Below are positions 1-42,928 of a DNA stretch of 42,928 nucleotides, one piece after another. Numbering within the stretch: position 1 is the first letter of the stretch; every line of letters starts with the position of its first letter. The stretch is from NCBI GenBank assembly GCA_012270045.1, contig JAAXJC010000008.1, forward strand, positions 2,162 through 45,089, in the 5' to 3' direction. A program made the position numbers and the translations under genes. The DNA comes from Luminiphilus sp. GTDB lineage: Bacteria > Pseudomonadota > Gammaproteobacteria > Pseudomonadales > Halieaceae. The notes beneath the pieces are model-generated. The model made no database searches, was not told the DNA's origin, and saw only the letters and a list, made by a program, of their open reading frames with translations.

Positions 1-272
1 ACGCCGCCCGGGCAGCGGTAGATGCTCACATTGCTGCGATGCTGGGTCATGCTGCCAGTGTGCGTCTGGAGGGCCACACCGATGAGCGCGGGACCCGGGA
101 GTACAACCTCGCCCTGGGTGAGCGCCGCGCCAATGCCGTCAGGGATTACATGGTGGCCAATGGCGTCCCGAGTTACCGGATTGAAAGCATCAGTTACGGC
201 GAAGAAAATCCCGTCGCGTTTGGTTCCGGGGAAGCCAACTGGTCCCAGAATCGACGTGTCGAGCTGAAATAA
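1..272 (+). CDS. pal: Pal, peptidoglycan-associated lipoprotein (C-terminal part; start lies outside the window)
   Basis: The reading frame is open from the left edge (first full codon at base 3) to TAA at 270-272. The peptide carries the OmpA-like peptidoglycan-binding signature: a GHTDERG motif, then EYNLALGERRANAVRDY, and a C-terminal NRRVEL. In the family this periplasmic domain binds diaminopimelate in peptidoglycan, while the N-terminal lipid, not in the window, anchors the protein in the outer membrane as part of the Tol-Pal system. The immediately following cpoB gene supports pal rather than another OmpA-like protein. Only about 89 residues are visible, so the lipobox and signal peptide cannot be checked. 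Confidence 0.93.
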   Translation, partial: AARAAVDAHIAAMLGHAASVRLEGHTDERGTREYNLALGERRANAVRDYMVANGVPSYRIESISYGEENPVAFGSGEANWSQNRRVELK

Positions 273-284
273 GGCGGCACTTCC

Positions 285-1235
285 TTGACATACAGCGTTA
301 CCAAGCCGGTTGCTATAGCCGGCTTTTTCATTTTTACAGTGCTGATCAGCCTGCCGGGCCCAGTTCGGTCCCAGGGCTATATCGATCTTGAGGCCGAGCG
401 GGCAGCGGCGCGACAACAGGCGGGTGCTGTCCAGGACGCCGGCGTGGAGGTATATACGGCAGAAGGCGTTAGCTCCGGGCCGGCCCCGGTAGCCGATGGG
501 GGTATCCAGCCCTACTCCGGGCAAACCACGACGGTTGTGCCCATAGCTGGTGATCCCGCTGTCATAAATGAGCCCGGTGCCAATGCTGGCGCACTGGTGA
601 TACAGCTGCAGCAACTGCAGGAGGAAGTGCGCCGCCTGAATGGCATTGTTGAGCAACAGTCTGCTGAAATTGGACGACTCAAGGAACAGAGCCTGGAGCG
701 CTATATTGACCTGGACCGGCGGTTGGCGGATCTCTCCGCGGGGGGCGGGCCATCAACCGGCACCGATGGCGGCGCAGGATTTAACGTTGGCGGTGCCTCC
801 GCCCCGGGTGCTACTGACCCGGGTAATGCGGTTCCCGGCCAGGTGGTAGCCGAGCCCGGGGAGGAGCCCGCGTACCAGGCGGCCTATAATTACGTCAAGG
901 CGAGGAACTTCCCCGAGGCGGTGGAGGCTTTTCAGAAATTTCTGGCCCGCTTCCCCCTGGGCGCCTACGCACCCAATGCCCACTATTGGCTTGGCGAACT
1001 GTATCTGGTCATAACGCCCCCCGAGCCGGAGCTGGCAAGACAGAGCTTCAAACTGCTGCTAGACCAGTATCCGGACAATCCCAAAGTACCCGACGCCCTG
1101 TATAAATTGGGTAAGGTGCATTTCCTGAAGGGTAATCGGGAGCGTTCCCGTGCCTACCTGGATCAGGTGATTGCCGAATATCCGGGACACCCGGCGGCGC
1201 AGCTGGCCCGTGATTTTCTGGATGAAAATTTTTGA
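285..1235 (+). CDS. cpoB: CpoB/YbgF, Tol-Pal system coordinator with coiled coil and TPR repeats
   Basis: This 316-residue periplasmic protein follows pal by 12 bases. It has an N-terminal signal peptide ending near VRSQG. A short coiled coil lies at about residues 105-150 (QLQQLQEEVRRLNGIVEQQ and following), then a Gly/Ala/Pro-rich linker, then C-terminal TPR repeats (AYNYVKARNFPEAVEAFQKF, YPDNPKVPDALYKLGKVHF, AYLDQVIAEYPGHPAAQ). In E. coli CpoB links Tol-Pal to peptidoglycan synthesis during outer-membrane constriction. The start is TTG at 285, with a purine-rich AAGGCGG at 271-277 as likely ribosome site. A later GTG at 339 would destroy the signal peptide. The end overlaps the probable TTG start of queE. 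A terminator-like hairpin sits inside the first codons. Confidence 0.92.
   Translation: MTYSVTKPVAIAGFFIFTVLISLPGPVRSQGYIDLEAERAAARQQAGAVQDAGVEVYTAEGVSSGPAPVADGGIQPYSGQTTTVVPIAGDPAVINEPGANAGALVIQLQQLQEEVRRLNGIVEQQSAEIGRLKEQSLERYIDLDRRLADLSAGGGPSTGTDGGAGFNVGGASAPGATDPGNAVPGQVVAEPGEEPAYQAAYNYVKARNFPEAVEAFQKFLARFPLGAYAPNAHYWLGELYLVITPPEPELARQSFKLLLDQYPDNPKVPDALYKLGKVHFLKGNRERSRAYLDQVIAEYPGHPAAQLARDFLDENF
303..333 (+). terminator. Terminator- or attenuator-like hairpin inside the 5' end of cpoB
   Basis: AAGCCGG (303-309) and CCGGCTT (319-325) form a perfect 7-bp GC-rich stem with a 9-base loop. It is followed by a T-rich stretch to 333 (TTTTTCATTTTT from 324). This has the form of an intrinsic terminator for pal transcripts but lies within codons 7-17 of cpoB. 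It may set the ratio of pal to cpoB expression. Formation in vivo is not shown; the bases also encode part of the signal peptide. Confidence 0.45.
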
Positions 1236-1903
1236 ACTACGGCATGGATCGTCATGTTGGCAAGGAACTGCGTATAACCGAAATCTTCCACTCACTGCAG
1301 GGTGAGGCACGGACCGTCGGTGTGCCCACCGTTTTTGTTCGCCTGACCGGTTGCCCCCTGCGCTGTGTATGGTGTGATACGGAGTACGCCTTTTCCGGGG
1401 GCGAAATACTGGAGCTCCCCCAGGTGCTGGAGCGGGTGGCAGCCTATGGCTGTGACCATGTGTGCGTGACGGGCGGTGAACCCCTGGCCCAGCCAGAGTG
1501 CCTGGAACTGCTCAGTGAACTGTGTGATCAAGGCTATAAAGTCTCTCTGGAAACCAGTGGCGCGTTGCCTATTGCCGATGTTGACCCGAGGGTCAGTCGG
1601 GTAATGGATCTCAAGGCCCCGGATTCGGGGGAGTCGCACCGGAATCTCTGGGATAATTTGGCCCAGCTGACCCAGCACGATCAGGTGAAGTTCGTCATCA
1701 GCAGTCGTACCGATTACGATTGGGCGCGCTTCAAGCTCGATGAATTCTCATTGCCGGGCAGGGTCGGAGAGGTGTTGTTTTCCCCAACCCACGGCCAGTT
1801 GCCACCGGCGACCCTGGCCCAATGGCTGCTGGAGGACAGGGTGCCGGCTCGCTTCCAAATTCAACTGCACAAGCTGTTGTGGAATGACGCGCCCGGACGC
1901 TGA
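1232..1903 (+). CDS. queE: QueE, 7-carboxy-7-deazaguanine synthase (radical SAM)
   Basis: QueE converts 6-carboxytetrahydropterin to 7-carboxy-7-deazaguanine in the queuosine pathway. The radical SAM cluster motif CPLRCVWC (CX3CX2C) gives Cys41, Cys45 and Cys48, counting from the TTG at 1232. The preceding [10 protein letters not shown] and following [13 protein letters not shown] match the family, which has a shortened radical SAM core, and 223 residues is usual. The TTG start overlaps the cpoB stop; an ATG at 1244 is an equally possible start. The queC start follows the stop by 4 bases, so the two enzymes that act in succession are co-expressed. The assignment is firm; only the first codon is uncertain. 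Confidence 0.94.
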
Positions 1904-1907
1904 CGAC

Positions 1908-2582
1908 ATGAAACGGGTCCGGGCCATCGTACTCACCTCCGGTGGGTTGGACTCGGCAACAGTGCTTGCCATGGCGCACCGGTCAGGGCGGCAGTGCTAT
2001 GCACTCAGTTTTGATTACGGACAACGTCATCGCTCCGAACTGGCCGCCGCCGCCCGGGTGGCCGGCGCCTTTGAGGGTACCGTGCACAAGACCGTTGCAC
2101 TCGACCTGCGCGGCATCGGCGGCTCGGCACTGACCGATGATGCCATCGAGGTGCCGACCCAGCCCACCTCCGGCATTCCGGTCACCTACGTACCGGCCCG
2201 CAACACGGTGTTTTTATCCATCGCCCTGGGCTGGGCTGAAGTGGTCGGTGCCCAAGAAATCCACTTGGGCGTCAATGCGGTTGATTATTCCGGCTATCCG
2301 GATTGCCGTCCGGCATTTATCGAAGCCTTTGGCAATCTCGCCGCCGTGGCAACCAAGGCGGGAGTCGAGGGTAATCCGGTAAAAATCTGCACCCCGATCA
2401 TCGACATGACCAAGGCGGAGATCATCTCTGCGGGCGTGGAACTGGGTTTGGATTACAGTATGACGGTATCCTGCTACCAGGCCACGGAATCTGGTGTCGC
2501 CTGCGGGGTATGCGACAGTTGCCGGCTGCGTGCCCAGGGCTTTCTTGACGCGGGTATTAAGGACCCGACTCACTATGTTTGA
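1908..2582 (+). CDS. queC: QueC, 7-cyano-7-deazaguanine synthase
   Basis: QueC makes preQ0 from 7-carboxy-7-deazaguanine with ammonia and ATP, the step after QueE. The N-terminus has the PP-loop ATP pyrophosphatase motif SGGLDS at residues 11-16, followed by [11 protein letters not shown]. The C-terminus holds the four zinc-binding cysteines in [17 protein letters not shown]. The ATG at 1908 gives 224 residues, the usual length. The frame stays open upstream to 1740, but that part overlaps queE and has no family similarity. The gene is 4 bases downstream of queE, and its stop overlaps the possible TTG start of the next gene. Confidence 0.95.
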
Positions 2583-3802
2583 GTCACAGCGATACCTTTA
2601 TTTTTGCGGTTGCCGAAGCAGCGAGCAGCATGGCACGGGAGCGGGTTGTGGTTAGGCGCCCGGAGCGCAGGGAGAGTGGCCAGTTCTTCCGCTGGGTTGT
2701 GGATGCCTGGAACGTACCCCCGCGCAATCCGCCCATAGGGTCCAACAGGGACCTGGCCCTGTTGCTGCTACGGTTCCTTGTTCTGGTCGCTTTTGTCCTG
2801 TCGGGACTTATGGCTGTTGTGGGCTACTTGCTGACAAGCGCCTCGACCCTGTCAACGGCCGTCGCCGTGGTCGTATTTTTCTTCACTTTGCACCTGCACC
2901 TGTTCTGGGAGCGATTGCCCCTGACCTGGGTGCGGGCCTGCCTGTTGATTGCGTTGACAGGGTTCCTTGTACGCTGGGTTGCCGCGCTTCATTTTTTGGC
3001 GGCTCCGGAGGTTCCCGTTGCCCTGCTCAGTTCAATGGTCTATATCCCCATGCTGCTTGTTGTGCTCAGTCTGATGGAGGGCCAGCGGCGCAGCGTTGCG
3101 GCGGGCCTGGCGGTTGCGGTGATCATGGGTGCCAGCCTCACCCTGGCGGCCTGGCGTCCGGAGTTGTCTGCCGTGCACCTGGACGACCCGCGTCTGGGAG
3201 TTTTGGTCTCGGTTTTCATGGCGGTGTTCGTGTTCTTCCTCAACGCCTGGGGTGGCCAGCAGACCGACCTCGAGGAAGCTGAAATGCAGGCGCTGCTACT
3301 CAAGGAGCGGATCAACAGCGATCCCCTGACGGGATTGCTCAATCGGCGCGGCGTGGATCTGGCTGTGACCAGCCTGATGAGTCGCCGTGAGCCGTTCGGC
3401 GTTCTGTTGATTGATATCGACCATTTCAAAGCCATCAACGATACCCTGGGTCACGACGCCGGTGATCGTGCCATCAAGGCGTTGGCAGCAAAGCTTCGTG
3501 ACGTGGCCCGGGATCGGGACGTGGTGGGCCGCTGGGGTGGCGAAGAGTTCATTATGCTGTCACCCTCGTCTGAACCCCGTTCGATCGAGGGTTTCGCCCA
3601 GCGGGTAAGACGCGAAGTTGCTGCCATGGAGGCGCCCGGGGTGCCAGCCATGACCATCAGCGTGGGTATTACCCGATTCCCTCTTTTCGAGCCCTTCGAG
3701 GAAACGGTCAAGCGCGCAGACGATGCCCTCTATATTGCCAAGGCCCAGGGTCGAAACTGCGTGCGGTCCGAGTGGGGCGGTGACGCGACGGATGACTCGT
3801 AA
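2579..3802 (+). CDS. Membrane-bound diguanylate cyclase (GGDEF domain)
   Basis: This 407-residue protein has about six predicted membrane segments between residues 58 and 225, then a linker helix and a C-terminal GGDEF domain. The active-site motif is GGEEF at about residues 320-324, an active variant. An RDRD motif five residues upstream matches the RxxD inhibitory I-site that binds product c-di-[14 protein letters not shown] and [13 protein letters not shown], typical of the domain, are present. It should make c-di-GMP from two GTP at the inner membrane; the sensed signal is unknown. The TTG at 2579 overlaps the queC stop; an ATG at 2630 in the same frame is an alternative. It ends one base from the convergent VOC gene. 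Confidence 0.9.
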
Positions 3803-3803
3803 A

Positions 3804-4235
3804 TCAACCTTCAAAGGGTTCAAATAAAAAACGGTCGTCAGCGAAACTCTTGAACTCCAGGGCGTAGCCGTTGGGGTCACGAAAAAATAGCGTTTTCTGC
3901 TCCCCGGGCGTATCGGGAAAACGGGTGGTCGGTGGCACGATCATTGATACCCTGTCCGCAATCCGCGCTGCGAGGCTCTCAAAGTCCGTCGGCGTCAGTA
4001 CAATGCCAAAATGGGGAATGGGAATGGCGTGCTCGTCCACCGGGTTTACAAATTCCGCCAGTGCGCCACCGCCACAGTCGTGGAACACCAACTGGTGCCC
4101 GAAGAGATCCAGATCGATCCAGGACGCGCTGGTCCTGCCCAGGCTGCAGCCCAGGACGTCACAATAAAAATCCCGTGTGGTGTTGAGATCCCGGGTGGGA
4201 AGAGCAAGGTGAAATGGACGTAGCGGGGGCGTCAT
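3804..4235 (-). CDS. VOC-superfamily (glyoxalase/extradiol dioxygenase fold) protein
   Basis: This 143-residue protein shows two beta-alpha-beta-beta-beta modules of the vicinal oxygen chelate fold. The first begins PFHLALPTRDLNTTRDFYCDVLGC. The second contains PHFGIVL, and FRDPNGYALEFKSF lies near the C-terminus. His and Glu residues occur at positions that usually bind the metal (PFHLA, PHFG, ALEFK). Family members include glyoxalase I, fosfomycin-resistance enzymes and ring-cleavage dioxygenases; nothing here selects one. It starts with ATG at 4235, close upstream of the divergent tRNA-Lys promoter, and converges on the diguanylate cyclase. The substrate is not predictable. Confidence 0.85.
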   Translation of the reverse strand: MTPPLRPFHLALPTRDLNTTRDFYCDVLGCSLGRTSASWIDLDLFGHQLVFHDCGGGALAEFVNPVDEHAIPIPHFGIVLTPTDFESLAARIADRVSMIVPPTTRFPDTPGEQKTLFFRDPNGYALEFKSFADDRFLFEPFEG

Positions 4236-4245
4236 GGCGATTTTC

Positions 4246-4273
4246 TTGCACTTTTTTTGAGAATGCGTACCAT
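4246..4273 (+). promoter_or_regulatory. Candidate sigma70 promoter of tRNA-Lys
   Basis: TTGCAC at 4246-4251 (-35) and TACCAT at 4268-4273 (-10) are separated by 16 bases, placing transcription start about 25 bases before the mature tRNA. The bases after the -10 box are GC-rich (ACGCTGCTCGC), as in stringently controlled stable-RNA promoters. A 7-bp inverted repeat, GAATGCG (4261-4267) and CGCATTC (4293-4299), surrounds the start region; its meaning is unclear. Confidence 0.5.
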
Positions 4274-4304
4274 ACGCTGCTCGCTACTTCAGCGCATTCT
4301 TTTC

Positions 4305-4380
4305 GGGTCGTTAGCTCAGTCGGTAGAGCAGTTGGCTTTTAACCAATTGGTCGCTGGTTCGAACCCAGCACGACCCACCA
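4305..4380 (+). tRNA. tRNA-Lys (anticodon TTT)
   Basis: The 76-base sequence folds into a complete cloverleaf. The acceptor stem GGGTCGT pairs with ACGACCC, and the D arm is GCTC...GAGC. The anticodon stem GTTGG/CCAAT encloses the loop CTTTTAA with anticodon TTT. The T arm is GCTGG-TTCGAAC-CCAGC. Discriminator A and an encoded CCA (4378-4380) follow. A terminator begins 9 bases downstream, so it is probably transcribed alone. Its position after queC recalls the pal-ybgF-queE-queC-tRNA-Lys order of pseudomonads. Confidence 0.97.
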
Positions 4381-4388
4381 TCTTCTCG

Positions 4389-4415
4389 AAACCACCCTTC
4401 AGGGTGGTTTTTTTT
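4389..4415 (+). terminator. Intrinsic terminator of tRNA-Lys
   Basis: AAACCACCC (4389-4397) pairs perfectly with GGGTGGTTT (4402-4410) around the loop TTCA, and a run of eight T (4408-4415) ends it. This is a strong rho-independent terminator. Confidence 0.93.
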
Positions 4416-4820
4416 GCGCACCATTATTCCGGGGCCGCGGCGGTGCCTTGCTGTCCGGTGGCGCCGCGTTGTGTGTGCCGGTCTTGACTTGGGTCTGGTA
4501 ATGGGTCCGAGCCCAGCGGATACGGGTTCGGTCTGGATTTTTGTCCGGATGCCGTTCAAAACCGCGGCTTGCGGGTGTGCTGAAGCCCTGGGGATGCTGG
4601 GCTGGCGTGACCCGGGGTTCAGTCCTCGCTCGCTGTGACTGACCGCTTTTGACGTTGTGTTCGCAACACTGCCTGCCCATCATGTACCAGATGCAGGATG
4701 ACTGAGACGCTACGCTGCGCGTTCCCATTGCCCTGCAAAAGTGCCCCCATCGGCGATTGTCAGATTCTTCCTGGCTGTCGCAGAATGGTGGCCTGTCGAA
4801 TTCGGAAGAGCGACCCGTCC
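4416..4820. other. Intergenic stretch without a recognised gene
   Basis: These 405 bases lie between the tRNA-Lys terminator and the DUF1707-type gene. Short open frames on both strands show no recognisable family and start in or near the terminator. A reading frame in phase with the next gene opens at 4698, but its extra 41 residues look non-coding. No convincing promoter, repeat or RNA was identified. Confidence 0.5.
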
Positions 4821-5489
4821 ATGCCAGTAAGTTTTCAGGACAAACCCATTGAGCTGTTGCGCGAAGAGGTGATTGATCAGCTGATCATGAACTACGGTCA
4901 CGGCCAAATATCCCTGCAGGCTTTCGAACGAAGGCTCGATCAGGCCTATGAGTTAAACGACCATCAACAACTCCATGCCCTCACCGAGGACCTGGTGTTG
5001 GAAGTGAACAAAGAGTACGCCGATAAGAAGCGCGAAGAGTTTGGCATCCGTTACTCCAGCGAACCCGCCGATTCGGTGGATTGGATGGTGGATATCATGG
5101 GGGGGAGCAAACGCGGCGGCGCCTGGCAGGTGCCCAGGGAACTGCGGGTCATTACCCTCATGGGAGGCGGGGAAGTCGATTTCAGCAGCGCGCAGTTTTC
5201 GGCACTTGATGTCAGGGTGAGGGTTGCCTGCGTGATGGGCGGGGTGGATATCAAGATACCCGAGGGGGTGAGTGTTTACTCCAAGGTGGTGTCCATCATG
5301 GGGGGCGTGGAGACCAAAGGTTATGCCGCCCCGAGTGAAGATGGTCCGAGGATCATCATTGAGGGCGTGGTGATCATGGGCGGCATCAATGTCACTGTAA
5401 AACGACCGCGCAGGGAAACATGGCGCAGTTTTGCCGATGAGGTACGACGCGCCTTCGGTTTCTCAGCCTCAGAGCCGACCTACACCTGA
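4821..5489 (+). CDS. DUF1707 / LiaF-like C-terminal domain protein
   Basis: This 222-residue protein has two parts. Residues about 10-65 (IELLREEVIDQLIMNYGHGQ and following) resemble the DUF1707/SHOCT-like helical domain. Residues about 110-205 hold four related beta repeats, each with a Met-Gly-Gly turn (LMGGGEVDF, VMGGVDIKI, IMGGVETKG, IMGGINVTV). That repeat is typical of the C-terminal domain of LiaF/VraT-type envelope-stress proteins. No membrane segment and no neighbouring two-component system are visible, unlike Gram-positive LiaF, so it may be cytoplasmic. ATG 4821 is chosen because DUF1707 begins right after it and GGAAG lies upstream at 4804-4808. The function is unknown. Confidence 0.8.
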   Translation: MPVSFQDKPIELLREEVIDQLIMNYGHGQISLQAFERRLDQAYELNDHQQLHALTEDLVLEVNKEYADKKREEFGIRYSSEPADSVDWMVDIMGGSKRGGAWQVPRELRVITLMGGGEVDFSSAQFSALDVRVRVACVMGGVDIKIPEGVSVYSKVVSIMGGVETKGYAAPSEDGPRIIIEGVVIMGGINVTVKRPRRETWRSFADEVRRAFGFSASEPTYT

Positions 5490-5555
5490 TTCCACCCGGT
5501 CTGGCTGTTCTTTGGGAAATGAGTTGTTGCTGGCGCCATTGCAGCCGCTGACTTC

Positions 5556-7610
5556 TCAATCAGCGTCAGGCGGCTGTTGCTCGGGTCCTCCATAGCGGGC
5601 GAACCAGGCCAGGATATTCCCGATCTTATCAATCATCTGACTGGGTTTGCGGGCTATAAAGTGAGCGGCCCCGGGCAGTTCAACAAGCACCGTCGGCACC
5701 TTTCTGTATTTGAGCGCGTGATATAGCTGTTTCGCCTGGGAGGGGGGCGTTCGCAAATCCTCCAATCCAACCATCACCAGTGTCGGCGTGGACACGTTGC
5801 CCACCAGGCTGATCGGTGAAAAACGCAGGTAGTCATCGGGGTGGGTCCAGGGCGTTCCCGGTATGCGCACGTCGTAATAGTAGAACCAGTTATCGGCATT
5901 AAGGGTTTTGCTGTACCAGTTCATCACCGGTTTGATCACCGCTGCGGCCTTGAACCGGTCATTCTTGCCAATCATCCAGGCAGTCATGATGCCCCCGGCA
6001 CTGCCACCGGTGACGTACAGCCTGTCCGCGTCGACAAAGCCCAAATCGATAACCGCATCGACCCCGTCCATGACGTCGTTATAGTCCTCCCCCGGATAGT
6101 TGTGGTACAGCAGGTTGGCAAACTCTTCCCCGTAGCCGGTGCTGCCCCGGGGATTGGGGAAAAAGACAACATAGCCTGCTGCGGCGTACAGCTGCATTTC
6201 GGGGGAGAAGCGCTCTCCGTAGTTGCTGATGGGACCGCCGTGGTTCTCCACCAGCAGCGGATATTTTTTGTCAGGGTCGAAGTCCGGCGGCAGCACCAGC
6301 CATCCCTGTATGTCTCGCTGGTCAATGCTGCTCTGCCACCACAGTTCCTGGGTTTTAGCCAGGGTCCTGTGGCCCAGCAGGTCGCTGTTAAGGTCGGTCA
6401 CCGCCCATCGGGTGCCATCACTCACCACCGCTACTTCAGCGGGAAATTCCGGGCGGGTATAGGTGTAGGCCAGGCGGTCATTGTCAGCGACGGTGAAAGA
6501 GCCGCCGCCATAGGGTCTGCCAATGCTGGTGCCGCCCAGGTCTGAGGCCACCACCCGCATTTCATCGGCCAGGCTGACGTAGGCAATCCGGGTTCGTCCC
6601 CTGTCATCGTACTGTACGAACAGGCCCTTGCTGTCGGCGGCCCATGCCATGGCGTCGACACTGCGATCGAGATCAACCAACAGTTCCCGCATCCCTGTGC
6701 CATCAGGTCGTGCAATCCGCAGTCGGGTCGTTTGAAAGGCCTGCCGCCGGTCACTGAAACCCAGCCAGGCCAACCACCGCCCGCTGGGCGCCACGCGCGG
6801 TTGCTCATCCGGCCCACTGGTGCTGGTGATTGCCGCAGTTGCACCCGTATCGACATCAATGCTGTAGATCTCAGTATTTCGGTAGTCGTACTGCCAATCC
6901 TCATTTCGATTGCCAGAAACGTAAATCCGTTTACCGTCGCTGTGCCATTCGGGTTGGCGATGGTGGAAATTGTCGGTGCTGATCTGGCGGGCCGTTCCGC
7001 CCTGGGCGGGTACCACGAACAAGTGACTGAAGCCGGGCTTGATATAGCCGCTACCGTCACGCTCGTGGTAAAGGCGGTCAGTCACCCGGGGGGCGCTGGC
7101 CCACTGGGCGCCTTCGGGTGCCTTGGGTCGGGACACCAATAGCGGAGGGCTGGCGTCAACCACCATGGTGAAAGCTATTTGTTCGCCATCCGGTGACCAG
7201 CTGATGTCCCTGGGTGAGCCCGCCAGCCCGGTAACCCGGGCGCTCAGTCCGCTGGCGAGCCAGTGCACGTAAATCTCTGATCCCTGGTCTGGGAATTCGC
7301 GGACATAAGCAATCCGGGTACCGTCCGGGGACCATCGTGGACTGGATTCATCACCCGGAAAGCCGGTGAGCTTGCGGTGGTTTTCGCCCCGGCTGCCGAC
7401 CAACCACAGGTTGCCCTCCCGGCGATCAGACATAATGTCAAAGCCCATCCTACGGTAGACGATCCTGTCGCCGTCGGGGCTGATTTGAGGGCTGGATGCC
7501 CACTCCAGCCCGAATACATCCAGCTCAGAGAACGGAGCCAAGGCCTCGGCCAGGGGCCTGACAGGCGATGAGATAAGCGCAGTGGCTAGCAATAATCGTA
7601 GCAGTATCAC
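5556..7610 (-). CDS. Secreted S9-family (prolyl oligopeptidase-type) peptidase
   Basis: This 684-residue protein has a signal peptide (about residues 1-22). A beta-propeller of TolB/WD-like blades follows, with repeated SPDG motifs (ISPDGDRIVYRR, WSPDGTRIAYV, WSPDGEQIAFT). The C-terminal part is an alpha/beta-hydrolase domain. The catalytic triad can be placed as Ser537 in GGSAGG, Asp618 in GLEDLRTPP and His650 in GAAHF. The family cleaves short peptides, as dipeptidyl-, acylaminoacyl- or prolyl-peptidases; the exact specificity is open. A periplasmic role in peptide use is inferred from the signal. The start is GTG at 7610 with AAGGA just upstream. It lies 93 bases downstream of the porin gene on the same strand and may be co-transcribed with it. 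Confidence 0.9.
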   Translation of the reverse strand: MILLRLLLATALISSPVRPLAEALAPFSELDVFGLEWASSPQISPDGDRIVYRRMGFDIMSDRREGNLWLVGSRGENHRKLTGFPGDESSPRWSPDGTRIAYVREFPDQGSEIYVHWLASGLSARVTGLAGSPRDISWSPDGEQIAFTMVVDASPPLLVSRPKAPEGAQWASAPRVTDRLYHERDGSGYIKPGFSHLFVVPAQGGTARQISTDNFHHRQPEWHSDGKRIYVSGNRNEDWQYDYRNTEIYSIDVDTGATAAITSTSGPDEQPRVAPSGRWLAWLGFSDRRQAFQTTRLRIARPDGTGMRELLVDLDRSVDAMAWAADSKGLFVQYDDRGRTRIAYVSLADEMRVVASDLGGTSIGRPYGGGSFTVADNDRLAYTYTRPEFPAEVAVVSDGTRWAVTDLNSDLLGHRTLAKTQELWWQSSIDQRDIQGWLVLPPDFDPDKKYPLLVENHGGPISNYGERFSPEMQLYAAAGYVVFFPNPRGSTGYGEEFANLLYHNYPGEDYNDVMDGVDAVIDLGFVDADRLYVTGGSAGGIMTAWMIGKNDRFKAAAVIKPVMNWYSKTLNADNWFYYYDVRIPGTPWTHPDDYLRFSPISLVGNVSTPTLVMVGLEDLRTPPSQAKQLYHALKYRKVPTVLVELPGAAHFIARKPSQMIDKIGNILAWFARYGGPEQQPPDAD

Positions 7611-7703
7611 GGGCAGTCCTTATTCGAAATCCCTCGCTGAGGTGTTATCAGCCTACCAAATCCATGGTGTCTCGCGTGGTGCCACCTGCTGGTGACGACA
7701 TCT

Positions 7704-8927
7704 TTAAATCGAAAGTTCCCATTGCAGTCTGACCCGGTGTCCCCGGGTGGGCTGATCCGCAAAGTCGGCGTCCAGTCGACTGTACTCAAGGGTCAGTTTG
7801 TTTCTGTGGCCGTTGATGAACCAGTTGCAGGCAAGGCTGACTTCCCTCTGGCTCGCCGTTACCGTATCGGTGTCCGGGTCCACAAGCGCATAACGTGCCG
7901 CGAGCTCCAGTTGTCGGGGCAGCGTCGACAACCACTCCGAGGGAAAGGTCCCCAGCTGCAGGTAGAAGCCCTTGATACTGTGCCGGGCACCGCTGCTACG
8001 GTCCTTTATTCTTTTGAAGTGCAGTTCCTGCTGCCAGCTGATGCCGCGATAGTGGGCTGCAGTTTCAAAAAGGAGTTGCTGTAAGTCGTAATCGCCGTCC
8101 ACAAACCCGGGAAGCTGACCACCCCCGGCACTGGAAAAACGGGTGAAGGGGCTTTCCCCGGCGACCATGGCCACCGCAAGCGAGGTGATCGGGGATGGTC
8201 TACGGCGTAGCTCACTCTGACTGAAGGGCAGCACTTCCCCGTTGGGGTTCCACTGCCAGCGGCCCAGCCACAGTCCGCTGTCAGATGAGGTTTTGCCACC
8301 CCGACCCTGCCCCGAGAGGTACTCGGCCCACCAACTGCTGTCGGCCTGGGAGCCCCGCCAGCTTCGGCCATGCAGCGCGATTCCCGGTTGCCGGTCAATG
8401 GTGAACCAATAATTGGCCAGGGAGCGGTCCGCCATTTGCAGGTTACCCGATGAATCTATGCGCTCGCGGTTGAATTCTGACTTCCATTGGCCGATTCGAA
8501 GCTTGAGGTTGTCGGACAACCCCACGGTGGCTCGGTAGTCGAGCAGATTGGAACTGGGCTGGTCGTACTCCATGTACAGATCCAGTTTCTGCGCCAGCAG
8601 CGTGCCGCCCATCTTGAGTCGACCCCGGTTTAGGCCAAGCTCTGAGCGCTGTTCCGTTGAGTCGCTGTCTTGGACGGGTAGGGAAACCGTGAGATCCTCA
8701 AAACGGGTCTGAAAGCGCAGCCCGATCCTGAAGCGGTTACCGCCACTGGATTGATATTCCAGGCCTTGTTCACCATAAACCCAACCGCCAGGGGACTCGG
8801 GTACCGGTGGCGTAGTGGACTCGCCGTCAGGGGCATCCTGTGCCTGTGACGCTGCCGATATGGTAACGCTGAGCAGCAATGCAGCGAGTATCCGTGCCGG
8901 GCTGGACCCGGTGCCGGCGGCGACCAA
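7704..8927 (-). CDS. OprO/OprP-type (phosphate-selective porin family) outer-membrane porin
   Basis: The protein resembles the phosphate-selective porin O/P family: GNRFRIGLRFQTRFEDL, then SDNLKLRIGQWKSEFNRERI, SSGNLQMADRSLANYWF and DRQPGIALHG, and a C-terminal aromatic-rich strand region (LTLEYSRLDADF) ending HRVRLQWELSI. Such proteins are trimeric beta-barrel channels for anions; many relatives carry other solutes, so phosphate specificity is not claimed. The frame opens at 9167, but the first 80 codons lack protein-like character. A TTG at 8927 with GGTAGG upstream gives 407 residues and a proper signal peptide (RILAALLLSVTISAASQA, then QDA). The start is therefore my choice, not certain. 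The S9 peptidase gene follows. Confidence 0.8.
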   Translation of the reverse strand: MVAAGTGSSPARILAALLLSVTISAASQAQDAPDGESTTPPVPESPGGWVYGEQGLEYQSSGGNRFRIGLRFQTRFEDLTVSLPVQDSDSTEQRSELGLNRGRLKMGGTLLAQKLDLYMEYDQPSSNLLDYRATVGLSDNLKLRIGQWKSEFNRERIDSSGNLQMADRSLANYWFTIDRQPGIALHGRSWRGSQADSSWWAEYLSGQGRGGKTSSDSGLWLGRWQWNPNGEVLPFSQSELRRRPSPITSLAVAMVAGESPFTRFSSAGGGQLPGFVDGDYDLQQLLFETAAHYRGISWQQELHFKRIKDRSSGARHSIKGFYLQLGTFPSEWLSTLPRQLELAARYALVDPDTDTVTASQREVSLACNWFINGHRNKLTLEYSRLDADFADQPTRGHRVRLQWELSI

Positions 8928-9275
8928 TGATGAGAGCCTACCCGCCGCCGCAATCTGCTTTGGGTAGGCTGCCCGGGCTTGGGCCCTCGCCCGCTTGGGA
9001 TCGACGGAACCAACGGCTGCCCATTGGTAGCCCACCCGGCTGCTTAAGCAACGGCTTAAAGACGCCGTGACGAGACTCACCGTTCTACTGTCTCCTGTTT
9101 TCCAATAGCGGGAATCCGGCCTACACCAGGGACACCACAGCGACCAACGAACTGTGCACATTTTCACCTATTGGATAAAAATGTCTCAAGTTTTGCCACG
9201 AAATGTCGATGTTTACCGTAATGAGGGGGAGTATTTTGTCCGGAAGCTCCCCGCTCGACAGGCAGGATTGAAACA
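8928..9275. other. Divergent intergenic region, porin / motB-like gene
   Basis: These 348 bases hold the presumed promoters of the minus-strand porin and the plus-strand MotB-like gene. The stretch at about 9155-9235 is more AT-rich than its surroundings (TTTTCACCTATTGGATAAAA), as expected for a control region. No promoter or operator is clear enough to name. An in-frame extension of the porin frame to 9167 is considered non-coding. Confidence 0.4.
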
Positions 9276-10157
9276 ATGGCCGACACTGGCTCAGACAGAG
9301 ATGGAACACTGGACCCGGACTCGGATGGTACGGGCCTCCTTGCTGGACAGGGACGGGGTGAACAGTCATTGGTAGGCCCCGGGGCAAATACTGCCGCCAA
9401 GGCAAGCCTGTTTGCGGCCACCGGTGAGTGGGGTTTCCGGGGTAGCCAGGGCTCGCTGCAGGGTCATCGTACCGATACCGGAGAGCATCAGGATTTCAGC
9501 GCCCAGTGGGCGGTGCCCTGGTCAGACCTGATGATGGTCATGTTTGTGTTGTTTGCGGTGCTGTTTGCCATGCAGCTCACTGAGCGTGATATCAATGAGA
9601 TGTTCGAGCCCGAGCAGCCCCCTGACGCAACGCTGCCGTCCCAATTGGACTGGCAGTCATCGGATTTTCAGCTTGGGGGCAATGGGGGCGCACCCATGTC
9701 TGCAGAAGAGATTCTTCGGGAGAGCGAAAAACTGATCGCCGAGGCCAATCTCGACAACATAGATGTTGTCCTCACTGATCGACAGGCGATCAAGGTCAGT
9801 GTCAGGGGCCCCATGCTGTTCGATCTCGGTAAAGCCGATCTCAGGTCGGAGGTGCAGGAATTCCTGACAGAACTCGCTGCCATCATCGCCAAAAACAATT
9901 ACCAGGTGCAGGTGGTCGGGCATACCGATAACTTCCCCATCAGCACCCCCGAATTTCCCACCAATTGGGAACTGTCTTCAGCCCGGGCGGCCCGGGTAGC
10001 GCGGTACCTGATCAGGGAGGGGCGACTGGAACCGGGTCGCTTTACGGTTATCGGGCAGTCCCTTTATCGCCCGGTAGCACCGAACACCTCGCCGGCGAAC
10101 AAAAGGCAGAATCGCAGGGTGGAGATCATCATCACACGAAATGAGTACCAGTCATGA
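9276..10157 (+). CDS. MotB-like protein with OmpA-type peptidoglycan-binding domain
   Basis: This 293-residue protein has about 80 N-terminal hydrophilic residues. A single membrane helix (PWSDLMMVMFVLFAVLFAM) then carries Asp84 near its start, the place of the proton- or sodium-binding Asp in MotB/PomB. The C-terminal OmpA-like domain reads QVQVVGHTDNFPIS and NWELSSARAARVARYLI and ends with NKRQNRRVEIII. This is the stator B-subunit layout: ion path in the membrane, peptidoglycan anchor in the periplasm. AGGA lies upstream of ATG 9276. The stop overlaps the ATG of the MotA-like gene. No flagellar gene is in the window, so it may be a flagellar stator or another ion-driven motor. Confidence 0.85.
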   Translation: MADTGSDRDGTLDPDSDGTGLLAGQGRGEQSLVGPGANTAAKASLFAATGEWGFRGSQGSLQGHRTDTGEHQDFSAQWAVPWSDLMMVMFVLFAVLFAMQLTERDINEMFEPEQPPDATLPSQLDWQSSDFQLGGNGGAPMSAEEILRESEKLIAEANLDNIDVVLTDRQAIKVSVRGPMLFDLGKADLRSEVQEFLTELAAIIAKNNYQVQVVGHTDNFPISTPEFPTNWELSSARAARVARYLIREGRLEPGRFTVIGQSLYRPVAPNTSPANKRQNRRVEIIITRNEYQS

Positions 10158-10993
10158 ATAAGACCGCCCATTTCTGGCCAGGCATTGTTTTCTTCCTGAT
10201 TCTGTTTTTCGGCAGCTTCGCCCTGAGTGACGGCGCCCATATGATGGTCAATGTGATCGGCCTGATCGTGGTGGTGGCCGGCACCCTTGGCGCGGCTTTC
10301 ATGAGTTACCCGTCCTCGGAATTGATCGCGGCCTACCGGGTGGCGGTCAACAGTTATCGCACCGCACCTGTCGGTGAAAAAGAGGTTGTTGATGCGCTCC
10401 TCGACCTGTCATTGAAGTCGCGACTCGATGGTCTGCTGGCATTGGAGGAGGCGGAAGAGGGCACCAGCGTGCTGTTCCTGAGACGTGCCCTGACCCTGGT
10501 GGTAGACGGCTTCAAGGTCGATGACGTGCGCGACTCGCTGAACACGGAGAGCTTTTTTTTCCAGCAGCGTCGCACCAAACAGGAGCGCGTGTTTCGCCAT
10601 CTGGCGAGATTGGCACCCGCTTTTGGAGTGACCGGTAGCGTCATAGGTCTGATCGGGATGTTGGCCGGTATCGGCGATACCGGAGTCATTATCCAGACCA
10701 TCCCGGTGGCACTCACGTCGACCCTCTACGGCATTGTGTTGGCGAACTTTTTCCTGACGCCACTGGCGGAAAATATTTACAGCAAAACCCAGAACGAACT
10801 GTTGATGCAGCGCCTGGTGATTGAAGGCGTCACCCTTATCGCCAGCGAATACAACACCCTGAAGTTGCAGACAAAGCTCGAGTCCTTTTTGACGCCGTCG
10901 GTGCGGGAGACCCAACACCGCAGTCTGGAGGATATCAAGGCACACTATGCCAGACTCAGGGAAGAGAATGCGGCACTCGCCGATCGAGGCTGA
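10154..10993 (+). CDS. MotA/TolQ/ExbB-family proton-channel protein
   Basis: This 279-residue inner-membrane protein has an N-terminal hydrophobic hairpin (residues about 7-50). A cytoplasmic segment of about 100 residues follows, with RRALTLVVDGFKVDDVRDSL and the FFFQQRRTKQERVFRHLARLAPAFG stretch typical of MotA. Two further helices follow (GVTGSVIGLIGMLAGIGD; IPVALTSTLYGIVLANFFLTPLA), then a charged C-terminal helix. This is the stator A-subunit pattern. Its ATG overlaps the motB-like stop (ATGA at 10154-10157), so the two are translationally coupled, but the order B then A is the reverse of normal motAB. It lacks the long cytoplasmic tail of ZorA, so a Zorya defence role is not supported. 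Confidence 0.85.
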   Translation: MNKTAHFWPGIVFFLILFFGSFALSDGAHMMVNVIGLIVVVAGTLGAAFMSYPSSELIAAYRVAVNSYRTAPVGEKEVVDALLDLSLKSRLDGLLALEEAEEGTSVLFLRRALTLVVDGFKVDDVRDSLNTESFFFQQRRTKQERVFRHLARLAPAFGVTGSVIGLIGMLAGIGDTGVIIQTIPVALTSTLYGIVLANFFLTPLAENIYSKTQNELLMQRLVIEGVTLIASEYNTLKLQTKLESFLTPSVRETQHRSLEDIKAHYARLREENAALADRG

Positions 10994-11054
10994 TTTACGC
11001 GGATTCCTTCAGGCCTTCAATGGCCGGTGATGTGTCGGCCGCCCATGGCGTGGC

Positions 11055-11468
11055 TTATGGTTTTTCCGCCCTGGCCGCGGCAGAAATTCGTTTCAGGCAC
11101 TGCAAAGCTTCGTCGCCCCGCCGGTAGGGTACAAACAGGTGATCGTGGTTGAGCCCGGCAACGATATTGGCACAGAGGTTCTGCTCAGCCAGTACCCCAC
11201 TGACCGCAGCAGTGAGTCCCACGGCCTCCAGATCGGAATACACCTGCAGTGTGATCCGTGCGAACAGGGGCAAGGTCTCCAGATCATCACTGGGGGCGGC
11301 CCGCCTGATGGCCGTCAATACCTCTTCCTACCGTATCAGGGCAAAGACGCTGTGATCTTCTGGCAGTTGCGGGGCTCCCCCGGCTACCAGTGTAAAGACC
11401 CAGGGGTCCGGGCATAGTGTTGGGTTCAGGTTGGCCAGAAGTTCCTGGCAGCTTTGGTCGGAGGCCAT
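11055..11468 (-). pseudogene. ACT-domain protein (COG3602-like) interrupted by one in-frame TAG
   Basis: Reading the minus strand from ATG at 11468 gives MASDQSCQELLANLNPTLCP and then DPWVFTLVAG up to HSVFALIR. A TAG stop follows at 11330-11328, and then in the same frame EEVLTAIRRAAPSDDLETLP and LFARITLQVYSDLEAVGLTA up to HDHLFVPYRRGDEAL. Joined across the stop, this is one continuous protein of about 137 residues. It matches a small ACT-domain family whose members share the SDLEAVGLTAAV...NIVAGL.HDHLFVP core. No insertion or deletion is needed. A C-to-T change of a CAG codon would explain it. The second half could restart at TTG 11318. The role of the intact family is poorly defined; amino-acid binding is the usual ACT function. 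Confidence 0.8.
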
Positions 11469-11603
11469 GGATCTGAAACAGCGTTGCTTTGGAATGCCGG
11501 AATTTACCACGGTGAGGCTGCTCCACGGTGCTTGTTGCGGTACTTGCGTATCGTTTGCTTTAGGGCATAGGCTGCAGGTGTTCGTTGCACTTAGGGACTT
11601 GTG

Positions 11604-12704
11604 ATGAAGACAGTCACTTGGACTATTGATACGGTCAGCCCATCGGGAAAGAGTATGGTCAAGTTCCCGATAGAAAAGCCCGTTATGGTTGTCGGGCGGG
11701 TCGAGAGTGCGGACTTCACGGTGCCCAAGGGCGATGTTTCACGGGCCCACGCGGAGCTGTCCAAGTCAGCCGAACAGCTTAAGGTCCGGGATCTGGGTAG
11801 CACCAACGGTACCTTCGTAAACCACCAGCGCATAGCAGCAGAAGTCGTGCTCCAGCACGGGGACGTCATCCACTTTGGCGCCCAGGAGTTCCGGGTCATG
11901 CGGGTTGAGACGGACCAGTTGCCTCCGGACGAGGGTATGACCGCGCTGCAGGAGCCTGAGCGGCTGTCCAATGTGCTGCCGGTTGGTTTATCCCACTTAC
12001 AGCGGCTCATCGAGCAGCGCCAGGTAAGGGCGGTTTTTCAGTCCATCGTGACGCCGTCGGGTGATCTTTACGCAACCGAGGCCCTGGGTCGTGGCACCAG
12101 TAGCGATCTCCCGGAAGGTCCCTGGCCACTGTTCCAACTGGCTGAAAGCGGCGACCTTGAAATTGCCCTGTCCAGGCTGTTTCGCGAGGTGGCTTCCAAT
12201 GAGGCGTACCAGCAGGCGCCCGGGACGACCCTGTTCCTGAACTCCCACCCCAGTGAGTTGAATGACATTGATGCCCTGCTGGAAAGCATGTCCGGCTTGA
12301 CCCACACATAATCTGGGCTGTGGACCGTGCTGGATGTGCATGCGGTTGGCGAATCGGATTTGGGTAGGTTGCGTGTTTTACAGGTTGGCTTATAGCAAAT
12401 GAACATTGGCCTCGCCTATGACGATTTTGGCGCCGGGCAGTCGCGACTCAGGGAATTGACCGAGGTGCCTCCCGACTACCTCAAATTCGACATGGGCTTG
12501 ATCAGGGACATCGACACGGCACCCCAGGTAAAGCGGAATTTACTCGCTGTATTGGCTGAAACGGCGAATGCGTCCGGTACCACCACCCTCGCGGAAGGGG
12601 TTGCCTCAGCCGGGGAACTCGCCTGCTGTGTCGACATGGGAATGTCGCTGATCCAGGGCTTTTACTTTGCCCGGCCTGACCCTCGCATTCCCACGTCGGG
12701 TTGA
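11604..12704 (+). pseudogene. FHA-EAL domain protein broken by two in-frame stop codons
   Basis: The N-terminal FHA domain is intact (VVGRVESADFTVPKGDVSRA, then HAEL, and DLGSTNGTFVN), with the residues that bind phosphothreonine. The EAL phosphodiesterase domain begins near VFQSIVTPSGDLYATEALGRG. The frame is then stopped by TAA at 12309-12311 and TAG at 12393-12395. Between and after the stops the same frame continues with EAL-family sequence: GLWTVLDVHAVGESDLGRLR, then after TAG NIGLAYDDFGAGQSRLRELT, FDMGLIRDID, TLAEGV and LIQGFYFARP. The Glu usual in the ELTE/EIHE-type motif is Ala here (DVHA), a second sign of decay. ATG 11604 follows AGGGA; a GTG at 11601 is possible. The first piece could still yield an FHA protein of about 235 residues. 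Confidence 0.85.
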
Positions 12705-12705
12705 A

Positions 12706-13314
12706 TCAATTCCGGAAGGCGAGGAGTTCGCCGTTAACGGCTTGCTGCAGACTGGCGATATCTAAATAGGTCTTGTCCGAACGTACCTGCTCGCCATCGA
12801 TGGTGATGGCCGTGGTAATGGGATAGGTTCCCTTGGGTAAGTCTTCCGGGAATGTCATGGTGAATTGACCATTGAAGATCCCGCCGGTGGTGGTGCCTCC
12901 GGTCAAAGACTTGGAAGTGCTCTTCAGCTCTGTGCTGGAATCCTCGTTATCCCAAATAGTCAGCGTTTCCATTACGTTCACCGCCTGTCCATTCTGTCCG
13001 GGGACGAGTTCAACCGTGGATGAAAACGTGACCTTGGCGCCGCTGGAGACCTTTGTCCCGGGTAATACCTCGGTTTTGTAGCTGCTGACCAACGGCGACT
13101 GGGGCAGTGCTCCATGCTTGCTCTTGTATTTGTCAGCTACGGTCTTCTCGTCTTCGGTTTGGTTGGCCTTGAAGTCGACGATAAGCCCGCTGATGTAGTC
13201 CGCTGCCAGGTCTGAGGCCACATCCGCGGCGATGTCTTTGACTACGTCAAACAGGCCGGCGTTGGCGGCGGAGCAGGTTGCGATGGTCGCGGCAAATAAC
13301 AGACTTTTTTTCAT
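12706..13314 (-). CDS. Exported protein of unknown function
   Basis: This 202-residue protein begins with a clear signal peptide (MKKSLLFAATIATCSAANA, cleavage before GLFD). A short helical Asp/Ala-rich segment follows, then a Ser/Thr-rich part rich in predicted beta strands (SSGAKVTFSSTVELVPGQNG; GTYPITTAITIDGEQVRSDK). The beta part suggests an immunoglobulin-like or similar sandwich, probably periplasmic. I do not recognise a family. AGGAG lies 10 bases before the ATG. The gene sits 36 bases downstream of the Ser/Thr kinase on the same strand, so they probably share a transcript. It ends one base from the end of the broken FHA-EAL gene. Confidence 0.75.
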   Translation of the reverse strand: MKKSLLFAATIATCSAANAGLFDVVKDIAADVASDLAADYISGLIVDFKANQTEDEKTVADKYKSKHGALPQSPLVSSYKTEVLPGTKVSSGAKVTFSSTVELVPGQNGQAVNVMETLTIWDNEDSSTELKSTSKSLTGGTTTGGIFNGQFTMTFPEDLPKGTYPITTAITIDGEQVRSDKTYLDIASLQQAVNGELLAFRN

Positions 13315-13350
13315 TATATTGTGTCTCCTGTTATCGATCTTTTCTTATTC

Positions 13351-14943
13351 CTATTGTATGTCGATGCTGCGCTTCGCCTTACGTGCCCGCTCGGCTTCTG
13401 CGGCCCTGATTGTCTCGGCATCGCTCAACAATTGGCGAGCGCCTTCATGTTCGGAGTCCAACGCCAGAATAGCGTTGGCCCGGTCTGCCATGCAATCGTA
13501 ATTTCTTTGGGACTGGCACGACAATCCGCCTTCTATCAGGGTTGAGATCGTGCGTTGAGTCTGTGCCGACTGCAGTGCCTGTATTCTCGTGCCCAGAGCG
13601 GCCATTCGTTCGTCTCCTGGCGCGCGGCCCATTGCCAGTTGGTAGCTCTCATTGGCGCAGTTCAGGTCATCGGCGGCAAGGCAGTCTTCAACCTTAGCCA
13701 GCATGAATTCCAGTTGTTCATCGGTTTCGGGACCCGGGTCCCCGGTGAAGTTGAGCGCCAGCAGGCCAACCGCCACCAGGGCTGCCACCCCACCCAACAG
13801 CAACGGGGTATTCCGGCTGCGCTGAGTGTTGGCACTGTCCTGTCCCGAGTCATTAGCCAGCGCGGCAAGCACAGTATCTCGGAAGGCGCTTATCGAGTCG
13901 GGACGCTGCGCCTGGTCGCTGCTCAATGCCTGGAGCAGTGGGGCCCACTCCGCGTCCGTCAGGCTGTCGGGCTGCAGGGGTGACAGGTCCTCCAGGGCCA
14001 CAGCCTCCGCGCTCTTCATGTTGTAGGGATGGGAGCCGGTTAGCATGTAATAAAGTACGCAGGCCAGCGCATAGACATCATCCGATGCGACTGGTGGCTC
14101 CCCCGCGATCATTTCGCAGGTGGCATAGGCCGGGGTCAGGGCATTGACTTTGTTGTCCGAGAATCTGCTTTTGCCCAGCGGCTTCGCAATGGCCTGGGCA
14201 ATTCCAAAATCCAGAATCTTGGCCACGCCGGATGCCGTGACAAAGACATTGCCGGGTTTGAAATCGGCGTGTACCAACCCGCGTTCGTGGGCATATTCAA
14301 GACCCGCACAGAGGTCTCGCAGATAGCGCAGGGCCAGGGGTCGGCTGAACGGCGCCTCCAACTCAAGCAACTGGTCCAGGGGGTCACCCTTGAGCAGTTC
14401 CATGGTCATAAAAAAGGTCGAATCGTCTCGATCGAAGTCGTAAACGGTAAGAATATTGGGGTGTGCCAGGGCCTGGGTCTTTACCGCTTCCTGCTGCAGG
14501 GTGGTCAGTGCGTCGGCATCACTGCCCAGATCAGCAGTGAGGATTTTGATGGCGACGAATGGATTTCTGTCTTCAGCCTCTACCTTGCGCAGGTCTCGGG
14601 CCTTGTAAACGCTTCCCATACCGCCCTGACCAATTTTCTCGTCGAGGATAAAACGGTCCTTCAGGACAGTGCGCTCGCTGGTCTTCTGGTCGTTGAGCAG
14701 GGCCTGTGCGGCCTCAAAGCCCGCAGTGGGGGTTTTGACCGCCGGATCAGTAGCGACAGGCTGTTCTGCCGTCGGTGCTGCTGCCAGACGCGTCACCTCG
14801 CTGTTTGAAAGAACAGTGGCATCGTCAGTTGCAGGCGCGCCACCGGGGTTGTCGCTTAATTGTGTGGCGTCGTCTTCAGCAAGCTGGGATTCTGAAGCTC
14901 TGGGTGCTGACCCGCCTGCATCTTCGGACTGGGAATCCGTCAT
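13351..14943 (-). CDS. Membrane-anchored Hanks-type Ser/Thr protein kinase
   Basis: This 530-residue protein has an acidic, disordered N-terminus (1-95) and a kinase domain at about residues 97-365. Visible elements are the glycine loop GQGGMGSVYKA, Lys133 in VAIKIL, the catalytic loop HADFKPGN with Asp227 and Asn232, and the metal-binding DFG at 245-247. The loop has Ala226 where most kinases have Arg, making it a non-RD kinase. A single membrane helix follows at about 380-401 (LLLGGVAALVAVGLLALNF), then a periplasmic tail with Cys-containing repeats (CLAADDLNCANESYQLAMGR). It probably phosphorylates Ser/Thr in cytoplasmic partners; the nearby FHA gene, now broken, is a natural candidate reader. 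GGGAGG lies upstream of the ATG. Confidence 0.9.
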   Translation of the reverse strand: MTDSQSEDAGGSAPRASESQLAEDDATQLSDNPGGAPATDDATVLSNSEVTRLAAAPTAEQPVATDPAVKTPTAGFEAAQALLNDQKTSERTVLKDRFILDEKIGQGGMGSVYKARDLRKVEAEDRNPFVAIKILTADLGSDADALTTLQQEAVKTQALAHPNILTVYDFDRDDSTFFMTMELLKGDPLDQLLELEAPFSRPLALRYLRDLCAGLEYAHERGLVHADFKPGNVFVTASGVAKILDFGIAQAIAKPLGKSRFSDNKVNALTPAYATCEMIAGEPPVASDDVYALACVLYYMLTGSHPYNMKSAEAVALEDLSPLQPDSLTDAEWAPLLQALSSDQAQRPDSISAFRDTVLAALANDSGQDSANTQRSRNTPLLLGGVAALVAVGLLALNFTGDPGPETDEQLEFMLAKVEDCLAADDLNCANESYQLAMGRAPGDERMAALGTRIQALQSAQTQRTISTLIEGGLSCQSQRNYDCMADRANAILALDSEHEGARQLLSDAETIRAAEAERARKAKRSIDIQ

Positions 14944-15263
14944 TGCTCGTCAAAACCTCCCTGCTTTAGGTGTTACTTTTTTGATATTCCAAGGATCAAA
15001 GACATGACCTCAGTCGTATACCTTTACGTCGCCGCCAGTGTCAATATGGGACAGCTTGACCTGGCTTGCTGCCATGGTTGTTGCGAGTTCATGACCTGAT
15101 GCCTGCGGACCGCTGTGGGTTCGTTTACAGGGGAATGTTCTTTTGATGAAGTCCCGGGGTGGGTGCGGCCAGCCCGCTCCGGGTCGTGCAGTTTCAGCCA
15201 TAGCGTAACGACATTTCTGAACTCTTATTCCCACTCAATTTATGGCTACAGGGAGTGTTAACG
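14944..15263. other. Divergent intergenic region, kinase / GNAT
   Basis: These 320 bases separate the minus-strand kinase from the plus-strand acetyltransferase and should hold both promoters. A minus-strand open frame at 15010-15234 (74 codons) has no ribosome site or recognisable family and is not called. The stretch at 14970-15000 is AT-rich. No operator or RNA structure is clear. Confidence 0.4.
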
Positions 15264-15755
15264 GTGAATCAGGTTTTTGACATTTCACCCGCTGAACCCG
15301 GTGATACAGGACACATCATGGGCTTCATCCGTGAGCTTGCGGAGTACGAGCGGGCGCTGGAGGAAGTGATTGCCACCGAAAGGGATTTGAGCGACGCACT
15401 GTTTTGCGATAACCCCCGCGTCTTTGCCGACATTTGTCGACTACAGGGAAATCCGATTGGCTTTGCTCTGTATTTTTACAGTTTCTCGACCTGGGTGGGC
15501 CGCCACAGCCTGTTCCTGGAAGATCTGTATGTCACACCCGAACATCGGGGTTGTGGTGCGGGTAAGGCGCTGTTTCAGCACCTCGCGAGGGTAGCTGTGA
15601 GCAACAACTGCGGTCGTTTTGAATGGAACGTGCTGAACTGGAACCAACCCGCCATCGACTTTTATGAATCCTTCGGCGCCCAGCCCCAATCCGAGTGGCT
15701 GGGTTACCGCCTGACCGGATCGGCATTGCATGACCTGGCTGCGGTGAATGAGTGA
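15264..15755 (+). CDS. GNAT-family N-acetyltransferase
   Basis: This protein of about 163 residues has the GNAT core. An N-terminal beta-alpha part (ISPAEPGDTGHIMGFIRELA) precedes the LEDLYVTPEHRGCGAGKALF motif, whose RGCGAG segment is the acetyl-CoA pyrophosphate loop. FEWNVLNWNQPAIDFYESFG then matches the diamine/amino-acid acetyltransferase (SAT-like) branch. A small amine or amino-acid acceptor is therefore likely but unproven. The start is taken as GTG 15264 because GGGAG (15251-15255) is spaced 8 bases from it; a GTG at 15255 would sit on that site. It stands alone upstream of the ATP-grasp operon. Confidence 0.88.
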   Translation: MNQVFDISPAEPGDTGHIMGFIRELAEYERALEEVIATERDLSDALFCDNPRVFADICRLQGNPIGFALYFYSFSTWVGRHSLFLEDLYVTPEHRGCGAGKALFQHLARVAVSNNCGRFEWNVLNWNQPAIDFYESFGAQPQSEWLGYRLTGSALHDLAAVNE

Positions 15756-15968
15756 TCAAATCTAAAGTTGGTCGGGCTTGTGCCCGGTGGCTGCTGCTAC
15801 CGGCCGGATGTGCAGCCATGTCGCCAGGGCTGCGGGTGGTCGACCACGAGCAGGGGATAAACCGCTGCCGGCGCAGGTGATTTTTCTGTCACGCCTTGAT
15901 TGTCGACAGGGTACCCGAGGGTCTGGCACAGTTTTGCTAATCATAAGTGCCGGAAGAGTGTAACTCTG

Positions 15969-17270
15969 ATGAAAGTCGGATCCTTTGTACCCGAGCAGGC
16001 AGGCCGTGTTCTCTACGCCATGGCGGGCGATGACTGCTCCCTGCACCACGACCTTGCTGCATTGACGCCCAAGCAGCAGGTGGACCATCGGGAGAATCAG
16101 ATTCTCACCTGCGCACTCCAGCTGGCGCTGATTGGTTTGGGGAAAGCCTCAGACCAGGTGGCTTTGGCCCGTGAGTTTCAGGAAGAACCCTGGCAGCAGC
16201 TGCTGGAGCACTACAGAATGCTGTTCTCGGGCATGGGCCTTGGAGCCGTCTCTTCAGATAACCTTGAGTATCACGACCTGGACAGCTTTTATCAGGCACT
16301 GGCTGCCCGCAACCACGATGTCGATCTGATTAACCTGTATATGGTCAGTGGCGGCAACGCGGTCCTGCATCAGGATACCGAGGCGCTGACGGTCAGTCGC
16401 AATGTCAATTCCAAAGTGCACTTTGCCGCCCACGCCCCGGCCGCGGGTATTCCCGTCCCAGAGACCTCCGTATTCAGCAAGGCCGCCATTGATGGTGGCG
16501 AAGCGGACGGGTTTTTTGCGGCGCACCCCGAGGGCCTGATGGTGAAGTTGCTGGGGCTGGCGGGGGCCAGGAATGTGTTTCGGGCGATATCAGTCCAGGA
16601 CTGCAAGGACCAGATAGCGGAATTCCCGGCCCAGTCACCGGTATTGCTACAGGAGATATTGGACACCGGGCGCTGGCGTGAGATGACGGTCGACCTGACT
16701 ATTACTCCCGAGTCCGTGGAGATCAGCAACGTGCGTCAAATCCTGTTTGCCGGGGGTAAGTGGGTCGGCAATTTTATCAGTCCTGAACTCCCCTTGACCC
16801 CAGCCCATCAAGCAACACTGGAGCGGGTGGGTGCCTATGCCCGGGACCAGGGTCATGTCGCGGCTGAGGGCGTCAACTGCGGTGTCGATTATTTCATTGA
16901 CGGCGATGACGTTACCGTGACCGAGATCAATGCGCGCTGGACCGGGGGACTGTTTCCGGCGGAATTTTTACGCCGGCTGGCGATAGCGCAGCCCGCGGTG
17001 GCTTTCTTCGACGTAATCCCCTTTGACGCAATGGCTGCGCTACAGCAATTCCAGCGGCAACACCTGTATCAGCCGGGGAGCCCCAGGGACTTTGCTTATG
17101 TGCCCATGGGCTTTACCCCGTTCCGGCTGCCCGTGGAGGGCGTCGACTGCTTTTTTGTCTGGCAGGTGGTGGTTGGCGATTTTGGCCAATTCGTGGCGGC
17201 CTGCGATGGGGCCATGCCCGAGGGTTGTTTTGCCACCGCCCGGGCCATTCTTGCCGAGGCCCTGTCATGA
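15969..17270 (+). CDS. ATP-grasp ligase-like protein
   Basis: This 433-residue protein has a C-terminal ATP-grasp domain. GLMVKLLGLAGARNVFRA looks like the ATP-lysine strand and loop, VLLQEILD gives the adenine-binding acidic segment, and TEINARWTGG supplies the ExNxR residues that bind magnesium and ATP. The N-terminal half (GSFVPEQAGRVLYAMAGDD; DVDLINLYMVSGGN) resembles pre-ATP-grasp domains but is not specific. Such enzymes join a carboxylate to an amine, thiol or similar through an acyl phosphate. No named relative is recognised. ATG 15969 follows GGAAGAG. Its stop overlaps the P450 start (ATGA), and a Rieske oxygenase follows, suggesting a joint biosynthetic task. Confidence 0.78.
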   Translation: MKVGSFVPEQAGRVLYAMAGDDCSLHHDLAALTPKQQVDHRENQILTCALQLALIGLGKASDQVALAREFQEEPWQQLLEHYRMLFSGMGLGAVSSDNLEYHDLDSFYQALAARNHDVDLINLYMVSGGNAVLHQDTEALTVSRNVNSKVHFAAHAPAAGIPVPETSVFSKAAIDGGEADGFFAAHPEGLMVKLLGLAGARNVFRAISVQDCKDQIAEFPAQSPVLLQEILDTGRWREMTVDLTITPESVEISNVRQILFAGGKWVGNFISPELPLTPAHQATLERVGAYARDQGHVAAEGVNCGVDYFIDGDDVTVTEINARWTGGLFPAEFLRRLAIAQPAVAFFDVIPFDAMAALQQFQRQHLYQPGSPRDFAYVPMGFTPFRLPVEGVDCFFVWQVVVGDFGQFVAACDGAMPEGCFATARAILAEALS

Positions 17271-18523
17271 GTAGGACTGATCTGGAGACCGTAGATTTCT
17301 TCAGCCCTGAGCTGCTGGAATGCCCCTTCGACCTGTACCGGCAGCTGCAGGATGAAGCGCCTGTGTTCAGGCTGCCCGGTACCAACGTATTCATGGTGAC
17401 CCGGCACAGTGACATCCGGGAAGTCGTTCGCGATACACGGCGCTTTTCCAGCATGTTTGGCGAACTGATCAACGAAACGGAGCCCCCTGGGGAGGTTCAG
17501 GCGGTCTACGATGAGGGGTTTGCCATGGTTGAGACCCTGCTGACCCAGGATCCACCCCGGCACAAAACCTATCGCAGCCTGGTCAACGGTGTCTTTTCCC
17601 AGAAACGCATAGCGGGGATGCGCGAGTACGTTGAAGCCATCACTCGAGGGCTGATCGACAGCTGGATCGATGACGGTGAGGTTGATCTGCTCAATCGTTT
17701 CTGCGTACCGCTACCGATTTTCGTGATTGCCGATCAGTTGGGTGTGCCCAGGGAGGAACACAGTCGGCTCAAGCGTTGGTCCGACGCCTCAGCCAATACC
17801 TTGGGGCAGCTGGCCGATGAAGCGCAGCAGCTCGCGGACGCCCGCTCCATTGTCGAGTTTCAGCATTATTTTGCCGACCTGATCGACCAGCTCAGGGGCC
17901 AACCCCAGGACAACATCATTTCGGATCTCGCCAATGCCACCATTGATGAGGGCAGGGGTCTCACCAAGCCCGAAGCCCTGGGCATGTTGCAGCAGATTTT
18001 GGTGGCGGGTAACGAGACCTCCACCAGCGCCATTGCCGGGGGTGTGCTGTTACTGATCCAGAACCCGGAGCAGCAGGCTTTACTGCGTGAAGATCCATCG
18101 CGCATACCCCAAGCGGTTGAGGAGATTCTGCGGCTGGAGAGCCCCACCAGTGGCATGTGGCGTCGGGTGACCGAGGATACCGAGATCGCGGGCGTCCAGG
18201 TGCCCAAGGGTTCAATGCTGATGGCTCGTTACGCCGCTGGCAATCGGGATGAGTCTGTCTTTCCCAATCCCGCCTGCATGGATGTCACTCGCGGCAACGC
18301 CGGTCAGCACCTGGCTTTTGGCCACGGTGCCCACTTTTGCCTGGGCGCGCAGTTGGCACGTCTGGAGCTACAGGTGGCCCTGGAGCAACTGCTGGATCGC
18401 ACTGATAACTGGCAACTTGTAGAGACCGAACTGGCAGGACAGCACCATCCCAATGTATTGCTTCGGGGATTGATGGAGCTACGCATCCGGTTTACCGCCA
18501 CAGCCGGGCAGGACGGTGCCTGA
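17267..18523 (+). CDS. Cytochrome P450 (bacterial class I type)
   Basis: This soluble P450 has 418 residues. The heme-binding loop FGHGAHFCLGAQLARLE places the cysteine thiolate at Cys358. The I-helix oxygen-activation motif is LVAGNETSTSA, the ExxR motif is in EEILRLE, and PPRHKTYRSLVNGVF is the usual helix-C region. It should hydroxylate or otherwise oxidise a small molecule using electrons from a ferredoxin; no ferredoxin or reductase gene lies nearby. The start overlaps the stop of the ATP-grasp gene, and the Rieske gene begins 3 bases after its end. Co-translation with a ligase suggests tailoring of a ligated product. Confidence 0.94.
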   Translation: MSRTDLETVDFFSPELLECPFDLYRQLQDEAPVFRLPGTNVFMVTRHSDIREVVRDTRRFSSMFGELINETEPPGEVQAVYDEGFAMVETLLTQDPPRHKTYRSLVNGVFSQKRIAGMREYVEAITRGLIDSWIDDGEVDLLNRFCVPLPIFVIADQLGVPREEHSRLKRWSDASANTLGQLADEAQQLADARSIVEFQHYFADLIDQLRGQPQDNIISDLANATIDEGRGLTKPEALGMLQQILVAGNETSTSAIAGGVLLLIQNPEQQALLREDPSRIPQAVEEILRLESPTSGMWRRVTEDTEIAGVQVPKGSMLMARYAAGNRDESVFPNPACMDVTRGNAGQHLAFGHGAHFCLGAQLARLELQVALEQLLDRTDNWQLVETELAGQHHPNVLLRGLMELRIRFTATAGQDGA

Positions 18524-18526
18524 ATA

Positions 18527-19888
18527 ATGACGACCACAGGCGCGCTGCCCAGCTTCCAGGACCTGCTCGACCGGGAGACGGTTGCGGTGCCCGAATGCCT
18601 GCGCATCAATACCTGCCCTGAGATTCCCCAGGTTTTGCTGACCACAGACCGTTGGACCGATGCCGCTTTTGCTGCCCTGGAAGCGGACAGATTGTGGTCC
18701 CGGACCTGGCAGATGGTCTGCCGGGAAAGTGCCCTGACCGAGGCCGGCGATTTCCTGGTCTACGACATCAGTCGCTACTCGGTGCTGCTGGTTCGTACCG
18801 AATCGGGCCAGTTGCGGGGCTACCACAACAGCTGCCTGCATCGGGGCAGGGCATTGAAGTCCGGGCGGGGCAGAAGCCGGGAGATCCGCTGCCCCTACCA
18901 CGGATTTTGCTGGCATCTGGATGGTTCATTCAAGGAAGCGTTCTGCAGTGAGGAATTCTCGGGGCAGGCACTGGAGAGCCTGTCACTGCCGGAGGTGCAG
19001 ACTGCCGTTTGGGGTGGCTGGGTATTTATCAACATGGATCTGCAAGCCCCGAATTTCAGCGACTACGCCGGCTTGCTGGACAGCCATTTTGGGCGCTGGC
19101 AGCCTGAGCAGCGCTATGTATCGGTGCACGTGGCGAAGAAGTTGCGTTGCAACTGGAAAGTCGCCCTCGAGGCCTTCATCGAGTCCTACCACTCTATCCA
19201 GACACACCCCCAGATTCTGTCGTTCACGGGTGGCGACAATTCCCAATACGACGTTTTCGGGCCCCACCTGAGTCGCACGATAACGCCCCAGGGCATTCCC
19301 AATCCGGGTCAGGCCGATCGCTATGGCGTCGCGCAAACAGTGGACGATATGCTGGGTCCCGGCAGTTTTCAGCATGCCTGTGACCTCACAGGCATCGCCC
19401 CGGATCAGTTGACATCCCGTCAGGCCATCGCCGCCCTGAGACGTGAAGCGCTGTCAGGCGTACTCCCTGCCAGCGTCCTGGCAACGGCGACCGATGCCGA
19501 GCTGATGGACTCCATCCTGTACCTGCTGTTCCCCAATTTTGCCCCCTGGGGCGGTTTCCAGACGCAGATCGCGTATCGCTATCGGCCCATCGACTCGGAC
19601 CCCGGCACCTGCGTCATGGATTTGTACTTTCTGGATAGCTTTCCCGAAAACACGGCCCGTCCCGCCGATGCGACCACAGTCCATTTGGATTTTGATCAGC
19701 CCTTTACCCAGGTACCGGGACTGTCCGGTTTGGCCGCTATTTTTGACCAGGATGCCAACAACTTGCCTGAGGTGCAGCGGGGGTTGTTGGCGTCCCGGCG
19801 CGGGGCCGTGTTGACCGCTGACTATCAGGAGTGCAGGATCAGGCACTTTCACCAGACTCTCGATCATTACCTCGATAAAGAAGGGTAG
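18527..19888 (+). CDS. Rieske non-heme iron oxygenase, alpha subunit
   Basis: This 453-residue protein has an N-terminal Rieske domain with CLH at the first site and CPYH at the second (CxH-X16-CxxH), binding a [2Fe-2S] cluster. The catalytic domain follows with NWKVALEAFIESYHSIQTHP, whose two His residues are mononuclear-iron ligands and whose Glu is the likely bridge to the neighbouring subunit. It belongs to the ring-hydroxylating/demethylating oxygenase family. The substrate is unknown, and no reductase or beta-subunit gene is adjacent, so an alpha-only trimer fed by a remote reductase is inferred. It sits 3 bases after the P450 and 2 bases before the PLD gene. Confidence 0.92.
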   Translation: MTTTGALPSFQDLLDRETVAVPECLRINTCPEIPQVLLTTDRWTDAAFAALEADRLWSRTWQMVCRESALTEAGDFLVYDISRYSVLLVRTESGQLRGYHNSCLHRGRALKSGRGRSREIRCPYHGFCWHLDGSFKEAFCSEEFSGQALESLSLPEVQTAVWGGWVFINMDLQAPNFSDYAGLLDSHFGRWQPEQRYVSVHVAKKLRCNWKVALEAFIESYHSIQTHPQILSFTGGDNSQYDVFGPHLSRTITPQGIPNPGQADRYGVAQTVDDMLGPGSFQHACDLTGIAPDQLTSRQAIAALRREALSGVLPASVLATATDAELMDSILYLLFPNFAPWGGFQTQIAYRYRPIDSDPGTCVMDLYFLDSFPENTARPADATTVHLDFDQPFTQVPGLSGLAAIFDQDANNLPEVQRGLLASRRGAVLTADYQECRIRHFHQTLDHYLDKEG

Positions 19889-19890
19889 CC

Positions 19891-21453
19891 ATGGTCGGCG
19901 ATAGCCAGGGGATGCATAGACTCACCTCCCCAGTATTACCCTGCCGGAGCATCATCGGCATCGTCCTGCTTGTTGTGCTTGCGGGTTGTGCAGCGGCGCC
20001 CCGGGTCGCTGACAAGCAGCGGGCATTGTTCGATGAACTACCGACCCAGCCTTCGCCGCTGACCGAACTGGCGGCAAGTCATCAGGGCTCGGGGGTCGCC
20101 CTGCTGGCAGATCCTGCCGAGGCATTACAGAGCAGGCTACAGTTGGCAGCGTTGGCCACCACCTCCCTGGACCTTCAGTACTATCTCTGGCAGGGCGATG
20201 ACAGCGGTATGGCACTAACCCATGAGGTGTTGACGGCTGCGGACCGTGGCGTGCGCGTGCGCATTCTGCTGGATGATATTTATCACTCGGGTCGGGATTC
20301 TTCCTATCAGACTCTGGACGCACACCCCAATGTGGAGGTCCGTCTGTTTAACCCCATGGGCAATCGGGGTGCCGCGAAAACCGGCAATTACGCTCTCAAC
20401 AAGTCCACCCTGAATTACCGCATGCACAACAAGATTTTCCTGGTGGATGGGGTCGCCGCCATCATGGGAGGCCGGAATATTGGCGACGAGTACTTCGGCT
20501 ATGACTCCAGCTTCAACTTCCAGGATATGGATGCCATTGCCCTGGGTGAGGTCGCTGGCGAGGCAGGGGCTGCGTTCGATTTGTTTTGGAATGCCGACCT
20601 GGCGATACCGGTCTCGGCGGTGGACGGTAAGGAAGGTCAGCCGGCCAGCGACGCACAGCTGCAGCAGTTGGCAGTTGCCCGTGAGCGTATGCGCCCGGGC
20701 AGCGAAAACGGTCAGGAGCCCGGGATGGCGACCCAGGCCTGGCTGGAGCAACTCACTGAAGAACTGCGCTGGACCCGGGCCCGGGTCATTGTCGACCGTC
20801 CCGATCGGGGCAGCGAATATCCTGACTCTGCCTTTACCGTGTTTGCCCAGGATCCCGATTCCAGACCCACGGAGTCCCTGGTCATACAGACCGCCTATCT
20901 CATACCCAATGGTCCCACGATGGATAACCTCAGGGGTCTGACCTCGGCGGGTGTTGCCATTCGCATACTGACCAATTCGGCTGGGTCCACCAACCACAAC
21001 TCAGTGCACGCCTATTACGCTCCCTACCGGAAGCCGCTGCTGGCGGCGGGTATCGACCTTTACGAGGTCCAGGGTTCGGGAAGTCTTGCGGCGTACCTGG
21101 ACCGGGTTGGCGAGGACGCCCACGCGGGCTTGCACACCAAGGCGATGGTTGTGGACCAGCGCGTAGCGGTGATTGGTTCCTACAACATGGACCCGAGGTC
21201 CCGGGTATGGAACTCGGAAATCGCCCTTGTGGTTGACGATCGGGAGTTTGCCGCCGAGGTGCTGGAGGAAATGGACCGTGATTTTGCCCCGGCTGCGGCA
21301 TGGCGGCTATCTTTGGACGACGCCGGGGACCTGGTCTGGACCGGTACCGTCAACGGCGACACTGTGCGGCTGGATAAGGATCCGGGCAGCAGTTGGTGGG
21401 ATCGGTTTCTCTGGAGCATAATGCGCGTCCTGCCGTTTGAGAACGAGCTCTAA
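19891..21453 (+). CDS. Phospholipase D-family lipoprotein, ClsC (cardiolipin synthase C)-like
   Basis: This 520-residue protein has a lipoprotein signal with lipobox LAGC (Cys33). Two PLD catalytic motifs are present: HNKIFLVDGVAAIMGGRNIG in the middle and HTKAMVVDQRVAVIGSYNMD near the C-terminus, both with the His-Lys-Asp set complete. The RMHNK...GGRNIGDEYF and preceding FNPMGNRG context match the ClsC/YmdC type, which transfers a phosphatidyl group between phospholipids. Hydrolase activity is also possible. The start could be ATG 19891 or ATG 19912; the second gives a more usual signal length. It begins 2 bases after the Rieske gene, so it is at least co-transcribed with that cassette, though a functional link is unproven. 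Confidence 0.88.
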   Translation: MVGDSQGMHRLTSPVLPCRSIIGIVLLVVLAGCAAAPRVADKQRALFDELPTQPSPLTELAASHQGSGVALLADPAEALQSRLQLAALATTSLDLQYYLWQGDDSGMALTHEVLTAADRGVRVRILLDDIYHSGRDSSYQTLDAHPNVEVRLFNPMGNRGAAKTGNYALNKSTLNYRMHNKIFLVDGVAAIMGGRNIGDEYFGYDSSFNFQDMDAIALGEVAGEAGAAFDLFWNADLAIPVSAVDGKEGQPASDAQLQQLAVARERMRPGSENGQEPGMATQAWLEQLTEELRWTRARVIVDRPDRGSEYPDSAFTVFAQDPDSRPTESLVIQTAYLIPNGPTMDNLRGLTSAGVAIRILTNSAGSTNHNSVHAYYAPYRKPLLAAGIDLYEVQGSGSLAAYLDRVGEDAHAGLHTKAMVVDQRVAVIGSYNMDPRSRVWNSEIALVVDDREFAAEVLEEMDRDFAPAAAWRLSLDDAGDLVWTGTVNGDTVRLDKDPGSSWWDRFLWSIMRVLPFENEL

Positions 21454-21560
21454 CCCAGCCGGCTCAGTCATGGCCTGAGCATGTCCCCCGTGGTGCGGGA
21501 TCGAAATCAATTTTTGTGCGTAAAGCACTCATCAACAATTTGCCCGGAGCGATTCAACCC

Positions 21561-24026
21561 ATGATGCGATTGTCCTCACTTTGTTTCCTGCTGGGGCTGT
21601 TGGCGGTACCCTTACACGGTCTCGCCGACAAAGACGAAGCTCATGTGGGCAGCGGCCGTGAGGCCTTTGCCCAGCTGGGTCAGGAGTTGCCCGACCCGAA
21701 TGTCTACCGAACGGCTTCCGGTGCTCCGGGTACCGATTATTGGCAGCAGCGCGCCGACTATCGCATAACCGCCATGCTGGACGCCGCCGCCCGTCGGGTA
21801 GAGGCGAGCGCAGACATTACCTACACCAACAACAGTCCCGATACGCTGCGCTACCTGTGGCTTCAGCTCGATCAAAACCGTTTTCGCAGGGATTCCCTTG
21901 ACCAGCGCTCCCGGACGGTCGCGGAAGATCGGGTCAGTTACGGCACCCTGCGCGAGCAGCAGTCCTACGCAGACACCGCCTATGGTTACGAGGGTCTGCT
22001 GTTTCGAACTGACAACGGTGAGCCCATCAAAGCCACCATCGTCGACACCATGGCACGGCTGGATCTGGCAGCGCCCCTGGCACCCGGTGAGACAATCAGT
22101 TTCACGGTCGACTGGAAGTTCAATGTACTTGAGGAAGTCGCCGTGGGCAGTCGCGGCGGTTACGAATATTTTGAGGAAACCAATACCCAACTGTTTTTCC
22201 TGGCCCAGTGGTTTCCAAGACTTGCGGCCTACACCGATTACGGCGGTTGGGAAAACAAGGCTTTTTTGGGGCGCGGAGAATTCACCCTGGAGTTTGGCGA
22301 CTATGAGTTGGCGCTGACGGTTCCCGACAACCACATCGTGTCCGCAACGGGTATCCTCACCAATCCGGAACAGGTCATGACCGCCGTACAGCGCGAACGG
22401 TTGGCATCTGCCGGCACCGACGCTCCGGTGTTTGTGGTGACGCCTGAGGAGGCGCTGGCCAACGAAAAGACATCGGCCAAGGGGACCAAGACCTGGATCT
22501 TCCGCGCCGAGAATGTGCGCGACTTCGCCTGGGCAAGCTCTGCCAAGTTTATTTGGGACGCCATGCGGCACGAGCAGCCGGGCGCTGAATACGACTCGGT
22601 GTTGGCCATGTCCTTTTACCCCAACGAGGCTGAGCCGGTCTGGTCCCAGTACTCCACCCACTCGGTGGTGCACACCATGGAGGTTTACAGCCGCTTCTCC
22701 TTTGATTACCCCTATCCCACGGCCCAGTCGGTCAATACCTGGAAACGGGGTGGCATGGAATATCCCATGATCACCTTTAACGGCTACCGTCCGGATCCGC
22801 CCCGGGCCAAGCCCGAGGAGCCGGAATCAGCCGAAAGCCGGGCCAACGCGGAGCGGGCCTATTCGCGGCGTATCAAATATGGGCTGATCGGGGTGATCAT
22901 CCACGAGATAGGGCACATTTACTTCCCGATGATCGTCAATTCCGATGAGCGGCAGTGGACCTGGATGGATGAAGGCCTCAATACGTTTCTCGAGTACATG
23001 GCGGAGCTCGAGTGGGAGGAGGATTACCCTGCGTTCAGGGATGACACCAATATTCTCGATTACATACCGGGTTACATGACGTCCAAGAACCAGGTGCCGG
23101 TGATGACCCAGTCTGACTCCATCCTGCAATTTGGTCCCAATGCCTACGTCAAGCCCGCTGCGGCGCTCACGGTACTGCGGGAGACGGTCATGGGAAGGGA
23201 GCTGTTTGATTTTGCCTTCCGTGAGTATGCCAAGCGCTGGCAGTTCAAGCGGCCGACCCCGGCCGACTTTTTCCGGACTATGGAAGATGCCTCGGGAGTT
23301 GACCTCGACTGGTTCTGGCGCGCCTGGTTCTACGGCACCGATCATGTCGATGTCGCCATCAGTGACGTGCGTGCTTACCGACTCAAGGCGGGTGACCCTG
23401 ATATCGACTATCCCCTGGATCGGCAGGAGACAGCGCGGGATAAACCAGAGCCGCTGACGGTGCTGCGTAACCGGGAAGAGGGCCGGGTGCCCCGTGAAAC
23501 CCGCTATGAGGAGTTGCAGGATCTGTACAGCGAGAACGACCGTTTTACGGTTACCAACAAGGACCGCAACGAGGCGCTCAAAGCCTACAACAAGCTTGAG
23601 CCCTGGGAGCAGGCTGTTTTGGCCCGTGCGCTGGAGGAGGACCCGCTGTTTTATTTTCTCGACTTTGAGAATGTGGGTGGGGTGCCATCGCCCATTCCAC
23701 TGGATATTCACTACGAGGATGGATCGAGCCGGGCACTGATGATCCCGGCTGAGATATGGCGTCGGGATGCCTTCAAGGTGACCCATCGATTGATCGAGGC
23801 GAAGCCCATTGCCTACGTACAGATCGACCGCCGCCATCAAACGGCGGACACCGACTATGCCAACAACCGTTTTCCACCCGAGATTCGCAGTTCGCGCCTG
23901 AAAACCTACAAGCGTGAAGACAAGAACCGCAACCTCATGGCTGATTTACTGGTGGAACTCAAGAAGAAATCGGGTGAGGGTGCCGAGGACGGTGCCTCGG
24001 TTGAGCTTGAAGCCTTGGATGAGTGA
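21561..24026 (+). CDS. Exported M1-family (gluzincin) metallopeptidase
   Basis: The protein has 821 residues with a signal peptide (MMRLSSLCFLLGLLAVPLHGLA). The zinc site HEIGH at residues 448-452 and Glu471 in MDEGLNTF follow the exact HExxH-X18-E spacing of M1 peptidases. The N-terminal part has the aminopeptidase N-like beta domain (ADYRITAMLDAAARRVEASA; YLWLQLDQNRFR). The usual GAMEN exopeptidase motif is replaced by WKRGGMEYPMITF, as in a GxMEY-type divergent branch, so true aminopeptidase activity is not assured. ATG 21561 is chosen because it begins the signal peptide; the frame opens at GTG 21516. The next gene starts inside its last codons. Confidence 0.9.
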   Translation: MMRLSSLCFLLGLLAVPLHGLADKDEAHVGSGREAFAQLGQELPDPNVYRTASGAPGTDYWQQRADYRITAMLDAAARRVEASADITYTNNSPDTLRYLWLQLDQNRFRRDSLDQRSRTVAEDRVSYGTLREQQSYADTAYGYEGLLFRTDNGEPIKATIVDTMARLDLAAPLAPGETISFTVDWKFNVLEEVAVGSRGGYEYFEETNTQLFFLAQWFPRLAAYTDYGGWENKAFLGRGEFTLEFGDYELALTVPDNHIVSATGILTNPEQVMTAVQRERLASAGTDAPVFVVTPEEALANEKTSAKGTKTWIFRAENVRDFAWASSAKFIWDAMRHEQPGAEYDSVLAMSFYPNEAEPVWSQYSTHSVVHTMEVYSRFSFDYPYPTAQSVNTWKRGGMEYPMITFNGYRPDPPRAKPEEPESAESRANAERAYSRRIKYGLIGVIIHEIGHIYFPMIVNSDERQWTWMDEGLNTFLEYMAELEWEEDYPAFRDDTNILDYIPGYMTSKNQVPVMTQSDSILQFGPNAYVKPAAALTVLRETVMGRELFDFAFREYAKRWQFKRPTPADFFRTMEDASGVDLDWFWRAWFYGTDHVDVAISDVRAYRLKAGDPDIDYPLDRQETARDKPEPLTVLRNREEGRVPRETRYEELQDLYSENDRFTVTNKDRNEALKAYNKLEPWEQAVLARALEEDPLFYFLDFENVGGVPSPIPLDIHYEDGSSRALMIPAEIWRRDAFKVTHRLIEAKPIAYVQIDRRHQTADTDYANNRFPPEIRSSRLKTYKREDKNRNLMADLLVELKKKSGEGAEDGASVELEALDE

Positions 24027-24528
24027 CGGCAGCTCGGTGACCGGACCCGATTCACGTCGGGGCATGATGTTTGTGCTCATGAGCCTGCTGGTTGCGACGG
24101 CCAGCTGGGGCCATAGGGATCATGGGGTTTGGACCGAGGTTATCTGGTCCGAGGATCGATTCGAAATTACCCATCATGTGCACCTGCAGGACGCCCAGTC
24201 GGTACTTCGCGGTCTGGCGCCATCGGTGCTCCTGGACAGCCCCGAAGGGCTGGCGAGGGTGGCGCTCTATGTCGAGCAGCGGTTTGCGATCGTTGCAGGG
24301 GATGAGCCCGTGGCACTGGAATTGATCGGTGCCGAGGTCGAGGATGACTTCCTGTATGTCTATCAGGAATGGCCCCTGCAGGACCCCGCCGGCCTGCCGG
24401 GGTTTCGCAGTCAGTTGTTGACCGATGTGCTGCCCGACGCCCGCACCTGGGTGCGCTTTCAGGCGCCGGGGATTAATGAAACCCTTGTGGTGGGTAGTCC
24501 GGGCGCACTCAATCCCGGCACTCCCTGA
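24019..24528 (+). CDS. Small exported protein, DUF6702-like, coupled to the M1 peptidase
   Basis: This 169-residue protein starts with ATG 24019, overlapping the last codons of the M1 gene, so the two are translationally coupled. An N-terminal hydrophobic stretch (GMMFVLMSLLVATASWGH) looks like a signal peptide, and HRDHGVWTEVIWSEDRFEIT then HHVHL follows. Small exported proteins with such an N-terminal His-containing strand beside M1-like peptidases are grouped as DUF6702; this placement is from memory and only moderate. No catalytic motif is visible. It may be a partner or chaperone of the peptidase. Confidence 0.65.
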   Translation: MSDGSSVTGPDSRRGMMFVLMSLLVATASWGHRDHGVWTEVIWSEDRFEITHHVHLQDAQSVLRGLAPSVLLDSPEGLARVALYVEQRFAIVAGDEPVALELIGAEVEDDFLYVYQEWPLQDPAGLPGFRSQLLTDVLPDARTWVRFQAPGINETLVVGSPGALNPGTP

Positions 24529-24570
24529 CCGCCCACAACCCAGCGCCGGCGGGCGACGGGGCTGGCTGGT

Positions 24571-25788
24571 TCAGGTGACGGTGTTGCGTTGATTGAAACG
24601 GGACGCCTCATAGCAGCGTGTCTCTATGATGTCCGCAAGGGCAGCAACCGCCTGATCAATGTCGGTCGGTTGGTTGTACAGGGGTGCAAAGCCAAAGCGC
24701 ACAATATCCGGTTCACGAAAATCCACGATAACCCCCCGCTCGATCAGCGCCTGACTGATGGGATACCCCTCCGGCAGGCGTAGGCTGATTTGTGAACCCC
24801 GGTCACTGTGGGGTGTGGGAGTCAGGCACTCGATCCCCGCTGTCGTGGGGTGATCCCCAAGGGCCGCGAGAAAAGCATCGGATAAACGGAGGCTGCATTC
24901 ACGCAGGGTACCGATGTCGATGCCATCGAGGACCGACAGCGCCGCGCCAGCAGCAGCCAGGGCAATTACGCTTTGGGTGCCAGTCAGGAAGCGCCCGATA
25001 CCCTGTGCCGGGCGGTAGCTGGCTTCAAACGCGAATCGGTCTGCATGGCCCATCCAGCCAGGTATGACGTTGCCGGCGTGCTGATGACGCTGGGCCACGT
25101 AAAGAAATCCGGGTGACCCGGGGCCGCCGTTAAGGAACTTGTAAGTGCAGCCTACCGCGAGATCGACGTTGTTCTCGCTCAGTGCGGTATCGATAACGCC
25201 GGCGCTGTGGGCCAGATCCCACAGTACCAATGCGCCGCCCGACTGGGCCCGCTGGGTCAGGGCCGGGAGGTTGCGGCGGTGGCCGGTTCGGAAGTCGACA
25301 TGGGCCAGTGACAGCACGGCGACGTCGCTGAAATCGAGTTGTTCAATCTCCGCCAGGGGCAGGGCATCGACCCTGCAGGTCCCGGGTCCCAGCAGTTGTG
25401 CCAGACCCTCTGCGATGTAGTTATCGGTAGGGAAATGGGTTGCTTCGGTGACGATGCGTGTTCTTGGTGTATTGAGCTGCAGCGCGGCGGCCAGCGCCTT
25501 GAACAGATTGATCGACAGGTTGTCGCAGCACAGCACCTCGCCGGGGTTGGCGCCCACCAGTCGCGCCACCTGATTGCCCACGGTGAGCGGCAGGTTGATC
25601 CAATCGTGTTTGTTCCAGCCTGCAATCAGGTCATCGCCCCACTCATCCTGCAGTACGGAGAGTGTCTTTTCACGAGCATGTCGGTGCAGCGGTCCCAGGG
25701 AGTTGCCGTCGAGATAGACCTTGTCGGGCGGGATCTCAAATCCAGCACGGATGTCGGCAAGTGCCGGTGCGAAGTCAGTGCTCGTCAT
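24571..25788 (-). CDS. kynU: Kynureninase
   Basis: This PLP enzyme cleaves kynurenine to anthranilate and alanine (and 3-hydroxykynurenine to 3-hydroxyanthranilate). The family signature CTYKFLNGGPGSPGF contains Lys217, which binds PLP. Near the N-terminus YLDGNSLGPLHRHA and WGDDLIAGWNKHDWINLP are characteristic. It has 405 residues from ATG 25788; the frame extends to 25827, but those codons overlap the upstream gene. The start overlaps by 14 bases the end of the formamidase-like gene, the enzyme that would supply its substrate. A tryptophan 2,3-dioxygenase is not in the window. The call is firm. Confidence 0.95.
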   Translation of the reverse strand: MTSTDFAPALADIRAGFEIPPDKVYLDGNSLGPLHRHAREKTLSVLQDEWGDDLIAGWNKHDWINLPLTVGNQVARLVGANPGEVLCCDNLSINLFKALAAALQLNTPRTRIVTEATHFPTDNYIAEGLAQLLGPGTCRVDALPLAEIEQLDFSDVAVLSLAHVDFRTGHRRNLPALTQRAQSGGALVLWDLAHSAGVIDTALSENNVDLAVGCTYKFLNGGPGSPGFLYVAQRHQHAGNVIPGWMGHADRFAFEASYRPAQGIGRFLTGTQSVIALAAAGAALSVLDGIDIGTLRECSLRLSDAFLAALGDHPTTAGIECLTPTPHSDRGSQISLRLPEGYPISQALIERGVIVDFREPDIVRFGFAPLYNQPTDIDQAVAALADIIETRCYEASRFNQRNTVT

Positions 25789-26620
25789 AACCCACCAGGC
25801 TGTTGAGGCTGTCGACCACCTGGCCAAAGGCGGGTGTGCCGGGGTAGATCAGGTCGAAATGTCCGGCACCCGGGATGCGCACGACATCCGACCCTGGGAA
25901 ACCCGCCAGCTGGTCGGCGCCGACAATCGGATCCCGGTCGCCCAGAAGCAGCCGCACCGGTACCCGAAGTCTGGTGCCATTGACCGAGGCATCCCGGTAG
26001 CGTTCGGGTTCAGCGTCGAGGGAGGCCTGTAGTAGCTCGGGTACCATGGCCTGGCAGGAGCCCTCCTGCTGCGCATACCCAGTCAGGTCAGTGATGGCTG
26101 CCAGAGCGATCACTCCTTGGGTCACGATGCCGGGTTCATAGGCGGCACGCAGTGCCAGGTGTCCGCCCGCGGAGTGCCCCAGCAGCCAGGGGGATATGCC
26201 GGTGGTCTTGGTCACATAGCGCACCGCGGCTACCACGTCGTTCAGGGTGTTGGGCCAGCCGGCCCCCGGATCCCCCACCCGTCGGTACTCGGGAATCCAG
26301 ACATCAAAGCCTTCATCGGCCAGGGCCCTGGCCATGGGCAGGGTGTGCTCCCGGTCGAAGGCATTGGACCAGCAGCCACCGTGTACCAACAGGAGTACAC
26401 CCCGGGATTTGTTCTGAGCTGGTAACGCCAGCAAGGTTTGTTGGGGCGCAGAACCGTAGGCATGTCTTGCAGGAGCCGCTCCGTGGTTCGGTAGCGCTAA
26501 CACCTGTTCCCAGGTGACGGGAGCGTGTCCTTTTTCCAAATCCTCAGCCACTGGCTGCCCTGCCCGTGTACCCAGGGCCAGGGTGGCGGCCAAAAACAGC
26601 CACAGCCGTTGCGAAGTCAT
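25775..26620 (-). CDS. Exported alpha/beta-hydrolase, probable N-formylkynurenine formamidase
   Basis: The protein has 281 residues with a signal peptide (MTSQRLWLFLAATLALGTRA). HGGCW at 80-84 is the oxyanion-hole motif of the esterase/arylformamidase group. The nucleophile Ser150 lies in GHSAGGH, and GDRDPIVG and GAGHFDLI carry the likely Asp and His. Overlap with kynureninase suggests hydrolysis of N-formylkynurenine to kynurenine, as in the AFMID-type formamidases. The signal peptide is odd for that role, since tryptophan catabolism is cytoplasmic, so another ester or amide substrate remains possible. It lies 38 bases downstream of the HD-domain gene on the same strand. Confidence 0.8.
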   Translation of the reverse strand: MTSQRLWLFLAATLALGTRAGQPVAEDLEKGHAPVTWEQVLALPNHGAAPARHAYGSAPQQTLLALPAQNKSRGVLLLVHGGCWSNAFDREHTLPMARALADEGFDVWIPEYRRVGDPGAGWPNTLNDVVAAVRYVTKTTGISPWLLGHSAGGHLALRAAYEPGIVTQGVIALAAITDLTGYAQQEGSCQAMVPELLQASLDAEPERYRDASVNGTRLRVPVRLLLGDRDPIVGADQLAGFPGSDVVRIPGAGHFDLIYPGTPAFGQVVDSLNSLVGYDEH

Positions 26621-26658
26621 GCGGGTTGTAGGGCAGGTTGCGACTTGGGCAGCGTCCT

Positions 26659-27270
26659 TCAGGCCTCAGCAGTGTCGTACATGTCGGCATCCTCGCGCAT
26701 GTACATAGACTTTTTCGGCCGGGCGAAGACCCGTTCCACCATGGGCTCAAAGAACGCCAATGGATAGGTCTCGGCATCGGGATCGAAGGCCGGCGCGTCG
26801 TATTTATCGATGAACTCGAGGGTGTATTCATACAGGGGGTGGTCGCGGTACTGCTCACGCATGTTGCGGTCCAGTCCGAGGTAATGGAGGAAGTAGTAGC
26901 CCTGAAATTCGGCATGGTGCTTAACCATCCAATGGTTATCCGGGCTGACGTAGGGTTCCAGAATGGTGGCGGCTATATCGGCATGGTTTGCGGGGCCCAA
27001 TGTATCGCCTATGTCATGGAGCAGAGCGCAGACGACGTATTCTTCGTCTTTACCGTCCTTGTGGGCGAGGGTGGCGGTCTGCAGGCAATGGGTTAGCCGG
27101 TCCACGGGGAAGCCGCCACAATCCCCTGCGAGCAAGGACAGATGTTCCAACAGCCGGGCGGGCAATCCCTTGGCATGGTTGGCCGCCTCGCTGCCGATGA
27201 TGGCCCAGTCCTCAGCGGTTCCCTCTTTCATGTGATGAAACTTCGCGGATGGTTTTGCTTCTGCCTGCAT
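26659..27270 (-). CDS. HD-domain protein, PhnZ-like (possible diiron oxygenase or phosphohydrolase)
   Basis: This 203-residue protein has an HD fold: THCLQTATLAHKDGKDEEYV gives the first His, CALLHDIGDTLGPANHADIA the HD pair and a further His, and VKHHAEFQGYYFLHYLGLDR later ligands. The pattern of two extra His between and after the HD pair resembles PhnZ/MIOX-type mixed-valent diiron oxygenases more than simple nucleotide phosphohydrolases, but this is only pattern-level. ATG 27270 is chosen because AGGAG stands just upstream; the frame runs up to 27441 without sense. It is first in a likely operon with the formamidase-like hydrolase and kynureninase. The reaction is unknown. Confidence 0.8.
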   Translation of the reverse strand: MQAEAKPSAKFHHMKEGTAEDWAIIGSEAANHAKGLPARLLEHLSLLAGDCGGFPVDRLTHCLQTATLAHKDGKDEEYVVCALLHDIGDTLGPANHADIAATILEPYVSPDNHWMVKHHAEFQGYYFLHYLGLDRNMREQYRDHPLYEYTLEFIDKYDAPAFDPDAETYPLAFFEPMVERVFARPKKSMYMREDADMYDTAEA

Positions 27271-27598
27271 TGCGGTGCTCTCCTGCCTGTTGCCAATGGC
27301 GTCTTCCTGGGCGCGGCCTGCGCCCGAACGTTCCGATGATGATCGCTCGGGACCGCCGGTGCAAGGTGCTGCCCGGGATGGCGGACAGGTCTGCGAGATC
27401 ACCCTGTGGCCATCACCGTTGCGGTGCTTGTGGTTCTCCATATGGGTGCCCTGTCATTCACCCTGTTCTGCGTCAGGGCGTCTCCAGAAGTTGTCGTCGC
27501 TGCCCTGGGATGATGCCGAGAAAAACACCCCGGGCTCCCGTCGGGGGTCGGGTTTGGGGTAGGGTAGACGACCAGTGTCCACTCCCACGGGAATACCC
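27271..27598. other. Divergent intergenic region, HD gene / aminotransferase
   Basis: These 328 bases should carry promoters for the HD operon (minus) and the aminotransferase pair (plus). Open frames run through it on both strands as extensions of the flanking genes but lack any family similarity. No operator or RNA element was recognised. Confidence 0.4.
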
Positions 27599-28528
27599 AT
27601 GAGCAGCACCCACACCTACGCCGTCGATAGCCGCAATGCCGATATCCAGATCAATATCAACGGCGAGCTGTTTGCCAGGGATCAGGCCGTGGTGTCGGTG
27701 TTCGACAGTGGCTTTATTCTCGGCGACGGTATCTGGGAGGGGCTGCGGGTTCACGAAGGCGTTATTCCTTTTCTGGACCAGCACCTGAAACGGTTGTGGG
27801 AAGGGGCCAAGGCACTTGATCTCGACCTGGGCTTGAGTCAGGCGGAACTGGCTGAGCGGTTGTACGGCACCCTGGCCGCCAATGGCATGCGGGATGATGT
27901 GCATATTCGTCTCATGGTCAGTCGGGGTATCAAGGCAACGCCCTACCAGGATCCGGCGGTCACCATCAGTCCACCCACGGTGGTGATCATTCCCGAGTAC
28001 AAAGCGCCGGACCCGTCCCTCAACGATCGCGGGGTACGCTTGTATACCGTCTATGTGCGCCGGGGCTATGCCGACGTGCAGGATCCGCGGATTAACAGCC
28101 ACTCCAAGCTCAACTGCATATTCGGGTGTATTCAGGCATCCAAGGCGGGCTATGACGAGGCCCTGATGCTGGATCCCCACGGTCACGTGGCAACCTGCAA
28201 TTCGACCCACTTTTTTATTGTCCGTGACGGTGAGGTCTGGACCTCCAGCGGCGACTACTGTCTCGATGGCATCACCCGACGCAATGTCATCAACCTCTGT
28301 AAAGCCAACGATATTCCCGTATACGAGAAGAATTTTTCGGTCATGCAGTGCTACAGCGCCGAAGAGGCTTTTGTCACCGGCACCTTCGCAGGGCTGACGC
28401 CGGTATTCGAGATCGACGGCCGCCAGATCGGTACGGGTCGCAGGGGCCCTATGGTTGATCGGCTGCAGCGGCTGTACCTGCAACTGTTGGACACTGAGGT
28501 TGGGTCCCGTCAGGGAGCGGCAGACTGA
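27599..28528 (+). CDS. Class IV PLP aminotransferase (branched-chain/D-amino-acid type)
   Basis: This 309-residue protein shows the class IV fold. ARDQAVVSVFDSGFILGDGI then WEGLR is the N-terminal signature. NSHSKLNCIFGCIQASKAGY contains the probable PLP lysine. ATCNSTHFFIVRDGEVWTSS then LDGITRRNVI matches the cofactor phosphate region, and VTGTFAGLTPVFEIDGR the C-terminal part. Branched-chain aminotransferase, D-amino-acid aminotransferase and aminodeoxychorismate lyase share this fold, and the substrate is not clear. ATG 27599 is preferred over GTG 27575, which would add eight residues. The next gene, sulfotransferase-like, starts directly after the stop. Plant proteins exist in which these two domains are fused, which supports a joint function. 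Confidence 0.85.
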   Translation: MSSTHTYAVDSRNADIQININGELFARDQAVVSVFDSGFILGDGIWEGLRVHEGVIPFLDQHLKRLWEGAKALDLDLGLSQAELAERLYGTLAANGMRDDVHIRLMVSRGIKATPYQDPAVTISPPTVVIIPEYKAPDPSLNDRGVRLYTVYVRRGYADVQDPRINSHSKLNCIFGCIQASKAGYDEALMLDPHGHVATCNSTHFFIVRDGEVWTSSGDYCLDGITRRNVINLCKANDIPVYEKNFSVMQCYSAEEAFVTGTFAGLTPVFEIDGRQIGTGRRGPMVDRLQRLYLQLLDTEVGSRQGAAD

Positions 28529-29248
28529 GTGACCATCCGTATCGCCATGTGGTCCGGTCCCCGCAATATTTCCACGGCCATGATGAGGGCCTGGGAAAAT
28601 CGGCCGGACTGCGCGGTCATCGACGAACCCTTCTATGCCTGCTACCTCACGGAAAGCGGCGCACAGCACCCCTGCCGCGAGGCTGTTCTTGCATCACAGC
28701 CGACCCGCCGTGAACAGGTCGTTGCCGGGCTGATCGGGGATATGCCGGCACCGATTTATTATCAAAAGCACATGACCCACCACATGCTCGAGGGCTGTGA
28801 TATGGGCTGGGTGCGGGGCCTGCGTCATGCCTTCCTCATACGCGATCCCGCGGCGGTCATCGCTTCCTATCTGAAAAAAATGCCGTCGGTATGTGCCGAC
28901 GATATCGGGATTACTCGCCAGTGGCAGCTGTTTCAGCAGATCACCGAGATCACCGGGACCACACCGCCCGTCATCGACAGTGCTGCCGTGCTTGGGGACC
29001 CTGCGGGCGCACTGGAAAAGCTCTGTGACGCTCTGGAAGTTGACTACTCGGGCGAGGCCATGACGTGCTGGCCTGCAGGTCCAAGGACCAGTGACGGTGT
29101 TTGGGCAGACCACTGGTACGCCTCGGTTCGGGCGTCCTCGGGCTTTGCGCCGCCCGGTCCCGACGCGGTGTCGCTTGAGGGTGAGGCAGCGGACCTGGCT
29201 GATCAAATGGCACCCTACTACCAGTCATTGCGGCAGCATCAACTCTAG
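28529..29248 (+). CDS. Sulfotransferase-like P-loop protein
   Basis: This 239-residue protein begins with GTG directly after the aminotransferase stop. The N-terminal IRIAMWSGPRNISTAMMRAW resembles the PAPS-binding P-loop of sulfotransferases, with Arg-Asn-Ile-Ser in place of the usual RSGTT. AFLIRDPAAVIASYLKK corresponds to the second, 3'-phosphate-binding motif. It is smaller than most sulfotransferases and belongs to a branch seen next to or fused with class IV aminotransferases. Whether it transfers sulfate is unproven; the altered loop allows another nucleotide-dependent role. An alpha-keto or hydroxy acid made by the neighbour could be its substrate (inference). Confidence 0.75.
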   Translation: MTIRIAMWSGPRNISTAMMRAWENRPDCAVIDEPFYACYLTESGAQHPCREAVLASQPTRREQVVAGLIGDMPAPIYYQKHMTHHMLEGCDMGWVRGLRHAFLIRDPAAVIASYLKKMPSVCADDIGITRQWQLFQQITEITGTTPPVIDSAAVLGDPAGALEKLCDALEVDYSGEAMTCWPAGPRTSDGVWADHWYASVRASSGFAPPGPDAVSLEGEAADLADQMAPYYQSLRQHQL

Positions 29249-29438
29249 TCGCGCCATCAGGCCGCTTCAGCCCGGCGCAGGCGTTTGGGGGGCCGGGCGG
29301 CCAATGGCATGCCCCCGGGGTGATTACCGTCCCGCCCAGCGACCCGGTGGCTTCATCGTGAGCAAGATTCACCGTCGAAGGAATGTTAGTGTGCAGGGCA
29401 GTTTCAGTTTCAACACGCCAGTTCAAAGGTGACCAACC

Positions 29439-30245
29439 ATGACCGCAACCCGTGCTACGCCCGTTTTGATCGACGAACAGGCAGACCTCATGACGATCAC
29501 ACTCAACCGCCCGGAGCTTGGCAACGCCTTTAGTGCGGACCTGGTCGATACCCTGTTTCACACGTTCACCGAGTTGGCATCCCGGGACGATATCCGGGTC
29601 GTGGTGCTGCAGGGCGCGGGCAAACATTTCTGCTCGGGCCTCGATCTGGTCGATGGTGGTTGGGGCTTCAGTGAGCGCTCGGTGGGCATGCTGCTGGGGG
29701 TGCAACGTCGCATTGCGCGGCTGTACCTGGCCATGCGCCGCTGCCCCCAGGCGGTAGTAGCCAGCGTTCAGGGTGCTGCCTATGGTGGAGGCCTGAGTCT
29801 CGCTGCCGCCGCTGATCTGCGGGTCGCTGACACCACAGCCAAATTCTGTGCTGCCTATATACGCATTGGTCTCACAGGTGCTGATATGGCCAGCAGTTAC
29901 CTGTTACCGCGCCTGGTGGGGGGTTCTTTTGCGGCTGAAATGATGATGACAGGGCGGGCCTATACCGCCGAAGCCATGGACAAACGGGGCTTCCTGTCCC
30001 ACGTCACTGCGCCGGAGGAGAGGGAGTCGGCGGTGTCGGCCCTGGTGGCTGATTTGTTGGCGACCGCGCCCCTGGGTCTGCGCCTGACCAAGGAGGCGGT
30101 ACACCTGGGTATCGATTCCCAATCCATGGAAGCAACCATGGCCCTGGAGGACCGGCACCAGACCTTGCTGTCGATGACCGATGACGCCGCTGAAGCAATG
30201 CATGCATTCCAGGAGAAGCGCGCTCCGAATTACCGGGGTCGATGA
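29439..30245 (+). CDS. Enoyl-CoA hydratase/isomerase (crotonase family)
   Basis: The protein has 268 residues with the crotonase fold. NRPELGNAFSADLVDTL leads to the first oxyanion segment KHFCSGLDL, and the second is QGAAYGGGLSLAAAADLRVA. GLTGADMASSYLLPRLVGG follows where one catalytic acidic residue is normally found. It probably hydrates or isomerises an enoyl-CoA in acyl-CoA breakdown; the exact substrate is open. ATG 29439 follows a GGTGA-like ribosome site. It is 190 bases from the preceding gene and converges on the MeaB gene, so it is not in the mutase operon but could serve the same pathway. Confidence 0.88.
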   Translation: MTATRATPVLIDEQADLMTITLNRPELGNAFSADLVDTLFHTFTELASRDDIRVVVLQGAGKHFCSGLDLVDGGWGFSERSVGMLLGVQRRIARLYLAMRRCPQAVVASVQGAAYGGGLSLAAAADLRVADTTAKFCAAYIRIGLTGADMASSYLLPRLVGGSFAAEMMMTGRAYTAEAMDKRGFLSHVTAPEERESAVSALVADLLATAPLGLRLTKEAVHLGIDSQSMEATMALEDRHQTLLSMTDDAAEAMHAFQEKRAPNYRGR

Positions 30246-30362
30246 TTTCGGTGCGAGCCGATGTGACCGCTGGTGCTTTTTGTGCGGGTGAAGAGATTAC
30301 GCTGTAGCTGCGCTGGTATGCCAAGCCGTCAGCGTCTTTTCCATCGTTAGCCCGACGATTGT

Positions 30363-31277
30363 TCAGGAACGCTGTTGATAAAATTGGGCCAGCAGATCTG
30401 TGGCGGTCCCCGGCGATTTTTCCTGGGTGGCCTCGCCTCCCCCGCAATTAAGAAAGGTCTCGAAGTCACTGAGTAGCTGAGCTCTGGCTGCTTCCCGGGC
30501 AGCCAGTATCCGGCGTTTTTTGCTGCTCTCTGTTGGGGAGTCCGCCAGCAGCTGCGCCAGGTCATGCCACAATTCTGTAACCCCATCGCCATCCGTAGCG
30601 ATGGTTGGAAACACGCTCGGCGGCCTTTCCACAGGCAAACACTGCAGGGACTGCTCCAGCAGTATTTTCGCCTGCTCCAGGCCCGGACGATCTGCCTTAT
30701 TGAGTGCGAAGGCATCCCCCTGCTCGGTGAGACCCGCTTTATTTGCTTGAAAACCATCGCCCCATCCAGGATTCAGGACGACCAGTACGCGGTCTGCCAG
30801 ATCAACGATATCGAGTTCAACCTGGCCAATGCCCAACGTCTCAATGATGATCAGGGGCCACTGGTCGGCATCGAGCAGATTGATAGTGGCTCGGGTGGCG
30901 GCGGCAATGCCCCCCTGGTGTCCCCGGGAGGCCATAGACCTGAAGAAGACCCTGTTGCCAAAGTGCCGGTAGTCAATACGAACCCGGTCTCCCAGCAGCG
31001 CACCTCCGGTTACTGCGGAACTCGGGTCCACTGCGAGTACTGCCACAGAGGAATATCGCTGCAATGCCAGGGGCAGCAAAGCGCTGACCAATGAGGATTT
31101 TCCTGCCCCGGGTGGACCGGTTATGCCCAGGACATGGGCGTTGGCAGGTGTGGCCAGTGCAGCCTCCTCCAGGGTGAGTGCTTGGTTGCCTCCTGATTCA
31201 ATCGACGTAATGGCCCGTGCCAGAGCTTTACGCTGCTCAAAGTCAACCGGTGCCGCAGCATCTGCCGCATTGCTCAT
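30363..31277 (-). CDS. meaB: MeaB-type GTPase, chaperone of the B12-dependent mutase
   Basis: This 304-residue G protein of the MeaB/ArgK family has the P-loop GPPGAGKSSLVSAL, VLAVDPSSAVTGGALLGDRV with the family's switch region, ETLGIGQVELDIVDLAD and the base-specificity motif NKAD. MeaB loads and protects adenosylcobalamin-dependent acyl-CoA mutases. The ATG overlaps the TGA of the small mutase subunit (31274-31277), so it is translationally coupled to it. Pairing of a MeaB with its own mutase is common, so this one probably serves the unusual mutase next to it. The assignment is firm. Confidence 0.94.
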   Translation of the reverse strand: MSNAADAAAPVDFEQRKALARAITSIESGGNQALTLEEAALATPANAHVLGITGPPGAGKSSLVSALLPLALQRYSSVAVLAVDPSSAVTGGALLGDRVRIDYRHFGNRVFFRSMASRGHQGGIAAATRATINLLDADQWPLIIIETLGIGQVELDIVDLADRVLVVLNPGWGDGFQANKAGLTEQGDAFALNKADRPGLEQAKILLEQSLQCLPVERPPSVFPTIATDGDGVTELWHDLAQLLADSPTESSKKRRILAAREAARAQLLSDFETFLNCGGGEATQEKSPGTATDLLAQFYQQRS

Positions 31278-31663
31278 TGCTGGCTGCTAAGCCCCGTGAG
31301 GCGATTTGCCGAAGCCACGATGTCGGTCAATGCTGAGCCCGGTGGAAAAACCTCCAATCCTTTCGCTTCCAATTGCTTGCAGGCATGTGGCGGGATCGTG
31401 CCGCCAGCGAAGAGCGGCATATCGGGACATGTGGACTGGACCGCGTCGACTGCCCGCAGCGCCACATCAATATGGCCACCTATATTAAGCCCTACCAAAT
31501 CAACATCTTCATCCACAGCGGCGGCAACGATTTCGTTTGTCGTGGCCATGCCGATCATAATGACTTCGAAGCCTGCGTCCCGGAGTGCCCGCGCAACAAT
31601 GGTGGGGCCGCGCCAGTGCCCATCAAGTCCGGTTTTTGCCATCAGGATACGTTTTGGCCTCAT
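31274..31663 (-). CDS. Acyl-CoA mutase small subunit, adenosylcobalamin-binding
   Basis: This 129-residue B12-binding domain has the DGHWRG form of DxHxxG at residues 14-19, His16 being the lower cobalt ligand. GLNIGGHIDVAL and FAGGTIPPHAC match the other cobalamin-contact loops. A separate small subunit of this length is the arrangement of isobutyryl-CoA and 2-hydroxyisobutyryl-CoA mutases (IcmB/HcmB), whereas classical methylmalonyl-CoA mutase carries the domain fused at its C-terminus. GAGGAA stands upstream of the ATG. It lies 12 bases downstream of the large subunit and overlaps meaB. Confidence 0.93.
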   Translation of the reverse strand: MRPKRILMAKTGLDGHWRGPTIVARALRDAGFEVIMIGMATTNEIVAAAVDEDVDLVGLNIGGHIDVALRAVDAVQSTCPDMPLFAGGTIPPHACKQLEAKGLEVFPPGSALTDIVASANRLTGLSSQQ

Positions 31664-31675
31664 TGGCGTTTCCTC

Positions 31676-33307
31676 TCAACTTTGGATGGGGGTGCGCCAG
31701 TCACCGAAAACCTCGCGGTAAACGTCGCCCACCTCGCCCAGCGTGGCTTCTCGCTCGAGGCAGTCCATCATCGCGGGCATAATATTTTCCGTTCCCCGGC
31801 AGACCTGTTCCAGGCGCCGGAGGGCATCCGCTGCCCCCCGCTCATGACGACTGCGTTTCACCTCTTTAAGCCGGTCCAGGGCAACATCAAAGGCGTCGTC
31901 GCTGCCTATGAAGCCATCAATTTCGAAGGGGCTGCAGTCATCATGGGCCATCGTCACTCCGACAATATGCGCATCGCCACTTTCGGTTTGCATGAATTCT
32001 GCGTGTTGGTTCTCCTCCGCCTTGGCATGTAACCAGCCCGAATCGAGGCAGGCCAGGTAGCCACCCCGGCTTTGGATGTCCTCAAAGAAGGCCCAGGCTT
32101 TTTCGACCAGCTGCGCGGTCAACGTCTCGACGTAGTAGGAGCCTCCCAGCGGGTCGGTAACATCGGTCAGACCCGTTTCCTCCATCAGGATCTGCTGAAT
32201 TCTCACCGACATTTGATGGGCATGTTCCGAGGGTATGGACAGCGCTTCGTCATAACCCGATACCCCCAATGATTGCACGCCACCCAATACGGCGCTGACT
32301 GCCATCAGTGCACCCCGGACCAAATTGTTCATGGGCTGCTGGTAGGCCATTTTGGAGCCAGCGGTAACGCAGTGGATTCGCAGGTTGGCCACTCTGGGGT
32401 CGGTAATGCCATAGCGTTGTCGCAACAGATCGGACCACATCAGTCGCGCGGCTCGCATCTTGCAGGCCTCTTCAAAAATTTTGATGGACGCGCGGAAGCT
32501 GACCCCCGCACAACCCCGGGCTGCAATCTCCAACGAAATCCGGTCCCGTTTCGCAATCTCATCAAGGTATTCCACGGCATTGGCAAACAGGCTGCCCAGC
32601 TCCTGATCAGGGGTCAGTCCGGTGTCCGCGCCGTTGTAACCCGCGATGGATACCGGAACCCAGCGGGGAAGATGTTCGGTACAGAATTCAATGATATCCG
32701 CGTTGAAGCGCAGGCCGGCATCGGTGGGTATCTGCTGCTTTGTCACGCAACCCAAATAGGTGAGGTTGAAGTCGCTTTGACCTGTGCCGGCCAGCCTCTG
32801 CAGGTCATAGCCGCGCTGTTTTGCCACGGTCCAATAGGCTGCCAGTGCGAACGGCGCGTGCTGAACGACGGCGCCTCCCGCGTGTCCGAAGCTGGTATCC
32901 ATGGGCAGGCCGTCAAGGCAGATAGCGGTGTCCCTGACGCTCTGCATGACGGCACCGGTCAGGCCAACGTCTTCCCGTCGCGCCAAGACTTCGGGGTGGT
33001 CTACGTTATAGCAATGGTCCGCCGTGTTTCGATCATGCTCCATGATGAAGCCGGTTTCGCCATTTTTGAGCAAAAACTTGATCCGCTCATTTTCATCCTC
33101 TGGCTTGCCAAAGCCGCTGAGTTGAAATATGCGCCAGGGCTTTGATCGGTAGCCCGAGGGGTGAAAGCCTCGGTGATAGGGTGCCTCCCCCGGCGGTTGG
33201 TTGACGCGCGCCGCGTGCCCGTCGGGGATGTCGTCAGCAGTGTAGTAGGGCTTGAGCGGGATATCCGAACAGGCCCGGGCAGTGTCGCCGGAACCTTTTG
33301 CCTGCAT
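31676..33307 (-). CDS. Acyl-CoA mutase large subunit, divergent active site
   Basis: This 543-residue protein has the TIM-barrel layout of adenosylcobalamin-dependent acyl-CoA mutases: HPSGYRSKPWRIFQLSGFG (with Tyr53 at the place of Tyr89), RLAGTGQSDF (Thr and Gln at 195 and 197), PVSIAGYNGADTG, EEACKMRAARLMWSDLL, GVSGYDEALSIPSE and DPLGGSYYVE. Numbers are of the Propionibacterium methylmalonyl-CoA mutase, aligned from memory. The Arg207 that binds the methylmalonyl carboxylate is Cys187 or Val188 here, and catalytic His244 is Asn225. The FDLPT and SMTMN motifs are also replaced (EHDRNT, GGAVVQH). It therefore probably rearranges a different acyl-CoA. It forms an operon with the small subunit and meaB. 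Confidence 0.88.
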   Translation of the reverse strand: MQAKGSGDTARACSDIPLKPYYTADDIPDGHAARVNQPPGEAPYHRGFHPSGYRSKPWRIFQLSGFGKPEDENERIKFLLKNGETGFIMEHDRNTADHCYNVDHPEVLARREDVGLTGAVMQSVRDTAICLDGLPMDTSFGHAGGAVVQHAPFALAAYWTVAKQRGYDLQRLAGTGQSDFNLTYLGCVTKQQIPTDAGLRFNADIIEFCTEHLPRWVPVSIAGYNGADTGLTPDQELGSLFANAVEYLDEIAKRDRISLEIAARGCAGVSFRASIKIFEEACKMRAARLMWSDLLRQRYGITDPRVANLRIHCVTAGSKMAYQQPMNNLVRGALMAVSAVLGGVQSLGVSGYDEALSIPSEHAHQMSVRIQQILMEETGLTDVTDPLGGSYYVETLTAQLVEKAWAFFEDIQSRGGYLACLDSGWLHAKAEENQHAEFMQTESGDAHIVGVTMAHDDCSPFEIDGFIGSDDAFDVALDRLKEVKRSRHERGAADALRRLEQVCRGTENIMPAMMDCLEREATLGEVGDVYREVFGDWRTPIQS

Positions 33308-33418
33308 GCGCTGGAACCTCGCACTCGTTATTTTTGCTACAGACTACTACATCTTTACTTTGCAGTAAGCTATTGCTACGTTGAGTACAACAAAGATAAC
33401 AACAGACTGGGGCGAATA
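33308..33418. promoter_or_regulatory. Divergent promoter region with candidate TetR operator
   Basis: This 111-base AT-richer stretch separates the mutase operon from the seven-gene plus-strand operon and must carry both promoters. TTACT (33355-33359) and AGTAA (33364-33368) form an inverted repeat with a 4-base spacer; a second partial repeat is GTTG...CAAC at 33380-33391. Either could be a site for the TetR-type regulator encoded two genes downstream. Promoter hexamers are not clear, and the region is too short for a full cobalamin riboswitch. Confidence 0.35.
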
Positions 33419-34597
33419 GTGTTTGGATATGACGCGTCGACACTCGGACTAACGGCGACCGAAAGGGTTCACATGGGCCGCGCCGCCGCGGACGCCCTGG
33501 CAGAAGAGGCAGAGAGCCTGGACGCCGAACGGATTTTTCTGCTGGTCAGCAGCACCCTTCGTAACAACACAGATGAAATCGCTCGAATTGAGTCTGCATT
33601 GGGGTCCCGATTGGCGATGACCTATGACGGCATTGCTCCCCATGCACCTCGTACAGACGTGCTGAAGGCCATGGTGGCGGCCCGGGACGTCAACACTGAC
33701 CTCATCATTACTGTTGGTGGGGGTTCGGTTACGGATGCGGGTAAGGTTATTGCGCTGGGACTGAAGCACAACATGCTCAGCCATGAAGATTTTGAGGGTT
33801 TCTATGTCTACGTCGATGACGATGGCAATACAGTCGCTCCGGTCTTTGATGGCCCCGACATTCGCGTCATCTGCTGCCCTACGACCTTGTCGGGGGGCGA
33901 GTTCAACACCATGGGGGGCGTCACTGACGATCGGGAAAATAAAAAGCAGGGCTATACCCATCGATTAATGGCGCCGGTGGCTATTGTGCTCGATCCTGCA
34001 CTGACCGTGCACACCCCGGAATGGCTGTGGCACTCCACTGGTGTTCGTGCAGTCGATCACGCGCTTGAATCGCTCTCTTCCAGGCACTCGAGTTATTTCT
34101 GCGATGGTGTGGCAGAGAGTGCCCTGCGATTGTTGAGTCAAGCCATGCCAGCGGTAAAGGCCGACCCCGGAGATCTTGATGCCCGGCTCAAATGCCAGGT
34201 TGGCGCCTGGCAGTCGATGATTCCAATCATTGGTGGCGTACCTATGGGCGCCAGTCATGCCATCGGTCATGTGTTGGGAGGGACAGCCGACGTGCCCCAT
34301 GGTTACTGTTCCTGTGTGATGGCTCCCGCCGTGCTCGCATTCAACAAGCCGGTTACCGGTGACAAGCAGGTCAAGATCAGTGACAGTTTCGGGCGACCCG
34401 GTGAGGACGCCAGTATTGTCCTGGATGAGTTCATACGTGGTCTGGGCATGCCTCGCACCCTCGGCGAAGTGGGTGTCACTGACGAGCAGCTGGATTTGAT
34501 AGCGGAGTACACCATGTTGGACTTCTGGTCCCGAACAAACCCCAGGGAGATTACTGGCCCAGGTGATGTGCGGGCGATTCTTGAGCAGGCCCGCTAA
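33419..34597 (+). CDS. Iron-type alcohol dehydrogenase, maleylacetate-reductase-like
   Basis: This protein of about 392 residues belongs to the Fe-dependent (group III) alcohol dehydrogenases. ITVGGGSVTDAGKVIALGLK is the nucleotide-binding GGGSxxD motif, CCPTTLSGGEFN follows, and metal ligands lie in RAVDHALES, GASHAIGHVLGG and DVPHG. The GxSHAxxHVLGGT...PHG form is that of maleylacetate reductases, but other carbonyl or alcohol substrates are possible. The frame opens at 33161 within the opposite mutase gene; GTG 33419, preceded by GGGGC, starts just at the conserved FG segment and is preferred, though not certain. It is first in the plus-strand operon; tetR follows after 3 bases. Confidence 0.85.
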   Translation: MFGYDASTLGLTATERVHMGRAAADALAEEAESLDAERIFLLVSSTLRNNTDEIARIESALGSRLAMTYDGIAPHAPRTDVLKAMVAARDVNTDLIITVGGGSVTDAGKVIALGLKHNMLSHEDFEGFYVYVDDDGNTVAPVFDGPDIRVICCPTTLSGGEFNTMGGVTDDRENKKQGYTHRLMAPVAIVLDPALTVHTPEWLWHSTGVRAVDHALESLSSRHSSYFCDGVAESALRLLSQAMPAVKADPGDLDARLKCQVGAWQSMIPIIGGVPMGASHAIGHVLGGTADVPHGYCSCVMAPAVLAFNKPVTGDKQVKISDSFGRPGEDASIVLDEFIRGLGMPRTLGEVGVTDEQLDLIAEYTMLDFWSRTNPREITGPGDVRAILEQAR

Positions 34598-34600
34598 CCG

Positions 34601-35251
34601 ATGTCCGTTGCTTTGACACTGCCTCAGTCCAGTCTGAAGCACGAGGTCACCGACTTTAAGCGCCGACGGATACGTGAAGAGGCCAGCCATCTTTTTTTTC
34701 AGCTTGGATATGAAGGGACTACCCTTGATGCCATCGCCCAGCGCCTTGAGGTCACCAAGCCCTTTCTGTACACCCATTACGCCAATAAAACAGAATTGCT
34801 TTACGACATTTGCCAGACAGGGATTCTCCAGTCCCTCAACGCCATCCAGAGAGTCATGGACAGTCCATTGGATTCGGCGACCGAACGGCTCAGTCGGCTG
34901 GTGGAAGAAGTGCTTGACATCATTTTTGAATTTCAGGAATTCATCGTGGTGTATGAGCGAGAGGAAAAAAATCTGACGGCAAACCAAGCCAGGGAAATTC
35001 GCGAGCACCGCAGCCTGTTCGACCATAAGTTAGCTGAAATACTTGAGCAGGGGCGGGAGGCGGGAGAATTTCTTATCTGTGACGGGGTTCTCACGGCCAA
35101 CACCATCGGCGGCATGATGACCTGGGTGGCCCTGTGGTACCGACCTGAAGGCAAGCAAACGCGCCACCAGATTATCAGCCACACGCTGCGGATGGTGAAC
35201 TCAGTGGTCGGGTTGGGGCCCAAATATGCTGCGGATAAGGCCGCCCAATGA
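34601..35251 (+). CDS. TetR-family transcriptional regulator
   Basis: This 216-residue regulator has the TetR helix-turn-helix at about residues 19-65: RIREEASHLFFQLGYEGTTL, then DAIAQRLEVTKPFLYTHYANKTEL, the YxHYxNK end being typical. The C-terminal ligand domain is unassigned. It is embedded in the operon between the alcohol dehydrogenase (3 bases upstream) and the acyl-CoA ligase (25 bases downstream). It probably controls the divergent promoter region at 33308-33418 in response to a pathway intermediate such as an acyl-CoA, as many TetR repressors of CoA pathways do; this is inference from position. Confidence 0.92.
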   Translation: MSVALTLPQSSLKHEVTDFKRRRIREEASHLFFQLGYEGTTLDAIAQRLEVTKPFLYTHYANKTELLYDICQTGILQSLNAIQRVMDSPLDSATERLSRLVEEVLDIIFEFQEFIVVYEREEKNLTANQAREIREHRSLFDHKLAEILEQGREAGEFLICDGVLTANTIGGMMTWVALWYRPEGKQTRHQIISHTLRMVNSVVGLGPKYAADKAAQ

Positions 35252-35276
35252 AGCCAAAAAGCCTGGGGATAAAGCG

Positions 35277-36899
35277 ATGACGATGCAGACCTCAACTTGT
35301 GACCCGCGGATACCCGATCGTGATCGTTGTGTCACCCGTTATTTGCTGGAGCGGTGGGCGACCGAAAAACCAGAACAAGTCTTCGCCATCTTCCAGGACG
35401 GCGAGGAGTGGTCCTACGGTGACCTGCTGGTCCGCGTCCGCCAACTGGCAGGTGGCTTTGCCGGATCCGGTGTTGGGCGCGGTGATCACGTCGCGGTTTG
35501 GATGTTTGATGGCAAGGAAGCGATCCTGACGTTCTTTGCCCTGAACTATCTGGGCGCTGTATTCGTGCCGCTGAATACGGCATTTAAAGGCAAGGTCCTG
35601 GAACACACCCTGAATCTTTCTGATGCCCGAATTTTAGTGGCCCATGACCAGCTGTTGGACCGACTCGCTGATGTTGACTGCCCCAGAATCAGCGACGTCA
35701 TCACGCTGGGCCCAGGAGAAGCGCCTCAGGGTTATACAACAATACCGTGGTCGGTTATTGACCAGGCAACGACACCGCCGCCGGAGCTGACAAGCCCTAT
35801 TGAGCCCTGGGATACCCAATCCATTATCTTTACTTCGGGAACCACTGGACCCTCAAAAGGGGTGCTGTCGTCCTACCTACATATATTCACCAATGCGGGT
35901 CCGGAAACCTGGCCCTTTGTGACCGGTGAGGACCGTTTCCTGATCAACATGCCTATTTTTCACATCGGTGGCATGGGGGTCATTTTTGTGATGTTGGCCA
36001 GAGGCGGATCGATTGCAGTAACCGAAGGTTTCTCTACGGATACCTTCTGGCCCTTTGTCCGCTCCTCCCAGACCACCGTGGTATTCCTGCTGGGCGTTAT
36101 GGCGACCTTCCTGCTTAAGCAGCCGCCGTCGGACCAGGACCGGAATCATTCGGTTCGTCTGGTTTTTATGGTGCCGCTGACCGAGACCTGCACAGACTTC
36201 ACCCAGCGTTTTGGTTCGGACGTCTACACCATATTCAATATGACAGAAGTTAGTTCGCCTATTGTTTCAGAGCCTAACCCGACCAAGCGGGGCACCTGTG
36301 GTCGCAAACGCGAGGGCGTTGATGTGCGCCTGGTCGATGAGTTTGACTGCGAGGTGGCTGTGGGGGAGGTCGGCGAGATGATTGTTCGGACCGACCGTCC
36401 TTGGGGTATGAATTCGGGTTATTACAAACAGCCGGACGCCACCGCCGCGGCCTGGCGCAATGGTTGGTTTCATACCGGCGACTGTTTTCGCGTTGATGAA
36501 GATGGGTATTACTACTTTGTCGACAGGATGAAGGACGCGATCCGAAGACGTGGGGAGAACATTTCATCCTTTGAAGTTGAGGCGGAGGTCGTGGCCTACG
36601 ACGCGGTTCGAGAGGCTGCAGCCTACGCCGTTCCCAGTGATGTCGGTGAGGATGAGGTCATGATCGCCGTGGCGGCAGTTGATGGGCAGGAGATAGATCC
36701 CGAGGCCCTGGTGCGCTTTCTCGGCGATAGGATGGCCCATTTTATGGTGCCTCGCTACGTGCGGACCCTGTCCGAACTGCCCAAAACGCCGTCATCCAAG
36801 GTGATGAAGCACGTTCTGCGCAACGAGGGCATTACTGCAGATACCTGGGATCGTACATCCGTGGGACTCCATTTCAAGCGCGAGACACTATCGGCCTGA
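35277..36899 (+). CDS. AMP-forming acyl-CoA ligase (CaiC-like branch)
   Basis: This 540-residue adenylate-forming enzyme has the P-loop FTSGTTGPSKGVLSS, the A5-like YTIFNMTEVSSPIV, GWFHTGDCFRVDEDGYYYFV with the ribose-binding Asp, RMKDAIRRRGENISSFEVE as the hinge region, and the C-terminal lysine segment LPKTPSSKVMKHVLR. Together these activate a carboxylic acid to its CoA thioester. Similarity to crotonobetaine/carnitine-CoA ligases is by overall pattern; the true acid is unknown. ATG 35277 follows a GGGGA site; an ATG at 35226 overlaps tetR. Position in the regulon suggests that it makes the acyl-CoA later handled by the mutase. Confidence 0.9.
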   Translation: MTMQTSTCDPRIPDRDRCVTRYLLERWATEKPEQVFAIFQDGEEWSYGDLLVRVRQLAGGFAGSGVGRGDHVAVWMFDGKEAILTFFALNYLGAVFVPLNTAFKGKVLEHTLNLSDARILVAHDQLLDRLADVDCPRISDVITLGPGEAPQGYTTIPWSVIDQATTPPPELTSPIEPWDTQSIIFTSGTTGPSKGVLSSYLHIFTNAGPETWPFVTGEDRFLINMPIFHIGGMGVIFVMLARGGSIAVTEGFSTDTFWPFVRSSQTTVVFLLGVMATFLLKQPPSDQDRNHSVRLVFMVPLTETCTDFTQRFGSDVYTIFNMTEVSSPIVSEPNPTKRGTCGRKREGVDVRLVDEFDCEVAVGEVGEMIVRTDRPWGMNSGYYKQPDATAAAWRNGWFHTGDCFRVDEDGYYYFVDRMKDAIRRRGENISSFEVEAEVVAYDAVREAAAYAVPSDVGEDEVMIAVAAVDGQEIDPEALVRFLGDRMAHFMVPRYVRTLSELPKTPSSKVMKHVLRNEGITADTWDRTSVGLHFKRETLSA

Positions 36900-36937
36900 C
36901 AGGGGCCAGAACTTTTAGCCGTAGAGGAGCAATAACA

Positions 36938-39133
36938 ATGAAGAAAGCTGGATATTTTCCAAAGGCTCTCATCTTGGGAGGAGCAACCGTCTTCGCCGGA
37001 CAAGTCCTGGCGCAACCCATGCTTGAAGAGGTGGTGGTTACGGCGTCCAAGAAAGATGTGTCGGTAACCGATCTGGCCGCCGCCGCGAACGTTATCGGTG
37101 CGGATGAGATTGTTCCCGGTGGTGTTCAGTCTGTACGAGACATGATTGTCGACGTACCCAATCTCTCAATCGGTGACCAATTCGGATTTGCCCGTGTGTT
37201 TATGCGCGGTATCGGTATGACCAGCATCGATATCGGGGGCGAGGGCGCGGTCGCTTTCCTGCAGGATGGCGCCATTATTCCTCGACCCGCGGCGCAGCTG
37301 ATGGGTATGTTTGATCTCGCCCAGGTGGAGGTGCTACGTGGGCCCCAGGGCACACTGTATGGACGCGGTGCTACGGCCGGTGTCATCAACATGGTGACGG
37401 CCAAGCCCAGCGGGGAGTTCGGTGGCTACCTGCGGGCAACCGCTGGGAACTACAGCATGCTCGATTTTGAGGGGGCCGTTGATGTGCCCCTGGGTGATGC
37501 CCTGGCTGCGAGGGTGGCCGGTAAATTTGAAAATCGTGATGGCTACGGAACCAATTTGTTTTCCGGCGAGGATGTTGATGACCGCGACGCTCAATCCTAT
37601 CGGGTGACCCTCGCCTATGACGGCGGAGGCTCATTCCGTGCCACAGGTTCTTATCAGCACTATCAGGAAGACGACCAAAACTTTGCTTTCCACTACTTTG
37701 GCCCCTCGGAGGGAAACCCACTGGGCCCATTAGCTGTGCCGATTTTCGGTGGACAGACGGTCTTTCAGGCCGGGGGCACCATTTACGACATCAACTCTGA
37801 TCAGGAAGCCATCAATACGCGTGACGGAGACAGCGCTATTGTCACCCTGGAATTTGATGTCGCTGAAAACCAGACCATAAAATCGCTGACCTCATTCCAG
37901 GAGTTGGATCGATTCCTGCGTGACGATCTGGATTCAACCGACGCCAATCTTTTTGGCCAAAACAATTATGTCGAGCAGAGTGAATCCTGGAGTCAGGAAT
38001 TCATTTACAACTTCTCTGGTGACAAGATCGATTTTCTCGCGGGTGCGATGTATTTCGAGGAGGACCTCTACGGTCAGGTTCTCGTTCCCCTGACCAATAT
38101 CTGTGCTCTTCTGGCTCCGGAGCTGTGCGGTACGCCCATCGGCGATGCGATCGGAGCGGGACGTTATGAACAAAACGGCGCGGTCGATATCGAGGCCTAC
38201 GGTATTTATGCTGAAGGTAGCTATCAGCTCACAGATACCCTGAAAATAATCGCCGGCATTCGTTACAACTACGAGGAGCGTACCGGTACCGGGGCTTTCA
38301 TCTTTGACGCCCTGCCGGTGGACGTGCCCACGGATCAAACAGCCGACTGGAGCGATGTAACGCCGCGGCTAACGGTGGAGTTTGAGCCCAATGACAACAT
38401 GCTGCTTTATGCCACCTACAACCAGGCATTCAAATCGGGCGTTATCAACACCGGTAGCCTGAGTCCGCCGCTGGAGCCTGAGACGGTTGATGCCTTTGAG
38501 GTGGGTATCAAGGGGTCATCGGCGGATGGTCGCTTGCGCTACGGTGTGTCCGGTTTCTACTACGACTACGCCGACCTCCAGATTTCCTTTGTCGATGCCA
38601 ACAGCACGGTCAGTACGATTAATGCTGCTGAGGCAGAGAATTACGGGATTGAAGTGGAACTTGATGCGGCCTTGTCCGACAACTTTACCCTCGACGTATA
38701 CGCAACCTACCTCAGTGCAGAGTATGAGGAGTTCTTTAATGGCGACTACTCCGATGGTTTCGCCATTAAGGACCTCAGCGGTAACACGTTGCCGAATGCT
38801 CCTGAATACACCTTCAAGCTCGGACTCAACTATCAGGCATCTATTATCGGTGGCGACCTGCTGCTCCGTGGGGAGTACTACTATCAGGATGATGTCTACT
38901 TTACAGAGTGGAACCGGCAGGATGCCTACCAGGAAGGCTATGGCTTGTTGAATGCCAGAGCTGTATACACACTTCCGGGCGAGCGGTGGAGTTTCGCTGT
39001 GTGGGGTCGAAATCTCGCTGATGAAGAAATTATTTCCAACAACATCATCACAGCCCCGCTGTACAACTCCCTTCGAGTGGGCTCGATGTTGCCGCCGCGC
39101 ACCTACGGAGCTACGGTGAGTTTCGACTTCTAG
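36938..39133 (+). CDS. TonB-dependent outer-membrane receptor
   Basis: The protein has 731 residues with a signal peptide (ending VLAQP) and a TonB box/plug start LEEVVVTASKKD. The plug domain contains VRDMIVDVPNLSIGDQFGFA and VEVLRGPQGTLYGRGATAGV then INMVTAKP. A 22-strand barrel ends in YGATVSFDF, with a terminal Phe for outer-membrane insertion. It belongs to the large group of receptors for catabolic substrates rather than to clear siderophore or B12 receptors. GAGGAG precedes the ATG. Its place between the acyl-CoA ligase and P450 suggests that it imports the compound the regulon degrades. It lies 38 bases after the ligase gene and 21 before the P450. Confidence 0.94.
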   Translation: MKKAGYFPKALILGGATVFAGQVLAQPMLEEVVVTASKKDVSVTDLAAAANVIGADEIVPGGVQSVRDMIVDVPNLSIGDQFGFARVFMRGIGMTSIDIGGEGAVAFLQDGAIIPRPAAQLMGMFDLAQVEVLRGPQGTLYGRGATAGVINMVTAKPSGEFGGYLRATAGNYSMLDFEGAVDVPLGDALAARVAGKFENRDGYGTNLFSGEDVDDRDAQSYRVTLAYDGGGSFRATGSYQHYQEDDQNFAFHYFGPSEGNPLGPLAVPIFGGQTVFQAGGTIYDINSDQEAINTRDGDSAIVTLEFDVAENQTIKSLTSFQELDRFLRDDLDSTDANLFGQNNYVEQSESWSQEFIYNFSGDKIDFLAGAMYFEEDLYGQVLVPLTNICALLAPELCGTPIGDAIGAGRYEQNGAVDIEAYGIYAEGSYQLTDTLKIIAGIRYNYEERTGTGAFIFDALPVDVPTDQTADWSDVTPRLTVEFEPNDNMLLYATYNQAFKSGVINTGSLSPPLEPETVDAFEVGIKGSSADGRLRYGVSGFYYDYADLQISFVDANSTVSTINAAEAENYGIEVELDAALSDNFTLDVYATYLSAEYEEFFNGDYSDGFAIKDLSGNTLPNAPEYTFKLGLNYQASIIGGDLLLRGEYYYQDDVYFTEWNRQDAYQEGYGLLNARAVYTLPGERWSFAVWGRNLADEEIISNNIITAPLYNSLRVGSMLPPRTYGATVSFDF

Positions 39134-39154
39134 GCCTGTCCTGGCTGGTCCCAG

Positions 39155-40384
39155 GTGAGTCCTGCATTCTCCTTCAATCCCATGGATCCGCAGCTTCTTG
39201 CGGATCCATACCCTATTTTTCGGTGGCTCAGGGAGGAGGATCCCATTCACCGTTCAGAACTGGGTTTTTGGGTGATGACGCGGTACGACGACTGCCGTCA
39301 CGTGTTGATTGATAAGGCCTTTGGACAGGGTGACTTTGTAAAAAATATTCAGCTCTTTTATGACGACAGCTTCGATGTGCTCGCGAATCCCGCCTATGCC
39401 TGGCTGTCACGTGTCTTTGTCATGCAGGATCCTCCCACCCACACGCGATTGCGTGGGCTGGTGGCAAGCGCACTGTCTCTTAAGCGTATTCGAGCCATGG
39501 AGCCCAGGGTACGGGAGTTGGCCAGGGGTATGTTGGCCGATCTTGCGGGCCGGCCCGGTGCGAACTTTATTGAATCGTTTGCTTACCGGTTCCCGACTCT
39601 GGTTATGTGCGACATGTTGGGGCTGGAGGAGCATGAGTTTTCTGATGATTTACTGACCCAGTTGAATCAGGCGATTGCCGATACTTTTCCAGTCTTTGAA
39701 ACCCGCGCTTTGAACCCTGATGAACTCAGTCTTGCCAATCGCCAGATGGAGTTTCTGACCGCCTTTTTCCATGATTTGTTTGAGCGGCGACGGTCCCATC
39801 CCCGTGATGACCTCACTACAGCTCTGGTGCAGGCCAGAGAGGGCGACGCATCTCTATCAGCCGAGGAACTGAGCACGTCTGTGATCGGTTTGTTCGGCGC
39901 CGGATTCGAGACTACTGCCCACATGATTGGAAATGGCATGTATTTGCTGGGGGAGCACCCCCAGGAGCGCGCCAAGCTCACCAATAATCTGCAGCTGGCC
40001 AAGGCCGCGACCGAGGAGATTGTCCGGTACGAGTCTTCATTGCAGGCGACGTACAGAACGGCGTTGGCCGATACCGTGGTCGCCGGTCACGAATTTGCGG
40101 CGGGTGATCGTATTCTGACCATTGTTGCCGCAGCCAATCGAGATAAGGCGGTATTCACGCGTCCAGAAGCGTTCGTAGTAGATCCTCGTGAGGAAAAACC
40201 CCTGACCTTTGGTGGCGGCATCCATTACTGCGTGGGCGCTGAGCTGGCTCGATTGGAAGGGCGCGTTTTCCTGGAAGAACTGTTCACTGCATTTCCGAAT
40301 TTTCAGGTAGATACAGCCAACGCTCGTCTGCGCGAGGCCTTCCTGTTCCGGGGTTTTGAGCACTTGCCGGTCACTCTACAGTGA
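39155..40384 (+). CDS. Cytochrome P450 of the divergent regulon
   Basis: This soluble bacterial P450 has 409 residues. The heme loop FGGGIHYCVGAELARLE gives Cys359, the I-helix motif is LFGAGFETTAH, ExxR lies in EEIVRYES, and DPPTHTRLRGLVASAL is helix C. It differs clearly from the other P450 of the window, sharing only family motifs. It starts with GTG 39155, 21 bases after the receptor, and its stop overlaps the GTG of the flavin monooxygenase. A first hydroxylation of the imported substrate is the likely role. No ferredoxin or reductase is encoded nearby, so electrons must come from elsewhere. Confidence 0.93.
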   Translation: MSPAFSFNPMDPQLLADPYPIFRWLREEDPIHRSELGFWVMTRYDDCRHVLIDKAFGQGDFVKNIQLFYDDSFDVLANPAYAWLSRVFVMQDPPTHTRLRGLVASALSLKRIRAMEPRVRELARGMLADLAGRPGANFIESFAYRFPTLVMCDMLGLEEHEFSDDLLTQLNQAIADTFPVFETRALNPDELSLANRQMEFLTAFFHDLFERRRSHPRDDLTTALVQAREGDASLSAEELSTSVIGLFGAGFETTAHMIGNGMYLLGEHPQERAKLTNNLQLAKAATEEIVRYESSLQATYRTALADTVVAGHEFAAGDRILTIVAAANRDKAVFTRPEAFVVDPREEKPLTFGGGIHYCVGAELARLEGRVFLEELFTAFPNFQVDTANARLREAFLFRGFEHLPVTLQ

Positions 40385-41454
40385 GCGGCGACCCTATGCG
40401 CCGGCTTGCATTGGGCCTGTTTATGCCCAATTGCTCCAACATGCCCTCCATCTCTACCCATGATGTGGTGCCCGACCAGTGGACGTACAGTGAAAACGAG
40501 GCGCTGGCTCTGCGAGCAGAAGCACTGGGTTTTGAGTATCTCTTTCCCGTATCGCGTTGGCGAGGGTTCGGAGGCGAGACCAATTTCCTGGGGACATCCC
40601 TTGAGACCACTACCTGGGCTGCGGCCCTGCTCAGGGCGACTTCTCGAATCAATGTCTTTTCCACCGTCCATGTTCCGCTTTTCCATCCGTTCGTCGTGGC
40701 CAAGATGGGTGCGACCCTGGCACATCTGAGCGGGGGACGCTGGGGCCTGAACGTGGTCAGTGGTTGGAGCGCCCGGGAATTCGGCATGATGGGGATCGAA
40801 CTCGCGGAGCACCACAGCCGCTACGCCCGCACAGCTGCATTCATCAAAATACTGCGCGGTCTGTGGGATTCGGCGGCGCAGCCTTTTGACTTTCACAGCG
40901 AGTGGTACAGCGTGGTGGCGGGTGAAGCGTCCCCGGTGCCTGCTGTCCAGCCACCGGTAGCGAACGCGGGCACCTCTGAAGACGCCAAACAAATGACAGC
41001 CGAACTCTGCGACTGGGCTTTTATATCGACGCCTTCGGTCGCGGCTCTGGGGGCCATCACCGAAGATATTCGGGACCGTGCGGCGCGCAATAACCGAACC
41101 GTGCGCACGGCAATTTTCCCGTTTCTGTTGTGGGCAGACAGCCGCAGCGAAGCAGAAGAAAAACTTGCAGCCATCATTGAGGCCAAAGATGGCGTTGCCA
41201 CAGATAACTGGTTACACGACCTGACGGCGGGTAGCGGTTCCTTTGACGACTTCACTAAAGACATGCTGGCGGCCTCGGGGGGCGGTGTGCATATGGTGGG
41301 TACTGCCGATGATGTGACCGAGCAGTTGCTATCCGCCCACGATCAGGGAGCGGATGCCGTTATGCTGACGTTCCCGCGGTATCGTGAGGATCTGGAGCGT
41401 TTCGCCCTGGATATCCAGCCCAGGCTCCTGCAGGCGGGGGTTGTTGCCAGCTGA
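40381..41454 (+). CDS. LLM-class (luciferase-like) FMN-dependent monooxygenase, RutA-like
   Basis: This 357-residue TIM-barrel flavoprotein has GLFMPNC at the N-terminus, then FPVSRWRGFGGETNFLGTSL, TSRINVFSTVHVPLFHPFVV, LSGGRWGLNVVSGWSAREF and QPPVANAGTSEDAKQ. The RGFGGxTxF...LE and SGGRxGxNxVxGW patterns are those of RutA, which opens uracil, and of related enzymes that can use a flavin-N5 oxygen adduct. Diketocamphane-type Baeyer-Villiger monooxygenases are more distant members of the same fold. The real reaction is unknown: oxygen insertion next to a carbonyl or cleavage of an amide or heteroatom bond both fit. GTG 40381 overlaps the P450 stop; an ATG at 40396 is an alternative. Confidence 0.9.
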   Translation: MSGDPMRRLALGLFMPNCSNMPSISTHDVVPDQWTYSENEALALRAEALGFEYLFPVSRWRGFGGETNFLGTSLETTTWAAALLRATSRINVFSTVHVPLFHPFVVAKMGATLAHLSGGRWGLNVVSGWSAREFGMMGIELAEHHSRYARTAAFIKILRGLWDSAAQPFDFHSEWYSVVAGEASPVPAVQPPVANAGTSEDAKQMTAELCDWAFISTPSVAALGAITEDIRDRAARNNRTVRTAIFPFLLWADSRSEAEEKLAAIIEAKDGVATDNWLHDLTAGSGSFDDFTKDMLAASGGGVHMVGTADDVTEQLLSAHDQGADAVMLTFPRYREDLERFALDIQPRLLQAGVVAS

Positions 41455-41538
41455 ACCGAATTTAACAGTGGGCGACTGGGGTGATGTTGAAGTGGTTAGC
41501 TGCCTGGGTCTGCGGGTAACGGCAACGGCGGAGCTTTG

Positions 41539-42381
41539 ATGGCGCAGAATCCGGACATTATCTGTGATGGTTTCACCTTCATTGAAGGCCCCCGCTGGCA
41601 TCAGGGCGCACTCTGGTTTTCCGACTTTTATGATGAGGCGGTTTACCGGCTGCAACCGGGGGCGACAGCAGAGCGCATTGTCAGCGTGCCGCAGCGGCCG
41701 TCGGGACTGGGCTGGCTGCCGGCCGGCGAGTTGCTGGTCGCCTCCATGCTGGACAGGACGGTGTTCAGGTTGTCCGCCCAGGGCGACCTGGTTTGCCACG
41801 CCGATGTCTCCGGGGTTGCTGAACGTCGCATTAACGATATGTTGGTGGACCCCCTTGGCCGCGCCTGGGTGGGCAACTTTGGCTTTGATCTGCCCGCCGG
41901 GGAGTCCGTCACTCCCGGCACATTGGCCCGGGTAGACCCGGATGGTTCAGTGCACGCTGCGGCGGGCGACCTGCTGTTTGCCAACGGCATGGCACTGCTG
42001 GCAGATGCGGCCACGCTTGTGGTGGCGGAGACTTTCCGGGGCTGCCTGACCGCCTTTGATATCGGTAGCGATTCAGAACTGTACAACCGCAGGCCATGGG
42101 CCCAGTTGCCAGAGGGCGCGGTGCCTGACGGTATCTGTATCGATGCCGAAGGTGCGATCTGGGTGGCTTCACCGACCACAGGGACCGTGCTCCGGCTGGC
42201 TGAGGGGGGACGTGTGCTGGACACCATTGATACCGGCAGGCAGGCAATCGCCTGTGCCCTCGGCGGTGCTGATGGACAGACGCTGTTTGTCAGCACGGCG
42301 GTCGCTACCGACCGTGATACCTGTCTTAAAGCCCGCTCCGCCCGGGTTGAGGCCTATGCTGTGCCGGTCCCCATGCCCTGA
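41539..42381 (+). CDS. SMP-30/gluconolactonase-family hydrolase
   Basis: This six-bladed beta-propeller of 280 residues keeps the metal-binding residues of the SMP-30/gluconolactonase family: Glu in FIEGPRWHQG, Asn in RRINDMLVDPLGRAWVGN, Asn in FANGMALL and Asp in VPDGICIDAEGAIWVASP. Such enzymes hydrolyse lactones or similar esters with a divalent metal. GGAG stands 6 bases before ATG 41539. It is 84 bases after the flavin monooxygenase and probably the last gene of the operon. It would suit opening of a lactone made by that monooxygenase, which is inference. No signal peptide is present. Confidence 0.9.
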   Translation: MAQNPDIICDGFTFIEGPRWHQGALWFSDFYDEAVYRLQPGATAERIVSVPQRPSGLGWLPAGELLVASMLDRTVFRLSAQGDLVCHADVSGVAERRINDMLVDPLGRAWVGNFGFDLPAGESVTPGTLARVDPDGSVHAAAGDLLFANGMALLADAATLVVAETFRGCLTAFDIGSDSELYNRRPWAQLPEGAVPDGICIDAEGAIWVASPTTGTVLRLAEGGRVLDTIDTGRQAIACALGGADGQTLFVSTAVATDRDTCLKARSARVEAYAVPVPMP

Positions 42382-42589
42382 TTTGTCCGAAGGGCGGTCT
42401 CCCTTCAACCTCCCGTTTCGGGTGCTACTTTGCGGGCGCACAGGACAAGGCCAACCCAGATGCCAGAGCAGTAGTCTAGGTCCCGCGGATCCCCGGACAG
42501 GCGCTGTTGCCATGAGTACCGGATACGGTGGCTGGTTATACTTCTCGCGCCATCCGTCACGCAAGGAATACCCAATCAAGGTCTGTCGT
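42382..42589. other. Convergent intergenic stretch with a hairpin
   Basis: These 208 bases lie between the lactonase and the convergent DUF1838-like gene. GAAGGG (42389-42394) and CCCTTC (42401-42406) form a 6-bp stem with a 6-base loop right after the lactonase stop, but no T run follows, so it is at most a weak terminator. Nothing else is recognised. Confidence 0.35.
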
Positions 42590-42928
42590 TCAGTGGCCTT
42601 GGTGTTTTTTCGCGGTACCGTCCTCTTTCATGGCTCTGCGATCCAACTCTTTTTTGAAGAAGGTCCAAGACGTCTCATTTGGTCTCTGATCATCCCCGGG
42701 GGGTGCATGTCGATATTTGGGGTAATTCGCAGCAATCTCAGACTTCAGTAAATCGGGCAGATCATCCCAGCTCTTTAGCTTGGTACCCTGCGCGTTGAAG
42801 TAGGTGATGCCATCACGTCCGCCCATTTCCATCCTAGGAAGCCACTGAACAATTCGAACCCATGAGATGCCAGGGTTAATCGAAGTCAGTTGATCATCGA
42901 GTAAAGAGTCCGCCATACCGTAGTAATT
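42590..42928 (-). CDS. DUF1838-like protein, C-terminal part (start beyond the window)
   Basis: The minus-strand frame is open from the right edge (codons reading NYYG before an internal Met at 42916) to a stop at 42590. About 112 residues are visible: NPGISWVRIVQWLPRMEMGG, then RDGITYFNAQGTKLKSWDDLP and, nearer the end, NETSWTFFKKELDRR. The W.P.M.MG.R.G..Y..GTK.....LP...NETSW pattern recalls the C-terminus of the DUF1838 family, whose function is unknown. Members occur in catabolic regions of TonB-receptor-rich bacteria, as recalled from family knowledge. The Met at 42916 has no good ribosome site, supporting the view that the gene starts further right. It converges on the lactonase gene. 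Confidence 0.6.
   Translation of the reverse strand, partial: NYYGMADSLLDDQLTSINPGISWVRIVQWLPRMEMGGRDGITYFNAQGTKLKSWDDLPDLLKSEIAANYPKYRHAPPGDDQRPNETSWTFFKKELDRRAMKEDGTAKKHQGH

What the first reader, a model, noticed from the sequence alone, without database searches (positions are those of the whole stretch)
30363..42928. Divergent regulon for catabolism of an unknown, possibly quaternary-carbon compound
Two operons diverge from 33308-33418: mutase large and small subunits and meaB to the left; Fe-ADH, TetR, acyl-CoA ligase, TonB receptor, P450, RutA-like monooxygenase and SMP-30 lactonase to the right, nearly all with gaps under 40 bases or overlaps. The set parallels camphor breakdown: P450 hydroxylation, alcohol oxidation, flavin-dependent lactone formation, lactone opening, CoA ligation. 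The mutase could then rearrange a branched or gem-dimethyl carbon that blocks beta-oxidation. I know of no described pathway with this exact set. The substrate class is inference.
Basis: partly seen in the sequence, partly recalled or inferred. Interest (0 to 1): 0.8.

Follow-up and report, generated by a model that had tools for sequence, protein, structure and literature searches.

The report
Catabolic regulon around unusual B12 mutase
A marine bacterium carries a conserved two-way gene cluster built around a previously unrecognised kind of vitamin-B12 enzyme that probably reshapes the carbon skeleton of an unknown natural compound so that it can be burned as food.

Summary
In detail: ten genes lie where stated, diverging from 33308-33418, longest gap 81 bases; the window ends at its contig's end. 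Mutase, B12 subunit, MeaB, Fe-ADH, TetR and acyl-CoA ligase form the conserved unit, mostly with the TonB receptor and an enoyl-CoA hydratase; P450, flavin monooxygenase and lactonase are accessories. In 293 sampled genomes of the order, mutase and Fe-ADH orthologues occur in the same 7. The mutase groups with none of the methylmalonyl-, 2-hydroxyisobutyryl- or (presumed) pivalyl-CoA mutases compared. It belongs to a discrete clade (support 100/100, long stem) in Halieaceae, other Proteobacteria and Acidimicrobiia. Its active site is rebuilt: the catalytic His is Asn in 91 of 91 rows, and the substrate Arg/Gln is lost beside an invariant Cys. Residue 90, aligned with Asp117 of 2-hydroxyisobutyryl-CoA mutase, is Glu in most rows and Lys in one clade, five of whose loci carry sulfoacetaldehyde acetyltransferase. 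Best explanation: the ligase makes an alpha-branched acyl-CoA that the mutase rearranges for beta-oxidation. The substrate is unknown; the camphor parallel is weak because the oxygenases are not core.

The parts
29439..30245 (+). enoyl-CoA hydratase/isomerase family protein, convergent to the mutase operon here; 47-50% relatives lie downstream of the mutase genes in other lineages
   Evidence: Pfam ECH_1; tblastn relatives in G140, G113, G008, G221 and in 24 of 36 gammaproteobacterial loci
30363..31277 (-). MeaB-type GTPase, chaperone that loads B12 into the mutase (inferred role)
   Evidence: PF03308 3.5e-62; TIGR00750 223 bits, cut-off 241; in 34 of 36 loci
31274..31663 (-). mutase small subunit, B12-binding, with DGHWRG (DxHxxG) motif
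   Evidence: PF02310, TIGR00640 over cut-off; KT[GSA]LDGHWRG in 69 of 69 small subunits extracted
31676..33307 (-). mutase large subunit of a separate AdoCbl-mutase clade: F61, L63, E90, H91, H142, C187, N225, R272
   Evidence: PF01642, TIGR00641 over cut-off; signature columns; tree; AlphaFold model nearest to 4r3u
33308..33418 (.). divergent promoter region shared by both operons
   Evidence: sequence; same head-to-head layout in 41 of the 73 loci
33355..33368 (.). inverted repeat TTACT-N4-AGTAA, candidate TetR operator
   Evidence: only exact site of this kind in the 42.9-kb window; exact kind (either order of half-sites, spacer 2-9) in 8 of 42 intergenic regions against mean 0.2 (max 2) in Markov-resampled sequences; motif chosen after looking
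33419..34597 (+). iron-type alcohol dehydrogenase family protein, with maleylacetate reductases among its nearest solved relatives
   Evidence: PF00465/PF25137; PDB 3jzd, 9ph0 (MAR1), 3w5s, 3hl0; NCBIfam equivalogs all far under cut-off; orthologue in the same 7 of 293 genomes as the mutase
34601..35251 (+). TetR regulator with TetR_C_24 domain
   Evidence: PDB relatives include KstR2 4w97, 1.6e-11, behind several others; 35 of 36 loci
35277..36899 (+). acyl-CoA ligase (AMP-binding)
   Evidence: PF00501; nearest NCBIfam PRK06155, under its cut-off; 35 of 36 loci
36938..39133 (+). TonB-dependent outer-membrane receptor
   Evidence: PF00593 and PF07715; 29 of 36 loci
39155..40384 (+). cytochrome P450 (accessory)
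   Evidence: PF00067; heme motif FGGGIHYCVG in the translation; 20 of 36 loci
40396..41454 (+). luciferase-like flavin monooxygenase, SfnG/RutA-like (accessory)
   Evidence: PF00296, TIGR04021 199 bits under cut-off; PDB 8t0u 4e-42; 19 of 36 loci; at E 1e-60 only the own genome among 293 of the order
41536..42381 (+). SMP-30/gluconolactonase-like protein (accessory, in the closest relatives only; TTG start uncertain)
   Evidence: PF08450; 3 of 36 loci

Best explanation
The cluster is a TetR-controlled catabolic regulon whose heart is a new clade of adenosylcobalamin-dependent acyl-CoA mutase. A compound is brought in (TonB receptor, inferred) and trimmed to a carboxylic acid by lineage-specific enzymes: P450 and flavin monooxygenase here, hydrolases, dehydrogenases or amidases elsewhere (inferred). 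The acyl-CoA ligase makes a CoA thioester (inferred from family). The MeaB-served mutase moves the thioester group between neighbouring carbons and so turns an alpha-branched acyl-CoA, most likely one with a polar group on the branched carbon as in 2-hydroxyisobutyryl-CoA, into a straighter one that beta-oxidation enzymes (hydratase; elsewhere SDR, acyl-CoA dehydrogenase, FadB, thiolase) can finish. Shown: gene content, conserved linkage, phylogenetic co-occurrence, separateness of the mutase clade and its invariant active-site replacements. Inferred: activity, direction, substrate.
For: Mutase and Fe-ADH orthologues in the same 7 of 293 genomes, adjacent in all 7. In 36 gammaproteobacterial loci: small subunit 36, Fe-ADH 36, TetR 35, ligase 35, MeaB 34, receptor 29, hydratase 24. 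A ligase of other types lies near the mutase in 22 of 25 actinobacterial loci compared. Beta-oxidation families recur in the stretches around it: SDR in 26 of 73 loci, acyl-CoA dehydrogenase 19, thiolase 11, FadB-like 9 (clusters, representatives named; no control set was run). Clade support 100/100 on a stem of 2.29. With the clade's alignment and a limit of 1e-130, no sampled genome has a match weaker than 1e-261. Residues 63, 90, 188 and 225 align with HcmA Ile90, Asp117, Gln208 and His245. DxHxxG kept in 69 of 69 small subunits. Nearest solved relative by sequence and fold is 4r3u, 2-hydroxyisobutyryl-CoA mutase.
Against: No biochemistry. The residues that make known members work are replaced (HcmA Arg88 by Phe, His245 by Asn, Gln332 by Val or Leu), so an ordinary HCM-like reaction cannot be assumed. 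The tree does not show 2-hydroxyisobutyryl-CoA mutase as sister group, and it warns of long branches. In the 13 actinobacterial or unplaced loci no Fe-ADH, TetR, ligase or receptor of the window's type was found at my thresholds; in 24 other proteobacterial loci Fe-ADH is absent from 10 (truncated contigs not corrected for). None of the ten genes of the cluster is an aldehyde dehydrogenase. The AlphaFold model has pLDDT under 50 at residues 45-65 and 346-368, which hold part of the pocket.
Confidence: 0.6

Rival explanations
1. One reading: a camphor-like pathway for a terpenoid or steroid-like compound with a gem-dimethyl carbon, the mutase acting as a pivalyl-CoA-type mutase (2,2-dimethylacyl-CoA to 3-methylacyl-CoA).
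For: P450, alcohol dehydrogenase, LLM, lactonase and ligase stand together in the window. P450 and an LLM also lie near the mutase in an Acidimicrobiia group, L145-L147. The clade has Leu at the position of HcmA Ile90, as has Xaut_5043, which I recall as the pivalyl-CoA mutase. A TonB receptor in a divergent P450 cluster is involved in oestrogen uptake in Novosphingobium (PMC7793797, passages seen).
Against: P450 in 20, LLM in 19, SMP-30 in 3 of 36 loci, so the core can occur without them. Residue 90 is always charged (Glu 79, Lys 12 of 91 rows), odd for an all-hydrocarbon branch. No carboxylase for a 3-methylacyl-CoA product is among the families I identified; I did not search for one.
Confidence: 0.2
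2. It is an ordinary 2-hydroxyisobutyryl-CoA mutase operon for C4 tertiary acids (MTBE, tert-butanol, acetone type metabolism).
For: Best PDB and fold match is 4r3u. Mutase, small subunit, MeaB-like GTPase and CoA ligase also stand together in the PM1 and Py2 hcm clusters. Leu63/Glu90 replace Ile90/Asp117 conservatively.
Against: 32% identity to 4r3u; outside the HCM group in the tree; Arg88, Ser115, Gln208, His245, Gln332 and Asn368 of HcmA all differ in the window. None of the ten genes is an adenosyltransferase, which both hcm clusters have. A TonB receptor is not needed for a C4 acid (general knowledge).
Confidence: 0.08
3. The mutase side and the oxygenase side are separate functions that share a promoter region by accident; the receptor takes up B12 or iron chelates.
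For: The LLM is found in 1 of 293 order genomes, the core in 7. The receptor's best NCBIfam score is the TonB-siderophore subfamily, 175 bits, cut-off 223.5.
Against: Fe-ADH, TetR and ligase (right operon) accompany the mutase (left operon) in 35-36 of 36 loci. In L081- and L083-type loci the same genes stay together in other orders. No cobalamin riboswitch over threshold in the window.
Confidence: 0.1
4. The mutase is a non-catalytic or regulatory B12 protein (for example a cobalamin sensor or a decayed paralogue).
For: The usual catalytic His and substrate Arg/Gln are gone in all rows examined.
Against: Five of the replacing residues (F61, L63, C187, N225, R272) are themselves invariant in 91 of 91 rows; the small subunit keeps DxHxxG and MeaB is mostly retained; the gene sits with ligases and beta-oxidation families.
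Confidence: 0.05

Closest known systems
2-Hydroxyisobutyryl-CoA mutase (HcmAB; PDB 4r3u; Methylibium petroleiphilum PM1, Xanthobacter autotrophicus Py2 Xaut_5018-5021)
   Same: Closest solved relative; separate large and small subunits; CoA ligase and MeaB-type GTPase in the same cluster
   Different: 32% identity, separate clade; Arg88-Phe, Ile90-Leu, Asp117-Glu/Lys, Gln208 lost beside an inserted Cys, His245-Asn, Gln332-Val/Leu; regulon also has Fe-ADH, TetR and TonB receptor
Xaut_5043/5044 mutase of X. autotrophicus Py2 (recalled as pivalyl-CoA mutase)
   Same: Two-subunit mutase with a MeaB-type GTPase and a TetR gene alongside; Leu at the Ile90 position
   Different: Keeps Arg85, His242 and Gln329; Leu-Pro instead of Glu-His; own long branch outside the clade
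Methylmalonyl-CoA mutase
   Same: Pfam PF01642 fold and MeaB partner; the own genome has a separate strong match to the family at G000:C149
   Different: 34% identity; has Arg, Tyr, Arg, His and Gln (87, 89, 207, 244, 330 in P. shermanii numbering, recalled) where the window has Phe, Leu, Val next to Cys, Asn and Val
Oestrogen edc cluster of Novosphingobium tardaugens (PMC7793797, passages seen)
   Same: Two divergent operons, P450 and a TonB receptor involved in uptake of a hydrophobic substrate
   Different: No mutase of this kind mentioned in the passages seen; the paper's one mention of a methylmalonyl-CoA mutase concerns the general lower pathway
Camphor degradation pathway (recalled)
   Same: P450, alcohol dehydrogenase, luciferase-like Baeyer-Villiger type enzyme and CoA ligase are the same enzyme kinds
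   Different: No mutase there as far as I recall; here the oxygenases are accessory and the LLM is SfnG/RutA-like

Membership tests
2-hydroxyisobutyryl-CoA mutase | Specificity residues Ile90 (or Val) and Asp117 (HcmA numbering, role recalled) | tested here: not met
   Window L63 and E90 align with I90 and D117; L in 91 of 91, E in 79 and K in 12 of 91 rows
2-hydroxyisobutyryl-CoA mutase | Gln208 and His245 (role recalled) | tested here: not met
   V188 (varies in the clade) beside an inserted C187, and N225; C and N in 91 of 91
2-hydroxyisobutyryl-CoA mutase | Groups with HcmA in a tree | tested here: not met
   The two HcmA rows, K101 and two gammaproteobacterial rows form a 100/99 group on the other side of the clade's 100/100 stem
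2-hydroxyisobutyryl-CoA mutase | Converts 2-hydroxyisobutyryl-CoA to 3-hydroxybutyryl-CoA | not testable with these tools
   needs enzyme assay
Methylmalonyl-CoA mutase | Tyr89, Arg207, His244 (P. shermanii numbering, recalled) | tested here: not met
   Own-genome MCM has Y, R and H in these columns, the window L, V (next to C) and N
Pivalyl-CoA mutase (Xaut_5043 as recalled reference) | Groups with the reference and shares its pocket residues | tested here: not met
   Of the replaced pocket columns only the Leu is shared; Xaut5043 lies outside the clade, on a long branch whose place is unsure
AdoCbl acyl-CoA mutase superfamily | TIM-barrel-type large subunit, B12 subunit with DxHxxG, MeaB partner | tested here: met
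   TIGR00641 and TIGR00640 over cut-off; motif in 69 of 69; fold match to 4r3u, TM 0.84 by query; MeaB in 34 of 36
AdoCbl acyl-CoA mutase superfamily | AdoCbl-dependent radical rearrangement of an acyl-CoA | not testable with these tools
   needs enzyme assay
Camphor-type pathway | Hydroxylase, dehydrogenase, Baeyer-Villiger enzyme and lactone opening as obligate consecutive steps (recalled) | tested here: not met
   P450 20, LLM 19, SMP-30 3 of 36 loci that keep the core
Coordinately regulated divergent regulon | Shared operator and co-induction | tested here: inconclusive
   Candidate palindrome in the shared promoter region; no expression data

The most novel reading that the evidence does not exclude
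The clade is a mechanistically distinct class of B12 radical mutase that works without the His general acid. Its residue 90 (Glu or Lys, on the site that holds the hydroxyl in 2-hydroxyisobutyryl-CoA mutase) sets the charge of the group carried by the rearranged carbon: hydroxyl or amine for the Glu form, sulfonate or another anion for the Lys form. The Lys form that in Acidimicrobiia is encoded with sulfoacetaldehyde acetyltransferase and a class III aminotransferase would be the first B12 mutase of organosulfonate breakdown. Amidase, AstE-like and LLM genes near both forms, in three lineages, would mean that the acids come from amide-linked natural products.
Probability: 0.15. Interest if true: 0.85.

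Novelty: new variant of a known kind. Interest (0 to 1): 0.62.

Why it matters
Few natural reactions are known for AdoCbl acyl-CoA mutases, and known ones are told apart by a few pocket residues (recalled). This clade differs from the 20 reference rows compared in nearly all of those columns, yet is strictly conserved inside, spans two phyla and lies in a tidy cluster with a ligase that should reveal the substrate. It makes a concrete question testable in strains whose records carry the core (Pseudohaliea rubra L066, Haliea alexandrii L071, Kineobactrum sediminis L068, NOR5-3 L063): which branched compound do coastal OM60/NOR5 bacteria spend B12 on? A new mutase specificity would also interest people who engineer carbon-skeleton rearrangements.

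Tried and rejected
Cobalamin riboswitch or other RNA in the window: at Rfam's gathering scores only the tRNA. Steroid CD-ring (HIP) pathway: the TetR is distantly KstR2-like, and one locus, L111, has a CoA-transferase-like gene whose PDB matches are glutaconate CoA-transferase (1.7e-13), a glutaconate CoA-transferase family subunit and two 'probable CoA-transferase alpha subunits', and by eye an NPD-like gene; not taken further. Close plasmid-borne relatives: none over 60% identity in 418 plasmid records, best rows about 35%. Reading pocket geometry from the AlphaFold model: given up, since residues 45-65 and 346-368 have pLDDT under 50. A unifying substrate from neighbours: not found; SDR, acyl-CoA dehydrogenase, metallo-hydrolase, amidase, AstE, LLM, PQQ dehydrogenase and Xsc occur in different lineages. 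The amidase/AstE/LLM module does not sort with residue 90: it is near Glu forms (L096-L098, L145-L147) and Lys forms (L105, L156). Pantothenate and mycosporine ideas were thought of and dropped for lack of evidence. Literature: ten searches in the held open-access library listed no paper that by title or abstract start deals with this clade or cluster; passages were seen of three papers only (PMC11599936, PMC7793797, PMC9974510). Most subscription journals are not held, and two papers on the 2-hydroxyisobutyryl-CoA and pivalyl-CoA mutases that I asked for are not held; statements on them are recalled.


Full report
Observation. The two operons diverge from 33308-33418. Spacings are an overlap of 4 and a gap of 12 on the left, then 3, 25, 38, 21, 11 and 81 on the right, with the starts given under parts. 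The right operon may continue, since the window's last base is the end of its contig. The monooxygenase scores better with SfnG than with RutA, but under both cut-offs.

Conservation of the core. With the mutase as query, 7 of 293 sampled genomes of the order, the own one included, hold an orthologue of 75% identity or more; the next best is 36%. With the Fe-ADH as query the same 7 hold an orthologue of 62% or more, each beside the mutase; the next best is 40%. Four of the seven are in one genus-level group (g15), so they are not seven independent cases; they fall in three family-level groups (f1, f4, f9). A scan of the collection of 84,980 species genomes with an alignment of seven, through two short peptide patterns, gave 73 named loci; members without either pattern would be missed. 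I sorted the 73 by identity and record title into 36 gammaproteobacterial loci (73% or more to the window), 24 other Proteobacteria and 13 Actinomycetota or unplaced. In the 36: small subunit 36, Fe-ADH 36, TetR 35, ligase 35, MeaB 34, TonB receptor 29, enoyl-CoA hydratase 24, P450 20, LLM 19, SMP-30 3. Some absences are contig ends (for instance L053, L062, L074); I did not correct for that. In the 24: small subunit 22, ligase 15, Fe-ADH 14, MeaB 14, TetR 13, hydratase 12, receptor 11, P450 3, LLM 0, SMP-30 0. In the 13: small subunit 11, MeaB 3, none of the others at these thresholds. In the actinobacterial set a ligase of another type is near the mutase in 22 of 25 loci compared: 46-90% alike to that of L145 in one group, 34-35% in the loci with Xsc. 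So oxygenases and lactonase are additions in some lineages, and the mutase-ligase pairing is the most widespread part.

The mutase. Its best solved relative is 2-hydroxyisobutyryl-CoA mutase 4r3u by sequence and by fold (TM 0.84, 32% identity). A maximum-likelihood tree of 45 sequences puts 25 clade members on one side of a branch of length 2.29 with 100/100 support; two HCMs and their kin, a haloarchaeal mutase, streptomycete mutases, ordinary methylmalonyl-CoA mutases and Xaut_5043 are on the other. The program warns of long branches, Xaut_5043 above all. With the clade's alignment, 15 of 296 genomes of the class of Acidithrix and 3 of 289 of an alphaproteobacterial class have members (the centre genomes counted), all at 1e-261 or better, with nothing between that and the limit of 1e-130 (only the best 4-5 candidates per genome were scored). 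Other mutases of the same genomes begin at 1e-120. This is a discrete family in the samples taken.

Active site. In the 70 large subunits examined first (window plus 69 of 73 loci; four truncated ones, L104, L110, L112, L114, were left out) F61, L63, H91, C187, N225 and R272 are invariant and E90 is in 69. The 20 reference rows have Arg at column 61, Tyr/Phe/Ile/Val/Leu at 63, Ala/Asp/Leu at 90, Phe/Leu/Pro at 91, a gap at 187, His at 225 and never Arg at 272. In HcmA numbering L63, E90, V188 and N225 align with Ile90, Asp117, Gln208 and His245, the inserted C187 stands beside the third, and V314 aligns with Gln332; 188 varies in the clade. That Ile90 and Asp117 set HCM specificity, and that MCM uses Tyr89, Arg207 and His244, I recall; PDB titles of H244A and Y89F mutants show that two of these have been studied. 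DxHxxG is kept in 69 of 69 small subunits. The AlphaFold model (23 sequences, mean pLDDT 76) is poor at 45-65 and 346-368, so no pocket geometry is claimed.

Context elsewhere. By single-linkage clusters of open frames in the 73 loci, an SDR is in 26, an acyl-CoA dehydrogenase in 19, a metallo-beta-lactamase-fold hydrolase in 17, a thiolase in 11 and a FadB-like gene in 9 (representatives named by Pfam). A stricter tblastn over 91 loci gave SDR 22, acyl-CoA dehydrogenase 22, hydrolase 17, thiolase 11, FadB-like 6. These are common families and I ran no control set. One locus has a PQQ alcohol dehydrogenase behind the ligase. In the actinobacterial set there are two settings of the Glu90 form: with ligase, P450, LLM and AstE/AspA-like genes (L145-L147), or with a nitroreductase or a sugar-type ABC transporter or both. 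The Lys90 form makes one clade (support 87/94). Five of its loci (L148, L150, L151, L152, L154) have mutL-mutS followed by sulfoacetaldehyde acetyltransferase, a class III aminotransferase, a ligase and an LLM; the family test was made on L150 only (TIGR03457, 791 bits, cut-off 676; LLM TIGR03619, 229 bits, cut-off 167), the other four being 93-98% identical in Xsc. No other of the 91 loci searched shows Xsc in the stretch held. Three genomes (G538, G554, G565) hold both forms. The five are closely related, so this is one association, not five. An LLM of a second type with an amidase also stands near the mutase in Halieaceae locus L048 and Steroidobacteraceae locus L114, as in Acidimicrobiia; this module is near both Glu and Lys forms, and L114's mutase is cut before residue 90.

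Regulation. The TetR has the TetR_C_24 domain and distant likeness to KstR2 among others. A perfect repeat TTACT-N4-AGTAA lies at 33355-33368, the only such site in the window. Exact sites of this kind, in either order of half-sites, occur in 8 of 42 head-to-head regions against 0.2 expected, and with one mismatch in 32 against 4.4. I chose the motif after looking at these sequences, and the loci are related, so the numbers overstate it. No cobalamin riboswitch reached its threshold.

How it works. Shown: gene content, linkage, co-occurrence, a separate mutase clade with invariant replacements. Following from families: the ligase makes a CoA ester, MeaB serves the mutase, the B12 subunit binds the cofactor, hydratase and other beta-oxidation genes finish the product. 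Inferred: the acyl group is alpha-branched and bears a polar substituent, because residue 90 sits where HCM holds the hydroxyl (recalled) and is charged throughout, and because the pocket has lost the carboxylate-binding Arg. The upstream chemistry varies by lineage, so the mutase's substrate is probably a fragment that several compounds yield. The camphor analogy is possible for the window's own lineage but cannot describe the family.

What is known. Ten literature searches in the held library listed nothing on this clade or cluster. The nearest transport and layout precedent is the divergent oestrogen cluster with the TonB receptor EdcT (PMC7793797, passages seen). By the membership tests it is a member of the AdoCbl acyl-CoA mutase superfamily and of none of the named subfamilies tested.

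Noticed in passing
window 27575-29248(+): Class IV aminotransferase followed by a sulfotransferase-like gene (by eye), directly before the enoyl-CoA hydratase; this trio is kept next to the regulon in three close relatives (L042, L045, L047). Function unknown.
   Followed up: partly
window 15900-19888(+): A second oxygenase group: an ATP-grasp-like gene, a second P450 (17225-18523) and a Rieske oxygenase-like gene (18527-19888), read by eye from the translations; 38-40% relatives of this second P450 lie on the mutase loci L091 and L092.
   Followed up: no
window 24571-27390(-): Kynureninase-like, alpha/beta hydrolase and HD-domain-like genes (by eye), kept beside the regulon in L042 and L045.
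   Followed up: no
L114:2620-5728: Between amidase and TonB receptor in a Steroidobacteraceae record lie genes that by eye look like FbiC (F420 core synthesis) and CofC; F420 genes in a proteobacterium beside an LLM would be unusual.
   Followed up: no
L155:13760-19716: Genes that by eye look like cobalamin biosynthesis (CobS, CobD, CobC and others) follow the mutase operon of a Lys90 form.
   Followed up: no
L092:4802-5986 and 3495-4700: A PaaA/PaaC-like oxygenase component and an LLM stand near the mutase in an alphaproteobacterial record.
   Followed up: no
L065 and L077: Record titles name Klebsiella pneumoniae and Janthinobacterium lividum for metagenome bins; the loci resemble the freshwater proteobacterial ones, so the titles are probably mislabelled.
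   Followed up: no
L117:3410-8958 (Sinorhizobium sp. K101 plasmid): HCM-like operon (59% to HcmA): small subunit, MeaB, mutase, enoyl-CoA hydratase, AMP-binding protein; Val and Asp at the HCM specificity sites.
   Followed up: partly
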